64,000 nucleotides of DNA from Piper betle (lineage: Eukaryota > Streptophyta > Magnoliopsida > Piperales > Piperaceae), in assembly GCA_033002965.1 (NCBI GenBank), contig JAURVB010003266.1, positions 1 through 64,000 on the forward strand, read 5' to 3'. Made by a program: the position numbers and the translations under genes. Of this stretch, positions 1 through 64,000 are shown piece after piece. The notes below the pieces were generated by a model that was given only the letters and a program-made list of their open reading frames with translations, had not been told where the DNA came from and ran no database searches. Numbering within the stretch: position 1 is the stretch's first letter; each line of letters begins with the position of its first letter.

Positions 1-3000
1 AGGTCATGGAAGGCTTGCTCCGCGAGAAGGTCCCAATGATAAGCATCCTTTTTCAGTAAATCCGACAATGGAGCTGCTAGAGTACCAAAGCCCTTGATAA
101 ATTTTCTATAATACCCAGCTAATCCCAAAAAGCTCTTATACTCTTAACTGATCTCGGCGTCGGCCAATTCACAATAGCCTCTATTTTTTCCTTGTCCACG
201 CCAACACCTTCGGATGAGATAACATGTCCCAAATACTGAATTTGACGCAACCCAAAAGAGCATTTTTCTTTCTTAGCATACAACTCATGTCTAAGCAACT
301 CAGCTAGCGTCAATTCAAGATGGTATAGATGTTCATCCCAACACTTGCTGTAGATAAGAATATCATCAAAGAAAACTAAAATAAATTTTCTGAGATATGG
401 AGCAAATACCTCATTCATCAAAGCTTGGAAGGTGGAAGGAGCATTGGATAATCCGAACGGCATAACCTTGAACTCATAATGCCCATGGTGTGTCCGGAAA
501 GCTGTTTTGTGGACATCATCTCCATACATTCTTATTTGGTGATAACCTGACCTCAAATCCAGCTTAGAAAAATAGGTAGTACCATGTAATTCATCCAAGA
601 GTTCATCAATGTTGGGAATGGGAAACTTATCCTTTATCGTTGCCTTGTTGAGAGCCCTATAATCGACACACATCCTCCAACTTCCATCTTTCTTCTTGAC
701 TAGCAACACCGGAGCTGAATAGGGACTTGATGTAGGCTGAATTATTCCATCCTCCAGTAATTGCTTCACTTGTCTCTCAATTTCATTTTTCTGAAAGTAA
801 GGATACCGATACGGTCTCACGGCTACCGGCAGCGTTCCCTCCTTGAGGTTCACATGATGGTCATGAGGGCGTGTAGGCGGCAGCCCCTTGGGTACAGAAA
901 ACACCTTGTCAAACCTTAGCAGTAGCTGATCCAATCCATCTTGTTGTTGAGCTGTTAAGGTAGTTTCCGGTTGACCCAAAACCCTGCTGTTTACCACTTG
1001 CAAGTTCATCAATAACCCCTGTTTCCTTTGTTTGAAAGATTGTGAAATACGCTTCTTATCACACAACTGATCCGGAGGAGTGATCTGCCCTCTTAATTCC
1101 ACTGTTTTCTCTTTATCTTTGAAGGACATCGTGAGGGATTCAAAGTCCCATAGGATTGGCCCCAACGTCTTCAACCATTGAATACCCAAAACGATGTCAA
1201 TCTCTTCCAACTGAAGTATGAAAAATTCCGAAGTAGTAGCATATCCTGGAAATTCAATCTTGATAGCTGAACACCTTCCCCCACAACTCATTCGGTCGCC
1301 ATTGGCAATCTGAACTTTGGGTCCATTGCTGGTTTCCTTCGGCAACTTCAATTTCTGAACCAGCTTTGCATTCACAAAATTGTGGGAGCTACCCGAATCA
1401 ATCAGAATTGTCACTTGGTGTCCACCCACTCTTCCGAGAACCCTCATGGTGTTTGAAGTAATGATTCCCGTCAAAGCATTCAAGGAGATGGCTGGAGTAA
1501 GGGAGTCATCTTCCGGGTCACTATCGTCCTCCTCCGACAGTTCCTCCTCCCTCTCCACTTCAATGATGAATAACCTTTTACACTTGTGTCCAGGTACAAA
1601 TTTCTCGTCACACCTGAAACACAATCCAGCCTCCTTTCTCTCTTGCAATTGCTTGATGCTGAATTTCCGTCCATGAGGAATCTCCTTGAATTGCTGCTCT
1701 GCTGCTACCCCAACATCAGCCTTGACCGACCCAAAACTACCTCCCTTGTTAGACGGTCCAGCTGCATGTTGATATCCCCTGTTCATTGCTCTCCCAATTG
1801 TTGCTGATTTCTGATTCACATGGTTCTCCAAATGTCTAGCCAGCCCTTGAGCGTCCAGTAAGGTGTCCGGCTTCCTAGCTTTCACCTCCATTCTCAATTG
1901 AGGCTTGAGACCACAAGTATAGCTGCTGATTCTTTGCTTTTCAGTCATGCTTCCAGCTCTAGTGGCCAACCGGTTAAATTGAACGGTATACTCTTGAACT
2001 GATGTGTCCTGTTTTAACCGAGTAAGGTCGCCATAAAAATCCTCATACTCCGAGGGACCGAACTGAAGATTCATGGCTTCCTTCAATTCAGGCCAACTAG
2101 GAATCCCATGATGTTCTTGCAGCATATCAAACCAAATTTGTGCATCATCCTCCAAATGAAAACTTGCCAACTCTACTTGCAATCTCTCTTGGACGTGATG
2201 CAGCTTGAAAAATTTTTCTGCCCTGCTAAACCATGAAATTGGGTCCTTGGTTCCATCAAACTTTGGAAAGCTGATCTTGGAGCCTTTCAAGAAATCTTCA
2301 TTTGGGTCATCATAGGCAGCAATATCCCTGCAATTTTGGGCAGCGCCTTCCTGGAAATTTTGTCGAGCAGGTGCTCTTCCTCTCCTGCCCATACCGAATT
2401 GCTTTCTTCCTCCTTGCAGCAGCGTCTCTTCCAGCTGTTCTTGGTGGTGCAAACCCTGCAATACATCATCACAAGATCGCCTACCCTGCAATCCATCCTC
2501 ACAAGGTCGCCTACCATGCAACCCATCCTCACAAAGTCGCCCCATCCCTGCTGAAATTGGATGTGCTCCTGGATGACGATCAGCCATACCCTGCAACAGC
2601 CCCTCATGGTGTCGCCCCCTCTCTACTGATGTCAACAACACCTCTTGGGGACGTCCAACATGGGATTCCAGCACCTCTTGGGGACGTCCAACATGGGATT
2701 CCAGCAATGGATCATCCCTCTCCATCCCCATTGCAGGAACCCTCCCCTGAATTGTCCCAATACCTTCTCTATTTCCCAAACCATCACTTCTTGATTGCAG
2801 TAATAAATCAAACTTTGATGACATATTGGTAATGGCAGCAATCAATTGATCTTGAACCCTCCTAATCTGGGATAATTCATCAAGATGGGGTGAAGAAGAC
2901 GTACCTCCCTCGACCTGCTCTGATACCAATCTGGAAGGGGTTTCTCCTCCAAGCTCCACAACCAATTCCTTGCCCTTGGAAGGCTTGGAACTCTGCTTTG

Positions 3001-3010
3001 CTGGTGCCAT
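1..3010 (-). pseudogene. gag-pol: gypsy gag-pol polyprotein, frameshifted, partial
   Basis: Open for 963 codons from the ATG at 3010. Domains in order: a basic N-terminus (MAPAKQ), retrotransposon gag (roughly residues 245-395), a CX2CX7HXC knuckle (CFRCDEKFVPGHKC), aspartic protease with DSGSSHNF, and RT with VPF-type palm motifs and FFDDILIYSK. The frame ends at 119, where one T is missing from a T run near 131-137. The next frame resumes the post-RT region (a GYYRKF-type motif, then APLSDLLKK) to the window edge. The first 26 codons lie inside the 5' LTR and the PBS is read as LVSEQ. One frameshift in an otherwise open frame suggests moderate age or a sequencing error in the homopolymer. 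Confidence 0.85.
2914..2928 (-). promoter_or_regulatory. Primer-binding site, tRNA-iMet type
   Basis: The minus strand reads TGGTATCAGAGCAGG, the standard plant PBS complementary to the 3' end of initiator methionine tRNA, three bases inside the LTR. It lies within the open gag frame. Confidence 0.85.
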
Positions 3011-3342
3011 CTTGAGGACGAACTTCCTGGATGAAGGGGGATGAAAATCAACAGCAACAATGGTGGAAGAAGGGCTGCAATTTCAGCAACCAAGGGGGAA
3101 GAACCAGGGCGTCCTGGTTCCTTGGGTTCCAAGAAATGTTGGAAGGGGTGGAGCAATCTCCAAAAGGGTGAATTTGATTTTCAAAACAAAGTTGTTACAC
3201 AATTCTGTTACAGCCCCCTTTTGTAGGCATCTTTCCTAGTGAAATTACCCAAACACCCCTACTCAATTACCCCTACTAACAACCCTACTAACAATACTAC
3301 CATTCTACTAACAATGCTAACAATATTCATAACTATTTCACA
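2932..3342 (-). repeat. 5' LTR of the left gypsy element
   Basis: The inner edge is fixed by the PBS: on the minus strand the LTR ends in CCA, then three bases, then TGGTATCAGAGC. The outer edge near 3342 is the best TG/CA end I can see and may be off by tens of bases. The gag start codon (3010) and 26 codons lie within the LTR. Confidence 0.6.
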
Positions 3343-3930
3343 TTGGCTTTGCAGCAAGGCAGGGCAGAACTGGGTTCGTACCAGATGCTGAGTTTGTTAC
3401 CGGCGACAAGAGGAGCACGGCAGAGGCAACAGTATGGCAAATGGAGGTCGGAGTGAGGAGATATGGAGATCCAAAGTAGGAAGGTGGAAGAGTGAGAGAA
3501 AACCAGTGCAACACTACACTATACGAGCAAAAATAGCTGCCACGAGGTAGCATGCAGATGGTGTCCACGTGGGGCCCACCTGGGGGCATCATTACATATA
3601 TATATATATATATATAATCAAACTAGGACTGAACTGCAGTGAACGACACATTTGAGATTCCAATGAACACCCCAAAAAAGCCTAACGTAGAAGACTAAAT
3701 GCAGTCATGGTCCTAATAAAACTCTTATCCTCAATCAGACCCTAACACCCGAACACGAGCAAACCAGACATGATCAATAAGACGAATTGTGCTCCCCGCA
3801 CCCCAAGTGTTATCCTGTGTACACCATGATAAATGCAGCCTATATCATGCAACACGGCTGAACTAGCCCCACATATGAGATACAAGAGTCAAACCAACCA
3901 CAGAACGAGGCTGGATCCTACTTGAATCCG
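3343..3930. other. Non-coding stretch with (TA)n microsatellite
   Basis: No gene recognised. It contains a pure TA run at about 3595-3616. An 84-codon open stretch on the minus strand (3338-3592) has no recognisable domain and is treated as chance. Confidence 0.5.
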
Positions 3931-4440
3931 GTCAAAAGCTCATGAAACTCGGAACCAAAGATTCGATTTTACAATTATACATTCATTTTTATCAAAATCA
4001 CCTTGTATCTTTTTTGAAGCAATTGTCCCATACTTAACAAAATTGTGGCAAAACCATGTACATAATACAAATAATAACAAAATTGTGGCTAAACCACGTA
4101 CATACTACAAATAATAAATGAACTTAGTAGTTCCTTACTTTCTCTTTGCACTGAAATCACACCTTTGCTAACAATATTTCTTACTTTATCATCTCCTAAC
4201 TTCACACTATGAGAGAAATTATTATCAAATTAACAAAATTCTTCTTATTTTTGGTTATGTAGTTGCTACATCTACTATCCGCACACCAAATATCACCTTG
4301 ATCCTCTTGAGTAAACACCTAAGAATAAAATACATCACTTCCTCTCTCATCTTTCCCTCATAATGAAATTTATTCTCATCTTTATCAACATTGTGGTCAT
4401 CATCTATTTCTTTTTAAGTACAATCTTTAGAGCATGTGCA
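3930..4440 (-). mobile_element. Ty1/copia relic (protease to GAG-pre-integrase)
   Basis: Minus-strand translation in shifting frames gives copia motifs: IWCADSRCSN (protease, normally with DSG), then FSHSVKLGDDKVRN and KGVISVQ, then GQLLQKRYKVI. This is the protease and GAG-pre-integrase segment in the expected order. Frameshifts and stops throughout show an old relic. No LTRs were identified around it. Confidence 0.7.
4037..4116. repeat. Tandem duplication, 40-bp unit x2
   Basis: Two adjacent units beginning ACAAAATTGTGGC (4037-4076 and 4077-4116), differing at a few positions, lie inside the copia relic. Confidence 0.85.
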
Positions 4441-4740
4441 TGGTGTAGATATCTCTCAAAATTAAAATTACCTATACTTTCTGACACTTTGTACTATTTT
4501 AATTTGTACCCAATTTTTTAATTTAAAATTTTGTAAAATCATTTTTTTGTTGAAAAATAGAGTATTTAATTTGTATTTAATGAGATGTTGATTATAAAAT
4601 ACATTTTAATATTTGATAAAATATTATATATAAAATTTTTAAATATGGTTGAACTTGGACGCTTGATCCAATTGAACCAAATATATCCATACCGGTGGAA
4701 TTTTAGATATAATAACCAGTACGGTATTTGAAATTATGGA
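4441..4740. other. AT-rich stretch, no gene seen
   Basis: Strongly AT-rich, with no open frame or repeat that I can support. Confidence 0.4.
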
Positions 4741-4744
4741 TGAA

Positions 4745-5020
4745 CTCATTTAACTGGCAGGTTCATTAGTTTATAATAATGATGATGTTGAAGATGATAA
4801 TGATGAAAATAGTGTTGATATGATGGGTAAGGCAATACTAATGGAATTTGTGAAGTCTGAGAATGATTTGAAACTTAATCCTGCAGATTGTATAGTTGTG
4901 ATATTTAATAGTTGTAATCGTCAATTTCTAATATGATTGGTTTCAAGTGGAGGAAGTTTATAGTTCTTTACCGGGGAAGTTCATTAAACATTCCATTTTG
5001 TAGATTATCGCAGTTCTGTG
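4745..5020 (+). repeat. Dispersed repeat R1, copy 1
   Basis: Resembles 22905-23190 in the same orientation, sharing long blocks such as TTGAAACTTAATCCTGCAG and ATAGTTGTAATCGTCA. No coding domain was recognised. Likely a piece of an unidentified transposable element. Confidence 0.65.
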
Positions 5021-5565
5021 GAAATATGTGCCGACCATTGTAAAAGTTAGGAAAAGCGTCTCCGTTTTCAAAGTCTTTTGGAAGTCTTCCCAGTCACATT
5101 CCGAAGGGCTCTAATAGTCAGCTAATGATTCCACACTGTGATTGTAATCCATATTATTATTATTATTTTCCATTTCTCATAGTGCACTCTACATTCAGTG
5201 AAGAATTATTGCTTGAAAGTACTAAAGAAGTTGTCGACGTTGGAGTCCGAAGCCTGAGTCATGAGTCAAGTCCGTCGACGTGTGAGTACAATGCATGCTG
5301 GGTTTAGAGACCGGGTGAAACACTGTTGATATGCTTCCATTTTGTAGACTATCGCAGTATTGTGGAAATATCTGCCGACCATTTTAGAAGTTACGAAAAG
5401 TGCTCTGTTTTAAAAGTCTTTTTAAGTCTTCCCAGTCCCAATCGAAGGGCTCTTATAGTCAGCAAATGATTCCACACTGCGATTGTCATCCTTATTATTG
5501 TCATCATTATTTTACATTTCTCGTGTAGAGCAGTGTAGTCCGAAGCCTGAGTCATGAGTCCAGTC
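5005..5565 (+). repeat. Imperfect tandem duplication, unit about 320 bp
   Basis: The block from about 5000 (CCATTTTGTAGATTATCGCAG) to about 5270 recurs from about 5335 (CCATTTTGTAGACTATCGCAG) to about 5565. Both carry the phrases GTCTTCCCAGTC, GATTCCACACTG and TCCGAAGCCTGAGTCATGAG. Indels separate the copies. The second copy ends just upstream of the receptor-kinase pseudogene. Confidence 0.75.
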
Positions 5566-5711
5566 AAGTCATGGGCTCTAACAATCGACCTGGTATGGAG
5601 CGTTCAAAAAGGCCGGGTGAACAATAGAGGCGATTTAATTTGCTTCTCCCCTGCTCCACCCTTCTTGTTGTGAAGACTTTGATTATTCTGATCCTCCATT
5701 GACATCAACCC

Positions 5712-6443
5712 ATGTACCGCCATCACCACATTCTTGTACTCATGGTTCTTCTCGTGATCTTCTCCTCGGATGAAGCCACGGTGAAAGATGAGGAATGCCA
5801 ACCTTTCCAGTGCGGGAATACAACCTACGCTTACCCTTTCTGGCATAATAGTAATGGAAGAAATGAGTACCCTTTCTGTAATACCAACAATGAGGAAAGG
5901 GCTCTTCTCTATCTTCCCGCAAGTGATTTCTACGTTCAAAGCATCAACTTCAACGAAAAACGCTTGATTGCCATCGACGACCACGTTGCCCACGGATCAT
6001 GTCCCAGAGTGACCAAAAACGTGACCTTAGACGAGTATGATCAGCTGTCCTTCACCGATGCCGACACATTCCTTCGCTTCTTATTCAACTGCACTTCCCC
6101 ACCGGAGCAATTTCTACAGTTAAGTACTTCACCTTCTTGCTTCAACTATGGAGATCAGACGTCGTTCGTTTTTATCAACGGGACGTACCCCTGGTGGCTT
6201 CTGACTGGTTTGGAGGATGCATGGACAATGTTTTGGCGCCCGTGCATGGGGAGCCGAGCTCTTAGAACGGCTCGTCCGCTGACCTGCTTCAACATGGGTT
6301 CCGATTGAATTGACTTCGGATCCGACCTGCACCGCTTGCAAGGAAACAAAAGGCCACTGTGAGCACAGAATTGTCGGGGATGATGCTCGGCGCTTGTTTT
6401 TGTGACGACGGGATGTTGCATGAGAAATCTTGTAACGATAGAG
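5712..6443 (+). pseudogene. LRK10/WAK-type receptor kinase ectodomain, copy 1 (broken)
   Basis: The start at 5712 gives a hydrophobic signal peptide (ILVLMVLLVIFSS) followed by a cysteine-rich GUB_WAK_bind domain (CQPFQCGNTTYAYPFW near residue 30, GSCPR, FLFNCT). In this family the domain is extracellular and faces the cell wall, ahead of a membrane helix and a Ser/Thr kinase. The frame is open to 6308, but compared with copy 2 an extra C at about 6190 and a nearby deletion shift it. The WAK-associated part (CKETKGHCE, then DDGMLHEKSC) continues in another frame to a probable splice donor at 6444. No membrane or kinase exon follows before copy 2. Non-functional as a receptor. Confidence 0.8.
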
Positions 6444-8395
6444 GTATGCCCATATCATCTCACTTCTTGAAACCAATTTAAATACGTTACAGTTATTAGT
6501 ACATTATTAGGGGTATACCCGCGCTTTGTCTTGGGTTACATATTTTTTCTTTTATATGTTGATCATAATTCTAATTAACAATGTTTTTCATAATTTTTTA
6601 TTTTATAAGTTGATTACAGTTAATTATTTCTAGTTCTTTTTGTTTTAGGTATCAACTAGTTAATAAATGTGAACTATTTTATCAACCTGTATGACATTAA
6701 AATTTGACTTCAAAATTTAATTATATACATTTTATACTATATACTTCATGCATTTTAAAAGGAGATGTTGTTTTCTAATTAATTAGTATAAGCCTATTCA
6801 AACTATTTTATTAAAATATTCTGCATCTCATGTCACGTTTTATTTGCTTTATACCTTTTTATTTATTGTACTTCTAAAAATTAGTATATTATAATTTATT
6901 ATAAATATTCATACCCTTTTTAAAATTGAAATTAGCAATACTCAAATTATTCACATTGTTTGAGCTTTATTTATATTTTCAAAATTGAATCAACTTAAAA
7001 TACAATCCAACGTTGAGTTTCCATATATTAATCAAATTGGGGTTCATCTATAAACTTAATGGATACCATATAATAATTTATTTATAAACGTACATTTAAA
7101 TTAAATGTAGATTATTTATTCTAATTAATTTTAGTCGTAGTCAAGTTCCCATTCAAGTATTTTGAATTAGAAGCCTACGTACATTTTGAAAATTTTCATT
7201 ATATATACTACATACCACTCTTATAAATTCTATTATGTTTCCTATATAATATCTAAGTAAAAAGTCTAAATCAACCTATATTATAATTCTACTTGAGCTT
7301 GAAATTGATTGTACACATTTTTAAATATTTTAATTAAATATAATCCTACTTTACTCAAATTCTTTTATTAATCAATATCCGTTTGATGTAAGATAAAACT
7401 TTTATACTTAACTATCATAGTTCCTATTCAAATAGAGATTTCATTGTGTTAGTATGTACCATGCACTCGATCTAAGATATCTATTTTTTCAAAATGTGTT
7501 TTTGTCTAATTGATGGAAAACTTAGATGACATATTAGTTTATGACTTATTTTAAGTACACTAGGGCCTTCCGCTGGAGGAGAAACCACCGGACTCTCAAG
7601 TAGCTGGGTTCGGAGCCGCCATTCCGCGTTTGGCTGAGGAATGGCCGGAGATAGATCTAAGATATAATAAAAAATGTAGATCAGATCATCTTAATTATAT
7701 TGGAACCAGTTACTTAAATTCAATTTTTAGTTTTGAACGCAAAACTAAATTGTATTTTCGAATATTTAAAAATTTTAATTCTAATTTTGAATTGAATATT
7801 ATAAACAATCTTATATTTTTTATGAAAGGTTTTTTATATTTGGATCATGAACTACCTATAATTTTCTGGTACATGATGTCTGTAAAATGGTTTTTATCAA
7901 GATTCTTGGAATTTGATGATATGTATTTCAATTGTTAATAAGGGATCGCAAATTTCATCACTTTTTTCTCAAAAAATTATTTATTTATGATTTTCATTGA
8001 ATTTTTAGATTAAATCATGTTCAAAAATGTGATTCTTTAAATCACGAATTTTGCATAATTCCTCTTAGGCATTTGAAATTGTTTTTATATGCGATTTAGT
8101 TATTTAATTAAATACATTTCAATTTTTAGTTTAGATTTTTAGCTGATTGGATTTTCCATAAATTTTATGTTGCATAGTTATATTTAATTTGTTAATTGAA
8201 TAAATAGATTTATGTATTTGCATCTGGACTATGTATAGTTCAAGGCACTTGGTGTTCTTAAAATGTTTATATTTAAGATATTCTTTAATATATTAATTTT
8301 ACCTGCAAAAGTAATTTTGAATTAGGATTGCAAATTTAAATAAAAAAATTCAATTGTTAGATAATTTTCATTTAATTAAAATTTTTAAATAATTT
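6444..8395. other. AT-rich intergenic region
   Basis: Very AT-rich. A short GC-richer island lies at about 7560-7660. The open stretch 7630-7938 (102 codons) starts in that island and runs into low-complexity AT-rich codons without a known domain. No gene is called. Confidence 0.45.
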
Positions 8396-8530
8396 TATAA
8401 CTGTGCTAAAAATTCAAGTGCTGAATCTTGTCGTCGGCTGCCGCTGGCGAGGCTATGTCGGCCATGGATTGCGACTAAGGGGAGGAGAGGGGGATCAGGG
8501 GAAAACAGAGGGGGGAACACGGTGGGGTGG

Positions 8531-8597
8531 TGGCCATTGGATTCCAATCCAACGGCCACGACTCTTATGCGCTGCCAAAAACAAGCAGCGCATAGAG

Positions 8598-8598
<1 letters not shown>
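8531..8598. repeat. Two adjacent perfect or near-perfect hairpins
   Basis: Hairpin 1 (8531-8558) pairs TGGCCATTGGATT with AATCCAACGGCCA, one mismatch, 2-base loop. Hairpin 2 (8561-8598) pairs ACTCTTATGCGCTGC with GCAGCGCATAGAGT, one bulge, loop of about 9. They lie directly before a TC/TA microsatellite and 70 bp before the second receptor-kinase copy. The core TGCGCTGC recurs in the hairpin at 11051-11074. Confidence 0.75.

Positions 8599-8642
<44 letters not shown>
8597..8642. repeat. (TC)n-(TA)n compound microsatellite
   Basis: About twelve TC units pass directly into about twelve TA units. Confidence 0.9.
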
Positions 8643-8667
8643 GACTGTCCTCCATTGTCATCAACCA

Positions 8668-10980
8668 TTTACTGCCTACAGCATATTCTTCTAGATGGGA
8701 TTCCTTCTCAGGTTCCCACAGGGAAAGCTGATAGGTGCCAACCTTTCCAGTGTGGGAATACCACCTACTCTTACCCCTTCTGGCATATTAATGGCACCAA
8801 CGGCATCGACTATAACGAAAAACATTTGATTGCCATCGACGCCGACGTTGCCGAGGGATCATGCCCGAGATTGACCAAAAACGTGACCTCAGACGAGTAT
8901 TATCAGCTGTCCTTTGCCGATACCAACATATTTCTTCGCTTCTTCTTCAACTGTCCTACCCCGCCGGAGCAATTTCTGCAGTCAAGGTACGTCTCCTTCT
9001 TGCTTCAACTATGGATATCAGAGGTCGTTCGTTTTTATCAACGGGACGTACCCTGGTGGCTTGTCTTTCGATTGGTTTGGAGAATGCATGGACAATGTTT
9101 TGGCGCCTGTGCGTGGGGAGCTGATCAACTCTTTCAGTGACCTGCTTCAATATGGATTCCAATTGAATTGGATTTCGACTCTAGCCTCCACCCCTTGCGA
9201 GGAAACACAAGGCTACTGCTGGCATATAAATTCATCGGGAGAGATGCGCTCCGTTTGTTTATGTGACGATGGGTTCCATGACAGGTCTTGCGACGATGGA
9301 GGTATCTTCATATTCTCACCTTCACTTATCTTTTAAGATAAAAATTTTAAATACTTTTTATTTTACCGGGTCAAATTACTTTTAATAGAATTTTAAAATT
9401 AAAAATAAAGTATTATATTGAACATTAAATTGTTTTTTAACAACATTCCTATACTGCATTGTCTTAAGCTAAAAATTGTGCTGACTTTTATGGTCACGGA
9501 GGGGCAAAATCGGGTATACATAAATATATATTTAAATGTGTTTTAAATTGATAAAATATATCTATATGATTTATTATACAATCATCTTTAAGATCATTTT
9601 TCTACTAGTGTATAAAACTAAATAATCTCAATAAATAGATACAATAAAATGTCTGGGTCAATCGAAATCGAATTTCATGGAAGCTACACCTTGTATAGGC
9701 AACATCTTCTCCGGCTACTAATCTGTCATTTGCCTCTCCCACCCACCACCTACATGTATTTACAATTTCTTATCATCATAGTAACCATCTTTCTTGATCA
9801 AATTGGGTGGTATAGCGAAAGTTCCACCTTGAATAATTCTTTTAGTGGAGAACTTGAATGATACTTAGTGGAATACTTGAATAATTTTTTAGTGGAAGAT
9901 TTTTTAGTAAAAAATCAATGATTTTGCCATCAGTTATTATTTATAAATTTCATAGTTTTTTTTATTTCTTTCATGCAAACAAGCCTAAGGGTTGTTATTA
10001 AACGGTTAGATTAACTTTGATAAAAGGTTTAAGATGTTTTAACAATCTAGCTAGAATCTGTACGTCTACCTAGATGCATAATTGGGAAGTTTTCCACACG
10101 GTATCATGCACAAATTTAGACAATGATATATTGATTTAGCCAACTTCCACTACAAAGCCTATAATGAGAAAATTCAGCTTTTTCTACATGGAAATTTTGA
10201 CTAAATTTTGTACATAGAAAGTTCAAAATTGCTAAACAACAATTGATTAACAATTAAATTAATTTTGCATCCAAAGTAATATAGTTGTACAATTTGTCTT
10301 TAATATTTTTTGTTGATGATCCAGGCAACTACAATTCGAACAAAAAGGTGAAGATCATAATAGGTATTCCTCTATATATACTCATACTTCTCTCCATAAG
10401 GGACCTAGGAATACGAAATGAAAACCCAAGGTCCATCTTTTGGTGGACCGCTGGGCAGCTTACTGTCGCTGCTTGTTCATGGCATTCACGACTGCAGAAA
10501 ACCCGGTCCTCACCCTCATAAGTTTTTGTTTTGATCTAAGCTGTTTCTAAGCATATTTCCTTTAATAAGTGTGACTCATAAAATTAGGTGATTAAGTTGG
10601 CAGGCATGGATTCTGGAATAAATAGTAAGAATGTTCTCGTAATTAGCTTTAAAAATATTTCAACGACATGCTTTTAACGTCTTTTTTTGAAAGAAATAAA
10701 TTCATAAAACAAATCTACTCCCGATAAATGAGGGTTTACTATGACCCAAAAAAGTCGAAGTAAATCTTCCAATAGCAAATACCATTATACTTCAAATTGA
10801 GCGGAAACGTATTCTTGATGGACAAGTTTCTAATTCAAATCCATTGTATCTAACTAGACCTCTTTGACAGGTACAAGTGTCGCACTTTCCACCATCTTCA
10901 TCGCTGCAACATTCATAATTGTCTATCGGAAAAATTCATTGTGTCGGTTGCTGTACTTGAGAAAAAAGATAAGGACAACA
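8668..10980 (+). pseudogene. LRK10/WAK-type receptor kinase, copy 2: ectodomain and membrane exons, kinase missing
   Basis: Paralogue of 5712-6443. The start codon has decayed (ATG to ATT near 8668) and the signal peptide is scrambled. The ectodomain runs from CQPFQCGNTTYSYPFW at about 8738. A one-base shift near 8985 moves it to the frame carrying SPSCFNYG, the full middle part and the WAK-associated CLCDDGFHDRSC, with a donor at about 9302. Candidate later exons are 10325-10414 (lysine-rich then IIIGIPLYILILL, hydrophobic) and 10872-10980 (ALSTIFIAATFIIVY then a basic stretch), both after AG acceptors and in the order expected for LRK10-like genes. No kinase motifs follow. Exon choice is my inference. 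Confidence 0.7.
9310..10320. other. Intron-like AT-rich stretch
   Basis: Lies between the ectodomain exon and the first membrane exon of the copy-2 receptor kinase. No coding motif seen. A 70-codon open stretch at 9649-9861 is unsupported. Confidence 0.45.
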
Positions 10981-11050
10981 GTCACCAAGTGGAAACATTC
11001 CTACGGACTTTTGGCTCACTGGCTCCCAAAAGGTTGGGGGAGCTGTGGCT

Positions 11051-11074
11051 TGCGCTGCCAAAAAGGGCAGCGCA
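11051..11074. repeat. Perfect 9-bp hairpin
   Basis: TGCGCTGCC and GGCAGCGCA around a 6-base loop. It shares its TGCGCTGC core with hairpin 2 near 8565. Not followed by a T run, and no terminator role is claimed. Confidence 0.8.
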
Positions 11075-11109
11075 ATGCAACGCGTCCCTATATCTTAAAG
11101 CTTTAGTCT

Positions 11110-12580
11110 AAATAAAAGTGTAAATTTTGTCTTCATGACAATTATTATTACAACTTTAAAGAGCAGTACTTAAGTATTTAATCTGATGATGATTTCCTCA
11201 GGTGTGGTTATTATTTAGATGAAACTTGATAGACCTATTTGAAAATTTTTCTTCTTATCATCCAGCAGAAACAAGAAATATTCACCTTAACTTTTTACTA
11301 TTTTTTATGACCTTGAATGGTTTCCCAGATCTGACATATAATGGTTATATATCAATAGAATCCAAATCCATATCTAATTATACTTGTAATCGATTTGTTT
11401 ACTATTAAATTAGCATGTTAAGCTTGGTTGATATATATATATATATATATTCTTATACAGCAACATAAAAGTAGGCTTGTTTGTTCGTGTATATTATTGC
11501 ATTGGCATGTGGAATTTAGTTGAGCATGTCATAATAGTTATACTACACTACAATCATTAACTATTGAATTGTCATGTCAAGTTTAGCTCAGATTCATTTT
11601 TTTTATCTTACATTATGATCTTCTTATGCTTACAAAAAATATTAGTGATGTTGTTAAAAATTTAAGAAAAGTTTTTCATTGTTAACAACTTAACGTGCTT
11701 TAAGTAAAATCGTTCTAAACATTTCAATAATATTCACAAATAATAAACATGCAAGTTTTAAACATTGTTTAAGAATGCATGCTGGACTAAACTGGTTATA
11801 CATACATACACTCCCAATTCGAGCCAAATTGAATTCAGTTCAGATAGAAGTTCATGCCAATCGAGATTGCCCGCATCTCAAGGAAGAATTGATGTGATAA
11901 ATAAAAAACCAAGGCCCTAAAACGTACACAAAAACTCGCCCAATGTGGGACCCACACATGGCCCACTAAACCAAACCTTCAACCGATCACGTGTATTGCG
12001 GGCCCAAGGAGGGGGTCACGCGCACACCAAACGGACGTACAAAATCCAAAGGCCATGTTACACCCCACAACAACCCAATATTCGACAAATCTATAATACC
12101 AAATCTATGACTCTACGTTAGGAAAAACACCGGTGCAATCTGCGGCGTATAATTATCAATAGAGATGACAGAAAACAAATATTATAATTATAATTATTAT
12201 AAAATATTTTTTAATGAATGATTATTGAATGTTAAAATAAAATTAAAAGAATCATAATAATATATTATTTTTTTATAAAATTACAAACTAAGGTTAATTT
12301 TTATGAAAAAATATATTCTAAGAAGAGTATCCTCTTGAAAAAGATATCATTTTAAGAAGAGACACCGTCTAGGAGTATTTTTTTTAATGAATTACATCCG
12401 AAATAAATAATGAGATACATCCCAAGAATACTCTTTTTTAAATAATTGTATTATCTCAGAAACAATGAAGAATACCTGTCTGGAGTAGTGCGGAGAAGAA
12501 AAGTCCTATCCTTGCTATACTTTAAATATTCCAATTCAAATCCGACCATGAATTTTTTTTTTGGTACCAAAACCGACACC
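11110..12580. other. Intergenic, no gene seen
   Basis: AT-rich, with an AT microsatellite at about 11430-11450. A less AT-rich patch at 11920-12060 holds no recognisable feature. Confidence 0.4.
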
Positions 12581-12586
12581 CCCAAA

Positions 12587-12670
12587 CATTCGTTGCACGG
12601 TTCTTTTCCGGGGTTGAATGTCATTCGCTGCATGGTTCTTTTCCGGGGTTGAATGTCATTCGTTGCATTG
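12587..12670 (+). repeat. Minisatellite, 35-bp unit x2.4
   Basis: Units at 12587-12621 and 12622-12656 share CATTCG.TGCA.GGTTCTTTT..., with a partial third at 12657-12670. Confidence 0.85.
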
Positions 12671-13657
12671 TTTGGTCGATGGTCTCCAGGATTGAATGTT
12701 GTGTGAAACCGATGGTCCTTTCAACTTCAACCAGCTTCAATGAAACTTCTTCAAATGTGCTTAAAACCATACTTTAATGGAAGTTCCTTTTCCTGTGTAT
12801 TGTATATTTATGTGCTTCGAAAACTACGACCATGGTTTTGGTGAGTGACGGCAAGCTCACTCCTAGGCCAGCTTGGATTGGATTCTCTGCCTGATTGAAA
12901 GTGACCCATGCTCTTGTTTTTGCAATTCTAGAAGTTGAGATGGGTGGGGGAGGAATCTAATCTGAGCTTTTGGTTGGGAAAGGATTGGGAGTGGGTGTGG
13001 AAAAGGGTGTTTGGAATGTGTTTGATGAAATAGTTAGAGAGGGGTGGGGGGAATGTCTAAGCTTCATAAGCATAGGGGGGACAAGTCTGGGGTGAGAGTT
13101 GATTTAGCTTTCATGCTTCACAGGTACTAGGATTTAGAGTGGGAATTGGATTTCTTCATTTTGTGATTTGGGGATAATGAAGGAGCAAAGATAATTTGAA
13201 TGGATGTAGTTGCCAGAAAAACGTTGTGCTCTCAAATATGGCCGATTGGCTCTGCATTTTATTGAGCTCGAAGAACAATTTAAGTTGTTATATCCCCAAT
13301 TTTAAAGTGGATCCATTTGTTCATTGGAACAGACGAATTTTTGTAGATTTTTATTGCGTTTTGGTCCATTGGCATTCATTATACCATAATGATCCTTTCT
13401 CTTCAAAATGTGGCCTTTTTTTTAATTACTCTGCTCATCATTGATAGTCATACTAAAAATGTAAATTTATGCTATACCCTTTGATTATAACTTATGTTTG
13501 AGAGGAAGGAAGGCTATTTATTTATTCATATTCCATGTTTGATTCTAACTCTTTTTCTCTCTTGTGTGAATATTATTTTCATTATTTTCATCTTTTTTAA
13601 GTCCGGTGTATTAAAGTATTTCAGCTGCTTAACTGTATCTGTTTATCCACAAATTAG

Positions 13658-15286
13658 GTACCTAAAGGATGGGATAAGCTTTCTGTTTCCATCATATCGG
13701 TTGAGAGGGGGAAAACAATCGCGAAGTCTGGCAAAGCTTCTGTACGAAGTGGAAGCTGTCAATGGCCTGATTCCTTGTCGGAATCTGTATGGACTACACC
13801 AGATGATGCTTCAAAACAACCATCTAAATATCCTTTCAAGTTTGTTCTCACTATGGTATGTTTCTGTGAATGTTTAACTGCTTTTTGGCAGTTTAATGGT
13901 TTTTTAGCAACTTGATTGATCTTTGTTACTTGTAACCTCTAGGGGACAACAAGATCTGGTATTCTTGGAGAATCAATTATCAACTTAGCAGATTACATGG
14001 GCTCAAAAGTTCCTGTTCCTATCTCATTTTCTCTAGACAAGTACAGTCATGGAACTACTTTACAAGTAAGCCCCAACATATTGTTAGAATTAATAAGTAC
14101 AGTTTTTTTTTTGCAATACTTAAGATTGCACGCTCTGTTAGAATACAGTGTCACCAATCAGTAACCGAGGTTGATTGAGTAATACTCGATAAGAGTAAAA
14201 ATATTGCAATTCTTAAAAGACTAAAACGTAAATCATATAAAGGGAGAATCTGAAATGAGTTGTTCATGCTTACAACTACTTAATCAACGTTGTATGTCTG
14301 TGTAAGTACAGATGAACCTAATGGCTTTACATTTTTTAAACCTAGAAAATATTGTGCATCTGCTTGTTCTTTATCTTGCAAACAATTTGTTAGTGACAAT
14401 TTTGACTTCCTGAACCCCTTGTCATAGCTATGTCTATGGTTGTCAACTATAAATGAAACATGACAGAACATGACTTCAGAATCTATTATGTCAAAGTTCT
14501 CCAATTTTAAGATAAAACCTTTTTGTATGGAAAATAAAAAAATTTAGCCAATGCAAACATGAATCATGCTATACGAACGTTCATTACCCACGTTCTCCAC
14601 TCATGTTAAGAAATACGGGTAGGCTTTAATTATGATTCAGAAAATTTGACTTAAGTAGCTATACAAGGATGCGGGTAGAAAAAGTGGGTGAAGAATGGTC
14701 TGTATAACATTTTTGAGCGAGCATTTCAAAATTTATGTATTCAACCCTTGGCTGATTTCTTTCATTTTACTTCTCATTTTTCAGGTTAAAGTTCAGTGCC
14801 TAACCCCAAGATCAAGGTTCAAAGTACTCAATCATTAGTACCTTTGATTAAATTATTTCTAAATAAATGTTTAACCCTATGATTAAATGTGCACCATTCA
14901 CTAAAAATTGTCATAACATTAGCAATCTTAAGCGTCCGATTATCCTTGTAATGAATGTTCATCTAATCCTTTCTAGTAATAGAAAATTACTGTATTTAAG
15001 GGGAAATTATCTGACTAAGCTGTTTTCAAGTTTTACCATGGTGTTTCATGGATATCTAGAAAAGTTATATTTACTGACCCTCCATAGCTACATTATTTCA
15101 GTATTGGCTGATTAAAAATGCTTCAGATTTAAATATCAAAAGAAGTAAATTTCTTCAAACCTGGAGTGTAGATTCTGATGACACGGATAACAAATCGGAA
15201 GTATCTGTTGGTAGCTATGCCAAAAGTGTGGGATATTCCTCAAGCAACCACCTAGAGGACTCGCATTTGGTGGAGCTAGTCAGTAG
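13658..15286 (+). CDS. NT-C2 domain coiled-coil protein, internal exons only (5' and 3' parts missing)
   Basis: Four exons with GT-AG borders and compatible frames: 13658-13855 (66 codons, VPKGWDKLSVSIISVE...), 13943-14065 (41 codons, RSGILGESIINLADYM), 14785-14816 (VKVQCLTPRS) and 15127-15286 (ending near SSSNHLEDSHLVELVSR). Together they match the N-terminal C2 region (NT-C2, EEIG1/EHBP1 type) and the serine-rich linker of large plant myosin-heavy-chain-like coiled-coil proteins. No stop or shift interrupts them. The usual first exon with the initiating Met was not found upstream, and the long coiled-coil exons expected after 15286 are absent. It is therefore a gene fragment, or a gene split by repeats. 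Family assignment is firm; function is not known to me. Confidence 0.72.
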
Positions 15287-15289
15287 GTT

Positions 15290-17330
15290 ATGGATATTAG
15301 TTTTCATCTGAACTTCTTTATGACCACTTGCTTAGAACTTAGTAACTAAAACTATTTCAATTCATAAGTTATTTTATCAAATTGTATGCTTAGTCTCACT
15401 ATACTAGGCTAGCCTTAGTTTGTGTAAGTTACATTTATATCTACGTTGTACTTTATGTTCTTAGAATGTATCCCTACCAATTACTGATTAATAAAGCATA
15501 GACTCGGGTGAGGATTTTCCTCATTGTATAATATAAATTCAACAAGACTGATCAATTATGTAATTCTAATGAGTTGTGTAGGAGTGTATGCTTATAATTC
15601 TTTTCTGCTCTAAGTGATGCAGAGCGTCTGGTATGATTTGATATTTTATGAATTTATACAATTTTCATGTTCTAGTCACATACTTATATAATATGTTTAT
15701 GTTCTTATTACTATTATTTATGATTAGTGTATGATTTATTTTATGTAATTTATTTTTATCTATTTATTCATGAGCTTATTTATTTATTTATTATTTATTT
15801 ATTGGTTATTTATTCTTTGTCATGTCTCAATTTACGCGTCAAGTGTTTATTTGTTGATTCGTTTGATGTTGTTAATTGTTCGAGTCTTATTATTGTTGAT
15901 GTGAACATACACCAGGAACATGCATCATATAGACTTGTGAGTCTTTTGATGAGCAGTGGATGTAGCTTCACTCTTCTCAGTTTTATCGTTCTACTCTATT
16001 ATAGACTTGATTTCATGATCGTAAGGCATGTTCAGTGAATGTCTTATTTGACCCCACTTAACACGGGTCATCCAGATGTATTTTACTTTTGTGATTAATT
16101 ACCATCAAGGAAGAGATCCCTCATGTTATTTTAAAACATAGCTCCACCTCATAGTGCCTTCGGGCCTACTTATATGATGTCCTTCATAGCCTTATATCTA
16201 GTTTTCATTGGATTTCAGTGAATAAAGAGTTGGTGGACTTGACCATACATATACCGTGAGTGAGCACATACGAAGCTTGCAACGGGTTCTGGATTAGTGA
16301 GAGGTTATTTCATTCCCAAGGGAACTTGACATCTCTATGCTTTATGCTTCTTCACACCTAGCGAGGCGTAGAGTAGACGAGTATTGTTGTGTGGAGAACA
16401 TGTCTATATTTGTAGTATGAGAGGATACTGAAAGCGATTGTTTGAGAGTACTTGGCTTTTGTGTTTTAGGCCAAGAGGTATATTGAGGTACAGGGTTTAG
16501 GATATGTTCTTTTCCTTAGAGTGGGATAAATTATTTCCAAAAGAGACATTTGTTGAGGGTGGCACAACATTGGTTCAGTTCGAGATGATGGCTCCTCTAT
16601 TGATGCTCTTTGAGTGTTCCCAGTAAGATTATATATCAATTTTCCTTTATCGTGGAAGTTAGATTTCACTTGCTAGTTTGATATTAGCCATTTTTAAGGC
16701 TAGTGACACTCATTGTTGACAATTTTCCTATTATATATATACGCCTTATGTTCTTGTGTATTGGGTCAACCTTGGTTGAAGGGTAGATTGTTTCTACACA
16801 TAGTTGTGCTTGGGGCACCGTTGTTTTCTTTTGCTCTTTTGTTTGTGTTGGATGCGTACCTTTATGTATTTTATTTGATGTATCATGATGTATGCTCTAA
16901 TCAGCTTTTGTAGCAATAAATCAAACATGCTATTAGATCTCTCAATGAGATACTCAAATTTCAATTCCACGAGTTATTTTGATATATTTATTCTTTTGCA
17001 TTTATATTTTTGTACTTGTTTGTGTTGATTGTTCTCATGTTATGTCATTATATGTACCTTCTTATTAGGTTATTGCATGCATCCATTCACCTTTTCATTA
17101 TTAAGTGTTGGCTATGTATTTAGTGGTGTCTTCCTTTTTGAAACGTCAAGAAGGTCATTTTGATCTATTTCTCATTTAAGTCTTGCAGATTAATTGATTT
17201 AAATGTGATTCAACTCAATTGTAAAAAGTAATGATTTGGTTCTTAGGTGAACCACATTTGAGGTGTTACACCACTCCTAATAATTATGCATGATTTTTCC
17301 ACCATTAGAATAAAAAATAATTTCTTCTTT
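15290..17330. other. Repeat-like non-coding DNA
   Basis: No coding domain found. From about 16050 to 17275 the base composition is less AT-rich, with phrases such as GTGAGAGGTTATTTCA and a final GAGGTGTTACA that remind me of plant LTR or terminal sequences. I cannot see a paired repeat, so no class is assigned. Confidence 0.35.
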
Positions 17331-17337
17331 TTCGGGT

Positions 17338-17401
17338 AAAAAGCTCATAATATCAAGATTGATTGAACTAAAAAGCTCATAATATCAAGATTGATTGAAC
17401 C
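17338..17401 (+). repeat. Tandem duplication, 32-bp unit x2
   Basis: Units 17338-17369 and 17370-17401 (AAAAAGCTCATAATATCAAG...) are identical or nearly so. Confidence 0.9.
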
Positions 17402-17759
17402 AGACGATTCCTTAAGGAAAGGTTTTTCTTTTTGCCTATAATTAGCGAGCACATAGTATCTACTCTTATTAATAAGAGGGATACTCAATACTGGTCTTTG
17501 ATTAAGAGTAAGAGATTTAACCAATTAAAATACAATAAAAATAAAAATAAAAAATATATTATAATTTATCTCTTCATGCAAATATATCTTTAAATTCAAT
17601 CAAAATCTAGATATAAGATATTAGATAATTATAATCTATCTCATTATTATTAAACAAGAGTTTGTCTATTCAATTAAAATTTATCATTGATATTAGTTGC
17701 GACAACATCTGGCACAATAAATTTGGTTTTACACAAGGATATCTATTGACATTATGTCG

Positions 17760-18275
17760 AACTTTACATATCATTTGACATTATAAAAATGAATAAACCA
17801 TTTCATGCAAAATGCTCTCTTTTTTTTACAATAGGTGGGATATTTTAGTTTGAGCTTTTCAAAAAATATTAATGTTACTAACAGGAGCCGAACAATTTTT
17901 ATTGATATTGTAATAACCTTTCAAAATTAGTCTTACATCCAACACTTCTTAAGATAAGGTACGATATAAATATATAAGTAGGGATGTATTTATAAATCTT
18001 TAACTTGATTAATTATTTTTGAATTGATGACTTAGGCCTACCAGTTTGACCTTAGGTCTCTTTGTTACAAATGTTATCTAAAATTTTACATCTCAATCAA
18101 TATTATAAAAATGAAACAATTCTCATTGATGCTATGTAAAATTTTTCAGCTCATTTGATATTATAAAAATGAATTAACCATTTTTTGTAAACCACACGTG
18201 TTATAAAATTTCATGTAAAAGGCTCATGTTTTTTTAAAATAGGTGGGATATTTTAGTTTGAGCTTTTTGTAAAAC
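17760..18275 (+). repeat. Direct repeat pair about 380 bp apart
   Basis: About 17765-17855 and 18150-18268 share CATTTGA.ATTATAAAAATGAAT and AATAGGTGGGATATTTTAG in the same order. Surroundings are AT-rich and no gene was seen between 17402 and 19200. Confidence 0.65.
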
Positions 18276-19202
18276 TTTGATAATACTCATGGGAAGTTTA
18301 GCATTAAAAAATTTCTACTTTAGCATTAAAAAAATATCTAGTCATCAAAACTTTGTTATATGTAAATATATAAATCCAAATCCGTAGAACAACAATTTCT
18401 AAAGGTGATTAACATAATTGGTGATATATAGATTATCCTTACAACTGGATTTTACCCCGAGTAGATATTGGATGGGAATCTTGTATTATACTTTATACAT
18501 ATATGTTTTCTTTCTCTCTTAAGTCCTAGCTTTTATACACACTAGTCAAGATTTTTGTGCAATGCACGTGCATTGTACATAAATAAACATATCAAATACA
18601 AATAAAGAAAGAGATTATTAAAGTTTTATACCTGCTTATACTTGTGATATCCAAACTGTGAAGCACGAGATCAACTTGAGATCAGAGTTGATCTCGATCA
18701 TCAATAGCCAGAATTGTGTGTCCCCATATGCGTCCATGGGGAGCGCATACAAGTATGGGTTTCGTTCAATCTAAGGTTGTCAACAAAATAATTAACTGGT
18801 GTTGTCAGTTAAGCATACGTTTATCAGTCGCATTGGCGTAATCAAGTTTGGGGTAGAGAACAGTTAAATGGTTGATATTTACACGCGGAATATAGACGGT
18901 GGCTCTCACTTGTCTTTACCCTTTAGGTTGTCGTAGCTCCCGGTAGTCCACACTCTCCTTTGCTTCACCTCCTTTCCTCCCCATCACTTAGTAAGCTTCT
19001 TTCTGTCTTCCATTATAGCTCTTTATTACCAACTTGGGCTACTTCCGTAGCCATTCAGCAATGACCAAAGAAAACCTGATTCGCTTTAATAAAATAAATT
19101 GACAAGAAACCCTGCTTCAAATCCAATATAGATCAGATATGGCCATTGACCGAATCCGATCCAAATCGGAAACCCGGATTCGCTTTAGTAAATAAATTTG
19201 CA

Positions 19203-19520
19203 GCCTTAGAGCATCTTGATGAGTACCGCAATGATGCGAGCAAAAGTTTATAATGCTACAGGGAAAAATGGCCTACCACTACAACAAGTGGGCATCTCCT
19301 CGGCCTTTAATCCCGGGTAGCCTTGTCTTGTGCAACACGAGGGAGGTTCAAGCCGATATATCGTGTCCAAAGTTTTCCCCTTCTTGGGTGGGCTCCTATC
19401 TCATTCACGAAGACATGGGAAATGGATGTTATGATCTCACCATAGTAGATGGTGAGAACTTCTTTCGTGTCATTGCCAAGTATCTAAAGCTTTGTCATGA
19501 TCCTGCTACAAGGGGTCATG
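19203..19520 (+). mobile_element. Ty3/gypsy integrase C-terminal relic
   Basis: The segment reads LEHLDEYRNDAS in one frame, then after a shift MAYHYNKWASPRP, PGSLVLCNTR, KFSPSWVGSYLI and NGCYDLTIVDG. This is the usual order of the gypsy integrase C-terminal domain (YYNK...GDLVLR...L.P.W.GPY...NGAY.L). No integrase core, RT or LTR is recognisable beside it. An isolated old fragment. Confidence 0.7.
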
Positions 19521-19539
19521 GCACTGACTGAATTCTTTT

Positions 19540-20060
19540 AAGTGCATGTTGTTGTACATAGCAAAAACTTTAAAAAAAGAGAATAAAGAGAGTTTTTTTA
19601 ACGCTCCTTACTTTGCAGGGATTATAGAAACTTGGAATTTGCCGACTGTCCTTCTCGCAAAGGCATGTAGAAAATCGGTGAGGTGGCTAATGATTGGGTC
19701 AGATATTTCTAATTCTAGTGGAAAACCAATTTTTCGAACCGAGCCTATTTCGAAGCCTGCTTTATAATCCTAAAACCCCAATGCAAAGACTAAATACTAA
19801 CAAGTCCATATAGTGAATTAATTCAATGGGACGCACACGATGGAGTGGATGATTTGAGTGCGGTTCATGAGTAAATAATGGAGATAGGTGGAATACTATG
19901 TTTCAAAGTGATAGAATAGTTAAATCATTGTCAACTATTTGAAAATAGAGGCTTTGTGGGACCTAAATGATTGAAAGTTTTAGTTAAAAAATGGAGATCA
20001 ATACTACCCATTTCACTCTATAAAAACCTCCATGCCTTTCCAAAAACACAAGTTCGTAGC
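19540..20060. other. Non-coding, no gene seen
   Basis: A 73-codon open stretch at 19546-19767 has no recognised domain. CTATAAAAACC at about 20018 resembles a TATA box ahead of a CT-rich tract, but no gene follows it. Confidence 0.35.
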
Positions 20061-20069
20061 AAAAAATAA

Positions 20070-20083
20070 GCTCTCTCTCTCGT

Positions 20084-20120
<37 letters not shown>
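20070..20120 (+). repeat. (CT)n microsatellite
   Basis: A CT run interrupted once by CTCGTG, about 24 units. Confidence 0.9.
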
Positions 20121-20123
<3 letters not shown>

Positions 20124-20499
20124 CTCTCTTCCCTCTCATCATTCCTACAATTTTCAAGTGAAACTCTAGCCGGCAGAAGAATCCCTTGACTAGTCCATGA
20201 CCACATTCCTTCCCCACCCACATCTCCCTCACACTCCAACTTCCTATCCTAATCTAGCCTCACCCCTGTCAGACCCTCTCTTCGCCGAAACTCCATCCTG
20301 CATTTAAGGATATTGAAAGACGATCAAGTTTGTAATATCAAATTTTTTGAGTAATATATAACTTCTTGTACTTAATTTTATGTGAAACTTGATTCTGACA
20401 TTTTGAACACAAAACTAGGCTCCACCTTCTCCTACATCCCTTTCCTGTATTTACATGCATATACGCATAAGTCATCTCTATTCACCTATGAGTTTGAGT

Positions 20500-21570
20500 C
20501 ACCAAGCTCCACCTTAACCGTACTCCCTATCAAGTTGTATAGGTTTCAACCTTTTGATCTTTAATCACAGCCTTATTACCTTTCACAACCTTTAGAACTC
20601 CACTCTTTGCAGAAAACCTGCAACCTCTTGAGTCTAAAGCAACTAGTAAAATCAAGCTCTTCCTCAGCTGTAGAACATGTCTCACACCACTCACTCTCCT
20701 CACAGCTCCATCAAACATTTTAATTTTAACTGTTTTTATCACAATTGCTTTATATAGAGAATTATTCGCCATATTATAGTTCCATTGTACGAGTCAAAAC
20801 AATTTCTATTTGGGCACATGTGATATGAGCAACCTGAATCTAGAATCTAATGATCACTTGACTTCACTCATGACGTAGGTGATAGAAGATCCCCATTGTT
20901 CTAAGGTATATCCACTTGGTCAGGTCTTTCATCCTTTTTCTCAAATTCTTGCAATCTCTTCTTACAATTACTCTTTGAGATGTCCGGTCTTCTTGCAGTT
21001 TTAACAAAAAACCTCTGACTTGTCTTTCCCCTTGAATCGTCTACTTTTTATTGCAGTCAATGCTTCCGGGATTTTTCTTCCTTATCATTCCTCATCTTTT
21101 CATCAGAGAAAGAAATAGTTTTGACATCATTCACTGATATAGCTTTTTTTTCGAAGTTAAAGTGGTCATCAAATGATCATAAGACTAAGGTAAAGAAGCC
21201 AAAAATGTGATTGCTTTCTCTTCTTCTTCTTCCTTCACTTCGAGGTTCAACAACTACACAAGAAAATTTTCAAACTCACTTACATACACCATAAGATGCC
21301 CTCCTTCAACAAGATTGAGTTAGTATAACTATTGCTTAATAAAACACTTGCCATACAAATTGTTTGTCATGTATAACCTTTCCAACTTCGCTGTATTCTC
21401 ACCCATCACGTTCTACATCACCTCATCTATTAAACATTTCTTATGGTGCTCATCACCTTGTCTTTGAGTTCCATCCAATCAGCCGCCCTCACCTCTGCAG
21501 GTTTTGCAAATAGTGCTTCCAATAATTCTCTATCAACCAAAATATTTTTTCACATTTTTTCCAAAGAGTA
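20500..21570 (-). mobile_element. Ty1/copia relic (gag, protease, GAG-pre-integrase)
   Basis: On the minus strand, through several frames: gag of the UBN2 type (RAADWMELKDKVMS, then LERLYMTNNL) at about 21300-21530; a basic, zinc-knuckle-poor linker; protease ILDSGCSYHMCPN at about 20830-20880; then KIKMFDGAVRRVSGVRHV and RGCRFSAKSGVLKV at 20530-20770. This is the 5' half of a copia polyprotein. RT and integrase are missing. Many stops. The intact DSG of the protease suggests it is younger than the copia relic near 4200. Confidence 0.78.
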
Positions 21571-21579
21571 AAATTTCAT

Positions 21580-22900
21580 TTGTCATTTAGCCTTTTAAAT
21601 CTTAAAGTATGAAGAAATATGGCAAAATAATGACAAACAATAGAATAAAGTATTAAGAAATACGGCAAAATGATGACAAACAATAATAAAGAATAATAAA
21701 AATAAAAAGATACTAAGAATTATCAGTGACGGTAACTACTGCACAATCCACCAATAAGAGTAATTTTCATTATGAGGCATCTTTCTCACCTCCTTGAATC
21801 AACAAACACAATTCAATAACTCCTTGATTTTCTCACAATCCAAAAAAAACTCTTCTCCCTGGCCCAAGAACCCTAGAGAACCCCTCTAGCTTCTTGTTAA
21901 TCACAAATTAGGTTCTATTAAGATTTAGGACAAAATTGTATATAAATAGGTTAAGAAATCATAAAAAACGGGTCGCAAACTGCCCGAACCGCCATCCGCG
22001 ACTTGGCCACACAGTAGCGTCCGGATGCTGGTGTAAGGTTTTTACCCATTCCAGCAGCTTGGGCTTCTTCTTGATTCCTTCCTTATTCCCTTCCGGTTCC
22101 CGATTCAACAGCTAGGCCTACAAATTTCGGAATTTTCTACTACTTTTGAACAGTATATATACGTCCTATTGCGCACGCCCACGGCCCTAGCATGTTGTGA
22201 TTGTTTGTATTTGGGCAGTGTTTGGGCTACTGGATGCTGAGTGGTGCACGCCGAGGTGTGCACTCATACCCATGCAATATATGCTTATTATTACACAGGT
22301 TTATGGTTACAAATCATTCTAGAGAGGAGTGTGGCACCTTGTACCATATGGAGCGATAGGGTAAAGGCTACAGTTGATTCGAGTAGAAGATTTGTTGATT
22401 GGATTCCATTTCAGATTGCAGATCAATCGTTCCATTGGTCTTCCCGGTATTTTGTACGTGTTTTACATTACTCTGAATTGTTGTATCATTTTTGGTGGTG
22501 TGTTTATCCTTATTCAAGACTTTCTTCTCTCAAAGTATGTACTGTTGTTGTAAATGTTTATAATAATAGTGGGTAGGGTTTGAGGAGAGCGTTTGCCTTG
22601 TAATTTTTACTTCTTGGGGATGCTTTCCGTGTAAAATCGTTTGTCTTGTTTATATGCTATTTGTGATGGTGCGGTTCATCATGATCAGTCAAAATAAAAG
22701 CTGGGGAATTATATTTTTTCCCAAGCAAAGTAGGGAAATTGAGATAAGTCTAGACGCTAGTTATCCTTTGAGCAATCTCTACCTAATCTGTTTTTCCTTG
22801 GAGCATTTTTTTTAATAATAGATTATACTGCTTGTAGGATCAATCCAACTTATGGGTACGTAATTGTTGTGTCAAACCAACCGTCTATATTTTAGTGATG
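21580..22900. other. Non-coding, no gene seen
   Basis: It contains short repeated phrases (ATATGGCAAAATAATGACAAACAATA at about 21620 and again about 21660). The open stretch 22241-22576 (111 codons) matches nothing I know. Confidence 0.4.
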
Positions 22901-22904
22901 AAGT

Positions 22905-23190
22905 CATTTAATCTGGTGTGTTAATTTATAATGATTATGATGATCAAGATAAAGATGCTGAAAACAATGTTGATATCATTGGTAAGGCAGTATTAATGGA
23001 AGGTGTACAGCCCCAGAATTGAACGATTTGAAACTTAATCCTGCAGATTGTATTATTGTGATAGTTAATAGTTGTAATCGTCATTTTCATCCTTGCCTCT
23101 TGATTAGTTTCATGTACAGGAAGTTTATTGTTCTTTATGGGAGAAAAGTTCATCAAACATTTTATTTTGTAGACTATCACGGTGCGGAGA
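22905..23190 (+). repeat. Dispersed repeat R1, copy 2
   Basis: Same sequence family and orientation as 4745-5020, with indels and base changes. Confidence 0.65.
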
Positions 23191-23429
23191 CTGTAACAAC
23201 TATATTTTAGTTGGGTGGTTAGTGATATTGTATAGGCTAAATAGGCTATACCCATTGAACCGGATGTGGAAGCTCTTACCAGCCTTACCCAAGCATATTT
23301 CCACCCACCTCAACTTCGGCACCCCCAGCCGGTCCATGGATGTGTTTATGAAGTTCGAGCTTTTAAAGCTTTGCAAGATAGAGAAGGATGCAACCTTTGT
23401 CAACTACTTCAAGTGCTTTTGGATTTGTC

Positions 23430-26325
23430 TTCTTAGTTGAATGAAATGCTAGATATGAAGGAGATAACTAAAATTTGTTCCATGAATGCGGGTTCAGCAT
23501 CTTGGTTCCTCAGCAGTTCTCCAAGCAAGAACTTTGAAGAACGTCATGCGAAGTTGTTGGTGTATGAGGGGTTACAACACAATGCCACAGTCGCCAAGAG
23601 CTCGGGAGCCTCAATAAATGAGAAGGTGGTAAGTAGCAAAATGACCAAGACAAGGGGGACTCCCCAAAACAACAAGAGCCGTCAGTGGTGCAACTCGGAG
23701 GACTACACTTGATATGGAGCGATGGTTCGAGCTTCTAGTTCGAGAAGGAAGGTTGGGGCCTCGAGAACCTCCTGAGCCACTGTAGCCTGGTGATGAGAAG
23801 AAGGATAAATTTTTCTGCTATCGTCAGCGAGTAAACCACGCTGCCCGCCGAAGCCAAGTGATCATGGAGTCAATTCAAAACTTGCTATACAAGAGTGAGA
23901 TTGACTTCAAGAAGAATAATGATATTTCCAAGCCTGTTCTCATAATGGTCTCTCCCAATTCCAGCAAGAATAGACCAGTCATCGAAGATAGTCACCACCA
24001 AGAGGGAACTGATGAGGTAATTGACACTTTTGTTGAGGTACCCAATCTTTCCCCTACTAAGGAAGCTCGACATCGACACTGGTGTTGGCTATTGAAGAAC
24101 ATTCTCCTCCTTTACCTCTCAAAGACGAAATCATCTATGATTTAGTCTAGCATAAGAATAAGGTCCCTGCACTTGTGAGCATGTTTGATGCTCTATGCTT
24201 GTCCCCAGCTTCCTGAATTATGCTTGAACGTGCCCTGGCCGAAGTTGTTGCAAAAAATGGTGGTGCTCAAACTTTCTTCCAACAGTCAGAAGGCAATCAA
24301 AGACTATGTGACAGATGTGGAATACCTTGTTCGACAACTCCCTGTGCTCAACAAGGTCAATAAAGAGCAAAGGTCGGGACCATTTCAACTGGACCCATAT
24401 AGATGATATCCTAGCGCTACCCAATGGAGTGATCACATTTTTAAACAAAGATTTATGTCATCTAGAGCCCAACCACAATAGGCCATTATTTGTTAGTGTT
24501 GAGCACCAAAATAATGTGATCAGGCGTGCTCTTGTAGATCAGGGAGGATCCATAAACATTCTGCTTCTTCGAGTAGTAGAGGAGATAGGATACTCAGTTG
24601 AGCATCTGGCCCCTACCAATACACAGATATCATATGTTTCCTCTACCGCATGTGACCCAATGAGCAAAATTTCTCTACGCAAATCAATTGGACCTTTCAA
24701 CGTGCAGCATGTATTCCATGTGATCGACTTGGACCCCGTGTTTCATATGCTTTTATCACGTCCCTCGACACATGATCACCGATGTGTGTCATTTCCTGGC
24801 ATCGGTGTATAAAAGATGCACCTTTGAAGAGAAATCATATATGAATTGGGTGGCTAAGAGATCCCTTCATCCTTGAGGAAGCTTATTTCTTTGAGGCAGG
24901 CATTTTCCTATCTGAAAATTTTTTGGTGAAAGCTTGTCAAAAAGCAACCTCACATGTCTACCCAACCATTGTGTCATTACTGGACTTCATTATGCCCGCA
25001 ACAAATTGCCCACCTCCATTGCCCCATAAGGTTCTTAAGTCTCACAAGTCACCTATTGCCTCAAAACCAACCATGAAATCAATTCCTGAAGGCATGCTAG
25101 TACCCCTTCGGGTCCAACTTCATCCTGGAAAGTCAGTGAGGATGTCACCTTCTCATAGATGGTTTTCCTTGATACACAAGTGAAATGGAAGCCTCTTTAC
25201 TTTCTCGCCTCGTGCCCGTGCCCGTATGCTTCTTTCTTTACGGTAGGGGAAAGTACTGCCTTTGGAGAAAGGGGGCAAGGTGATGGTATTTACCCCAACA
25301 GGCTTTCCCAAAGACTGCCCAGAGAACTCTGATGATGAAAGACACTTTGGGCATAACTCTCTCCCTTCATAGTTGCCTACACCCATAGTGATCTGTTACA
25401 AATGTTGACGATGTTCTACCTGTACCGTCATATTATGAGGACGGTGTGACTCTAGCGGCGAAAAGCCTTGTCCAGATTAACTTCGGGACTACCACTGATT
25501 CACGCCCTGTTTACCTTGGCAGTGGTCTAGAAGACTTTGAGTGGCGCCAGATCGTGGACGCGCTACGTGCTCTAAAGACTGTTCACTTGGTCTTATGAGG
25601 AAATACCTGGTCTTTCCCTATAGGTGGCATTGCACTGACTTGCAGGGAAGGCCACCATGAAACCTATCAAACAAGCCAAACGTGCGAAGAAGAAGAATGA
25701 CCAATTCAGCATTTGTGTGGATTTTTGAGACCTCAGCAAGGTATGCCCAAAGAACACATTTCATCTGCCTGTATGGTATGAATTTAGCATGTAATTAGAT
25801 ATTTTGAATTTAGTGGGCCAGCGGGAAAGTAGGGAATGGGCTGAAACAGAGGATAAAAGAGATGAACCGAACTGTAATTGGCATTGGATGAATTGAAATC
25901 TTGATTTTTGTTGTTCTTCTTTGATCTTCTCCCTACTTTCTAGGGTGATCAACAAGGGAGCAAGGACCTCTCCTCTGCTCCCGTCCTCCACCATCCCAAT
26001 CGATCCTCTCCATTCCAATTAGTTTCCAGGCAGGACGTCCTCTCCATGGCACCAGCGAAACGGGGGAACAAGCAAGGAAACAGAGGGAAGGAAATCGTCG
26101 TCGAACTGGGGGAGGAAACGCACACCACTGTACCAGATCTTCCCCTTGACAATGTTGTCAGGCATCTAATGTTTTTGTTCATGGATGACTTTAGCGGATA
26201 TTATCAGATTCATATGGAACCTAAACATGAAGAAAATACACATTCTAGACTCCTGTTAGCATGTATTGCTACCTGTCATGCCCTTTGTTCTAAAGAATGC
26301 CGGTGCAACATATCAATGAGCCATG
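23430..26325 (+). mobile_element. Ty3/gypsy relic, Tat/Ogre-like, gag tail to RT
   Basis: Degenerate plus-strand polyprotein in several frames. Recognisable pieces: a possible gag tail (FFCYRQRVNHA..., about 23810); protease region at 24420-24800 (LFVSVEHQNNVIRRALVDQGGS; the usual D-S/N-G is DQG, then SINILLL and IGPFNVQHVFHVID); the PR-RT linker at 25440-25620 (DSRPVYLGSGL, EEIPGLS); RT start at 25690-25773 (FSICVDF, DLSKVCPKNTFHLP); RT continued at 26128-26325 (PDLPLDNVV, FMDDFSGYYQIHMEP, MPFVLKNAGATYQ). The RT is split by the solo LTR at 25774-26127. At about 26325 the sequence switches to GA 20-oxidase. The part before 23800 is tentative. Confidence 0.7.
25774..26127 (+). repeat. Solo LTR of the 27883-33195 gypsy family, with target duplication
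   Basis: Starts TGGTATGAATTTAGCATG and ends GGAAACGCACACCA, matching both ends of the LTRs at 27883 and 32818 in inverse orientation. Flanked by identical 5-bp CTGTA at 25769-25773 and 26128-26132. It interrupts the RT of the Tat-like relic between HLPV and PDLP. It still carries the LTR-borne gag start (ATG at 26046, MAPAKRGNKQGNRGKE...). Length 354 bp against 376-378 bp in the full element. Classic result of LTR-LTR recombination. Confidence 0.9.
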
Positions 26326-27480
26326 CAATTTCTCGTCGCCCACAGCCATCCACCTTGCCACCGAAGCCTTCTTCTCGTCGCCCACGGCCGTGAAGGAGAC
26401 GATGTAGAGGAAGGTAGTGGAGAGCTGGGGCTACTCACACGGCTACAAGGGCTGGTTTTCCTCCAAGCTGCCATGAAAGAGACCTTCTCCTTTAGATTTG
26501 CCTAGGCCACCCTAAACTCTCTCAACTGGTGCAGGATTACTTTGTCGACGTGCATGGCCGTGACTTCCAACAAACAGGGTTAGTGTACCTTTTGAGTATT
26601 CCAAATTATTATTTCAAATTTTCAACTTCGTTTTCTACATGCATGGGTATTTGTGATTCTACTGATAATCATTCATGATTGTCATGTATGAACATGTTTG
26701 GCAGGGTTGTGTTCCAGGAGTACTGTGAGGAAATGAACAAGCTTGCATTGAAAATCATGGAGCTGCTGGGGTTGAGCTTGGGGTTGGGAAGAAGGCAATT
26801 CAGGGATTTCTATGAGAGGAATGAATCAATAATGAGGCTCAACAAGTACCCACCATGCCATGAACCAGATCAAACTCTCAGCACATGGCTACACAGTGAT
26901 CCTACATCTCTTACCATCTTGCACCAGCAATTGGTGGAGGGTTTGCAGGTGTTTGTAGATGGACAGTGGCAGAAAATCGCTCCTAGACCGGATGCATTTG
27001 TCATTAACATTGGGGACACCTTCATGGTAAGTTTTTATGAGCTATAAATTAAATTTTTGTAAGTTTATCTAGAAGCCTGCCACATTTTCCTTCGAAGCAT
27101 GCCTGCCTGCGTTAATATCTTGGTCATCATACAATTTCGTTTGGAAAAACCAAATGGAGATAAAATTTGATATTCATTTGATGAAATTGTGTGTTCATGA
27201 CCAATGAACGTGCAGGCGTTAACCAACGGACGATACCGTAGCAGCCTTCCGCGCTGTAGTTAACCCTCGAGCTCCAAGGTTCACTCTAACGTTCTTCATG
27301 AACCCTAAAATGGAGAAGGTTGTGAGGGCACCAGAGGAACTAGTAGATGAAGATCACCCCAGTAAATATCCGGACTTCACCTGGTCTGCTCTACTCGACT
27401 TCACTCAGAAGCATCACAGAGCGGACATGAACACGCTAGATGCGTTCTCCGAGTGCCTATCTTCCTCTTCATCCGCTTGA
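26326..27480 (+). pseudogene. GA20ox: Gibberellin 20-oxidase, copy A (5'-truncated, frameshifted)
   Basis: A 2-oxoglutarate/Fe(II) dioxygenase of the GA20ox group, which oxidises C20 of gibberellin precursors in the cytosol. Exon 1 begins abruptly at 26326 (ATEAFFSSPTAVKET) and carries a TAG at about 26405 and a shift at the family signature (SKLPWKET decayed). Exon 2 is 26705-27026, open (EYCEEMNKLALKIMELLGLSL, NKYPPCHEP, first iron ligands HSD), but TGPH is altered to TWLH. Exon 3 is 27216-27480, with a 2-base loss near 27245 that destroys the second iron histidine (CLHRAVV), then MNTLDAF and a stop. All introns keep GT-AG. Paralogous to 39521-40971. Confidence 0.85.
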
Positions 27481-27866
27481 CCAGTTATGTAATATTATGA
27501 AAGCTAGCGTTGCATTTGTGACTTTTGGTTATTGCGATAGCTGAATAAGTAAGGTAGTTCAATGCTGGCTAGTGACATAATATGTGGGATATACATACTT
27601 TCTGTTTTTTGTTGTCTCTAATTGATTATGAAGTGGAATATGAGACAAATAACATTGGCTGAGTACACTTTACGATCTATGTAAGGGTGGCTTGTAATTT
27701 GCGAAGGAGTTGCTCCCTTGGCGTTCTGAAAACTCATATTGACGAGCAATGAAGGGAGAAACAAAATCAACTATTTTGAAAATATATGATCCTGGGACGA
27801 CGGCCCTATTCCCTCCTCGTATCCTTGAACATCTTTGTATGTGCAAGGTCATATGTTTACCAAAGG
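27481..27866 (+). repeat. Duplicated 3' flank of GA20ox copy A
   Basis: Nearly the same as 40972-41367, the flank after copy C. Similarity ends at about 27866 (ACCAAAG), 12 bases before the target duplication of the gypsy insertion. The duplication therefore covered gene plus about 390 bp downstream and predates the insertion at 27883. Confidence 0.85.
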
Positions 27867-27882
27867 TGTCACTTAGGAAAAC

Positions 27883-28258
27883 TGCTGTGGGTTTCCTCCC
27901 CCAATTCGACGACGATCGCCTTCCCTTTGTTTCCTTGCTTGTTCCCTTGCTTTGCTGGAGCCATGGAGGAGACTTCTTGCCTGGAATCTGACGGGAATTC
28001 AGAGGATTTGTGAAGATAATGGAGGACGGGGCAGAGGTGAATCCCTGCTCCTTGGATGATCTTCCTAGAAAATAGGAAGAAGAACAAAGAACAACAACAA
28101 GAAAACAAGAATTCAATTTTATCAAGATTGGTCATTACAGTTCGGTTCTCCCCCTTTTATCCCCTGTTCCAGCCCATTCCCTACTTTCCCACCGGCCCAC
28201 TAAATTCAAACTATGGCGGTTACATCCTGTTTCCTGATTACATGCTAAGTTCATACCA
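27883..28258 (-). repeat. 3' LTR of the gypsy element
   Basis: 376 bp. On the plus strand it runs TGCTGTGGG... to ...TTCATACCA. It includes a copy of the gag start region (ATG at about 27963 on the minus strand). Confidence 0.9.
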
Positions 28259-28275
28259 TTACCTCCCCTGTAAAA
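28259..28275 (-). promoter_or_regulatory. Polypurine tract
   Basis: The minus strand reads ACAGGGGAGGTAA immediately before the 3' LTR. It is the expected plus-strand primer for this class. Confidence 0.75.
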
Positions 28276-28338
28276 CAACCTTGTCCTCAAGGTTGCTAAC
28301 ACATTACAATCTGGAAATGTGAATACAATGACAGCAGG

Positions 28339-31300
28339 TTAGTCAAGCATTACGGCTGGTAAAATTTTTTGAATGTGCACATCAGTTACCACCGAAGCTT
28401 TCAATTGGGAAACATGGAAAACATCATGGATTTGTGATTCAGCAGGCAATTTCAACTTATAAGCAACTGATCCAATTCGTTGGATGATAGGAAATGGACC
28501 GTAAAACTTGGCAGCAAGTTTGTTGGATTTCTGAGTGCGCAATGTATGTTGTCTGCGAGGCTGAAGCTTCAAATACACTTGCTGGCCTATCTCAAATTCA
28601 ACGTCTCTTCTTCTCAAATCATGGCGGTGCTTCATTCTCAACTGGGCTGCTGCTAGATTTTCTCTCAACTCATGTAACAATTGATCTCTGCTACGAAGAA
28701 GGCTATCAACTTCATTTGTTTTTGCTGTCCCGGGAGTGTATGACAGCAATGTTGGAGGAGGCATATTATACACTGCCTCGAATGGACTCATTTGTATGGC
28801 GGTCTGGAAGCTGGTGTTGTAACAGAATTCTGTCCAAGGCAACCATTTGGTCCAAGTGTGAGGTCGATCTGCTGAAAAACACCTCAAATATTGCTCAAGC
28901 ACTCTGTTAATTGCTTCAGTTTGGCCATCTGTTTGAGGATGGTAAGCTGAACTGTAGTTGAATGCTACACCTTGTAAGCTGAACAACTCCTTCCAAAAAG
29001 AGCTAGTGAAAGTTGGATCTCGGTCACATACGATAGAAGTTGGCATCCCATGTAATTTGAAAATTTCATCAAAGAACAATTTTGCAATTGATTGAGCTGT
29101 GAAAGGGTGCTTAATAGGAAGGAAATGGCTGTATTTTGAGAGTCGATCCACGACCACGAATATGCCATCTTTTGCATTGCTTCTCGGCAACCCACTAATG
29201 AAGTCCATGCTGATAGAGGTCCAAATTTGCTGTGGTATAGGTAAAGGTTGTAGCAGACCAGCTGGTGCTAGAGAAGAGCTTTTGAATTTTTGGCAAGTCT
29301 CACAATTTTGCAAATAACTCACCACATCTTTATACATCCGGGACCAATAGAAAACTGCTCTCAATCGCTTCAACGTTTTCTGAATGCCCTCGTGAGTGCC
29401 ATCATGAAATTCCTTCAATATGGTCGGGATGAGATCCATTTGAGAATTCAAGTAAATCCTGTTTTTATACCGAAAAATCCCATCTTGTAACACCCAATTT
29501 GATGACAGTTTGCTGGCTGCAAATTGCTGCTTAAGGATTGATATCTGCTGATTGGTAGCATAAGCTTTTTTAACCTCTTCCAACCATCTAGGAACAGGGG
29601 TCGACCATGCTGTTAGGCTTGCTGCAAGTAAAGTCAGTGATTCGGAACTAGCTGTGTCGGATTCCTGCCCTTCGAACTGTCTTGATAATGAATCAGCCAC
29701 TTTGTTTTCTTTTCCAGGCTTGTACTCAATCACAAAGTCATATCCGAGCAACTTCACGAGCCACCTTTGTTGAGCGGTTGTGTGGATTTTTTGATCCCAT
29801 AGATGTTTTAAGCTGGAATGATCAGTTCGAACAATAAAAGTCCTTCCCAACAGGTAGTGACGCCATTTTTGAACAGCTAGTACCAAGGCTAACATTTCCT
29901 TTTCATAGGTAGATAGCAGCAGATTTCTACCATTTAAAACCTTACTGAAAAATGCCACGGGATGATTATGTTGCATTAAGACAGCTCCTAATCCTCCTCC
30001 ACTTGCATCACACTCAATCACAAATGGAAGAGTAAAATTAGGCAAAGTAAGGACAGGAGCAGTTGTGAGAGCTTGCTTCAAACTGATGAATGAGTTCTCC
30101 GCCAATTGATCCCAATGGTAAGAATCCTTTTTCAGCAAATCAGATAGTGGAGCTGCAAGGACCGCAAAACCCTTGATAAACTTCCTGTAATACCCTGCTA
30201 ATCCTAAGAAACCCCTTATACTTTTGATCGACTTTGGTGTTGGCCACATCTCAATTGCTGAAATCTTGTCCTTGTCCATACTAACTCCATTTCCAGAAAT
30301 TACATGACCCAAGTATTGGATTTGAGATAAAGCAAAAGAACACTTATCCTTCCTTGCATAAAGTTCATGTGAGAGTAATGCGTTCAAACTCAACTCCATA
30401 TGGCGAAGATGCTCTTCCCAACTTTTGCTGTAAATGAGTATATCATCAAAGAAAACTAATATAAATTTTCTAAGATAAGGGCCAAATACCTCATTCATTA
30501 GAGCTTGGAAGGTAGATGGTGCATTCGATAATCCAAAAGGCATGACTCGAAATTCATAGTGTCCATGATGAGTGCGAAAAGCTGTCTTCTCAACATCAGC
30601 CCCGTGCATTCGTATTTGATGATATCCCGATCTCAAATCCATTTTGGAAAAATAGGTTGTTCCATGTAACTCATCCAACAGTTCATCAATGTTGGGAATG
30701 GGAAATTTATCCTTAATAGTTACCTTGTTGAGAGCTCTATAGTCCACACACATTCTCCAACTTCCATCTTTCTTTTTGACCAAGAGTACTGGAGCCGAGT
30801 ATGGACTCGAGGTAGGCTGAATTATCCCCGCTTCGAGTAAGTCTTTCACTTGTTTTTCTATCTCATTCTTTTGGAAGTAGGGATATCTATAAGGTTTGAC
30901 GGCAACCGGGGATGTTCCTTCTTTCAGCTTTACATGATGATCTTGAGTTCTTCTTGGCGGTAGACCCTTTGGTATCGCAAATACTGCTGCGAATGCTTGT
31001 AGTAACTTGTCCAGCTGTTCAACTTGTAACCTTGATAGGGCTGATTGGAACTGCTGCGAGCTGCTGTCGTCCACCACTTGTAAGTTCATTAACAGCCCCT
31101 GTTTCCTTTTCTTGAACGAACGGGATAATTGCTTCTTACCACACAACTGATTTGGGGGCACAAGCTGACCCTGCAGCTCTATGGTTTTCCCTTTTTCTGT
31201 AAAAGACATGGTAAGTGACTCAAAATTCCAAAGTATAGACCCCAACGTCTTTAGCCACTGAACGCCAAGAACGATATCGATCTCTTCCAGCAAAAGTGCA

Positions 31301-32388
31301 AAGAAATCAATCACTGTCTTGTACCCCGGAAGCTCTAACTCAATGCCAACACACCTGCCCCCACAGTTCAATTTCTCCCCATTAGCAATCTGAACCTTCA
31401 TCCCTTTACTTGTCTCCACCGGTAATTTCAGTTTCTGGACCAAATTCTCATTCACAAAGTTGTGTGAACTCCCCGAGTTGATCAGCACTGTCACTTGATG
31501 TCCCCTCACTCTTCCTAACAATCTCATGGTGTTGGTAGTTAATGTCCCTGCCAATGCATTCAATGAGATTGCCGGTATATCTGAATCTCCCTCTTGATCA
31601 CTGTCCTCTTGTTCCGACAGCTCCTCCTCTCGAATCACCTCAATGACAAACAGCTGCTTGCATTTGTGTCCTGGAAAGAACTTATCATCACATCTGAAAC
31701 AAAGTCCCGCTTCTTTCCTTTCTTGAAGCTGTTGGACACTGAATCTCCTCCCATTGGTAGTCTCTTTAGATGGTAAGTCGACCACCCCATTAGTTTCCTT
31801 CCTGCCTATCCCATAGCTGTTTATTTTGCTAGCTGATCCCACGTTGTATTGATAGTTCTTACTCCTGGGTTTGGTGTTTGCTGGTGACCTCTGAATCACA
31901 TGACACTCTAAATGCCTTGCCAATCCTTGGGCGTCAAGCAATGTTTCAGGTTTTCTAGCTTTTACCTCGATTCTCAGTTGGGAACTAAGACCGCATGTAA
32001 AACTGCTAATCCGTTGTTGTTCTGTCATGTGTCCAGCTCGTGATGCCAATCTATTGAATCGAGCAGTGTATTCTTGGACTGAAGAATCCTGAGTTAATCG
32101 AGTGAGATCTCCGTAAAAATCTTCATAATCCGAAGGTCCAAACTGCAAATTCATGGCCTCTTTCAGCTGCTGCCAAGAAGTCATTTCCTGATGTTGTTGC
32201 AGCATATCGAACCAAATTTGGGCGTCGTCCTCCAAGTGGAAACTTGCTAGTTCAACTTGCAATGCTTCATTGACATTGTGCAACTTGAAAAATTTCTCTG
32301 CTCGACTGAACCATGAGATGGGATCCTTTGCCCCATCGAACTTAGGGAAACTTAGTTTGGATCCCTTCAAGCAATCCTCAATTTGCAC
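28339..32388 (-). pseudogene. gag-pol: gypsy gag-pol polyprotein, main frame
   Basis: About 1349 codons open. Domains: gag (about 10-165), knuckle CFRCDDKFFPGHKC (near 230), protease with INSGSSHNF where DSG is expected (near 300), RT with DLRSGYHQIRM and FFDDILIYSK, RNase H (IECDASGGGLGAV, TDHSSLKHL), integrase with an HHCC finger (HDGTHEGIQKTL, CETCQKFK) and a D,D,E core (SMDFISGLP, CDRDPTF, HPQTDGQTEAINR), and an integrase C-terminus (HDVFHVSQLK). It stops shortly after PAVMLD; beyond the stop the frame reads LEDKVVLQGG, which in relatives follows a chromodomain. The reading frame is entered without its own ATG; the upstream gag part is in another frame (32405-32899). Confidence 0.9.
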
Positions 32389-32404
32389 AATTGGATGAAA
32401 CCCC

Positions 32405-32899
32405 TCATGGAGACATTATGACGAGCAGGTTCCATCCAGATCTGAGTAGATCTTGCTGATACCTTCCCCTTGAAGACATGGTTGGCAATTCCCCTCCAGG
32501 TTTAGCTTGCGGAATCCTTCCTCCCGACATTCTCGCCTGCTCTTCTCTTTGGGTGTTTCTTCGACTATCCTGCCACTGATCATCAATATCCAACCCAAAA
32601 ACAGGAACCCTAATGTGAGATGTCCCAATTCCCTCACGATTATCCAGATTCCCCCTATTTCCAACACCCTCAGCCCTCGATTGCAATAACATTTCGAGTT
32701 TAGCAGAAATTTCAGCAACAGCAGTAATCAAATGATCCTGAACCTGTCTAATTTGAGATAATTCATCCGAGTTTGGTGATGGATTCATACCTCCCTCGCC
32801 TGGCTCTGATACCAAATTGGTGTGGGTTTCCTCCCCCAATTCGACGACGATCGCCTTCCCTTTGTTTCCTTGCTTGTTCCCCTGCTTTGCTGGAGCCAT
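32405..32899 (-). pseudogene. gag: gypsy gag N-terminus, separated by frameshift
   Basis: 164 codons from MAPAKQGNKQGNKGK, starting inside the 5' LTR (ATG at 32899, LTR ends at 32818) and reading through the PBS as LVSEPGEGG. It corresponds to residues 1-200 of the related protein at 1-3010, where gag is uninterrupted. The frame is lost near 32430 and continues at 28339-32388, so a shift has split an ancestral single gag-pol frame. Confidence 0.85.
32799..32814 (-). promoter_or_regulatory. Primer-binding site, tRNA-iMet type
   Basis: The minus strand reads TGGTATCAGAGCCAGG, three bases (ATT) after the 5' LTR. It lies within the gag frame. Confidence 0.92.
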
Positions 32900-33195
32900 G
32901 GAGGAGACTTCTTGCCTGGAATCTGATCGGGAATTCAGAGGATTTGTGGAGATAATGGAGGACGGGGGCAGAGGTGAATCCCTGCTCCCTGGATGATCTT
33001 CCTAGAAAATAGGAAGAAGAACAAAGAACAACAACAAGAAAACAAGAATTCAATTTTATCAAGATTGGTCATTACAGTTCGGTTCTCCCCCTTTTATCCC
33101 CTGTTCCAGCCCATTCCCTACTTTCCCGCCGGCCCACTAAATTCAAACTATGGCGGTTACATCCTGTTTCCTGATTACATGCTAAGTTCATACCA
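32818..33195 (-). repeat. 5' LTR of the gypsy element, containing the gag start
   Basis: 378 bp, TG...CA. The first 27 codons of gag (from 32899) lie in its distal part. The outer end abuts the target duplication AAAAC. Confidence 0.92.
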
Positions 33196-33200
33196 AAAAC

Positions 33201-33714
33201 ACTAATTATGGGTGCTTAATTATGAAGTTTCAGATATTTATTTATGAGCGCATCTCTAATTTGGAATATATTTAGGAGTTTGACCACTTAAAAACCACAT
33301 GGAAAATTAAACGTTAAAATATAATTAATTAAAGAACATATATGTACTATATCTACTACTGTACGGTATTACTATTAATATTAATCCTATTAACAATATG
33401 CTATGTATTATTTTTTTGTGTTTTACAAATAGTAGTCTTTTCAATAAAATTCTGCCAATATCTATGCCAGGAAATTATGAACATAAACCCAATAGTCTAA
33501 AGAAGATGACCAAATAAAAATATCTATGCAGAAACCGATAAACTCTTCGTACCAAAAATGCTATATCTATTGATATGGTGTGAAGAATTTAACTATAAAT
33601 AATCTCTTGACCTTCTTATCAAATTATTGGAGGATTCATTGATTAAATTGTGAAATATTACCTTGTAGTAAAGTGATGTGCTTCCAATGCTAATAAAAAG
33701 TGATTCATCTAACA
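33201..33714. other. AT-rich, no gene seen
   Basis: Continuation of the pre-insertion flank. No feature recognised. Confidence 0.4.
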
Positions 33715-34335
33715 GTATTTAACATCTATGAAATTGTTAGATAAATTGTATTCCAAACCAAATTTTATATCGAACACCTTGTCCATAACTAAAATTATGA
33801 GTACTAACAGCTTGTTCGAGCACGAATTCGCTCGATGTTCGACTAAATTCTGGATAATAAACACATGATAATGTGGGATAATTATTAATAAATAATTATT
33901 TATACAATATTAAATAATTATATTGTGTTTTAATTTGAGATATGTATATTAATTATATTAGATAATGTTAATAAATATTGAAGTTAGTCATGATTTACAT
34001 GAGTTAGTTAATGGCTATATTTAATTAATGAATGAATGACATTTTAATCTATTCATTAACTTATTATAATTAATTAAAATAGTAAGATGACGTCTTTATA
34101 TCTTAGTAAGTTAATACGCGTATGTGCTCATGGGTTATTATCTATTAATCGAATCACAATTATAAATAATTACTGTTTGGTTAATTAAAATGTTATAAAT
34201 TCAAGTGTATGAATGTATTATAACTGTTGCATGAATATTTTATTAGTTAAAATATGATTGTTATTAAATTATCGTTCAATTTTTATGATCAATTACATTT
34301 ATGATGTAATAGGAAGTAAAGTGTGATATTAATTA
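33715..34335 (+). repeat. Long inverted repeat arm, left
   Basis: About 600 bp that reappears in reverse orientation at 41385-41905. Shared landmarks: ATGAAATTGTTAGATAAATTG, ACACCTTGTCCATAACTAAAATTATGAG, GTGGGATAATTATTAATAAATAATTAT and TTGAAGTTAGTCATGAT. No coding content. Origin unknown; possibly an LTR or other non-coding part of a transposable element. Confidence 0.8.
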
Positions 34336-34719
34336 AAAGTCTAAATGGTAACCTAAATTTCTAGGAGGGTAATCTTAATATGATTTGTTGGTTAAATAAT
34401 TAATGCATCAAGGAAAATACACTAATGTTAGTAATTAAATACATGCTAGTAAGTTAATAATCATTTTATCATTGGCTAAGGTTGAATTGTGATTTGAATA
34501 ATTAATTTAAAATGTAAGGTATGACTTAATTGATTGTGTCACATGAATAATTTATTATCTCATCAGACTTGTTGTAAATATTGTAAATTTAAATTTTAAT
34601 ATTTTTTGTGTTGCATATTTATTTTGTCAAGTTTTAATCATCATATAATAAACTCATTTCATTGCATGCATTTTTGTTCGTATAAAATTATACCTATGCA
34701 TAATTTTATTGTTTCATTT

Positions 34720-35850
34720 AGATTAAGATCGTGTGTCGTAGTTGCGAGTGCCTCACATTTAGAATTCTAACTATGTATAATTACTTGAAATGTTATGTAT
34801 TTCTATATGGCAGCCTTGGTTGGCCTAAGCCCACATTCAACCATCATGCGCCGAGCGTAACCGGAGTCAAAGAATTGATTCAGTCCGACACGATGCCTCA
34901 CCCTAAAAATTTTTGAAAGATTAAATACCTGCCCCCATGCCGAAATGAGTGACAGGGCAAAATGACAAAAGACAACGCATTATGCACTTGTGATACTGAG
35001 AGAATGAGAAAATAACAAATATATGAACTATAGGCTATGGGTCACGTAACGTGTGCACATAAATGAGATTGTAGCTAGATGGGGTGGCCACCCCTCAATG
35101 CATAATAAGAGCTTGACATTGGATCATAATCATTAAAAAACTCAATTAATGATGTTATAAAATATATTAGTTTACACTTTTAAAGAGATTACATATGCCC
35201 ATTAGTTTGCACTTTGGGCCGGGTTACAGATGATATCAGAGCAATTTAATTATGTATTAGATGGTGGGTTAGACTAGGGACATTGGCTAGGCTGCCAGTC
35301 TCGGGCCAGAGAAGAATGCGGGCCAGAGAAGAATGCGGGCCAGAGAAGAATGTGGGTTGGGCTAGCGACAAGCTAATTTTAAGAATTTCGTGAACAAAAT
35401 TTTATAAGATAAGTGGATTGTGAGATCTCTCAACTTAATCTTACATATAATACCTAATGACGTAAGATTATATTTATTATTTAGAATGAACTATAGATTT
35501 TTAACTTCGGTTAACAACTTTGGAAGAAATGACATAGCCCTTTAATTTGCACTTTAGGCTGGAACACATGAAACAATGGGTATAGTCAGGACAGCTAGAA
35601 GACTATGTTATTAAAGAATTGGTTTTTTTATTTGTTACTATATTTCTAAGTTGTTTGCATGGGATTTTGGTTCGTTTTATGGTGTCTTAGTTGATTTCGA
35701 GTATTGGTGCTCTTATATTTTATTTCATGACATGACTTAGAACTTAAATTTTAACTAATTCGTTACGTCATAGATTTATTTATGATATTGATAAATTAAT
35801 AAAAAATTTATTTTACGAGATATTTATTTTATATTATAACATTTGGCGAG
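34720..35850 (+). repeat. Host-LTR family, diverged copy 1
   Basis: Matches the LTRs at 57739-59871 and 60361-61578 from ATTAAGATCGTGTGTCGTAGTTGCG through GATTAAATACCTGCCCCCATG to GGGATTTTGGTTCG. Heavily diverged and interrupted by the TRIM at 35174-35568. The first part of the LTR is not recognisable upstream of 34720. Confidence 0.75.
35174..35568 (+). mobile_element. Degraded TRIM element inside host-LTR copy 1
   Basis: Reverse-orientation relative of the TRIM at 58362-59271. It has a truncated 5' LTR (about 35174-35231, ending GCACTTTGGGCCGGGTTACA), a decayed PBS (GATATCAGAGC), an internal region with CGGGCCAGAGAAGAATG three times in tandem (about 35305-35352), and a 3' LTR from TGTGAGATCTCTCAACTT (35419) to about 35568. 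No target duplication is visible because the left end is lost. Confidence 0.7.
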
Positions 35851-35869
35851 TTAAAGTTTGACGTCGAAT

Positions 35870-36490
35870 CAAGTACTTTACATTAAATAAAGAATCTTAT
35901 TTAATTTTTATATAGCCATTTATATAAAACATAAAAAATTAATAAATATAATTACATTATAATAATAGATTTACATGATAATCCAATCATTTTATATGAA
36001 TAATAATCTAGTTATTTGTTAATAATTTTATTTTCAACTTTTTAAACTTATATGATTAATTTTATTTCAAGTTAATAAGAAAAGATGTATATATATAATT
36101 GAGCTAGCTCATTTTTTACAGTGAGTTTGACTTGACTGAACCTTTTTGAACATGACTCAAACTCAAAATATACTAATTGAGCTTGACCGTGGTTAAATTC
36201 GACTCGGCTCACCCGATTAACACCCCTAACTAATTATTTTTATTTGGCATTAACTTGAAATTGCAACGTTGCTACATGTCACATCAAAGAAGGGATTGGA
36301 ACTACAAAACACCTATTAAAATAATTTGACCTCGATTAATGTCCTTTTCTTACAAGATACTAGTTCCACAAATTTATATATTAACTATATAAGTAGTAAT
36401 TAGATAATCCCTAGCTTTCTTACTCGACACAACACTTTATAGTAAAGTAGGAGTTTTAAAAATTGAGTTCGCGTCTGAAAAAAGAAATAA
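35870..36490. other. AT-rich, no gene seen
   Basis: Very AT-rich. No open frame or repeat that I can support. Confidence 0.4.
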
Positions 36491-36495
36491 ATCTC

Positions 36496-37063
36496 ACATG
36501 AAGAAATATTTTGTGACGAGATAGTTTGTAGCATACTTCAAATTTCAATGACAACATTTTCCTCAATTAAAGGTTTTTGTTTTTCAACCATTACTTGCAC
36601 ATATGCATGCAACATCGAGAGTGTAGCGAGAACCCTTTTTCTTTTTTCTGGACAGCAAGAAATCAATATTTTGGTCACTGAAAAACGAAGGCTCAATGCA
36701 TCCCTCAGAGCAATTTCACAGTAAAATCCTAAACGGTAGTACAATGAGTGTGTATTATATAGACTTTCCAAACCCCAGTTTTCTTCGTCACCCTAGTTTT
36801 TTTCATAAATTGGAAATTATGATGTTTAATGGTTATATAAAATAACATGAGCCTTTTCACTGACTCTTCGAAGTACAATGAGCATTTTCGAATCCTAAAA
36901 CGACTTAAATTGGCATCTGTAATAATTTGTCTACATATGAGAATCGTTCATCCTCTCAATTAACACCCCTCATTTAATATTCTTGCCCACTGTAATACAT
37001 GCTCTACATGAAATTCACACAATTATATTATACTATATTATATTATATCATATTATATTATAT

Positions 37064-37103
<40 letters not shown>

Positions 37104-37511
37104 TTTTTTAAAGGTCAAATAAAGCCGCATGTTGTTACAAAGCAATTATATCATTCATGTTCCAGCTAAAATCTTGGCAACTTTTTTTCTCCCTCGATGC
37201 ATTCAGAATCTTGATGCTGTTGTGCAGCTCCAAGTTGGCAGCAAGACAATATAACACTTGGTCACTGACCTTTTGTCTGCTTGATCAGCCTTCTTCTTAT
37301 ATATATAGGGTGTTCTCAATCAGATCTCCCACTTGTGCATTTAAAAATCTCTTCTCCCTCTTTCTATTACACAACTCCTTACTATTCAATATGTCCATGC
37401 CTGCCTCTACATCACCTCCATCTCCATTGGCATGCGATGGAGATGTGGGAATTCCCACTCAATTTGTCTGGCCGAAGGAGGAGAAGCAGGACCTTCGGAC
37501 GGAGAAGGTCA
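36496..37511 (+). repeat. GA20ox upstream region plus start of exon 1, duplicate 1
   Basis: About 1 kb nearly repeated at 38659-39640. It covers the 5' flank, a TTATA/TA microsatellite (37019-37098), a TATA box (TATATATATAGGG, about 37296) and the first 40 codons of the gene. Similarity stops at GGAGAAGGTC in both copies. It holds an RY-like TGCATGCAAC at about 36605. Confidence 0.85.
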
Positions 37512-37525
37512 ATTTGGTTGAATAA
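37391..37525 (+). pseudogene. GA20ox: Gibberellin 20-oxidase, copy B (first 40 codons only)
   Basis: MSMPASTSPPSPLACDGD followed by IPTQFVWP, the standard GA20ox N-terminus, then departure from homology after EKV and a stop at 37523. The TATA box lies 90 bp upstream. It is a promoter plus exon-1 stub of the gene at 39521. Confidence 0.85.
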
Positions 37526-37529
37526 CTTT

Positions 37530-38655
37530 TCTTAAAATTAACCCCTTTTTTTGTGCTTTTGCTGTGTTTTAATTTTTCTTACATTGTAGTTGATTCTGAC
37601 CGCATAATGTTATACTTAATTAAAATTTATTATTGTTATTATTTATTATTAAAAAACTATTAGAATATAATTTTACCTGTAAATTTTTTACGAAGGATGA
37701 TATCCACACCCTCAACATGCTAAAAAAAAATCATAACACCACATTTTGTTGCATGAGAAAAAAATTTAGAAACTTTAATAAATTTTATCATGATTTTATT
37801 ATTCCTTGAAATATAAATTTTGTAAAAAACTATAATATAAAATAAACATTTCACAAGCAACTAACAACCACACAGCAAAACATTTGTAACCTCGACAATA
37901 AACAAACAAGCCAACTAACAGCCACAAGCAAAACAATCAATGGCATGATAACCCAAATAACACCAGATTTTAATTTTATAAAATGAAGCAAAAATAGAGA
38001 AAGGGATTTGGGAGAAAGGCAAGTAGAGAGGGGAAACCTTCGATAGCAATGCTCCAACTATCCTTCGATGGCTATATCCTTCGATGGCTATGGTGGCGCT
38101 CCAAGAATGAAAGGCAGGTGGGACGGAAATCATAAAAAGGGTAGAGAGGGAGATGGTAGGTTGCCGGGAATGTGAAGAGGGAGTAGAGGTAGAGAAAAGC
38201 CCAGCAACAATAGTTTTACAGCTGCGGCGTTATGGCGACGGGGTGAGAGGTAGGAAGGAGGGAGGGAGGGAGCCGCGGCGGCGTTGGGGCGATTCGTCGA
38301 TAGGTGAGAGGGAGGGATAGATCCCGCCCCCGAGCTAGATGTACTTGATTTTAGAAAATATTAGGTACTTTTTTTTAATTATTTTAATATTATGGTATCT
38401 ATTATATTTTATATATTTTTTATTATTTTTAATTTATTTAAAATTAATTATTATTTTTTACTCGAATCGGAGATAAATTAACTTTTAATTACGAGAATGC
38501 CATCAATAATTTCTTTCCCCTCAATTCTCTCACCGGGCACCACCCCTCGCGTTCGGTCTGCCAATACTTTTTCAAAATCAAGTACATCTGGCTCAGGGGC
38601 AAGATCAATTGATCCCTCCCTCCCACCACTCGACGAATTGCCTCAACGTTGCTGC
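37530..38655. other. Spacer between promoter duplicates, with GC-rich patch
   Basis: AT-rich DNA with a GC-rich, purine-biased patch at about 38100-38330 which on the minus strand is CT-rich and resembles a 5' leader. Minus-strand open stretches here (about 70 codons) have no known domain. No gene is called. Confidence 0.4.
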
Positions 38656-38658
38656 TGC

Positions 38659-39520
38659 TCACATGAAGAAATATTTTGTGACGAGATAGTTTGTAGCATA
38701 CTTCAAATTTCAACCATTACTTGCACATATGCATGCAACATCGGGAGTGCAGCGAGTACCCTTCTTCTTTTTTCTGGACGGCAAGAAATCAATATTTTGG
38801 TCGCTCAAAAACAACGGCTCAATGCATCCCTCAGAGCCATTTCACAGTAAAATCCTAAAGGGTAGTACAATGAGTATGCATTATATAGACTTTCCAAACC
38901 CCACTTATCTTTGTCACCCTAGTTTTTTCATAAATTGGGAATTATGGTATTTTGTTATATAAAATAAAATGAGCCTTTTCACTCACTGTTCGATGTACAA
39001 TGAACATTTTCGAATCCTAAAACGTCTTAAATTGGCATCTGTAATTATTGGTCAACATATCAGAGTGGTTCATCCTCTCGTTAACACCCCTCATTTAATA
39101 TTCTTGCCCACTGTAATACATGCACTACATGAAATTCACACAATTATATTATACTATATTATATTATATCATATTATATTATATTATATTATATATATAT
39201 ATATATATATACACACACTTTTTTAAAGGTCAAATAAAGCACGCATGTTGTTACAAAGCAATTATATCATTCATGTTCCAGCTAAAATCTTGGCAACTTT
39301 TTTCTCCCTCGATGCATTCAGAATCTTGATGCTGTTGTGCAGCTCCAAGTTGGCAGCAAGACAATATAACACTTGGTCACTGACCTTTTGTCTGCTTGAT
39401 CAGCCTTCTTCTTTATATATATAGGGGGATCTTACCACCCCATTCCCAATCAGATCTCCCATTTGTGCATTGAAAAATCTCTTCTCCCTCTTTCTGTTAC
39501 ACTACTCCTTACTACAAAAT
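38659..39520 (+). promoter_or_regulatory. Putative promoter of GA20ox copy C (duplicate 2)
   Basis: Second copy of the 36496-37390 flank. TTATA/TA microsatellite at 39138-39212, TATA box TTTATATATATAGGGGG at about 39411-39426, then a CT-rich leader to the ATG at 39521. Proof of activity would need transcript ends. Confidence 0.55.
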
Positions 39521-40971
39521 ATGTCCATGTCTGCCTCTACATCACCTCCATCTCCATTGACATGCGATGGAGATGTGGGAATTCCCACTCAATTTGTCTG
39601 GTCGAAGGACGAGAAGCAGGTCCTTCGGACGGAGAAGGTCATCGTTTCCATCGTCGATCTTAGAGGCTTCCTCTCAGGCGACCCAGATGCGACGACAGAG
39701 GCAACAAGGATGTCGACAGTGCTTGAACAAAGCACGGCTTTTTTCAGATCATCCACCATGGCGTGCCCCTTGCACTGGTTGCCGCCGTCCACCGTGCCAC
39801 CGAAGCCTCCTCGTCGCCACTGCCGTGAAGGAGACGGTGCAGAGGAAGGTAGGGGAGAGCTGGCTACGCACACGGCTACAAGGGCCGGTTTTCCTCCAAG
39901 CTGCCATGGAAAGAGACCTTCTCCTTCAGATTTGCGTCGGCCACCCTAACCTCTCCCAACATGGTGCAGGATTACCTTGTGCACGTGCTTGGCCATGACG
40001 TCCAACAAACAGGGATAGTGTACCTTTTGAGTCTTCCAAATTATTATTTCAAATTTTCAACTTTGTTTTCTACATGCATGGGTTTTTGTGATTTCTACTT
40101 GCTAATATTATGAAATCCACAGACGGTGATCATGAGTGACAATGGAGCAAACCATATCCAGTATTAATTATGACAATTAATTCATTTATATAATTAAGAT
40201 GTAGCAACTGATTATCATTCATGATTTGTCATGTATGAACATGTTTGGCAGGGTTGTGTGCCAGGAGTACAGTGAGGAAATGAACAAGCTTGCATTGAAA
40301 ATTATGGAGCTGTTGGGGTTGAGCTTGGCGTTGGGAAGAAGCCAATTCGGGGACGTCTATGAGAGGAATGAATCGATAATGAGGCTCAACAAGTACCCAC
40401 CATGCCAAGAACCGGATCAAACTCTTGGTACAGGGCCACACAGCGATCCTACATCTCTTACCATCTTGAACCCACAATTGGTGGAGGGTTTGCTGGTGTT
40501 TGTAGATGGACAGTGGCGCTCCTACACCGGATGCATTTGTCGTTAACATTGGGGGCAAATTTTTTCCTGCCACATTTTCCTTCGAAGCATGCCTGCCTGC
40601 ATGAACATCATAGTCATCAAACAATTTCGTTAGGAAAAACGAAGTGGAGATAAAATATGATATTCATTTGATGAAATTGTGTGTTCATGACCATTGAACG
40701 TGCAGGCATTAACCAACGGTCGATACCGTAGCTGCCTTCACCGCGCTGTAGTTAACTCTCGAGCTCCAAGGTTCACTCTAACGTTCTTCATGAACCCTGA
40801 AATGGAGAAGTTGTGAGGGCACCAGAGGAACTAGTAGATGAAGATCACCCCAGAATATTTCCGGACTTCACCTGGTCTGCTCTACTCGACTTCACTCAGA
40901 AGCATTACTGGGCGGACATGAACACGCTAGATGCGTTCTCCGAGTGGCTATCTTCCTCTTCATCTGCTTGA
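39521..40971 (+). pseudogene. GA20ox: Gibberellin 20-oxidase, copy C (all exons, frameshifted)
   Basis: The only copy with promoter, start codon and all three exons. Exon 1 39521-40012: MSMSASTSPPSP, DLRGFLSGDPDATTEAT, then several small deletions (for example around 39710-39740 and 39810) that shift the frame before the LPWKET signature, which survives at the DNA level. Exon 2 40252-about 40553: EYSEEMNKLALKIMELLGLSL, NKYPPCQEPDQTLGTGPHSD (iron ligands H and D), with a deletion after DGQWR. Exon 3 40706-40971: NGRYRSCLHRAVV (second iron His), a one-base loss after MEK, and a stop at 40971. Introns keep GT-AG. It faces copy D tail to tail. Confidence 0.88.
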
Positions 40972-41367
40972 CCAGTTATGTAATATTATGAAAGTTAGCG
41001 TTACATTTGTGACTTTTAGTTATTGGCATAGCTGAATAGGTAAATACTGAAGAAGGTAGTCCAATGCTGGCTAGTGACATAATATGTGGGATATACATAC
41101 TTTCTGTTTTTCGTCGTCTCTAATTGATTATGAAGTTGAATATGAGACAAATAACAGTGGCTGAGTACACTTTACGATCTCGTGTATGGGTGGTTTGTAA
41201 TTTGCGAAGGAGTTGCCCCCTTAGTGTTCTAAAAAAACATATTGACGAGTAGTGAAGGGAGAAAGAAAATCAACTATTTTGAAAATATATGATCCTGGGA
41301 CAACGGCCCTATTCCCTCCTCGTATCCTTGAACATCTCTGGGTGTGTAAGGTCATATGTTTACCAAA
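40972..41367 (+). repeat. Duplicated 3' flank of GA20ox copy C
   Basis: Counterpart of 27481-27866, in the same orientation. Similarity ends at ACCAAAG near 41367, where the inverted-repeat region begins. Confidence 0.85.
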
Positions 41368-41384
41368 GCTTTATATTTTATTAG

Positions 41385-41905
41385 TGACATCATAAATGTA
41401 ATTGATTGTAAAAACCGAACTATAATTTAATAACAATCATATTTTACAGTGATTATTTATAATTATGATTCGATTAATAATTAATAACCCACGAGCACAT
41501 ACGCATATTAACTTACTAAGATATAAAATGTCATCCTTACTATTTTAATTCATTATAACAAGTTAATGAATAGAATAAAATGTCATTCATTAATTAATTA
41601 AATATAGCCATTAACTAACACATATAGATCATGACTAACTTCAATATTTATTAACATTATCTAATAGAATTAATGTACATATCTCAAATTAAAACACAAT
41701 ATAATTATTTAATATTATATATATAATTATTTATTAATAATTATCCCACATGATCATGTGTTTATTATCCAAAATCTAGCCGCACATCGAGCCAATTCGT
41801 GTTCGAACATGCTGTTAGTACTCATAATTTTAGTTATGGACAAGGTGTTCCATATAATATATTGGTTTGGAATGCAATTTATCTAACAATTTCATAGATG
41901 TTAAA
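41385..41905 (-). repeat. Long inverted repeat arm, right
   Basis: Reverse-orientation counterpart of 33715-34335. It abuts exon 2 of GA20ox copy D directly after the splice donor (GTAAGTTTTAA), replacing intron 2 and exon 3. Confidence 0.8.
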
Positions 41906-41911
41906 ACTTAC

Positions 41912-42917
41912 CATGATGGTGTCCCCAATGTTAATGACAAATGCATCTGGTCTAGGAGCGATGTTCTGCCACTGTCCATCTAAAAACACCTGCAAACCCT
42001 CCACCAATTGCTGGTGCAAGATGGTTAGAGATGTAGGATCATTGTGTGGCCTGTACCAAGAGTTTGATCTGGTTCTTGGCGAGGTGGGTACTTTTTGAGC
42101 CTCATTATTTATTCATTCCTCTCATAGAAATCCCTGAATTGGCTTCTTCCCAACCCCAAGCTCAACCCCAGCAGCTCCATGATTTTCAATGCAAGCTTGT
42201 TCATTTCAGTACACCTGGCACACAACCCTGCCAAACATGTTCATACATGACAATCGTGAATGATAATCAGTAGCTACATCTTAATTATATAAAAGAATTA
42301 ATTGTCATAATTAATACTGGATATGGTTTGCTCCATTGTCACTCATGGTCACCGTCTGTGGATTTCATAATATGATGAAGTAGAAATCACAAAAACCCAT
42401 GCATGTAGAAAACAAAGTAGAAAATTTGAAATAATAATTTGCAATACTCAAAAGGTACACTAACCCTGTTTGTTGGAAGTCTTGGCCAAGCACGTCGACA
42501 AAGTAATCCTGCACCATGTTGGCAGAGGTTAGGATGGCCGACACAAATCTAAAGGAGAAGGTCTCTTTCCATGGCAGCTTGGAGGAAAAACGGCCCTTGT
42601 AGCCGTGTGAGTAGCCCCAGCTCTCCCCTACCTTCCTCTGCACCGTCTCCTTCACGGCCGTGGGCGACGAGAAGAAGGCGTCGGTGGCACGGTGGACGGC
42701 AGCAACCAGTGCAAGGGGCACGCCATGGTTGATGATTTGAAAAAAACCGTGCTTCATGCAAGCACTATCGATGGCCTCCGTTGCCTCCGTCGTCGCATCT
42801 GGGTCGCCTGAGAGGAAGCCTCTAAGGCCGACGACAAGGACAATGACCTCCATCCGAAGGTCCTGCTTCTCCTCCTTTGGCCAGAAAAATTGAGTGGGAA
42901 TTCCCACATCTCCATCT
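41912..42917 (-). pseudogene. GA20ox: Gibberellin 20-oxidase, copy D (exons 1-2, inverted)
   Basis: Minus strand. Exon 1 (42917-42465) is open and the best preserved in the cluster: GIPTQFFWPKEEKQ, DLRGFLSGDP-type motif, CMKHGFFQIINHGV, KLPWKETFSFRF, ending QQTG at a GT donor. Its first codons and ATG are missing; the sequence joins another repeat at about 42920. Intron 1 is retained and very like that of copy C. Exon 2 (42228-41912) has a few indels and an early in-frame stop, and ends at a GT donor. Exon 3 is absent. With copy C it forms an inverted repeat of about 1 kb. Confidence 0.88.
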
Positions 42918-42920
42918 CCA

Positions 42921-44360
42921 TTTCACATTTCAAGACATCCCCATATCATAAGCATCATCTAAATCATGCAGTTTAAAATTTTACACAGCACTAATAATAT
43001 GAACAAAATGCAAAATAGTACGCGAATGGGGCATGGATGAGACGAAGAAGAGGAATGAGAGGAAGGCATACCTGGAGGCCACGAAAATGGGAGGGAGAAG
43101 GTGAGGGCTTCCGGCGGCGTCGCCGGCGATCAGTTGCCTCCGAGGGCAGGAAGAGGGAAGGAAGAAAGAGGGGATCAAGGGCTGCCGTCGCCGGTGGCAG
43201 GTGCTTGCCGGCGTGGTGGGGGAGGCGCCGCCGGTGGGGAGAAATGGGCAAGTAGGAGAAGGAGGGGACTGGGGGCATTTTAGGTATTTAAGAGTATAGT
43301 GGGGGGGGGTATATAGGGAATTTTGGGTAGTGTTAGGGCTCGTTAAGGTATTTAGTGATTAGGGTTGATTGTATACAAGTGATTAAATGTCTCCAATTTT
43401 TTTTAAAAAATTTAGCTTACTATATATAGATTATATACCACTAGATTATTAATGTTAGTTGACTAGACTTTATATTTACTTGATCCTTCCTACCCTTGTC
43501 AGTAGTGGTTCTATTTTTAAATAACCGATCGTTGATCGCGATGTTAGCGACCATTGGCAGACCCTCCCATGACCAAATTTGGCCTTGGAATGACTTAATG
43601 ACCCTAGCCATTAGCCATTGCTAGGCATTTGGGCAGTGACTAAATATTTATTTTTCTTTAAAAATAATGGTTGGCAACGACAACACAAGGGACAACCAAA
43701 TCCCACCACCGGCAGCATGATCAACCTATCCCAAATTAGATCTAGCTTAAGCTCTCTAATGCCAATATAATTTACTTTAATTCAATTACCAAATAAGAAG
43801 CCTTCAAGAAGTGACAATAACTTCAATATTGTATTTAGGTGAAGATATTGACCAATTTTTGAAAACATGCACAAAAAATTTTATTTAGGGAACAGGCAAA
43901 AAGGATGAAGAAAATGACCTTTATGTACCAAAAAGAAATTTGCCTGAGTAGTTTATGTAGCAAATTGCAAGTACATAAAAAATCATCCAAAAGTATTAAC
44001 AAATTTAGATTCCAACAATAGTAAAAACAACCTAAATACTTCACTAAACAACCTAAGCAGTTCATGTAGCAGGGGTTGGAGCTTTTATAATTCCACAAAG
44101 AGCAATTACAAGGTGCTGTTCTTGAAAGAAATTATTTAGATCACCACCGGTGATAGAACTGTAACACCTTTCTTGCACTGAATCGAAAGAACTAGCAGAA
44201 TTCAATGTGCACCTTTTGTCAGGCCCTGGGAAGAGAGAAGTTTCTTGGTAACACCATGAACAACCTCAAAAGTGCTTCACTGTAGTTTCTTAACTCTAAT
44301 GGCCATTCTCTCTAACCCTTTAAACCAAGGAAGATCCTTACCATTTCAATTTCATACATA
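42921..44360 (-). repeat. Duplicated block L, copy 1 (leader-like exon and F-box tail)
   Basis: Repeated in the same orientation at 55346-56670. On the minus strand: an F-box/FBD-type C-terminal relic (44205-44345), AT-rich spacer, a CT-rich GC-rich stretch at 43270-43076 like a 5' leader ending in a GGTATGCC donor, then about 150 bp to the edge CATTTCACATTTCAAGACAT (plus strand), where it abuts GA20ox copy D. Indels distinguish the copies. Confidence 0.8.
44205..44345 (-). pseudogene. F-box/FBD protein C-terminal relic
   Basis: The minus strand reads EMVRIFLGLK, then after one shift RMAIRVKKL, then FEVVHGVTKKLL. This matches the usual end of plant F-box/LRR-FBD proteins (EMVRIFL..KGLERM.IRVKK...LL.LPRAS). 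Contains a stop and a shift. Probably the C-terminus of the broken gene whose N-terminal part is at 45480-46330, or an independent copy. Confidence 0.55.
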
Positions 44361-45479
44361 TATAATTTTAAATAGTTCTTTGTAAAAATCTTCTCATTGC
44401 ACGTGTAACGTGATGCATTAAGAAATCCATCTATCTCTATATTTTTCAGTGACTTTCTGTACGGTGTTGGGCTTTCCAAGCACTTCAATGTGCAAAGGAA
44501 ACTTCCATGTGCATGAAAAACATGTAGAATGCATGAAGCTTTCTTACTTATAATTTACAAAGAGTTGGTTTTAATGTGAATACGAGATGTAAAATATTTT
44601 CACAAAAAATTTCCCCCTTTTCTTGTGTATTTTTTAAAGAAATTTTGTGATGATGAAAATTTCTAAGGCGACTACTTGGGGAAGTTATATTTTGTAGTAA
44701 AATACATTGAAAATGGATTAACAATTTAGTGGAAGATCAATGCCTTTGTCATAAATTACCACATATAGATTTCATAGATTTTTCATTTTTTTTCATGCTA
44801 ACCAAACAGAGACAAAGGGAACATGAGATAAATTAACCAACCAACAATCTCTATACTACTTATATTTTTCTCTGAGGTTGATTTGGATGAACATGGAATC
44901 AATAATGTCTAATTTCATATTTTCAAGATTGGGAAAAGCCATAATGAGTAGTCCAACTGCTTGTATCTGAGTTGATGCTAGGTCTGATGTTAAATGCAGG
45001 TATGTCGTCTTCATTGAGTTCAGTGGAGAATGTTTCCATTGGCAGAAAATGACCTGTGCAAATCAAAGTATAGACAGAAAAGTATAAAATAAGGAAAGAA
45101 CATTTTTGCACACCATGAGATAGCAATCATCTCTGTAATTACAATCAACATATGATTATGAGCAGTAAGGGTAATTTGAAGTAAAATACTTTTTTGCAGG
45201 AACATTTATGTTAACGATTCAATATGTAAAGTATGGTATACTTGATATGAATATGCTTTCTACTGTATTATTTTCCTTCCCAGCTAATCAACTTGCATAC
45301 CAATATTTTAACCATCCATTACTCTCAAGGCATACAATACCAATTATATGATATGACAAAATTTTTTAACTTGCACTACTAACTTCTTACTAAAAGCTAA
45401 ACATTGAGCAAAGAAGGTAGATCAACAGCATACTAAAATGCAGAACCAGTTCATTTGAAGTTTGACAGGTTGAAGGCCG

Positions 45480-46330
45480 TTAATATGAACATAAAACCTC
45501 TGCCAAGTGGGGATTTCATACGGAAGATGAGATTTGTCATAGCAGCCAAGTTTTCAAATGAACAATCTCTGTAAGAGGCCCACAAAATTCCAATGATGAT
45601 ACACTTGGTGTATCAATCTCAATTTCGTCAGAGCTATCAAGGCCAAACACCACAAGTTTCTTAAGACTTGGATTTGCGACATCTATCATGAGCTTGTTCC
45701 CCTGGTCACAATGATCCAAAATCAACAAGTTAATAACTGGACAACCATAAGTCAGACGTTTGATGTCGTTGTCACTTAGATGAATATGGGAAAGGCTTAG
45801 CTTAGTGAGGGAGTCTAGACGTATATAACTTGGCAGTTTAAGCCCTTTGCATCTCAGCTCTAATTCTTTAACCGACGAACCACGAAAAACACAATCAGGC
45901 AATTTCTGACAATATGTCTTTTAACTGATCTCCTCAACAAAACGAGATACTGCAAAGTATGCCCAGGAATTAAACTAATTAATAGCAGCTTGATCGGCTA
46001 GAATCTGCCTTATCCTCACTGCCAACAATGGCCTTGAATGTTCGGCTATCAGAACCCTTATGGAAAACCAATATCCTCTCAATCAAGCTTCTATCGCCAA
46101 AGTTCATGAAATCCAAGTTGGTCATTTGACTCCAAAGATATCTCCATCTTCTTGACAAGATGCTAGTGCTAACAGCATTTTTACTGTCATCAATGATAAT
46201 AAGGGAGAAGTAGATCCTCAGGTAAGGCACTCAGACGGTCCATCCTACCCTCTACCGTGTAGCCTCTCCTATGTTTTTGAGCAAACCCAGAATGTTCCAC
46301 GACACCCTTATCCGTCTCTTTGACTTCGAT
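45480..46330 (-). pseudogene. F-box/LRR protein, broken
   Basis: Minus strand. F-box from about 46245: MDRLSALPEDLLL, then a shift, DSKNAVSTSILSRRWRYLW (typical F-box of the FBL/FBD family, which binds SKP1 in SCF ubiquitin ligases) and a short continuation to 45979. After a gap with a second shift, LRR-like sequence from 45902 to 45537 (VKELELRCKGLKLPSYI, LTKLSLSHIHLSDNDIK, CPVINLLILDHC, NPSLKKLVVFG, PSVSSLEFCG). The part linking F-box and LRRs is shortened compared with family members. Non-functional. Confidence 0.78.
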
Positions 46331-46339
46331 GTAGTTCAC

Positions 46340-47110
46340 TAAAACACAAAAAGCCCAAAACCACATTTCAGTAAGTAGTCCTGCTCACATATGCTCATGA
46401 AACCAGTACTCCATGACAAAGAATTAAAGAGGAATATGATATGGCCAAGCTCACTGGATAAAGAATTAGGACTCTAAAAACATAAAATATTGACACTACT
46501 AACATCATGTATCTTGCACATCCTAATACTTCAATCACCTCATTTTTAGCCTCGAACAGAGAAATTAATCAAGAAAGTGAAAAATTTCCTTCGTTGAAGC
46601 TTTTCCAGACTAAAAGAGTTCCACAAGGAACCAAGAATCAACACAAGGTTTAAAAAACTTCCCCTTCGTGTAGGAAAAGAAATCACTGATTTTGTAGTTA
46701 AAATCAGTGAAATGTATTAATTTTAAACGTTGTTACTGAAACCCAACCAAAACTTCAACTTTTTTTATTGAAGGAGTTCTACAAGAAATTAAGCATCAAC
46801 AACGATATCTGAAGACTATTAACTCACCACCACATACAAAACAAAATCACAAACTACAAAAGGAAATCTTCTATCTTCTTTCACCAGGTACCCATACCCA
46901 AAGGTTGTCCAGGTTAAAAGTCATGGTTGAAAGAATGATAAGGCGATCACAGGCTGCATGCGTATCAAGAAATATAAGCCCAATGGGTTAGTCCTGGAAG
47001 AAAAGGAATGGAGAAGGCCCAATTGGTTGCGGAGGCCCATAAGGCCCAAATGGTCTAAAAAAATTAGTCGGGTTTGAACCGACAAAAACTCATCCGGTTG
47101 AGCAACCCAA
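46340..47110. other. Non-coding, no gene seen
   Basis: AT-rich, with no recognisable feature. Confidence 0.4.
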
Positions 47111-47411
47111 ATCCAAATAAATACAAACGTCGGCGTATAAATCCAATTACATGCAGTTACTCGGTGTATCTATCCAATTAAATCCCATACAAATACAAAT
47201 GTCGGTTACTCAGTGTATAAAAGCAGTCTTGCGGCCAATTAAATCCCCATGCAAACGCTCTTCTGCTTTTGCAAGTAAGAATCGATGCATTTGCAAGCTG
47301 CCCTACGAGCCGCCTCGTTTTGACGCCACCTGGAAAATCCCAAAGGAAAAGGACTGCCTTATTGACCTCTTCCAGCGCTTCCTTTTTGACGCAGCACCCA
47401 AGCATCCATAG
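47110..47411 (+). other. Open stretch without known domain, with degenerate tandem repeat
   Basis: An 86-codon open stretch (47151-47411) containing PYEPPRFDATWKIPKEKD. I do not recognise it. Its 5' part overlaps a degenerate duplication (AATACAAA.GTCGG, then GTATAAA) at about 47118-47225, which includes TATA-like words. It could be a small gene or chance. Confidence 0.2.
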
Positions 47412-47464
47412 TTACTCAGGTCACCGGTTTACATTTTTTTCTGTTTTGATGTTTTTTTTCTAAA

Positions 47465-47705
47465 GCCAGGAATATTTTTTCCCCCAAAATTAAGAATGCA
47501 TAGTTCAAGAAAAAAGAACTCAAGAATATATCTTTTTTCCACCCCAAAACTAGGTCAAGAATAAAGAACCTAGGAATATATATATATATTTCCAAATAGG
47601 AATATATAGTTCAAAATAAAAAACCCAGGAATAAATTCTCTCCCCCTCCCCAAAATTGGGAATAGTTAAAAAAAAGAACCCAATAATATACCCTTTTTTT
47701 TGTAA
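47465..47705. repeat. Degenerate minisatellite, about 60-bp period
   Basis: Four or so diverged units built on GGAATATAT...CCCCAAAATT.GGAATA.GTTCAA.AAAAAAGAACCCA. Confidence 0.65.
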
Positions 47706-48079
47706 AATACACAAGGATCATTTAGCAGCAAGTTCTTGGGCTCTAACACGAATCTAAATCTCTTAGGGCAGACTAAAATTAGGGTGTCATCCATTCCCAT
47801 GGTCGAATCATGTTTTCTCTAGATGAGATTTTGTAAAATTTTTTATATATATTTTGAAAAATCACGACATGTTCAATAAAGGATTAAAGATTTACTTAAA
47901 CAGGTGATGTGCCTCATGTGATGTCGCTGAATTTTTGAGATTTTCTTTCCTTCCAATTAATTTATAGTCTTTGTTGTCCACAACGTAGTCAGTGTTAATA
48001 TTCTTACGGGGTCAACGTTATTATAGAAAGGTTTTGAGCTTTAATTTACGTTTTTTATAGAATGAAAAGCTGTACTTCT

Positions 48080-48505
48080 ATTAGCATGTCAAATTAATGT
48101 GATCCGAATAATGACTTTACTCAACTCTAGCAGCTACTAATAGTACTGCTTACTGATCAGGGATTGATAAGAGATGGAAAGCTGTGAAATAGAGAAACTT
48201 GATATAATCCCTATTTTAGAAAGCCCACAAACTCAATTATAAAAATTAATCAAACACCCAAAATTTGATTAATTCGATCTGGAAACTACTATTTAACACA
48301 TGCATGCAGATTTCGAAACTACAAAAGAAGACCGTCTTGCTCTCTCTCTCTCTCTCTTCAATTATATATATATGTTTCAAACATGCATTGTTACACCTCC
48401 ATTTCCATGTTATATATCTTCCTCTCAACAACAACTCAATAATCTTCTTTATCGACCTTTAGATCTGCAGTCGAAGATAAAGAGCACCTAATCAAGATCA
48501 TATTA
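48080..48505 (+). promoter_or_regulatory. Putative promoter and leader of NAC copy 1
   Basis: Conserved as a duplicate at 61584-62009. It includes CTATTTAACACATGCATGCAG (possible TATA-like word next to an RY CATGCATG motif), a (TC)n tract at 48335-48358 and a TATATATATATG run, ending at the ATG at 48506. Confidence 0.5.
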
Positions 48506-50423
48506 ATGGGGTTGTTGACGTGTTTATCGAAGGCAGAGATTGAGGAGTACTTGGGGGCATTGCCGGTTGGATTTGAGTTTGCCCCCACTGACTCACAACT
48601 CACAACTCATTAATGACTTCCTGTTGAAGAAGTTCATTTATGGTATCAAACCTGCCTTTGATGCATTCTCCTTTATCAACATATTAGATTATACTCCTAA
48701 TCAGTTACAAGGTATGTATCTATGTATACTCCCTCAACACCACCTTCTTAATTACTTCCACAAGTTTGCTTTTTTTCTTAGTTGTGTTGTTTAATTTATT
48801 TATTTTTCAATAGTTACCTAATTAGTTATTTAAAAAATTATTATAAAAAAGTCTATTTTTATATCCATAATCATAATTAAACTAAAATCATTGAACATAG
48901 AAACAAAAAATTTCTTTATAATTGGTTTTTTTAATATGGAAGATTATTTGTAAATTGATTTTTAGTATATTTATTTATTTACAACTGATGTATATTGTAA
49001 TAAATTTTTAATGAATTTATTTTTTGGAATTAATGAATAATATTTTGTTAAAATCAAATAGGTTTCCACCGTTTTGATAATTTGCAAATTATGATGGACC
49101 AAATAATGAATAAGTTGTATGACCTTATTATTTAAAAATACATATTTATTAGTAAGAAGCCCATTGTGTAGTAGTTTCTGAACTAGTTTGTCATTTAAAT
49201 CCCATCTCTATATATTTTCTTCTATGCATGATAATGGGTGAAAAAATCTGCACTATTAATCTATTTGTCGATTAATCTTTACTGTGTACAAGTTATATTG
49301 ATTTCTTGATCCATCATTCCATGTTTATATGTTGTACATGCAATTGATTTGTGATTAACATTCAGGCTTTTTTTTAAAAAAAAGTAAATCTATCTTAATA
49401 TATATATATATATATATATATATGTCTATATTTGTGTGTGTGTTGCAATATTTGACATATACAAGTTTTTTATATTGGGATGCAGAATGGTTCATTCCAA
49501 GGAGCAGCCATAACGGGGAATTGTATTTTTTTAGCAAAAGGGAATACAGACATGAGAAGAGCAAGTTTCAAGTGTTGCGCAAACTTAACAACAACCTCGG
49601 CTTCTGGAAAAAGCAGTCCAAACACAGTGTTGTCACCTTACATGACCTTGGACGCCAATCCCTAGGAACTAAAAATATTCTCAACTTTTATTCACTCCAC
49701 AATTCAAAGTCGAATAAGACGGACTGGATAATTCATGAATTTATCGCTCCCAATCACGTACGTAATAATATTCATCACTAAATAATTCCATGCTTTCTTT
49801 TAATCAATTCTTAATAACTATAATTAACAATACATACATATATACAATTAATTATACAAAACCAGACATCATGTTAATATTTAAACTTGTTTGATATGAT
49901 ATTTTAGGATAACTTGATCAGTTTATACAAGATATTTATATCTAGACCTGCCACCAAGAGAGAGAGAATTAGAGGACAATGCTTCGCAGTGTCAACATAT
50001 AAAAGCTACTAGAAGTACCCAAGATGATCAAGTAGCCTTGTCGGCACAAGAACAATTATGTAATGGTAGCATGATCATCAATTGCCAATATGCCGGGATC
50101 AACATATGACTACTACATTAAGTATTGACCAAAGCCAACAACAATCGCTAGCCTTACCACAAGATCACGAACAACACATTAATTCACCTGTGGTGATGAG
50201 CAATGAGAGTTGCCAACGTATCATTTTTGATCACGAGATCATCGCAACAAGTCCTAGCCAAGATCAAGATCTACTTCAACCAAGCTGTCATGTGAGAAAC
50301 CCAACAAAAGAATATAAAGATGTTGAGAAATATTTTGACAACATGACTGGAAGAAATCCTCAACATGAGTTAAATAGTAGCAGATCTTGGGCGAATGATG
50401 ATTTTGAGCAGCTGTTTGCATGA
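48506..50423 (+). pseudogene. NAC-domain transcription factor, copy 1 (broken)
   Basis: Plant-specific NAC DNA-binding family, nuclear. Exon 1 48506-48711: ATG, then LPVGFEFAPTD (subdomain A, normally LPPGFRFHPTD), then a 7-base tandem duplication CACAACT at 48594-48607 that shifts the frame out of NDFLLKKFIYG. Exon 2 49486-49757, open: EWFIPRSSHNGELYFFSKRE, FWKKQSKHS, NILNFYS and KTDWIIHEF (subdomains C-D), with a GT donor. Exon 3 from 49908: LYKIF, a one-base loss near KRERE, a second shift, then an open C-terminal stretch DYYIKY... to the stop at 50423, containing KDVEKYFDNMTGRNPQHELN. Divergent NAC with normal layout. At least three frame errors unless extra introns exist. Confidence 0.8.
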
Positions 50424-50429
50424 GGCTAA

Positions 50430-51160
50430 CTATGAAACATATGTTCTTCATTGTACTATTAATTAGTCGACCATGTTAACAAGTGTAACTCTATGTATTT
50501 AACACTTATGTATATATATGGAACATTTTTTTGTTCTTAATTTATCTTTTGCAAAATTAATGCAAATTATTCACTTCTTTTTTCTCATGGATGCAATATT
50601 TTTTAGCTAAAATATTGATCACGGATGTCTAATTTTGAGAAATAAAAACTTCAGACAGGTACTTAAAATTACTCCTCTTGGATGTAATTTATCATAGACA
50701 CCTGCAAGACATTGTCCCAAATTCTGATTAACAGCTACAATTTATAAGGTTATAAATTGAAGTGCATCCCAAACATTTGTATTTGTTCCCTTCCAATAAA
50801 TATATACCCATTGAAAGAACCATTCTTGTCCAATATACACAAACTACCAAAGTGAAAAAGATGATGTCAAATGTGATACACCAGAACAATTGGATAAACA
50901 AAAATAAACTCGAAATTAAAGATACAACATCCACTACACAAAAACCATTAGAACAAGAGATAAAGCGACAAAGTGAAGACATCCAAATATGCTAATTGAC
51001 CACACTACAAATCTTATTCAAATTCGAGTAACAAGATGATTAATTAGTACCCAAAAAGAAAAGAAAGTAATTATGGTTAACATAGAAGATAACTTAAGAA
51101 AAAAGCTTAATTAAAAGTGAGTTGTTGGATAAAACTATTCAAATTTACTTAGAACACTAA
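50430..51160. other. AT-rich, no gene seen
   Basis: Two overlapping open stretches (50728-50982 minus, 50762-50995 plus) have no known domain. Confidence 0.4.
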
Positions 51161-51169
51161 TTAATTAGT

Positions 51170-51400
51170 AAACTTGGGATGAACTATAAACACCCTTGCC
51201 GCTTTGGGTAAGGAGAGAAGCTCCTCGACAACATCATATAGTATCTCAAACTTTTTTCTTTGTAGACCATGACAGGTACCCTTCTTGGTTCTAATGGTCA
51301 TTCTTTCCAATCTCTTGCCATAATTGAGGAAGGTCGTCACAGGTTAAAATTCTGCTCCATGAACCTTGCCATCTCTTCTTGAAGGCCAAAAACTGCCAAA
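51170..51400 (-). pseudogene. F-box/FBD C-terminal relic
   Basis: Minus-strand frames give MARFMEQNF, then a gap, YGKRLERMTIRTKKG and FEILYDVVEELLSLPKAA. This is the same family end as at 44205 and 56505, but from a more distant relative. Two or more shifts. Confidence 0.5.
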
Positions 51401-52115
51401 GAACTGATTTGTTCATACAATTAAAACACATTTACTAATGACTAATTGAAATTCCATCATCATAAGAATAAGGTTATGGGCTGGCATATTTGTCCTTGTC
51501 TTGTGGGCTGGCATACACGCTAAAAGCCCCTGTTCAAGTAAAAATTGAACTTTTTAAATTTTCATTTATTTATTATGCAAATTGCACTCTTTTAAATATA
51601 ATGAGGTGAAACTAAATCACAAAGTATAAAAGCCAGGGAAAAGAATGATAGATAGACATAAAATCAACTATAAGGGTTGAAACCCTTGCCCTTTAAAGTA
51701 TGAGTGGGGGCAGAGCAATGGTTGATATCATAGATTTATTCACTTTCCATGAAAATGTCATTGCTTTATATATTGCATCAGAATGATTGGTTTGATTATC
51801 CTGAACCGGTGACAAGTCTAGTCACGTTTGGAGCACCGGATCAGGTTGTAATGAACATGGTATTGATAGTCCCTTTTGTCCTAAAATTGTGTTTGTTTGA
51901 CAAATTCCTTTGAACCGATTTGAAAATAAGGGTTCCAATTGGGTACATGGGCTTGCGCAACTTATACTGCGGATTAGTTTTAATTTTATATTTATACTCT
52001 CATTAAATAATAAGATAGTCTATAATAATTTAATATCATATATATATATGTTGATTGACTTTAAGCATAAATCCAAATTAAATGAAAAGATAAACTATAA
52101 TAATACAATTTAATT
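51401..52115. other. Non-coding, no gene seen
   Basis: AT-rich. No supported feature. Confidence 0.4.
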
Positions 52116-52123
52116 TTTTTTAA

Positions 52124-52303
52124 TTTTTTTCAACACAAATAAATTGACTCTTGTTAGTAGGAAATTGAAAATTGAGGTCAACAAAATTCAAACCTGTGAC
52201 CCTATACAATTGGCTTTTTTCAAAGCAAATATATTGACTCTTGTTAGTAGGAAATTAAAAATTAAGGTTAGCGTGATTCAAACTCATGACCTATTGTGAT
52301 GGG
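52124..52303 (+). repeat. Tandem duplication, 90-bp unit x2
   Basis: Units 52124-52213 and 52214-52303 share ATTGACTCTTGTTAGTAGGA and ATTCAAAC.CATGACC-like ends. Confidence 0.85.
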
Positions 52304-53865
52304 AGATACTATATTATTATTTTTTTAATTTTTTTTGCACTTGATTGGTTAGATCTCCTACTTTTAAAAATGTGCTAGTATTGAGTTATCATTTTATTAA
52401 TACAAGTGCTACATTGTAACAACACTCATAATCCTGATTTTTGAACATTTTGTGAACCTGTTTTCTTTACATATACTAAGAAATTTTGGGGAAAAGGATC
52501 TTATAATTATACATAAATTTCTTAAGAAGGCAAATTTGTCTTGAAAAGAATAAATGCTAATATGACCCTTTTAACTCTCATCACTGTACATTAACAGATT
52601 ATGCTTGATTAATTTTTTTTAAAAAAAAAACAACTGGATGCCCATGCTTGAAGACTCACTTATTAACACTAAGCATTTTAAATATAATGATAAACTTTCT
52701 TTAGTTATGCCTTTCATCAGTGAGCCAATCACACGGGACAATTTACCCCTTAATGCTTGTTGAGTTAATACTTTACCAGCAAAGGTTTCCGCATAATGTA
52801 TGGGCATTGTATAAATTGATTTGAGTAAGAATATGTTCCAAGGCCTTATAACAATATTAACTGCAAGGCCCAGTCTAGTTCAAGGAAATCACTCAATCAT
52901 TATATACGTTTGTGGCACTTTTGTTATTTCAAGTAAAAGTGTTTGTAATTACATAGGATTCTTTAGCTATTCATTTCATTTTACAGCCAATATTAGCGGT
53001 AAGATCTTACAAAAGATTATTTTTTAATTGATTTATTGGAAAAATATTGAGATAAACATATTATTATAAAATACTTTTGAAGAAGAATAAAAGTTTGTTG
53101 TTATCAGTAATATATTTTTGTATATATCTAGTATATATATTTTTTGAAATCTAATACATATGAAGAAGATACAAACTAACTTTTTGATAAAACATTGTTT
53201 TTGTTACTTGATGACCTGACTATTTGTTTGAATCTTAGTTTTGTTGTTAGTTTGAAAATTTAATGTTATTTTTGGATATAGCTTATTAGTGAAAAATATA
53301 TAATTAAGGTGGCGTTAGAAACCTTCTTTGCTTTAAAAGAAGAATAGATAAGTAAAAGTCCAAGATTCACAGACAGGTGACTATTTTATTTTGTTTTCAA
53401 CTGATGACAATATTTTAGTGAACTGCTTTTCCTGTTGGCTGTTATAAAGTAGTAATTGGAAGGACGACAAGCATGGAATCTACTTGCCTCTCAAAAGCAT
53501 TGTATCCCGAGGTAGTTTATTTCTGAAGCCACAATATTATAATTTATAAAGCTAAGTTATCCTGGCACACCAAGAAAACTAAAAACATTGTCATCTTATT
53601 TCAACGAAAAGGCTGACAAAATTGTGAACAGATTTGATTGCTCATGATCGGCTTTGTATGATTGTGTTGTATTTAATATTATAAATTTGACGACTCTTTC
53701 TCAATGGCATTGTCTACAAGCTAATGTGAGGGCCCTTGTCTTTCAACTAAACATGCATGTTAAACAAAACATGCATACAACTAGAGGTGGTTGAGATGAT
53801 CACAAGCTGAGGAAATGAGGGATTCCGTCAATTTATCTCAATTGAACTAAGCCCCAGTGTCCTTG
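52304..53865. other. AT-rich, no gene seen
   Basis: Only short unsupported open stretches. Confidence 0.4.
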
Positions 53866-53869
53866 TCAG

Positions 53870-55346
53870 TCTCTTGCAGACATCTTCCTCCGAACATTTG
53901 CTGCCATATCCCATCTACCATCACTAGCATAAAAGTTTGACAGTAACATGTGATAGCCTGAATGGTCTGGTTCCAATCTTACAAGGCCCTACCCTGAGAT
54001 TGTTGAGGATCCTGAAAGCAGTCAATAATGCAGCACAAACACGGTGACCAGCAGGGATGGGCATTCGGCTTATAAATTCCAGTGCTTTCTCTAAGTTTCC
54101 CTGTCTACATAGCAGGTCCACTATGAATGCATGATGCTCCATCCTGGGGACAACACCATATTGTTCGAACATACATCTAAACGTTTTCATAGCTTCTTCA
54201 ACCAACCCATCATGACCACAAGCAGATAGTACGGAAACAAATGTTATATGATTAGGTTTTAGAGAAGAACTAATCATCCTATTGAACATTTGGAGCGCTT
54301 CCTTTCGATAACCATGAGTTCCATAAGCTGCAATTATTGAACTCCAGGCGACTACATCCTGCAATGGCATTGCTTAAACTTCCACACTTGAATAGAGATA
54401 GATTAATGCAGCACCAACAAATAATTTACCTTCAAATCCAGGAAAAAACAAGTATCCATGGACGCGTAGAGCCTGTTTCAAAATTCTTAGTAGGGAGGAT
54501 GAAGCCAAGATCTTTACAATGATGACAGCATCAGGTGACACACCATTGGCCATCATACGACGAAACACATTTAGCGACTGATTTGCTAAGCCATTTTGAT
54601 AATATCCACTTATGAAAGCAGCCCAGAGGACAACATCGGCACTTCGTTGAAGATCTGTACAGCTTCCTTAAAACAAGAACACTTCATATACATGTCAACC
54701 AGTGCTGTGCAAACTGCAATTTCACACTCAAAGCCCTTTTGAGTGGCCAACTTGTGTATTTTCCTACCTTGGGCCAAATTCCTTGTTACTCCACAAGCTT
54801 TCAAAACACTTACAACTGTAACTGAGTTGGGTTCAAATACCCTTTCAACCATTTCATTATATAAATCTGTAACCCTTCATTGGGCATCTTATTATGAACA
54901 TAAGGAGCTATCATACAGCTCCATGTTATCACATCCCTAACAACCATGCTTTCAAAATGATTCTTTCTGTAAAGAACATACTTTGGCATACAAATTCAAC
55001 AAAGCATTGTTGAGACACAAGTCCGAAGTAAGGCCCCTCCTAACAATAAATCCATGACAAGATTTTCCTAGTTCTGACATGCCCAAGTGTGCACAAGCCG
55101 ACAACATATTCGTGAGGGTAACAGAATCTTGTACATTCCCTTCCCTGAGACTCATCTGGCGAAAAAAACTCAATGCTTCATTTGAACACCTATTGATGTA
55201 CAAAACCAGAGACTATTGATGTCAATAAAGCAGCATCTGGCTCCAAAAATTCATCAAAAACGCGGCAAGCATCTGCCATTCTCCCGCATGATGCATACAT
55301 TTCAATCAAAGCCAAACCCACATACAAATCAGAACATCTAGCAGCG
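53870..55346 (-). pseudogene. PPR protein (PLS/E type), 5'-truncated and frameshifted
   Basis: Minus strand. PPR proteins bind organellar RNA; each 35-residue motif forms a helix pair. In order from 55346: LYVGLALIEMYASCGRMADA and VFDEFLEPDAALLTSIVSGF; NEALSFFRQM...TLTNMLSACAHLG; SDLCLNNALLNLYAK; then a gap; VFEPNSVTVVSVLKACG, ALVDMYMKCSCFKEA; MANGVSPDAVIIVKILAS; DVVAWSSIIAAYGTHGYRKEAL, PNHITFVSVLSACGHDGLVEEA; and the E region (RMEHHAFIVDLL, then LLSNFYASDGRWDMAANVRR and LGLSSIE in other frames). At least five shifts. The N-terminus, with any targeting peptide, is cut off at 55346 where block L copy 2 begins. Confidence 0.85.
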
Positions 55347-56670
55347 CCATTTCACATTTCAAGACATCACCATATTATACATAAAACCTCACATTTTTGT
55401 CCATCACGAGAAATTAATAACTTCACGTTCAATTAGTACAATTAGTAATTAACTCAACACCATTTCACATTTCAAGACGTCACCATATCATGAGCATCAT
55501 CTAAATAATGCAGTTTAAAATTTTGCACAACACCAATAATATGAACAAAATGCAAATAATATGCGAATGGGGCATGGATGAGGTGTACAAGAGAATGAGA
55601 CGAGGCATACCTCAAGGCAACGAAAATGGGAGGGAGAAGGTGAGGCTGCCGGCGGCGTCACCGGTGATCCTTTGCCTCTGAGGGCAGGAAGAGGGAAGGA
55701 AGAAGGAGGGGGTCAAGGGTTTCCGTCACCGGTGGCAGGTGCTTGCTGGCGAGGTGTGGGAAGGCGCCGCTGCCAGTGGAGAAGGGGTAGAAGGAGGCGA
55801 CAAGGGAGGGGGAATTTTAGGCATTTGGCTTATATATTGTATAACATTTTTATTGTATATAGATTATTAATATAGATTGCATACAGATAGATTATTAATT
55901 TGATCAATATGTATGAAAATATATCATTTTTATTATATATAGATTATTAATATAGATTGTATATAGCTAGATTATTAATATTTGTCAACTAGACTTTACC
56001 CGATCCTTCTACCCCTTGCTGACAGTGGTTGTATTTTTAAATAGCTTAAGCTCTCTAATATCAATATAATTATTTTCAATTCAATTACCAAACGAGAATT
56101 CTTCAAGAAGTGACAATCACTTCAAGATTGTGTTTAGCTAAGGATATTATTTAATTTTTAATAATACGGACAGAAAATTTTATTTAGCAAACTAGTAAAA
56201 ATGACAAAAATAACATTTATGTGCCAAAAAGAAGTCTAACAGAGTAGTTTTTGTGGCAAATTGCAAGTAATTCAAAAATCAGCCAAAATAAGTAACAAAT
56301 ATAGATCCCAACAATAGCAAAAACAGCCTAAATACTTCACTAAATAGCCTAAGCAGTTCTTGTAGTTGGGGTTGGAGCTTTAATAATTCCACAAAGAACA
56401 ATTACAAGCTGCTGTTCTTGAAAGAAGCTTAGATCACCACCCGTGATTGAATTGTCTCACCTTTCTTGCACAGAATCGAAAGAACTAGCAGAATTCAATC
56501 TGCACCTTTTGTGAGCCTCTGGGAAGAGAGAGAAGTTTCTTGGTAACACTATGAATTATCTCAAAAATGTTTCTCTTCAGTTTCTTGGTTCTAACGGTCA
56601 TTCTCTCTAGCCCCTTTAAACTAAGGAAGATCCTTACCATTTCAATTTCGTACATTTATAATTTTAATTA
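55346..56670 (-). repeat. Duplicated block L, copy 2
   Basis: Same block as 42921-44360. The edge CATTTCACATTTCAAGACATC occurs at 55347 against the PPR fragment and again at about 55451. The leader-like CT-rich stretch (minus strand) is 55800-55615 with a donor GGTATGCC; the F-box tail is 56505-56645. On the minus strand the block lies immediately upstream of the PPR pseudogene. Confidence 0.8.
56505..56645 (-). pseudogene. F-box/FBD C-terminal relic, second copy
   Basis: Minus strand: MVRIFLSLKGLERMTVRTKKLK, then FEIIHSVTKKLLS, better preserved than at 44205. No F-box N-terminus was found upstream on the minus strand in 56650-57700. Confidence 0.55.
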
Positions 56671-57030
56671 GTTCTTTGCAAATAACCACATGCGCATTTT
56701 ACAAGTAGAAAAACCATAAATTTTGTTACTGAAGATTATGAGAAGAGGAGGTAATTTGTAATAGCATTTTGATATACAACTTCATGTTTGAAAAGCTTTA
56801 CGCATTATGACAACATTGCTAAGCTAAATTAGTACAAGATTACCTATTTCGTACGTCATAACATTAATACATCTTGTTATTTCTCTGTTTGTTTGTGTTG
56901 TTATATGATTGTTTAGTACACTCCTGGAGTGTTACTCGACCGTGTTAGAGTCGGCACTCTTCTGTTTCTTCTGCCTTGCAGAATGCTTTGCATCTGCTAG
57001 AAAATAACTAATCGAACTTTCTTATTAAAA
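56671..57030. other. Non-coding, no gene seen
   Basis: No supported feature. Confidence 0.35.
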
Positions 57031-57245
57031 GCAAAGTTTTTAGTACTCTATCGATATGATACAGTTACAGACATTTCAAGCCATCAATCAAATCTAGTTG
57101 AGTTGTATTTAATGCAAAATGATAAATTGATGAAGGCAAAGCAAAGTTTATATTACTCTGTCGACATGATACATTTACAGACATTACAAACCTTCAATCA
57201 AATCTAGTTGAGTTGTATTTAATGTGAAATGAAAAATTGAAGGCT
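57031..57245 (+). repeat. Tandem duplication, about 110-bp unit x2
   Basis: Units start GCAAAGTTT at 57031 and 57141 and share CAATCAAATCTAGTTGAG and TTGTATTTAATG. Confidence 0.85.
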
Positions 57246-57735
57246 TATGTAATGTGGAATATAGGCAACCGTTACGCAATTATAAATGTCCAACTGCGGT
57301 TGTCAACAAACATAATAGACTTCCACGCAATTACAAATACAAAAACCATTAACAAAACATTGACTACAATAAATAAATCATTGCATTGACTACAAAAAAA
57401 ATCATTGACTATATAAACAAAAACCATTGACAGCAAAAAGAAACCCTTTACTTCAACAATATAACCCTTGGCTAAAACAGGAATCCATATACTACAATAA
57501 CATAATTATTAAGTACACCAAAGAAGGATCTCTAACAAAGTTATTGACTGTAAAAGAAAAAGGAGAAAGCATTTATTGGGTGATAGCCAATTACCAACAA
57601 CGATGGAAACGCCGGCTTGGGTGGTGTGGAGCGGCAAGGCACAAAGTCTGTGGCATCACGAAATGTCACATAAAACATAAATTTTGAAAAATTAAACTAA
57701 GGACAAATTCGATCTTAGACTAGTTTGTAAGGCCA
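57246..57735. other. Non-coding, no gene seen
   Basis: Simple phrases (CAATTACAAATAC, ACCATTGAC) recur. The open stretch 57427-57687 has no recognised domain. Confidence 0.35.
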
Positions 57736-57738
57736 ATC

Positions 57739-59871
57739 TGTAAAACCTTGAAAAAAATAATTAAGTTATTTTATTTAGGGTTTTGTAAATTTTAGAACGA
57801 ATCGTAAATATTATTTAATTAAATTTATTCTTGAAAAAATTAATATTATAAATTATCTATTTTGACCTTTAGCATATCGGTTTAATGATATTTATAATAT
57901 TTTTAGGATTTAACATCCATTCGTATTAACTTAAATTACTTTTTAAATTCCACACATATTTATAAAATTTAATGTAGTGACTTCTTGAATTCTACACATA
58001 TTCTTCTATAGAAAAGAGAGTTTTGTTGTTAAATGAAACATCCTGTGGATAGTTTGTGAGGACATTTGGCTTTAGAGAAATTTTATTCATATTAAGATCA
58101 TGTGTCGTAGTTGCGGGTGCTTCATCAAAATTTCAGGTCAGGTTTGTATAATTGCTAGAAATGTTATATATTTTTATGTGATGTTATATATTTTTATGTG
58201 GGAGTCCCGACAGGGGGAAGCACCCTTAAAAATTACTATGTGGGAGCCTTGGTCGGCATGAGCTCGGCATGAGCTCACATTCGACCATCATGTGCCGAGC
58301 ACCTATGTGGGAGTCTTGGTCGGCATGAGCTCACATTCGACCACCATGCGCTGAGCGCAACTGTAACGACCCAGCCCAAAGTGCAACGTAATGGGCTAAG
58401 TCATTTATTTAAAATGGGTACCCCGGAAGTTAAAGATCTCTAGTCCATTCCCACTTATAAACAGGATCTTCTCCCAGTAGGTATTAGATGTGGGACTAAG
58501 TTGAGGGATCTCACAATCCACCCACCTTAGGAAATTTCGTCCCCGAAATGCCTATTCTTGGTCCATTGCTAGCCCCAGCCCACGACCTTTCTAGCCCGTG
58601 ACCGGCAGCCTAGCCAACGTTTCTAGTCCAGCCCGTTGCTAGCCCCAGCCCACGACCTTTTGGCCCGTGACCGGCAGCCTAGCCAACGTCCCTAGTCCAT
58701 CCCACCATCTAACACAGAACCAGGTCTACTCTGATACCACTTGTAATGACCCAGCCCAAAGTGCAACTTAATGGGCTAAGTCATTTCTTTAAAATGGGTA
58801 CCCCGGAAGTTAAAGATCTCTAGTCCATTCCCACTTATAAACAGGATCTTCTCCCAGTAGATGTGGGACTAAGTTGAGGGATCTCACAATCCACCCACCT
58901 TAGGAAATTTCGTCCCCGAAATGCCTATTCTTGGCCCGTTGCTAGCCCCAGCCCACGTCCTTTCTGGCCCGTGACCGGCAGCCTAGCCAACGTTTCTAGT
59001 CTTGGTCCGTTGCTAACCCCAGCCCACGACCTTTTTTGGCCCGTGACCGGCAGCCTAGCCAACGTCCCTAGTCCATCCCACCATCTAACGCGGAACCAGG
59101 TCGGCTCTGATACCATTTGTAACAACCCGGTTTAAAGTGCAACGTAATGGGCTAAGTCATTTCTTTAAAATGGGTACCCCGGAAGTTAAAGATCTCTAGT
59201 CCATTCCCACTTATAAACAGGATCTTCTCCCAGTAGGTATTAGATGTGGGACTAAGTTGAGGGATCTCATAGCAACCGGGGTCAATGAATTGATAAATTC
59301 TTAAAAGATTAAATACCTGCCCCCATACCGCAAGGGGTGACAGAGTGCAGTGGGGCAAGATGACTCATTATGCACTTGTGATACCAAGAGGGTGAGTCGG
59401 TGGCAAATATCAGTAACTACAAGCCGAGGGCCACGTAGCGTGTGTGCGCATACATGGGATTGCAGCTGGATGGGCGGCCACCCTCTTAGCATATTAAGAG
59501 CTTAGCATCGGCTCATAATCACTAAAAGACGTAATTTAGATGTTGTGGAATATATTAATTGTTTCTTGTAATTATATGACAGTGTTTTTATCACTAACGC
59601 GAAATTACCTCCGCAAGTATGAGCATGGAAGGATGGGTAGAGTCGGGACAACTGGAGGACTCTCTTATTGGCCTATTATTTTTCTCTAGATTGTTTGTAT
59701 GGCAGTGGGATTTTGGTTTGGTTTATGGGGTGTAGATTATTCTGAGCATTTGTATATTAAATTTATTATTATGGATTTATTTAAAATCTTGAAAATTAAT
59801 AAAAAGTTAATTTATTGGACATTTAGTTTCATATAGTAACACTTGGTTTGTGGCTCGGAACGGGCGGGTCA
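57739..59871 (+). repeat. Left (5') LTR of the non-autonomous element
   Basis: Starts TGTAAAACCTTG and ends near GGGTCA. Without the 910-bp TRIM and one target copy its length is about 1.2 kb, like the right LTR. Contains GATTAAATACCTGCCCCCAT, shared with the copy at 34720. Confidence 0.7.
58362..59271 (-). mobile_element. Tandem TRIM: three LTRs, two interiors, 5-bp target duplication
   Basis: LTRs at 58362-58515 (154 bp), 58742-58888 (147 bp, short internal deletion) and 59118-59271 (154 bp), each starting TGTAA and ending TCTCACA (TCTCATA in the last). Interiors at 58516-58741 and 58889-59117 hold two internal repeats of about 80 bp (GCTAGCCCCAGCCCACG...) and, at the right end, a minus-strand PBS. 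Identical GCAAC at 58357-58361 and 59272-59276 is the target duplication. Removing the insert restores continuity with the right LTR of the host element. No coding capacity, as usual for TRIMs. Confidence 0.92.
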
Positions 59872-60360
59872 TTACTGGTGGTATCAGAGCTGTGATTCCC
59901 ACAAAACCATGCGAATCAATCATTACCTTGTTGAAAGTCTAAGAGTCCACTGTCCCTAAGGCTAAAATTTCTTGTATATACGAATTGACCATCCTTTTAT
60001 AGGATTAATTTTCATTATTTTAGATGGTAAATAATTATGGGTGTGCCACTTATGTGTCATGCTAGGTGCATGTGATGCAATGAGCGTATATGGGATTCCT
60101 TTACAATCAGAGTTGTTATCTAGGTAGTATGGGTGGTATGGGACACCTGTGTGATATGGATAACCGTATCATGGGACAGTGTGCCCCACTTTAGCTATGC
60201 ATATGAGTGGCAATGCTTAAATCAAGAAAATAAAAACATCAATTTTTCTCCTCATGACCTTATTATATTTTGGAGGACAAAAATTTCCAAGCTAGGGAGA
60301 TTACCCCGATTTTTCTCCTTATTATATTTTCGAGGCCGAAAATTCTCAAGCTGAGGAAAT
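59872..60360 (+). other. Interior of the non-autonomous LTR element
   Basis: About 490 bp without coding domain. The last 110 bp hold a duplicated purine-rich motif (CTTATTATATTTT.GAGG.C.AAAA, then CAAGCT.GG.GA), the second copy directly before the right LTR and so the likely polypurine tract. Confidence 0.6.
59879..59890 (+). promoter_or_regulatory. Primer-binding site of the non-autonomous element
   Basis: TGGTATCAGAGC, complementary to the initiator Met tRNA end, seven bases after the likely LTR end. Confidence 0.8.
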
Positions 60361-61578
60361 TGTAAAATCCTATAAAAAATAATTAAGTTATTTTATTTAG
60401 GGTTTTGTAAATCTTAGAATGAACCGTAAATATTATTTAATTAAATTAATTCTTGACAAAATTAATATTATAAATTATTGATTTTGACGCTTAGCATATC
60501 GGTATAATGATATTTATAATATTTTTAGAATTTAACATCCATTCGTATCAACTTAATAATTACTTTTTGACTTTATGTTATCACACAAATGACTTTTTGA
60601 ATTTCACGCATATTTATAAAATTTAATGTAGTGACATATTGAATTCTACACATATTCTTCTATATAAAGGAAAGTTCTGTTGTTAAATGAAACATCCTTT
60701 GGATAGTTTGTGAGTTCTGTTGTTAAATGAAACATCCTCTGAATAGTTTGTGAGGACATTTGGCTTTTGAGAAATTTCATTCATATTAGGATCATGTATC
60801 GTAGTTGTGGGTGCCTCATCAAAATTTTAGGTTCGTATAATTACTCTAAATGTTATATATTCCTATGTGGGAATCCCGACACAGGGCAACACCCTTAAAA
60901 ATTACTGTGTGGGAGTCTTGGTCGGCATGAGCTCACATTCAACTACCATGCACCGAGCACAACTGGGGTCAATGAATTGACTCAAGTCCGACATAGGGCA
61001 GCACCCCGTAAAATTCTTGAAAGATTAAATACCTGCCCCCATGCAGAAAGGGGTGATAAGGCGCAGTGGTGCAAGACGGCTCATTATGTACTTGTGATAC
61101 CGAGAGGGTGAGTCAATGGTAAATATCAGTAACTATAGGCCGAGGGCGACGTAGCGTGTGTGCGCATACATGGGATTGTAGCTGGATGGGTGGCCACCCT
61201 CCCAGCATATTAAGAGCTCAACATAGGCTCATAATCACTAAAAGCGTAATTCAGATGTTGTGAAATATATTAATTGTTTCTTGTAATTATATGGCATAGT
61301 ATTTTTATCACTAACGCAAAATTACATCTGCAGGTATGAGCATGGAAGTATGGGTAGAGTTGGGACAGTTGGAGGACTCTGTTATTGTGCCTATTATTTT
61401 TCTATATTGTTTGCATGACTGTGGGATTTTGGTTCGGTTCACGAGGCTTAAATTATTCCAAGTATTTGCATATTAAATTTATTGTTATGGATTTATTTAA
61501 AATCTTGAAAATTAATAAAAAAATAATTTATGAGACATTTAGTTTCATATAATAATACTTGGCTCGTGGCTCGGAAAG
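60361..61578 (+). repeat. Right (3') LTR of the non-autonomous element
   Basis: Starts TGTAAAATCC. Includes a 44-bp tandem duplication at about 60667-60752 (TTCTGTTGTTAAATGAAACA). The 3' end is truncated at the NAC duplication border. Confidence 0.75.
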
Positions 61579-61579
61579 G

Positions 61580-62700
61580 AGCATTAATTAGCATGTTAAA
61601 TTAATATGATCTGAATAACTACTTTACTCAACTCTAGCAGTTATTGAGAGGAGTACTACTTACAGATCAGGGACTGACGAGAGATGGAAAGTTGTGAAAG
61701 AGAGAAACTTGTTAAAATCCCTATTCTAAAAAGCCCACAAACTCAATCATAAAATTAATCAAACTCCCAAAATCTGATTAATTCGATCTGTACTACTATT
61801 TAACACATGCATGCAGATCTGGAAAGTACTATATAAGACTGTCCTGCTTTCTCTCTTGATTTCTATATATATGTATCACATGCGCATTGTTATACCTCCG
61901 TCTCCACGTATATCTCTCGCTCTCAACAACGACCCAATAATATTTTTCTTCATCGACCTCTTGATCTACAATCCAAGAACAAGAGCACCTGATCAAGAAG
62001 ATCATATTAAGTCGTCGACGTGTTTATCAAAGGCAGAGATTGAGGAGTATTTAGTGAAGTTGCTGGTGGATTTGAGTTTGCCCCACCGACGTATAACTGA
62101 TCAACGACTACCCATTGAAGAATTTCGTCCATAGCATCAAACCTGCCTTTGATGCATTCCCCTTCATCAACATATTAGATGATACACCATATCAGTTACA
62201 AGGTATGAATGTATCTATACTCCCTCAACACCACCTTCTTAATTACTTCCACAAGTTTGCTTATTTTTCCTAGTTGTGTTGCTTAATTAGTTTTTTTTCA
62301 ATAGTTACATAATTAGTTATTGAAAAATTTATTATCATAAAGTCTATTTTTATAACCATAATCATACTTAAACTAAAATCTTTGAACATAAAAACAAAAA
62401 GTTTTCTTTATAATTGATTTCCTTTAATGAGATCTGAATAGCTATGATGAATAATACGTATATATATACAGTTAATTATGCAAAACCAGATATCATGTTA
62501 ATATTTAAACTTGTTTAATATAATATTTCTTGATAACGTGATCAGTGTATATAAGATATTTATGTCTAGACATGTCACCAAGAGGAAGAGAGAATTAGAG
62601 GAGGATGCTTCACGCCGTCAACATAAAAAGGCTGCCAGTAATACCTAAGATGATCATGCGGCTTTGCCAGCACAAGAACAGTTATGTATAGGTAGTATGA
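61580..62700 (+). pseudogene. NAC-domain transcription factor, copy 2 (exon 2 deleted)
   Basis: Duplicate of 48080-50060. The promoter and leader match throughout, but the start ATG has changed (ATTAATGGG to ATTAAGTCG at about 62008). Exon 1 (about 62010-62203) is recognisable (SKAEIEEYL, FEFAPP in shifted frames, PAFDAFPFINILDD), with a GT donor kept. Introns 1 and 2 are fused near 62425, removing exon 2. Exon 3 resumes at about 62530 (VYKIFMSRH, KRKRELEEDASRRQH), with a stop after AASNT. It leads into the tandem repeats from 62711. Confidence 0.8.
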
Positions 62701-62710
62701 TCATGAATAA

Positions 62711-64000
62711 CACTTTGATTCAACTAGGGTGATGAGCTGTGGGAGTTACCAATGTTGTCTTTATGATAATGAGAATATTGTCAAAAGAAATGCTGGCCAA
62801 TTAGCGCAATAAATAATGTCCTATACTACCACTAACTATGACATTGATTATGAAACAATGGGAGCATTCACAGAATTGGAACATACACTACAATAAGAGG
62901 ATGATTATACATGGAAATCAATAAGCCAAGAGGAAAGGATTAATTCTTTCATGGAAGAACTCGCTTTAGAATTATCATCACATCATCTTGTTATGAACCA
63001 AGAGGAGCAACCAGCACAGATGCATCATGATCAACCAAGTATAAGGAACTGGGCAACATAATATATAAATGTTTAGGAATATTTTGACAACATGACAAGA
63101 AGCAATCCTCAAACATGAGTTAAATAGCGCTAGCCTTACCCCAAGATACACTTTGATTCAACTATGGTGATGAGAAGTGGGAGTGCCACTGTCGTCTTTA
63201 TGACCATGAGAATATCGTCACAGCAAATGCTGGCCAATTAGCGTAGCAAATGATCTCTTATACTACTACTAACTATGACATTGATCATGAAATAATGGGA
63301 GCATTTGCACAACTGGAACAGACACTATAAAAAGAGGATGATTACACATGGAAATCAATAAGCCAAGAGGAAAAGATTAATTTTTTATAAAAGAACCAGC
63401 TTCAGAATTATCATTACACCATCTTGTCATGAACCAAGCTTCATATTTATCATCACACCATCTTGTCATGAAATAATAAGAGCAACAAGCACTGATGCAT
63501 CAAGATAAAGAATTGAGCAACAGAATATATAGATGTTAAAGAATATTTTGACAACATGACAAGAAGCAATCCTTAACATGAGTTAAATAGTGCTAGCTTT
63601 ACCACAAGATCGTCAACAGCAATTTGATTCAACTATGGTGATGAGCAGTGTGAGTTGCCAACGTCCATCTTTATAAACATGAGAATATTGTCACAACAAA
63701 TGCTGGCCAATTAGCGCAGCAAATGATCTCTCATACTACTACTAACGATTACATTGATCATGAAACAATAGGAGCACTTTCACAACTAGAAGAGACACTA
63801 TAACAAGAGGATGATTAAACATGGAAATTAATAAGCCAAGAGGAAAGGATTAATTCTTTGATGGAATTATCATCATACTCTCTTGTCTTGAACCAGGAGA
63901 AGCAACTAGGACAGATGCATCAAATCAACAAAGAATAAGGAACCCAGCAGCAGAATATGTAGATGTTGAGGAATATTTTAACAATGTGACAAGAAGCAAT
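62711..64000 (+). repeat. Tandem amplification of NAC exon-3 segment, unit 440-470 bp, at least 2.8 copies
   Basis: Units start CACTTTGATTCAACTA.GG at 62711, 63149 and 63620 (CAATTTG...), the last reaching the window edge. Each carries ATGGTGATGAG, GAGAATAT.GTCA, ATGCTGGCCAATTAGCG, ATGGAAATCAATAAGCCAAGAGG and TATTTTGACAACATGACAAGAAGCAATCC. The beginning and end match NAC copy 1 at 50185-50230 and 50325-50390, so the unit derives from C-terminal coding sequence. All units have stops. Unit 2 has an extra internal duplication of TCATCACACCATCTTGTCATGA near 63410-63470. Confidence 0.85.

Follow-up and report, generated by a model that had tools for sequence, protein, structure and literature searches.

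Four gibberellin 20-oxidase-like (GA20ox-like) copies, A to D, lie in the window, the 64,000-nt stretch of DNA analysed here, which comes from a 527-Mb genome assembled in 11211 contigs. Plant height is set by GA20 oxidases. Copy A (26345..27865, + strand) is a broken gene truncated at its 5' end, and copy B (36493..37511, +) consists of a promoter and the start of exon 1 only; both serve here as comparison copies for C and D, the inverted pair that is our subject. Pfam recognizes DIOX_N in exon 1 of D (1e-20) and 2OG-FeII_Oxy in exon 2 of A (1.8e-18), and many of the 120 relatives listed (of 1477 matches) for E, an intact copy outside the window, are named gibberellin 20 oxidase, the best among those listed being 64% identical to E. 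Because of these domains and names, the copies can be assigned to the GA20ox family of 2OG-Fe(II) dioxygenases; none of the 51 solved structures among the matches listed is named GA20ox. Pieces of 32814-33195, in opposite orientations, border copy A on either side (25799-26127 and 27879-28258). Two long retroelement frames, open from stop to stop, were recognized by eye at 28339-32415 (-, 1358 aa) and 119-3082 (-, 987 aa), and their DNA is 71.5% alike over 18-2303.

Copy C (38658-41368, +) extends from a promoter to a 3' region similar to that of A. Its promoter and 5' leader (38658..39520) have a duplicate in copy B (36493-37384, 88%) and are likewise conserved upstream of E, F and T1, elsewhere in the genome; around the TATA-like box TATATATATA (39414-39423), C, B and E share a conserved promoter sequence. 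Exon 1 (39521..40013) begins with an ATG at 39521 and is frameshifted, and its read-through translation gave no match in a Pfam search. Intron 1 (40014..40251) has GA at the donor position (40014-40015) where A, D and E have GT. Exon 2 (40252..40558, the end being approximate) carries a frameshifting 8-nt gap, and a deletion has removed its 3' border with intron 2. Exon 3 (40706..40971) is one base short and ends in a TGA at 40969-40971. The 3' region (40972..41368) resembles A as far as 41368 and has AATAGG in place of the overlapping AATAAA pair of E. With exons 1 and 2 thrown out of frame by gaps, GA as the donor of intron 1 and the boundary of exon 2 with intron 2 deleted, C is unable to code for an enzyme, as the sequence-only reading of this DNA had stated.

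Copy D (about 41905-42917, -) is reduced to exon 1 (42465..42917), which is truncated at its 5' end, intron 1 (42228..42464) and exon 2 (41912..42227), which has a 5-nt deletion, a 1-nt deletion and an in-frame TAA; an in-frame start and exon 3 are lacking. Neither C nor D thus retains an intact reading frame, given their frameshifts, stop and lost splice donors, and the lesions of the two copies differ. Between them lies a 0.5-kb repeat (41387..41905, -), an inverted copy of 33718-34307 (92-93%), which starts about eight bases within intron 2 of D and contains, at 41574, the sole + strand AATAAA found in 40900-42920. The DNA that adjoins D on its other side (42918..44386, +) is not GA20ox-like and is similar to 55460-56682 in two blocks (76% and 84%); the latter stretch stands beside a PPR-like pseudogene, recognized by eye at 53924-55350 (-), with stops in each frame. 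The 18-base sequence CCATTTCACATTTCAAGA occurs in three exact copies, at 42918, 55347 and 55460, with a different left flank at each, which resembles a mobile-element end.

The inverted repeat formed by C and D is present much as the sequence-only reading had described it. The C arm (39566-40557, +) aligns with the D arm (42916-41920, -) over 1007 columns with 89.8% identity and 25 gap positions (E = 0), and the two arms, of about 1 kb each, stand tail to tail. They are separated by a spacer at about 40558-41904 that measures 1.35 kb, close to the 1.4 kb first estimated. The arms were also said to be alike even in the intron, and intron 1 is in fact the most similar part, with a gap-free identity of 95.7% as compared with 90.2% in exon 1 and 91.3% in exon 2.

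We calculated pairing energies for the two arms and for a single RNA that would span them. The C and D arms pair at −1700.9 kcal/mol, whereas ten shuffles of D gave −430.3 to −383.8, so the pairing is not a matter of chance, and the longest predicted helices comprise 79, 52 and 46 bases. In the predicted fold of a 3511-base RNA from 39450 to 42960, 920 of the 992 bases of the C arm pair with D, at an energy of −2019.4 kcal/mol versus −951.5 when D was shuffled once. A single RNA spanning C and D would therefore be predicted to fold into a long hairpin, as had been proposed, and this hairpin would be very stable. A search of 38600-44500 for known RNA families gave no match at the Rfam gathering score.

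A search of the genome for GA20ox copies gave at least 49 matches. The intact relative E (C9562:461530-459917) can be read as a full GA20ox of 362 residues in three exons, and its contig carries partial GA20ox copies besides. The donor of intron 2 in E (C9562:460478-460200) is GC (ATG|GCAAGT), while A and D have GT there. A second group occupies contigs C8199, C117, C499 and C4629, where one copy, T1 on C8199, is open across all three exons, and two more distant paralogues are found on C453 and C8089. The genes of the second group form arrays of recent duplicates (T1, T4 and T5 are 99.6-99.7% alike), and short inverted fragments of exon 1 and promoter lie between the gene copies. Inverted exon-1 fragments of about 275-353 nt (85-92%) occur in all four array contigs examined; the closest inverted pair there is about 2.8 kb apart (C499) and that on C4629 about 10 kb apart. 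The 20 kb surrounding E showed no inverted pair of GA20ox sequences, and C-D is the longest and closest pair among those seen. Inverted fragments are common in this GA20ox family, so the orientation of C and D by itself tells little, which weakens the silencing role proposed for them.

D had been described as a reversed copy of exon 1, intron 1 and exon 2, a description that needs correcting. In the arm region C and D are 91.5% identical (986 columns), and the comparison with an intact GA20ox that the sequence-only reading had proposed gave 91.8% for C-E and 93.2% for D-E, with A-D at 93.6% and A-E at 94.1%. Since A and E both match D better than C does, a simple inverted duplication of C was rejected, with intron 1 as the exception that still hints at a shared past. 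The tree of the arm region is nearly a star, in which C+D has a support of 62 and a branch of 0.0036 as against terminal branches of 0.052 and 0.038. With T1 as the outgroup, eight sites group C and D against E, three group D and E, and two group C and E. Five of the eight C+D sites are in intron 1, which makes up 215 of the 964 columns (P = 0.016, uncorrected). A common origin or a conversion event may therefore lie behind some of the likeness of C and D. Over the whole arm, these comparisons indicate that C and D are no fresh inverted copy, although a shared origin or conversion of their intron 1 is possible.

We then considered the changes found in one copy only. At codon positions 1, 2 and 3 these number 12, 12 and 15 in C, 6, 8 and 10 in D, 5, 9 and 6 in A, and 2, 3 and 7 in E, and the comparison of positions 1+2 with position 3 gave P = 0.28 (C), 0.26 (D), 1.0 (A) and 0.053 (E). 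Codon-position bias in the changes unique to C or D is thus not significant, and by this measure both appear to behave like dead genes, with a borderline contrast in E that is suggestive at most. The possibility that constraint has kept the arms alike was rejected, since only intron 1 stands out and no significant codon-position bias was found in C or D. On C, unique changes are fewer in intron 1 (3 of 170) than in the exons (39 of 657; P = 0.029, uncorrected), an unexplained deficit that simple neutral decay does not predict and that is absent from D (6 of 173 in intron 1, 24 of 642 in the exons). A methylation-type spectrum was also considered, but the counts of C>T and G>A changes in their sequence context (10 in C, 10 in D, 7 in A and 3 in E) are too low to be informative.

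The capacity of the arms for silencing was examined with 21-mers. Perfect pairing with D extends over 164 of the 972 21-mers of the C arm, of which 58 occur in the mRNA of E, 8 in T1 and none in the C453 and C8089 paralogues, making E nearly the sole good target found. Irrespective of pairing, 214 of the 993 21-mers of the D arm and 116 of the 972 of the C arm are found in E mRNA. A functional GA20ox had been named as a potential target elsewhere in the genome, and intact E does share perfect 21-mers with both arms; the perfect small-RNA matches to an intact relative that a locus of the soybean GmIRCHS type calls for are thus available here. Two preconditions for silencing hold, namely the 21-mers shared with E and, in C, the retention of the family promoter together with the loss of AATAAA. 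Perfectly paired windows are nevertheless densest in intron 1 (69 of 218, versus 82 of 714 in the exons), and this counts against the proposed role, as a spliced target lacks intron 1.

The explanation we favor, and consider quite probable, is that C and D are neutral debris of a duplicating GA20ox family that is built like a hairpin silencer. Both would be pseudogenes of a lineage-specific, heavily duplicated family, brought tail to tail by duplication and rearrangement at the DNA level, with foreign DNA past D and a repeat in the spacer, and now decaying separately without constraint. We infer that the pair has no conserved RNA role: any transcript running through C and D would be incidental, and its most likely outcome would be 24-nt siRNA and methylation at the locus itself, not control of intact GA20ox genes. 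The nearly star-like tree, in which C-D identity does not exceed C-E or D-E, the differing lesions, the lack of significant codon-position bias in unique changes, the inverted exon-1 fragments on all four array contigs and the lack of an Rfam match are all consistent with such decay. Less readily accommodated are the likeness of C and D in intron 1 and the five shared sites there, the scarcity of unique changes in intron 1 of C, the borderline result of the test for constraint on E, and a predicted hairpin that is very stable and has 21-mers in common with E.

A rival explanation is a hairpin silencer of the kind that the sequence-only reading proposed. Read-through from the C promoter into D would yield a foldback that Dicer would cut into 21-22-nt siRNAs, and these would lower the mRNA of intact GA20ox genes such as E in the manner of GmIRCHS. 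The predicted fold, the 58 paired 21-mers in E mRNA, the conserved promoter and the loss in C of E's AATAAA all speak for it, and since the splice donors of C are lost, intron 1 would remain in its RNA. Polyadenylation signals in plants are loose, and with the AATAAA at 41574 in the spacer as well, read-through is uncertain. Moreover, the arms are no nearer to each other than to E and show no sign of being kept alike, and the distant paralogues share none of the paired 21-mers. On balance we regard active silencing by this route as unlikely.

Alternatively, C might be transcribed from its own promoter on the + strand and D from beyond 42918 on the - strand, with overlapping or trans-paired RNAs giving nat-siRNAs that act mainly in cis. 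The tail-to-tail arrangement suits such convergent transcription, as does the GC-rich stretch at about 43060-43250 past D, where a possible donor follows CCTCCAG on the - strand (by eye), but the similar stretch at 55460-56682 adjoins the broken PPR-like gene (also by eye), and we think this quite improbable. That the inverted arrangement is an artefact of assembly or haplotypes is hardly credible. The assembly is indeed fragmented, and some array copies on different contigs are so nearly identical that they might be alleles or collapsed repeats, but the difference between C and D is about 8-10%, their lesions are distinct and the DNA bordering each is not the same.

Under the explanation by neutral debris, the locus mainly offers a clean example of how a heavily duplicated family leaves inverted pseudogene pairs, possible seeds of RNA regulators. 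A bolder idea, to which we give very little credence, is that the pair is a young proto-silencer, in which 21-22-nt siRNAs from the C-D hairpin would dampen E and the inverted exon-1 fragments would do likewise for their array neighbours. If it were true, the lineage would be using RNA from its own gene remnants to regulate a family of growth-hormone enzymes, and a natural hairpin against GA20ox would amount to a heritable switch for height and to a new RNA regulator observed at an early stage.

Several known systems resemble the C-D pair. The rice glutelin locus Lgc1, like C and D, is a tail-to-tail gene pair, and it gives a read-through RNA. For some miRNA genes the proposed starting point is a pair of neighbouring pseudogenes from a single family in inverted orientation (PMC3237417); C-D has neither a short conserved foldback nor an Rfam match. 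Maize Tpd1 (Teosinte Pollen Drive) also forms a long hairpin, with siRNAs that might target a protein-coding gene in trans, and it differs in its measured 22-nt siRNAs, mapped cleavage sites and genetic effect (PMC11390486). GmIRCHS at the soybean I locus is described as a CHS pseudogene duplicated tail to tail in a 1,087-bp inverted repeat, and deletions that involve it restore pigment (PMC13051633). It resembles C-D in being an inverted repeat of a pseudogene of about 1.1 kb that is preceded by a promoter and has intact relatives elsewhere, and differs in its 78-bp gap and DnaJ-gene promoter, as compared with 1.35 kb and the family's own promoter. In rice, hairpin small RNAs are described for two inverted pseudogene pairs, whose arms measure 154-185 nt and are 83% and 96% identical (PMC2708354). 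Like C and D these are adjacent paralogous pseudogenes on opposite strands, though the rice arms carry small-RNA reads and those of C-D are longer (about 1 kb). The rule given there (paralogous pseudogenes on opposite strands within 2 kb, a stem over 100 bp and a loop under 2 kb) also describes C-D, with its 89.8% identical arms, 1.35-kb spacer and 920 of 992 bases paired in the predicted fold.
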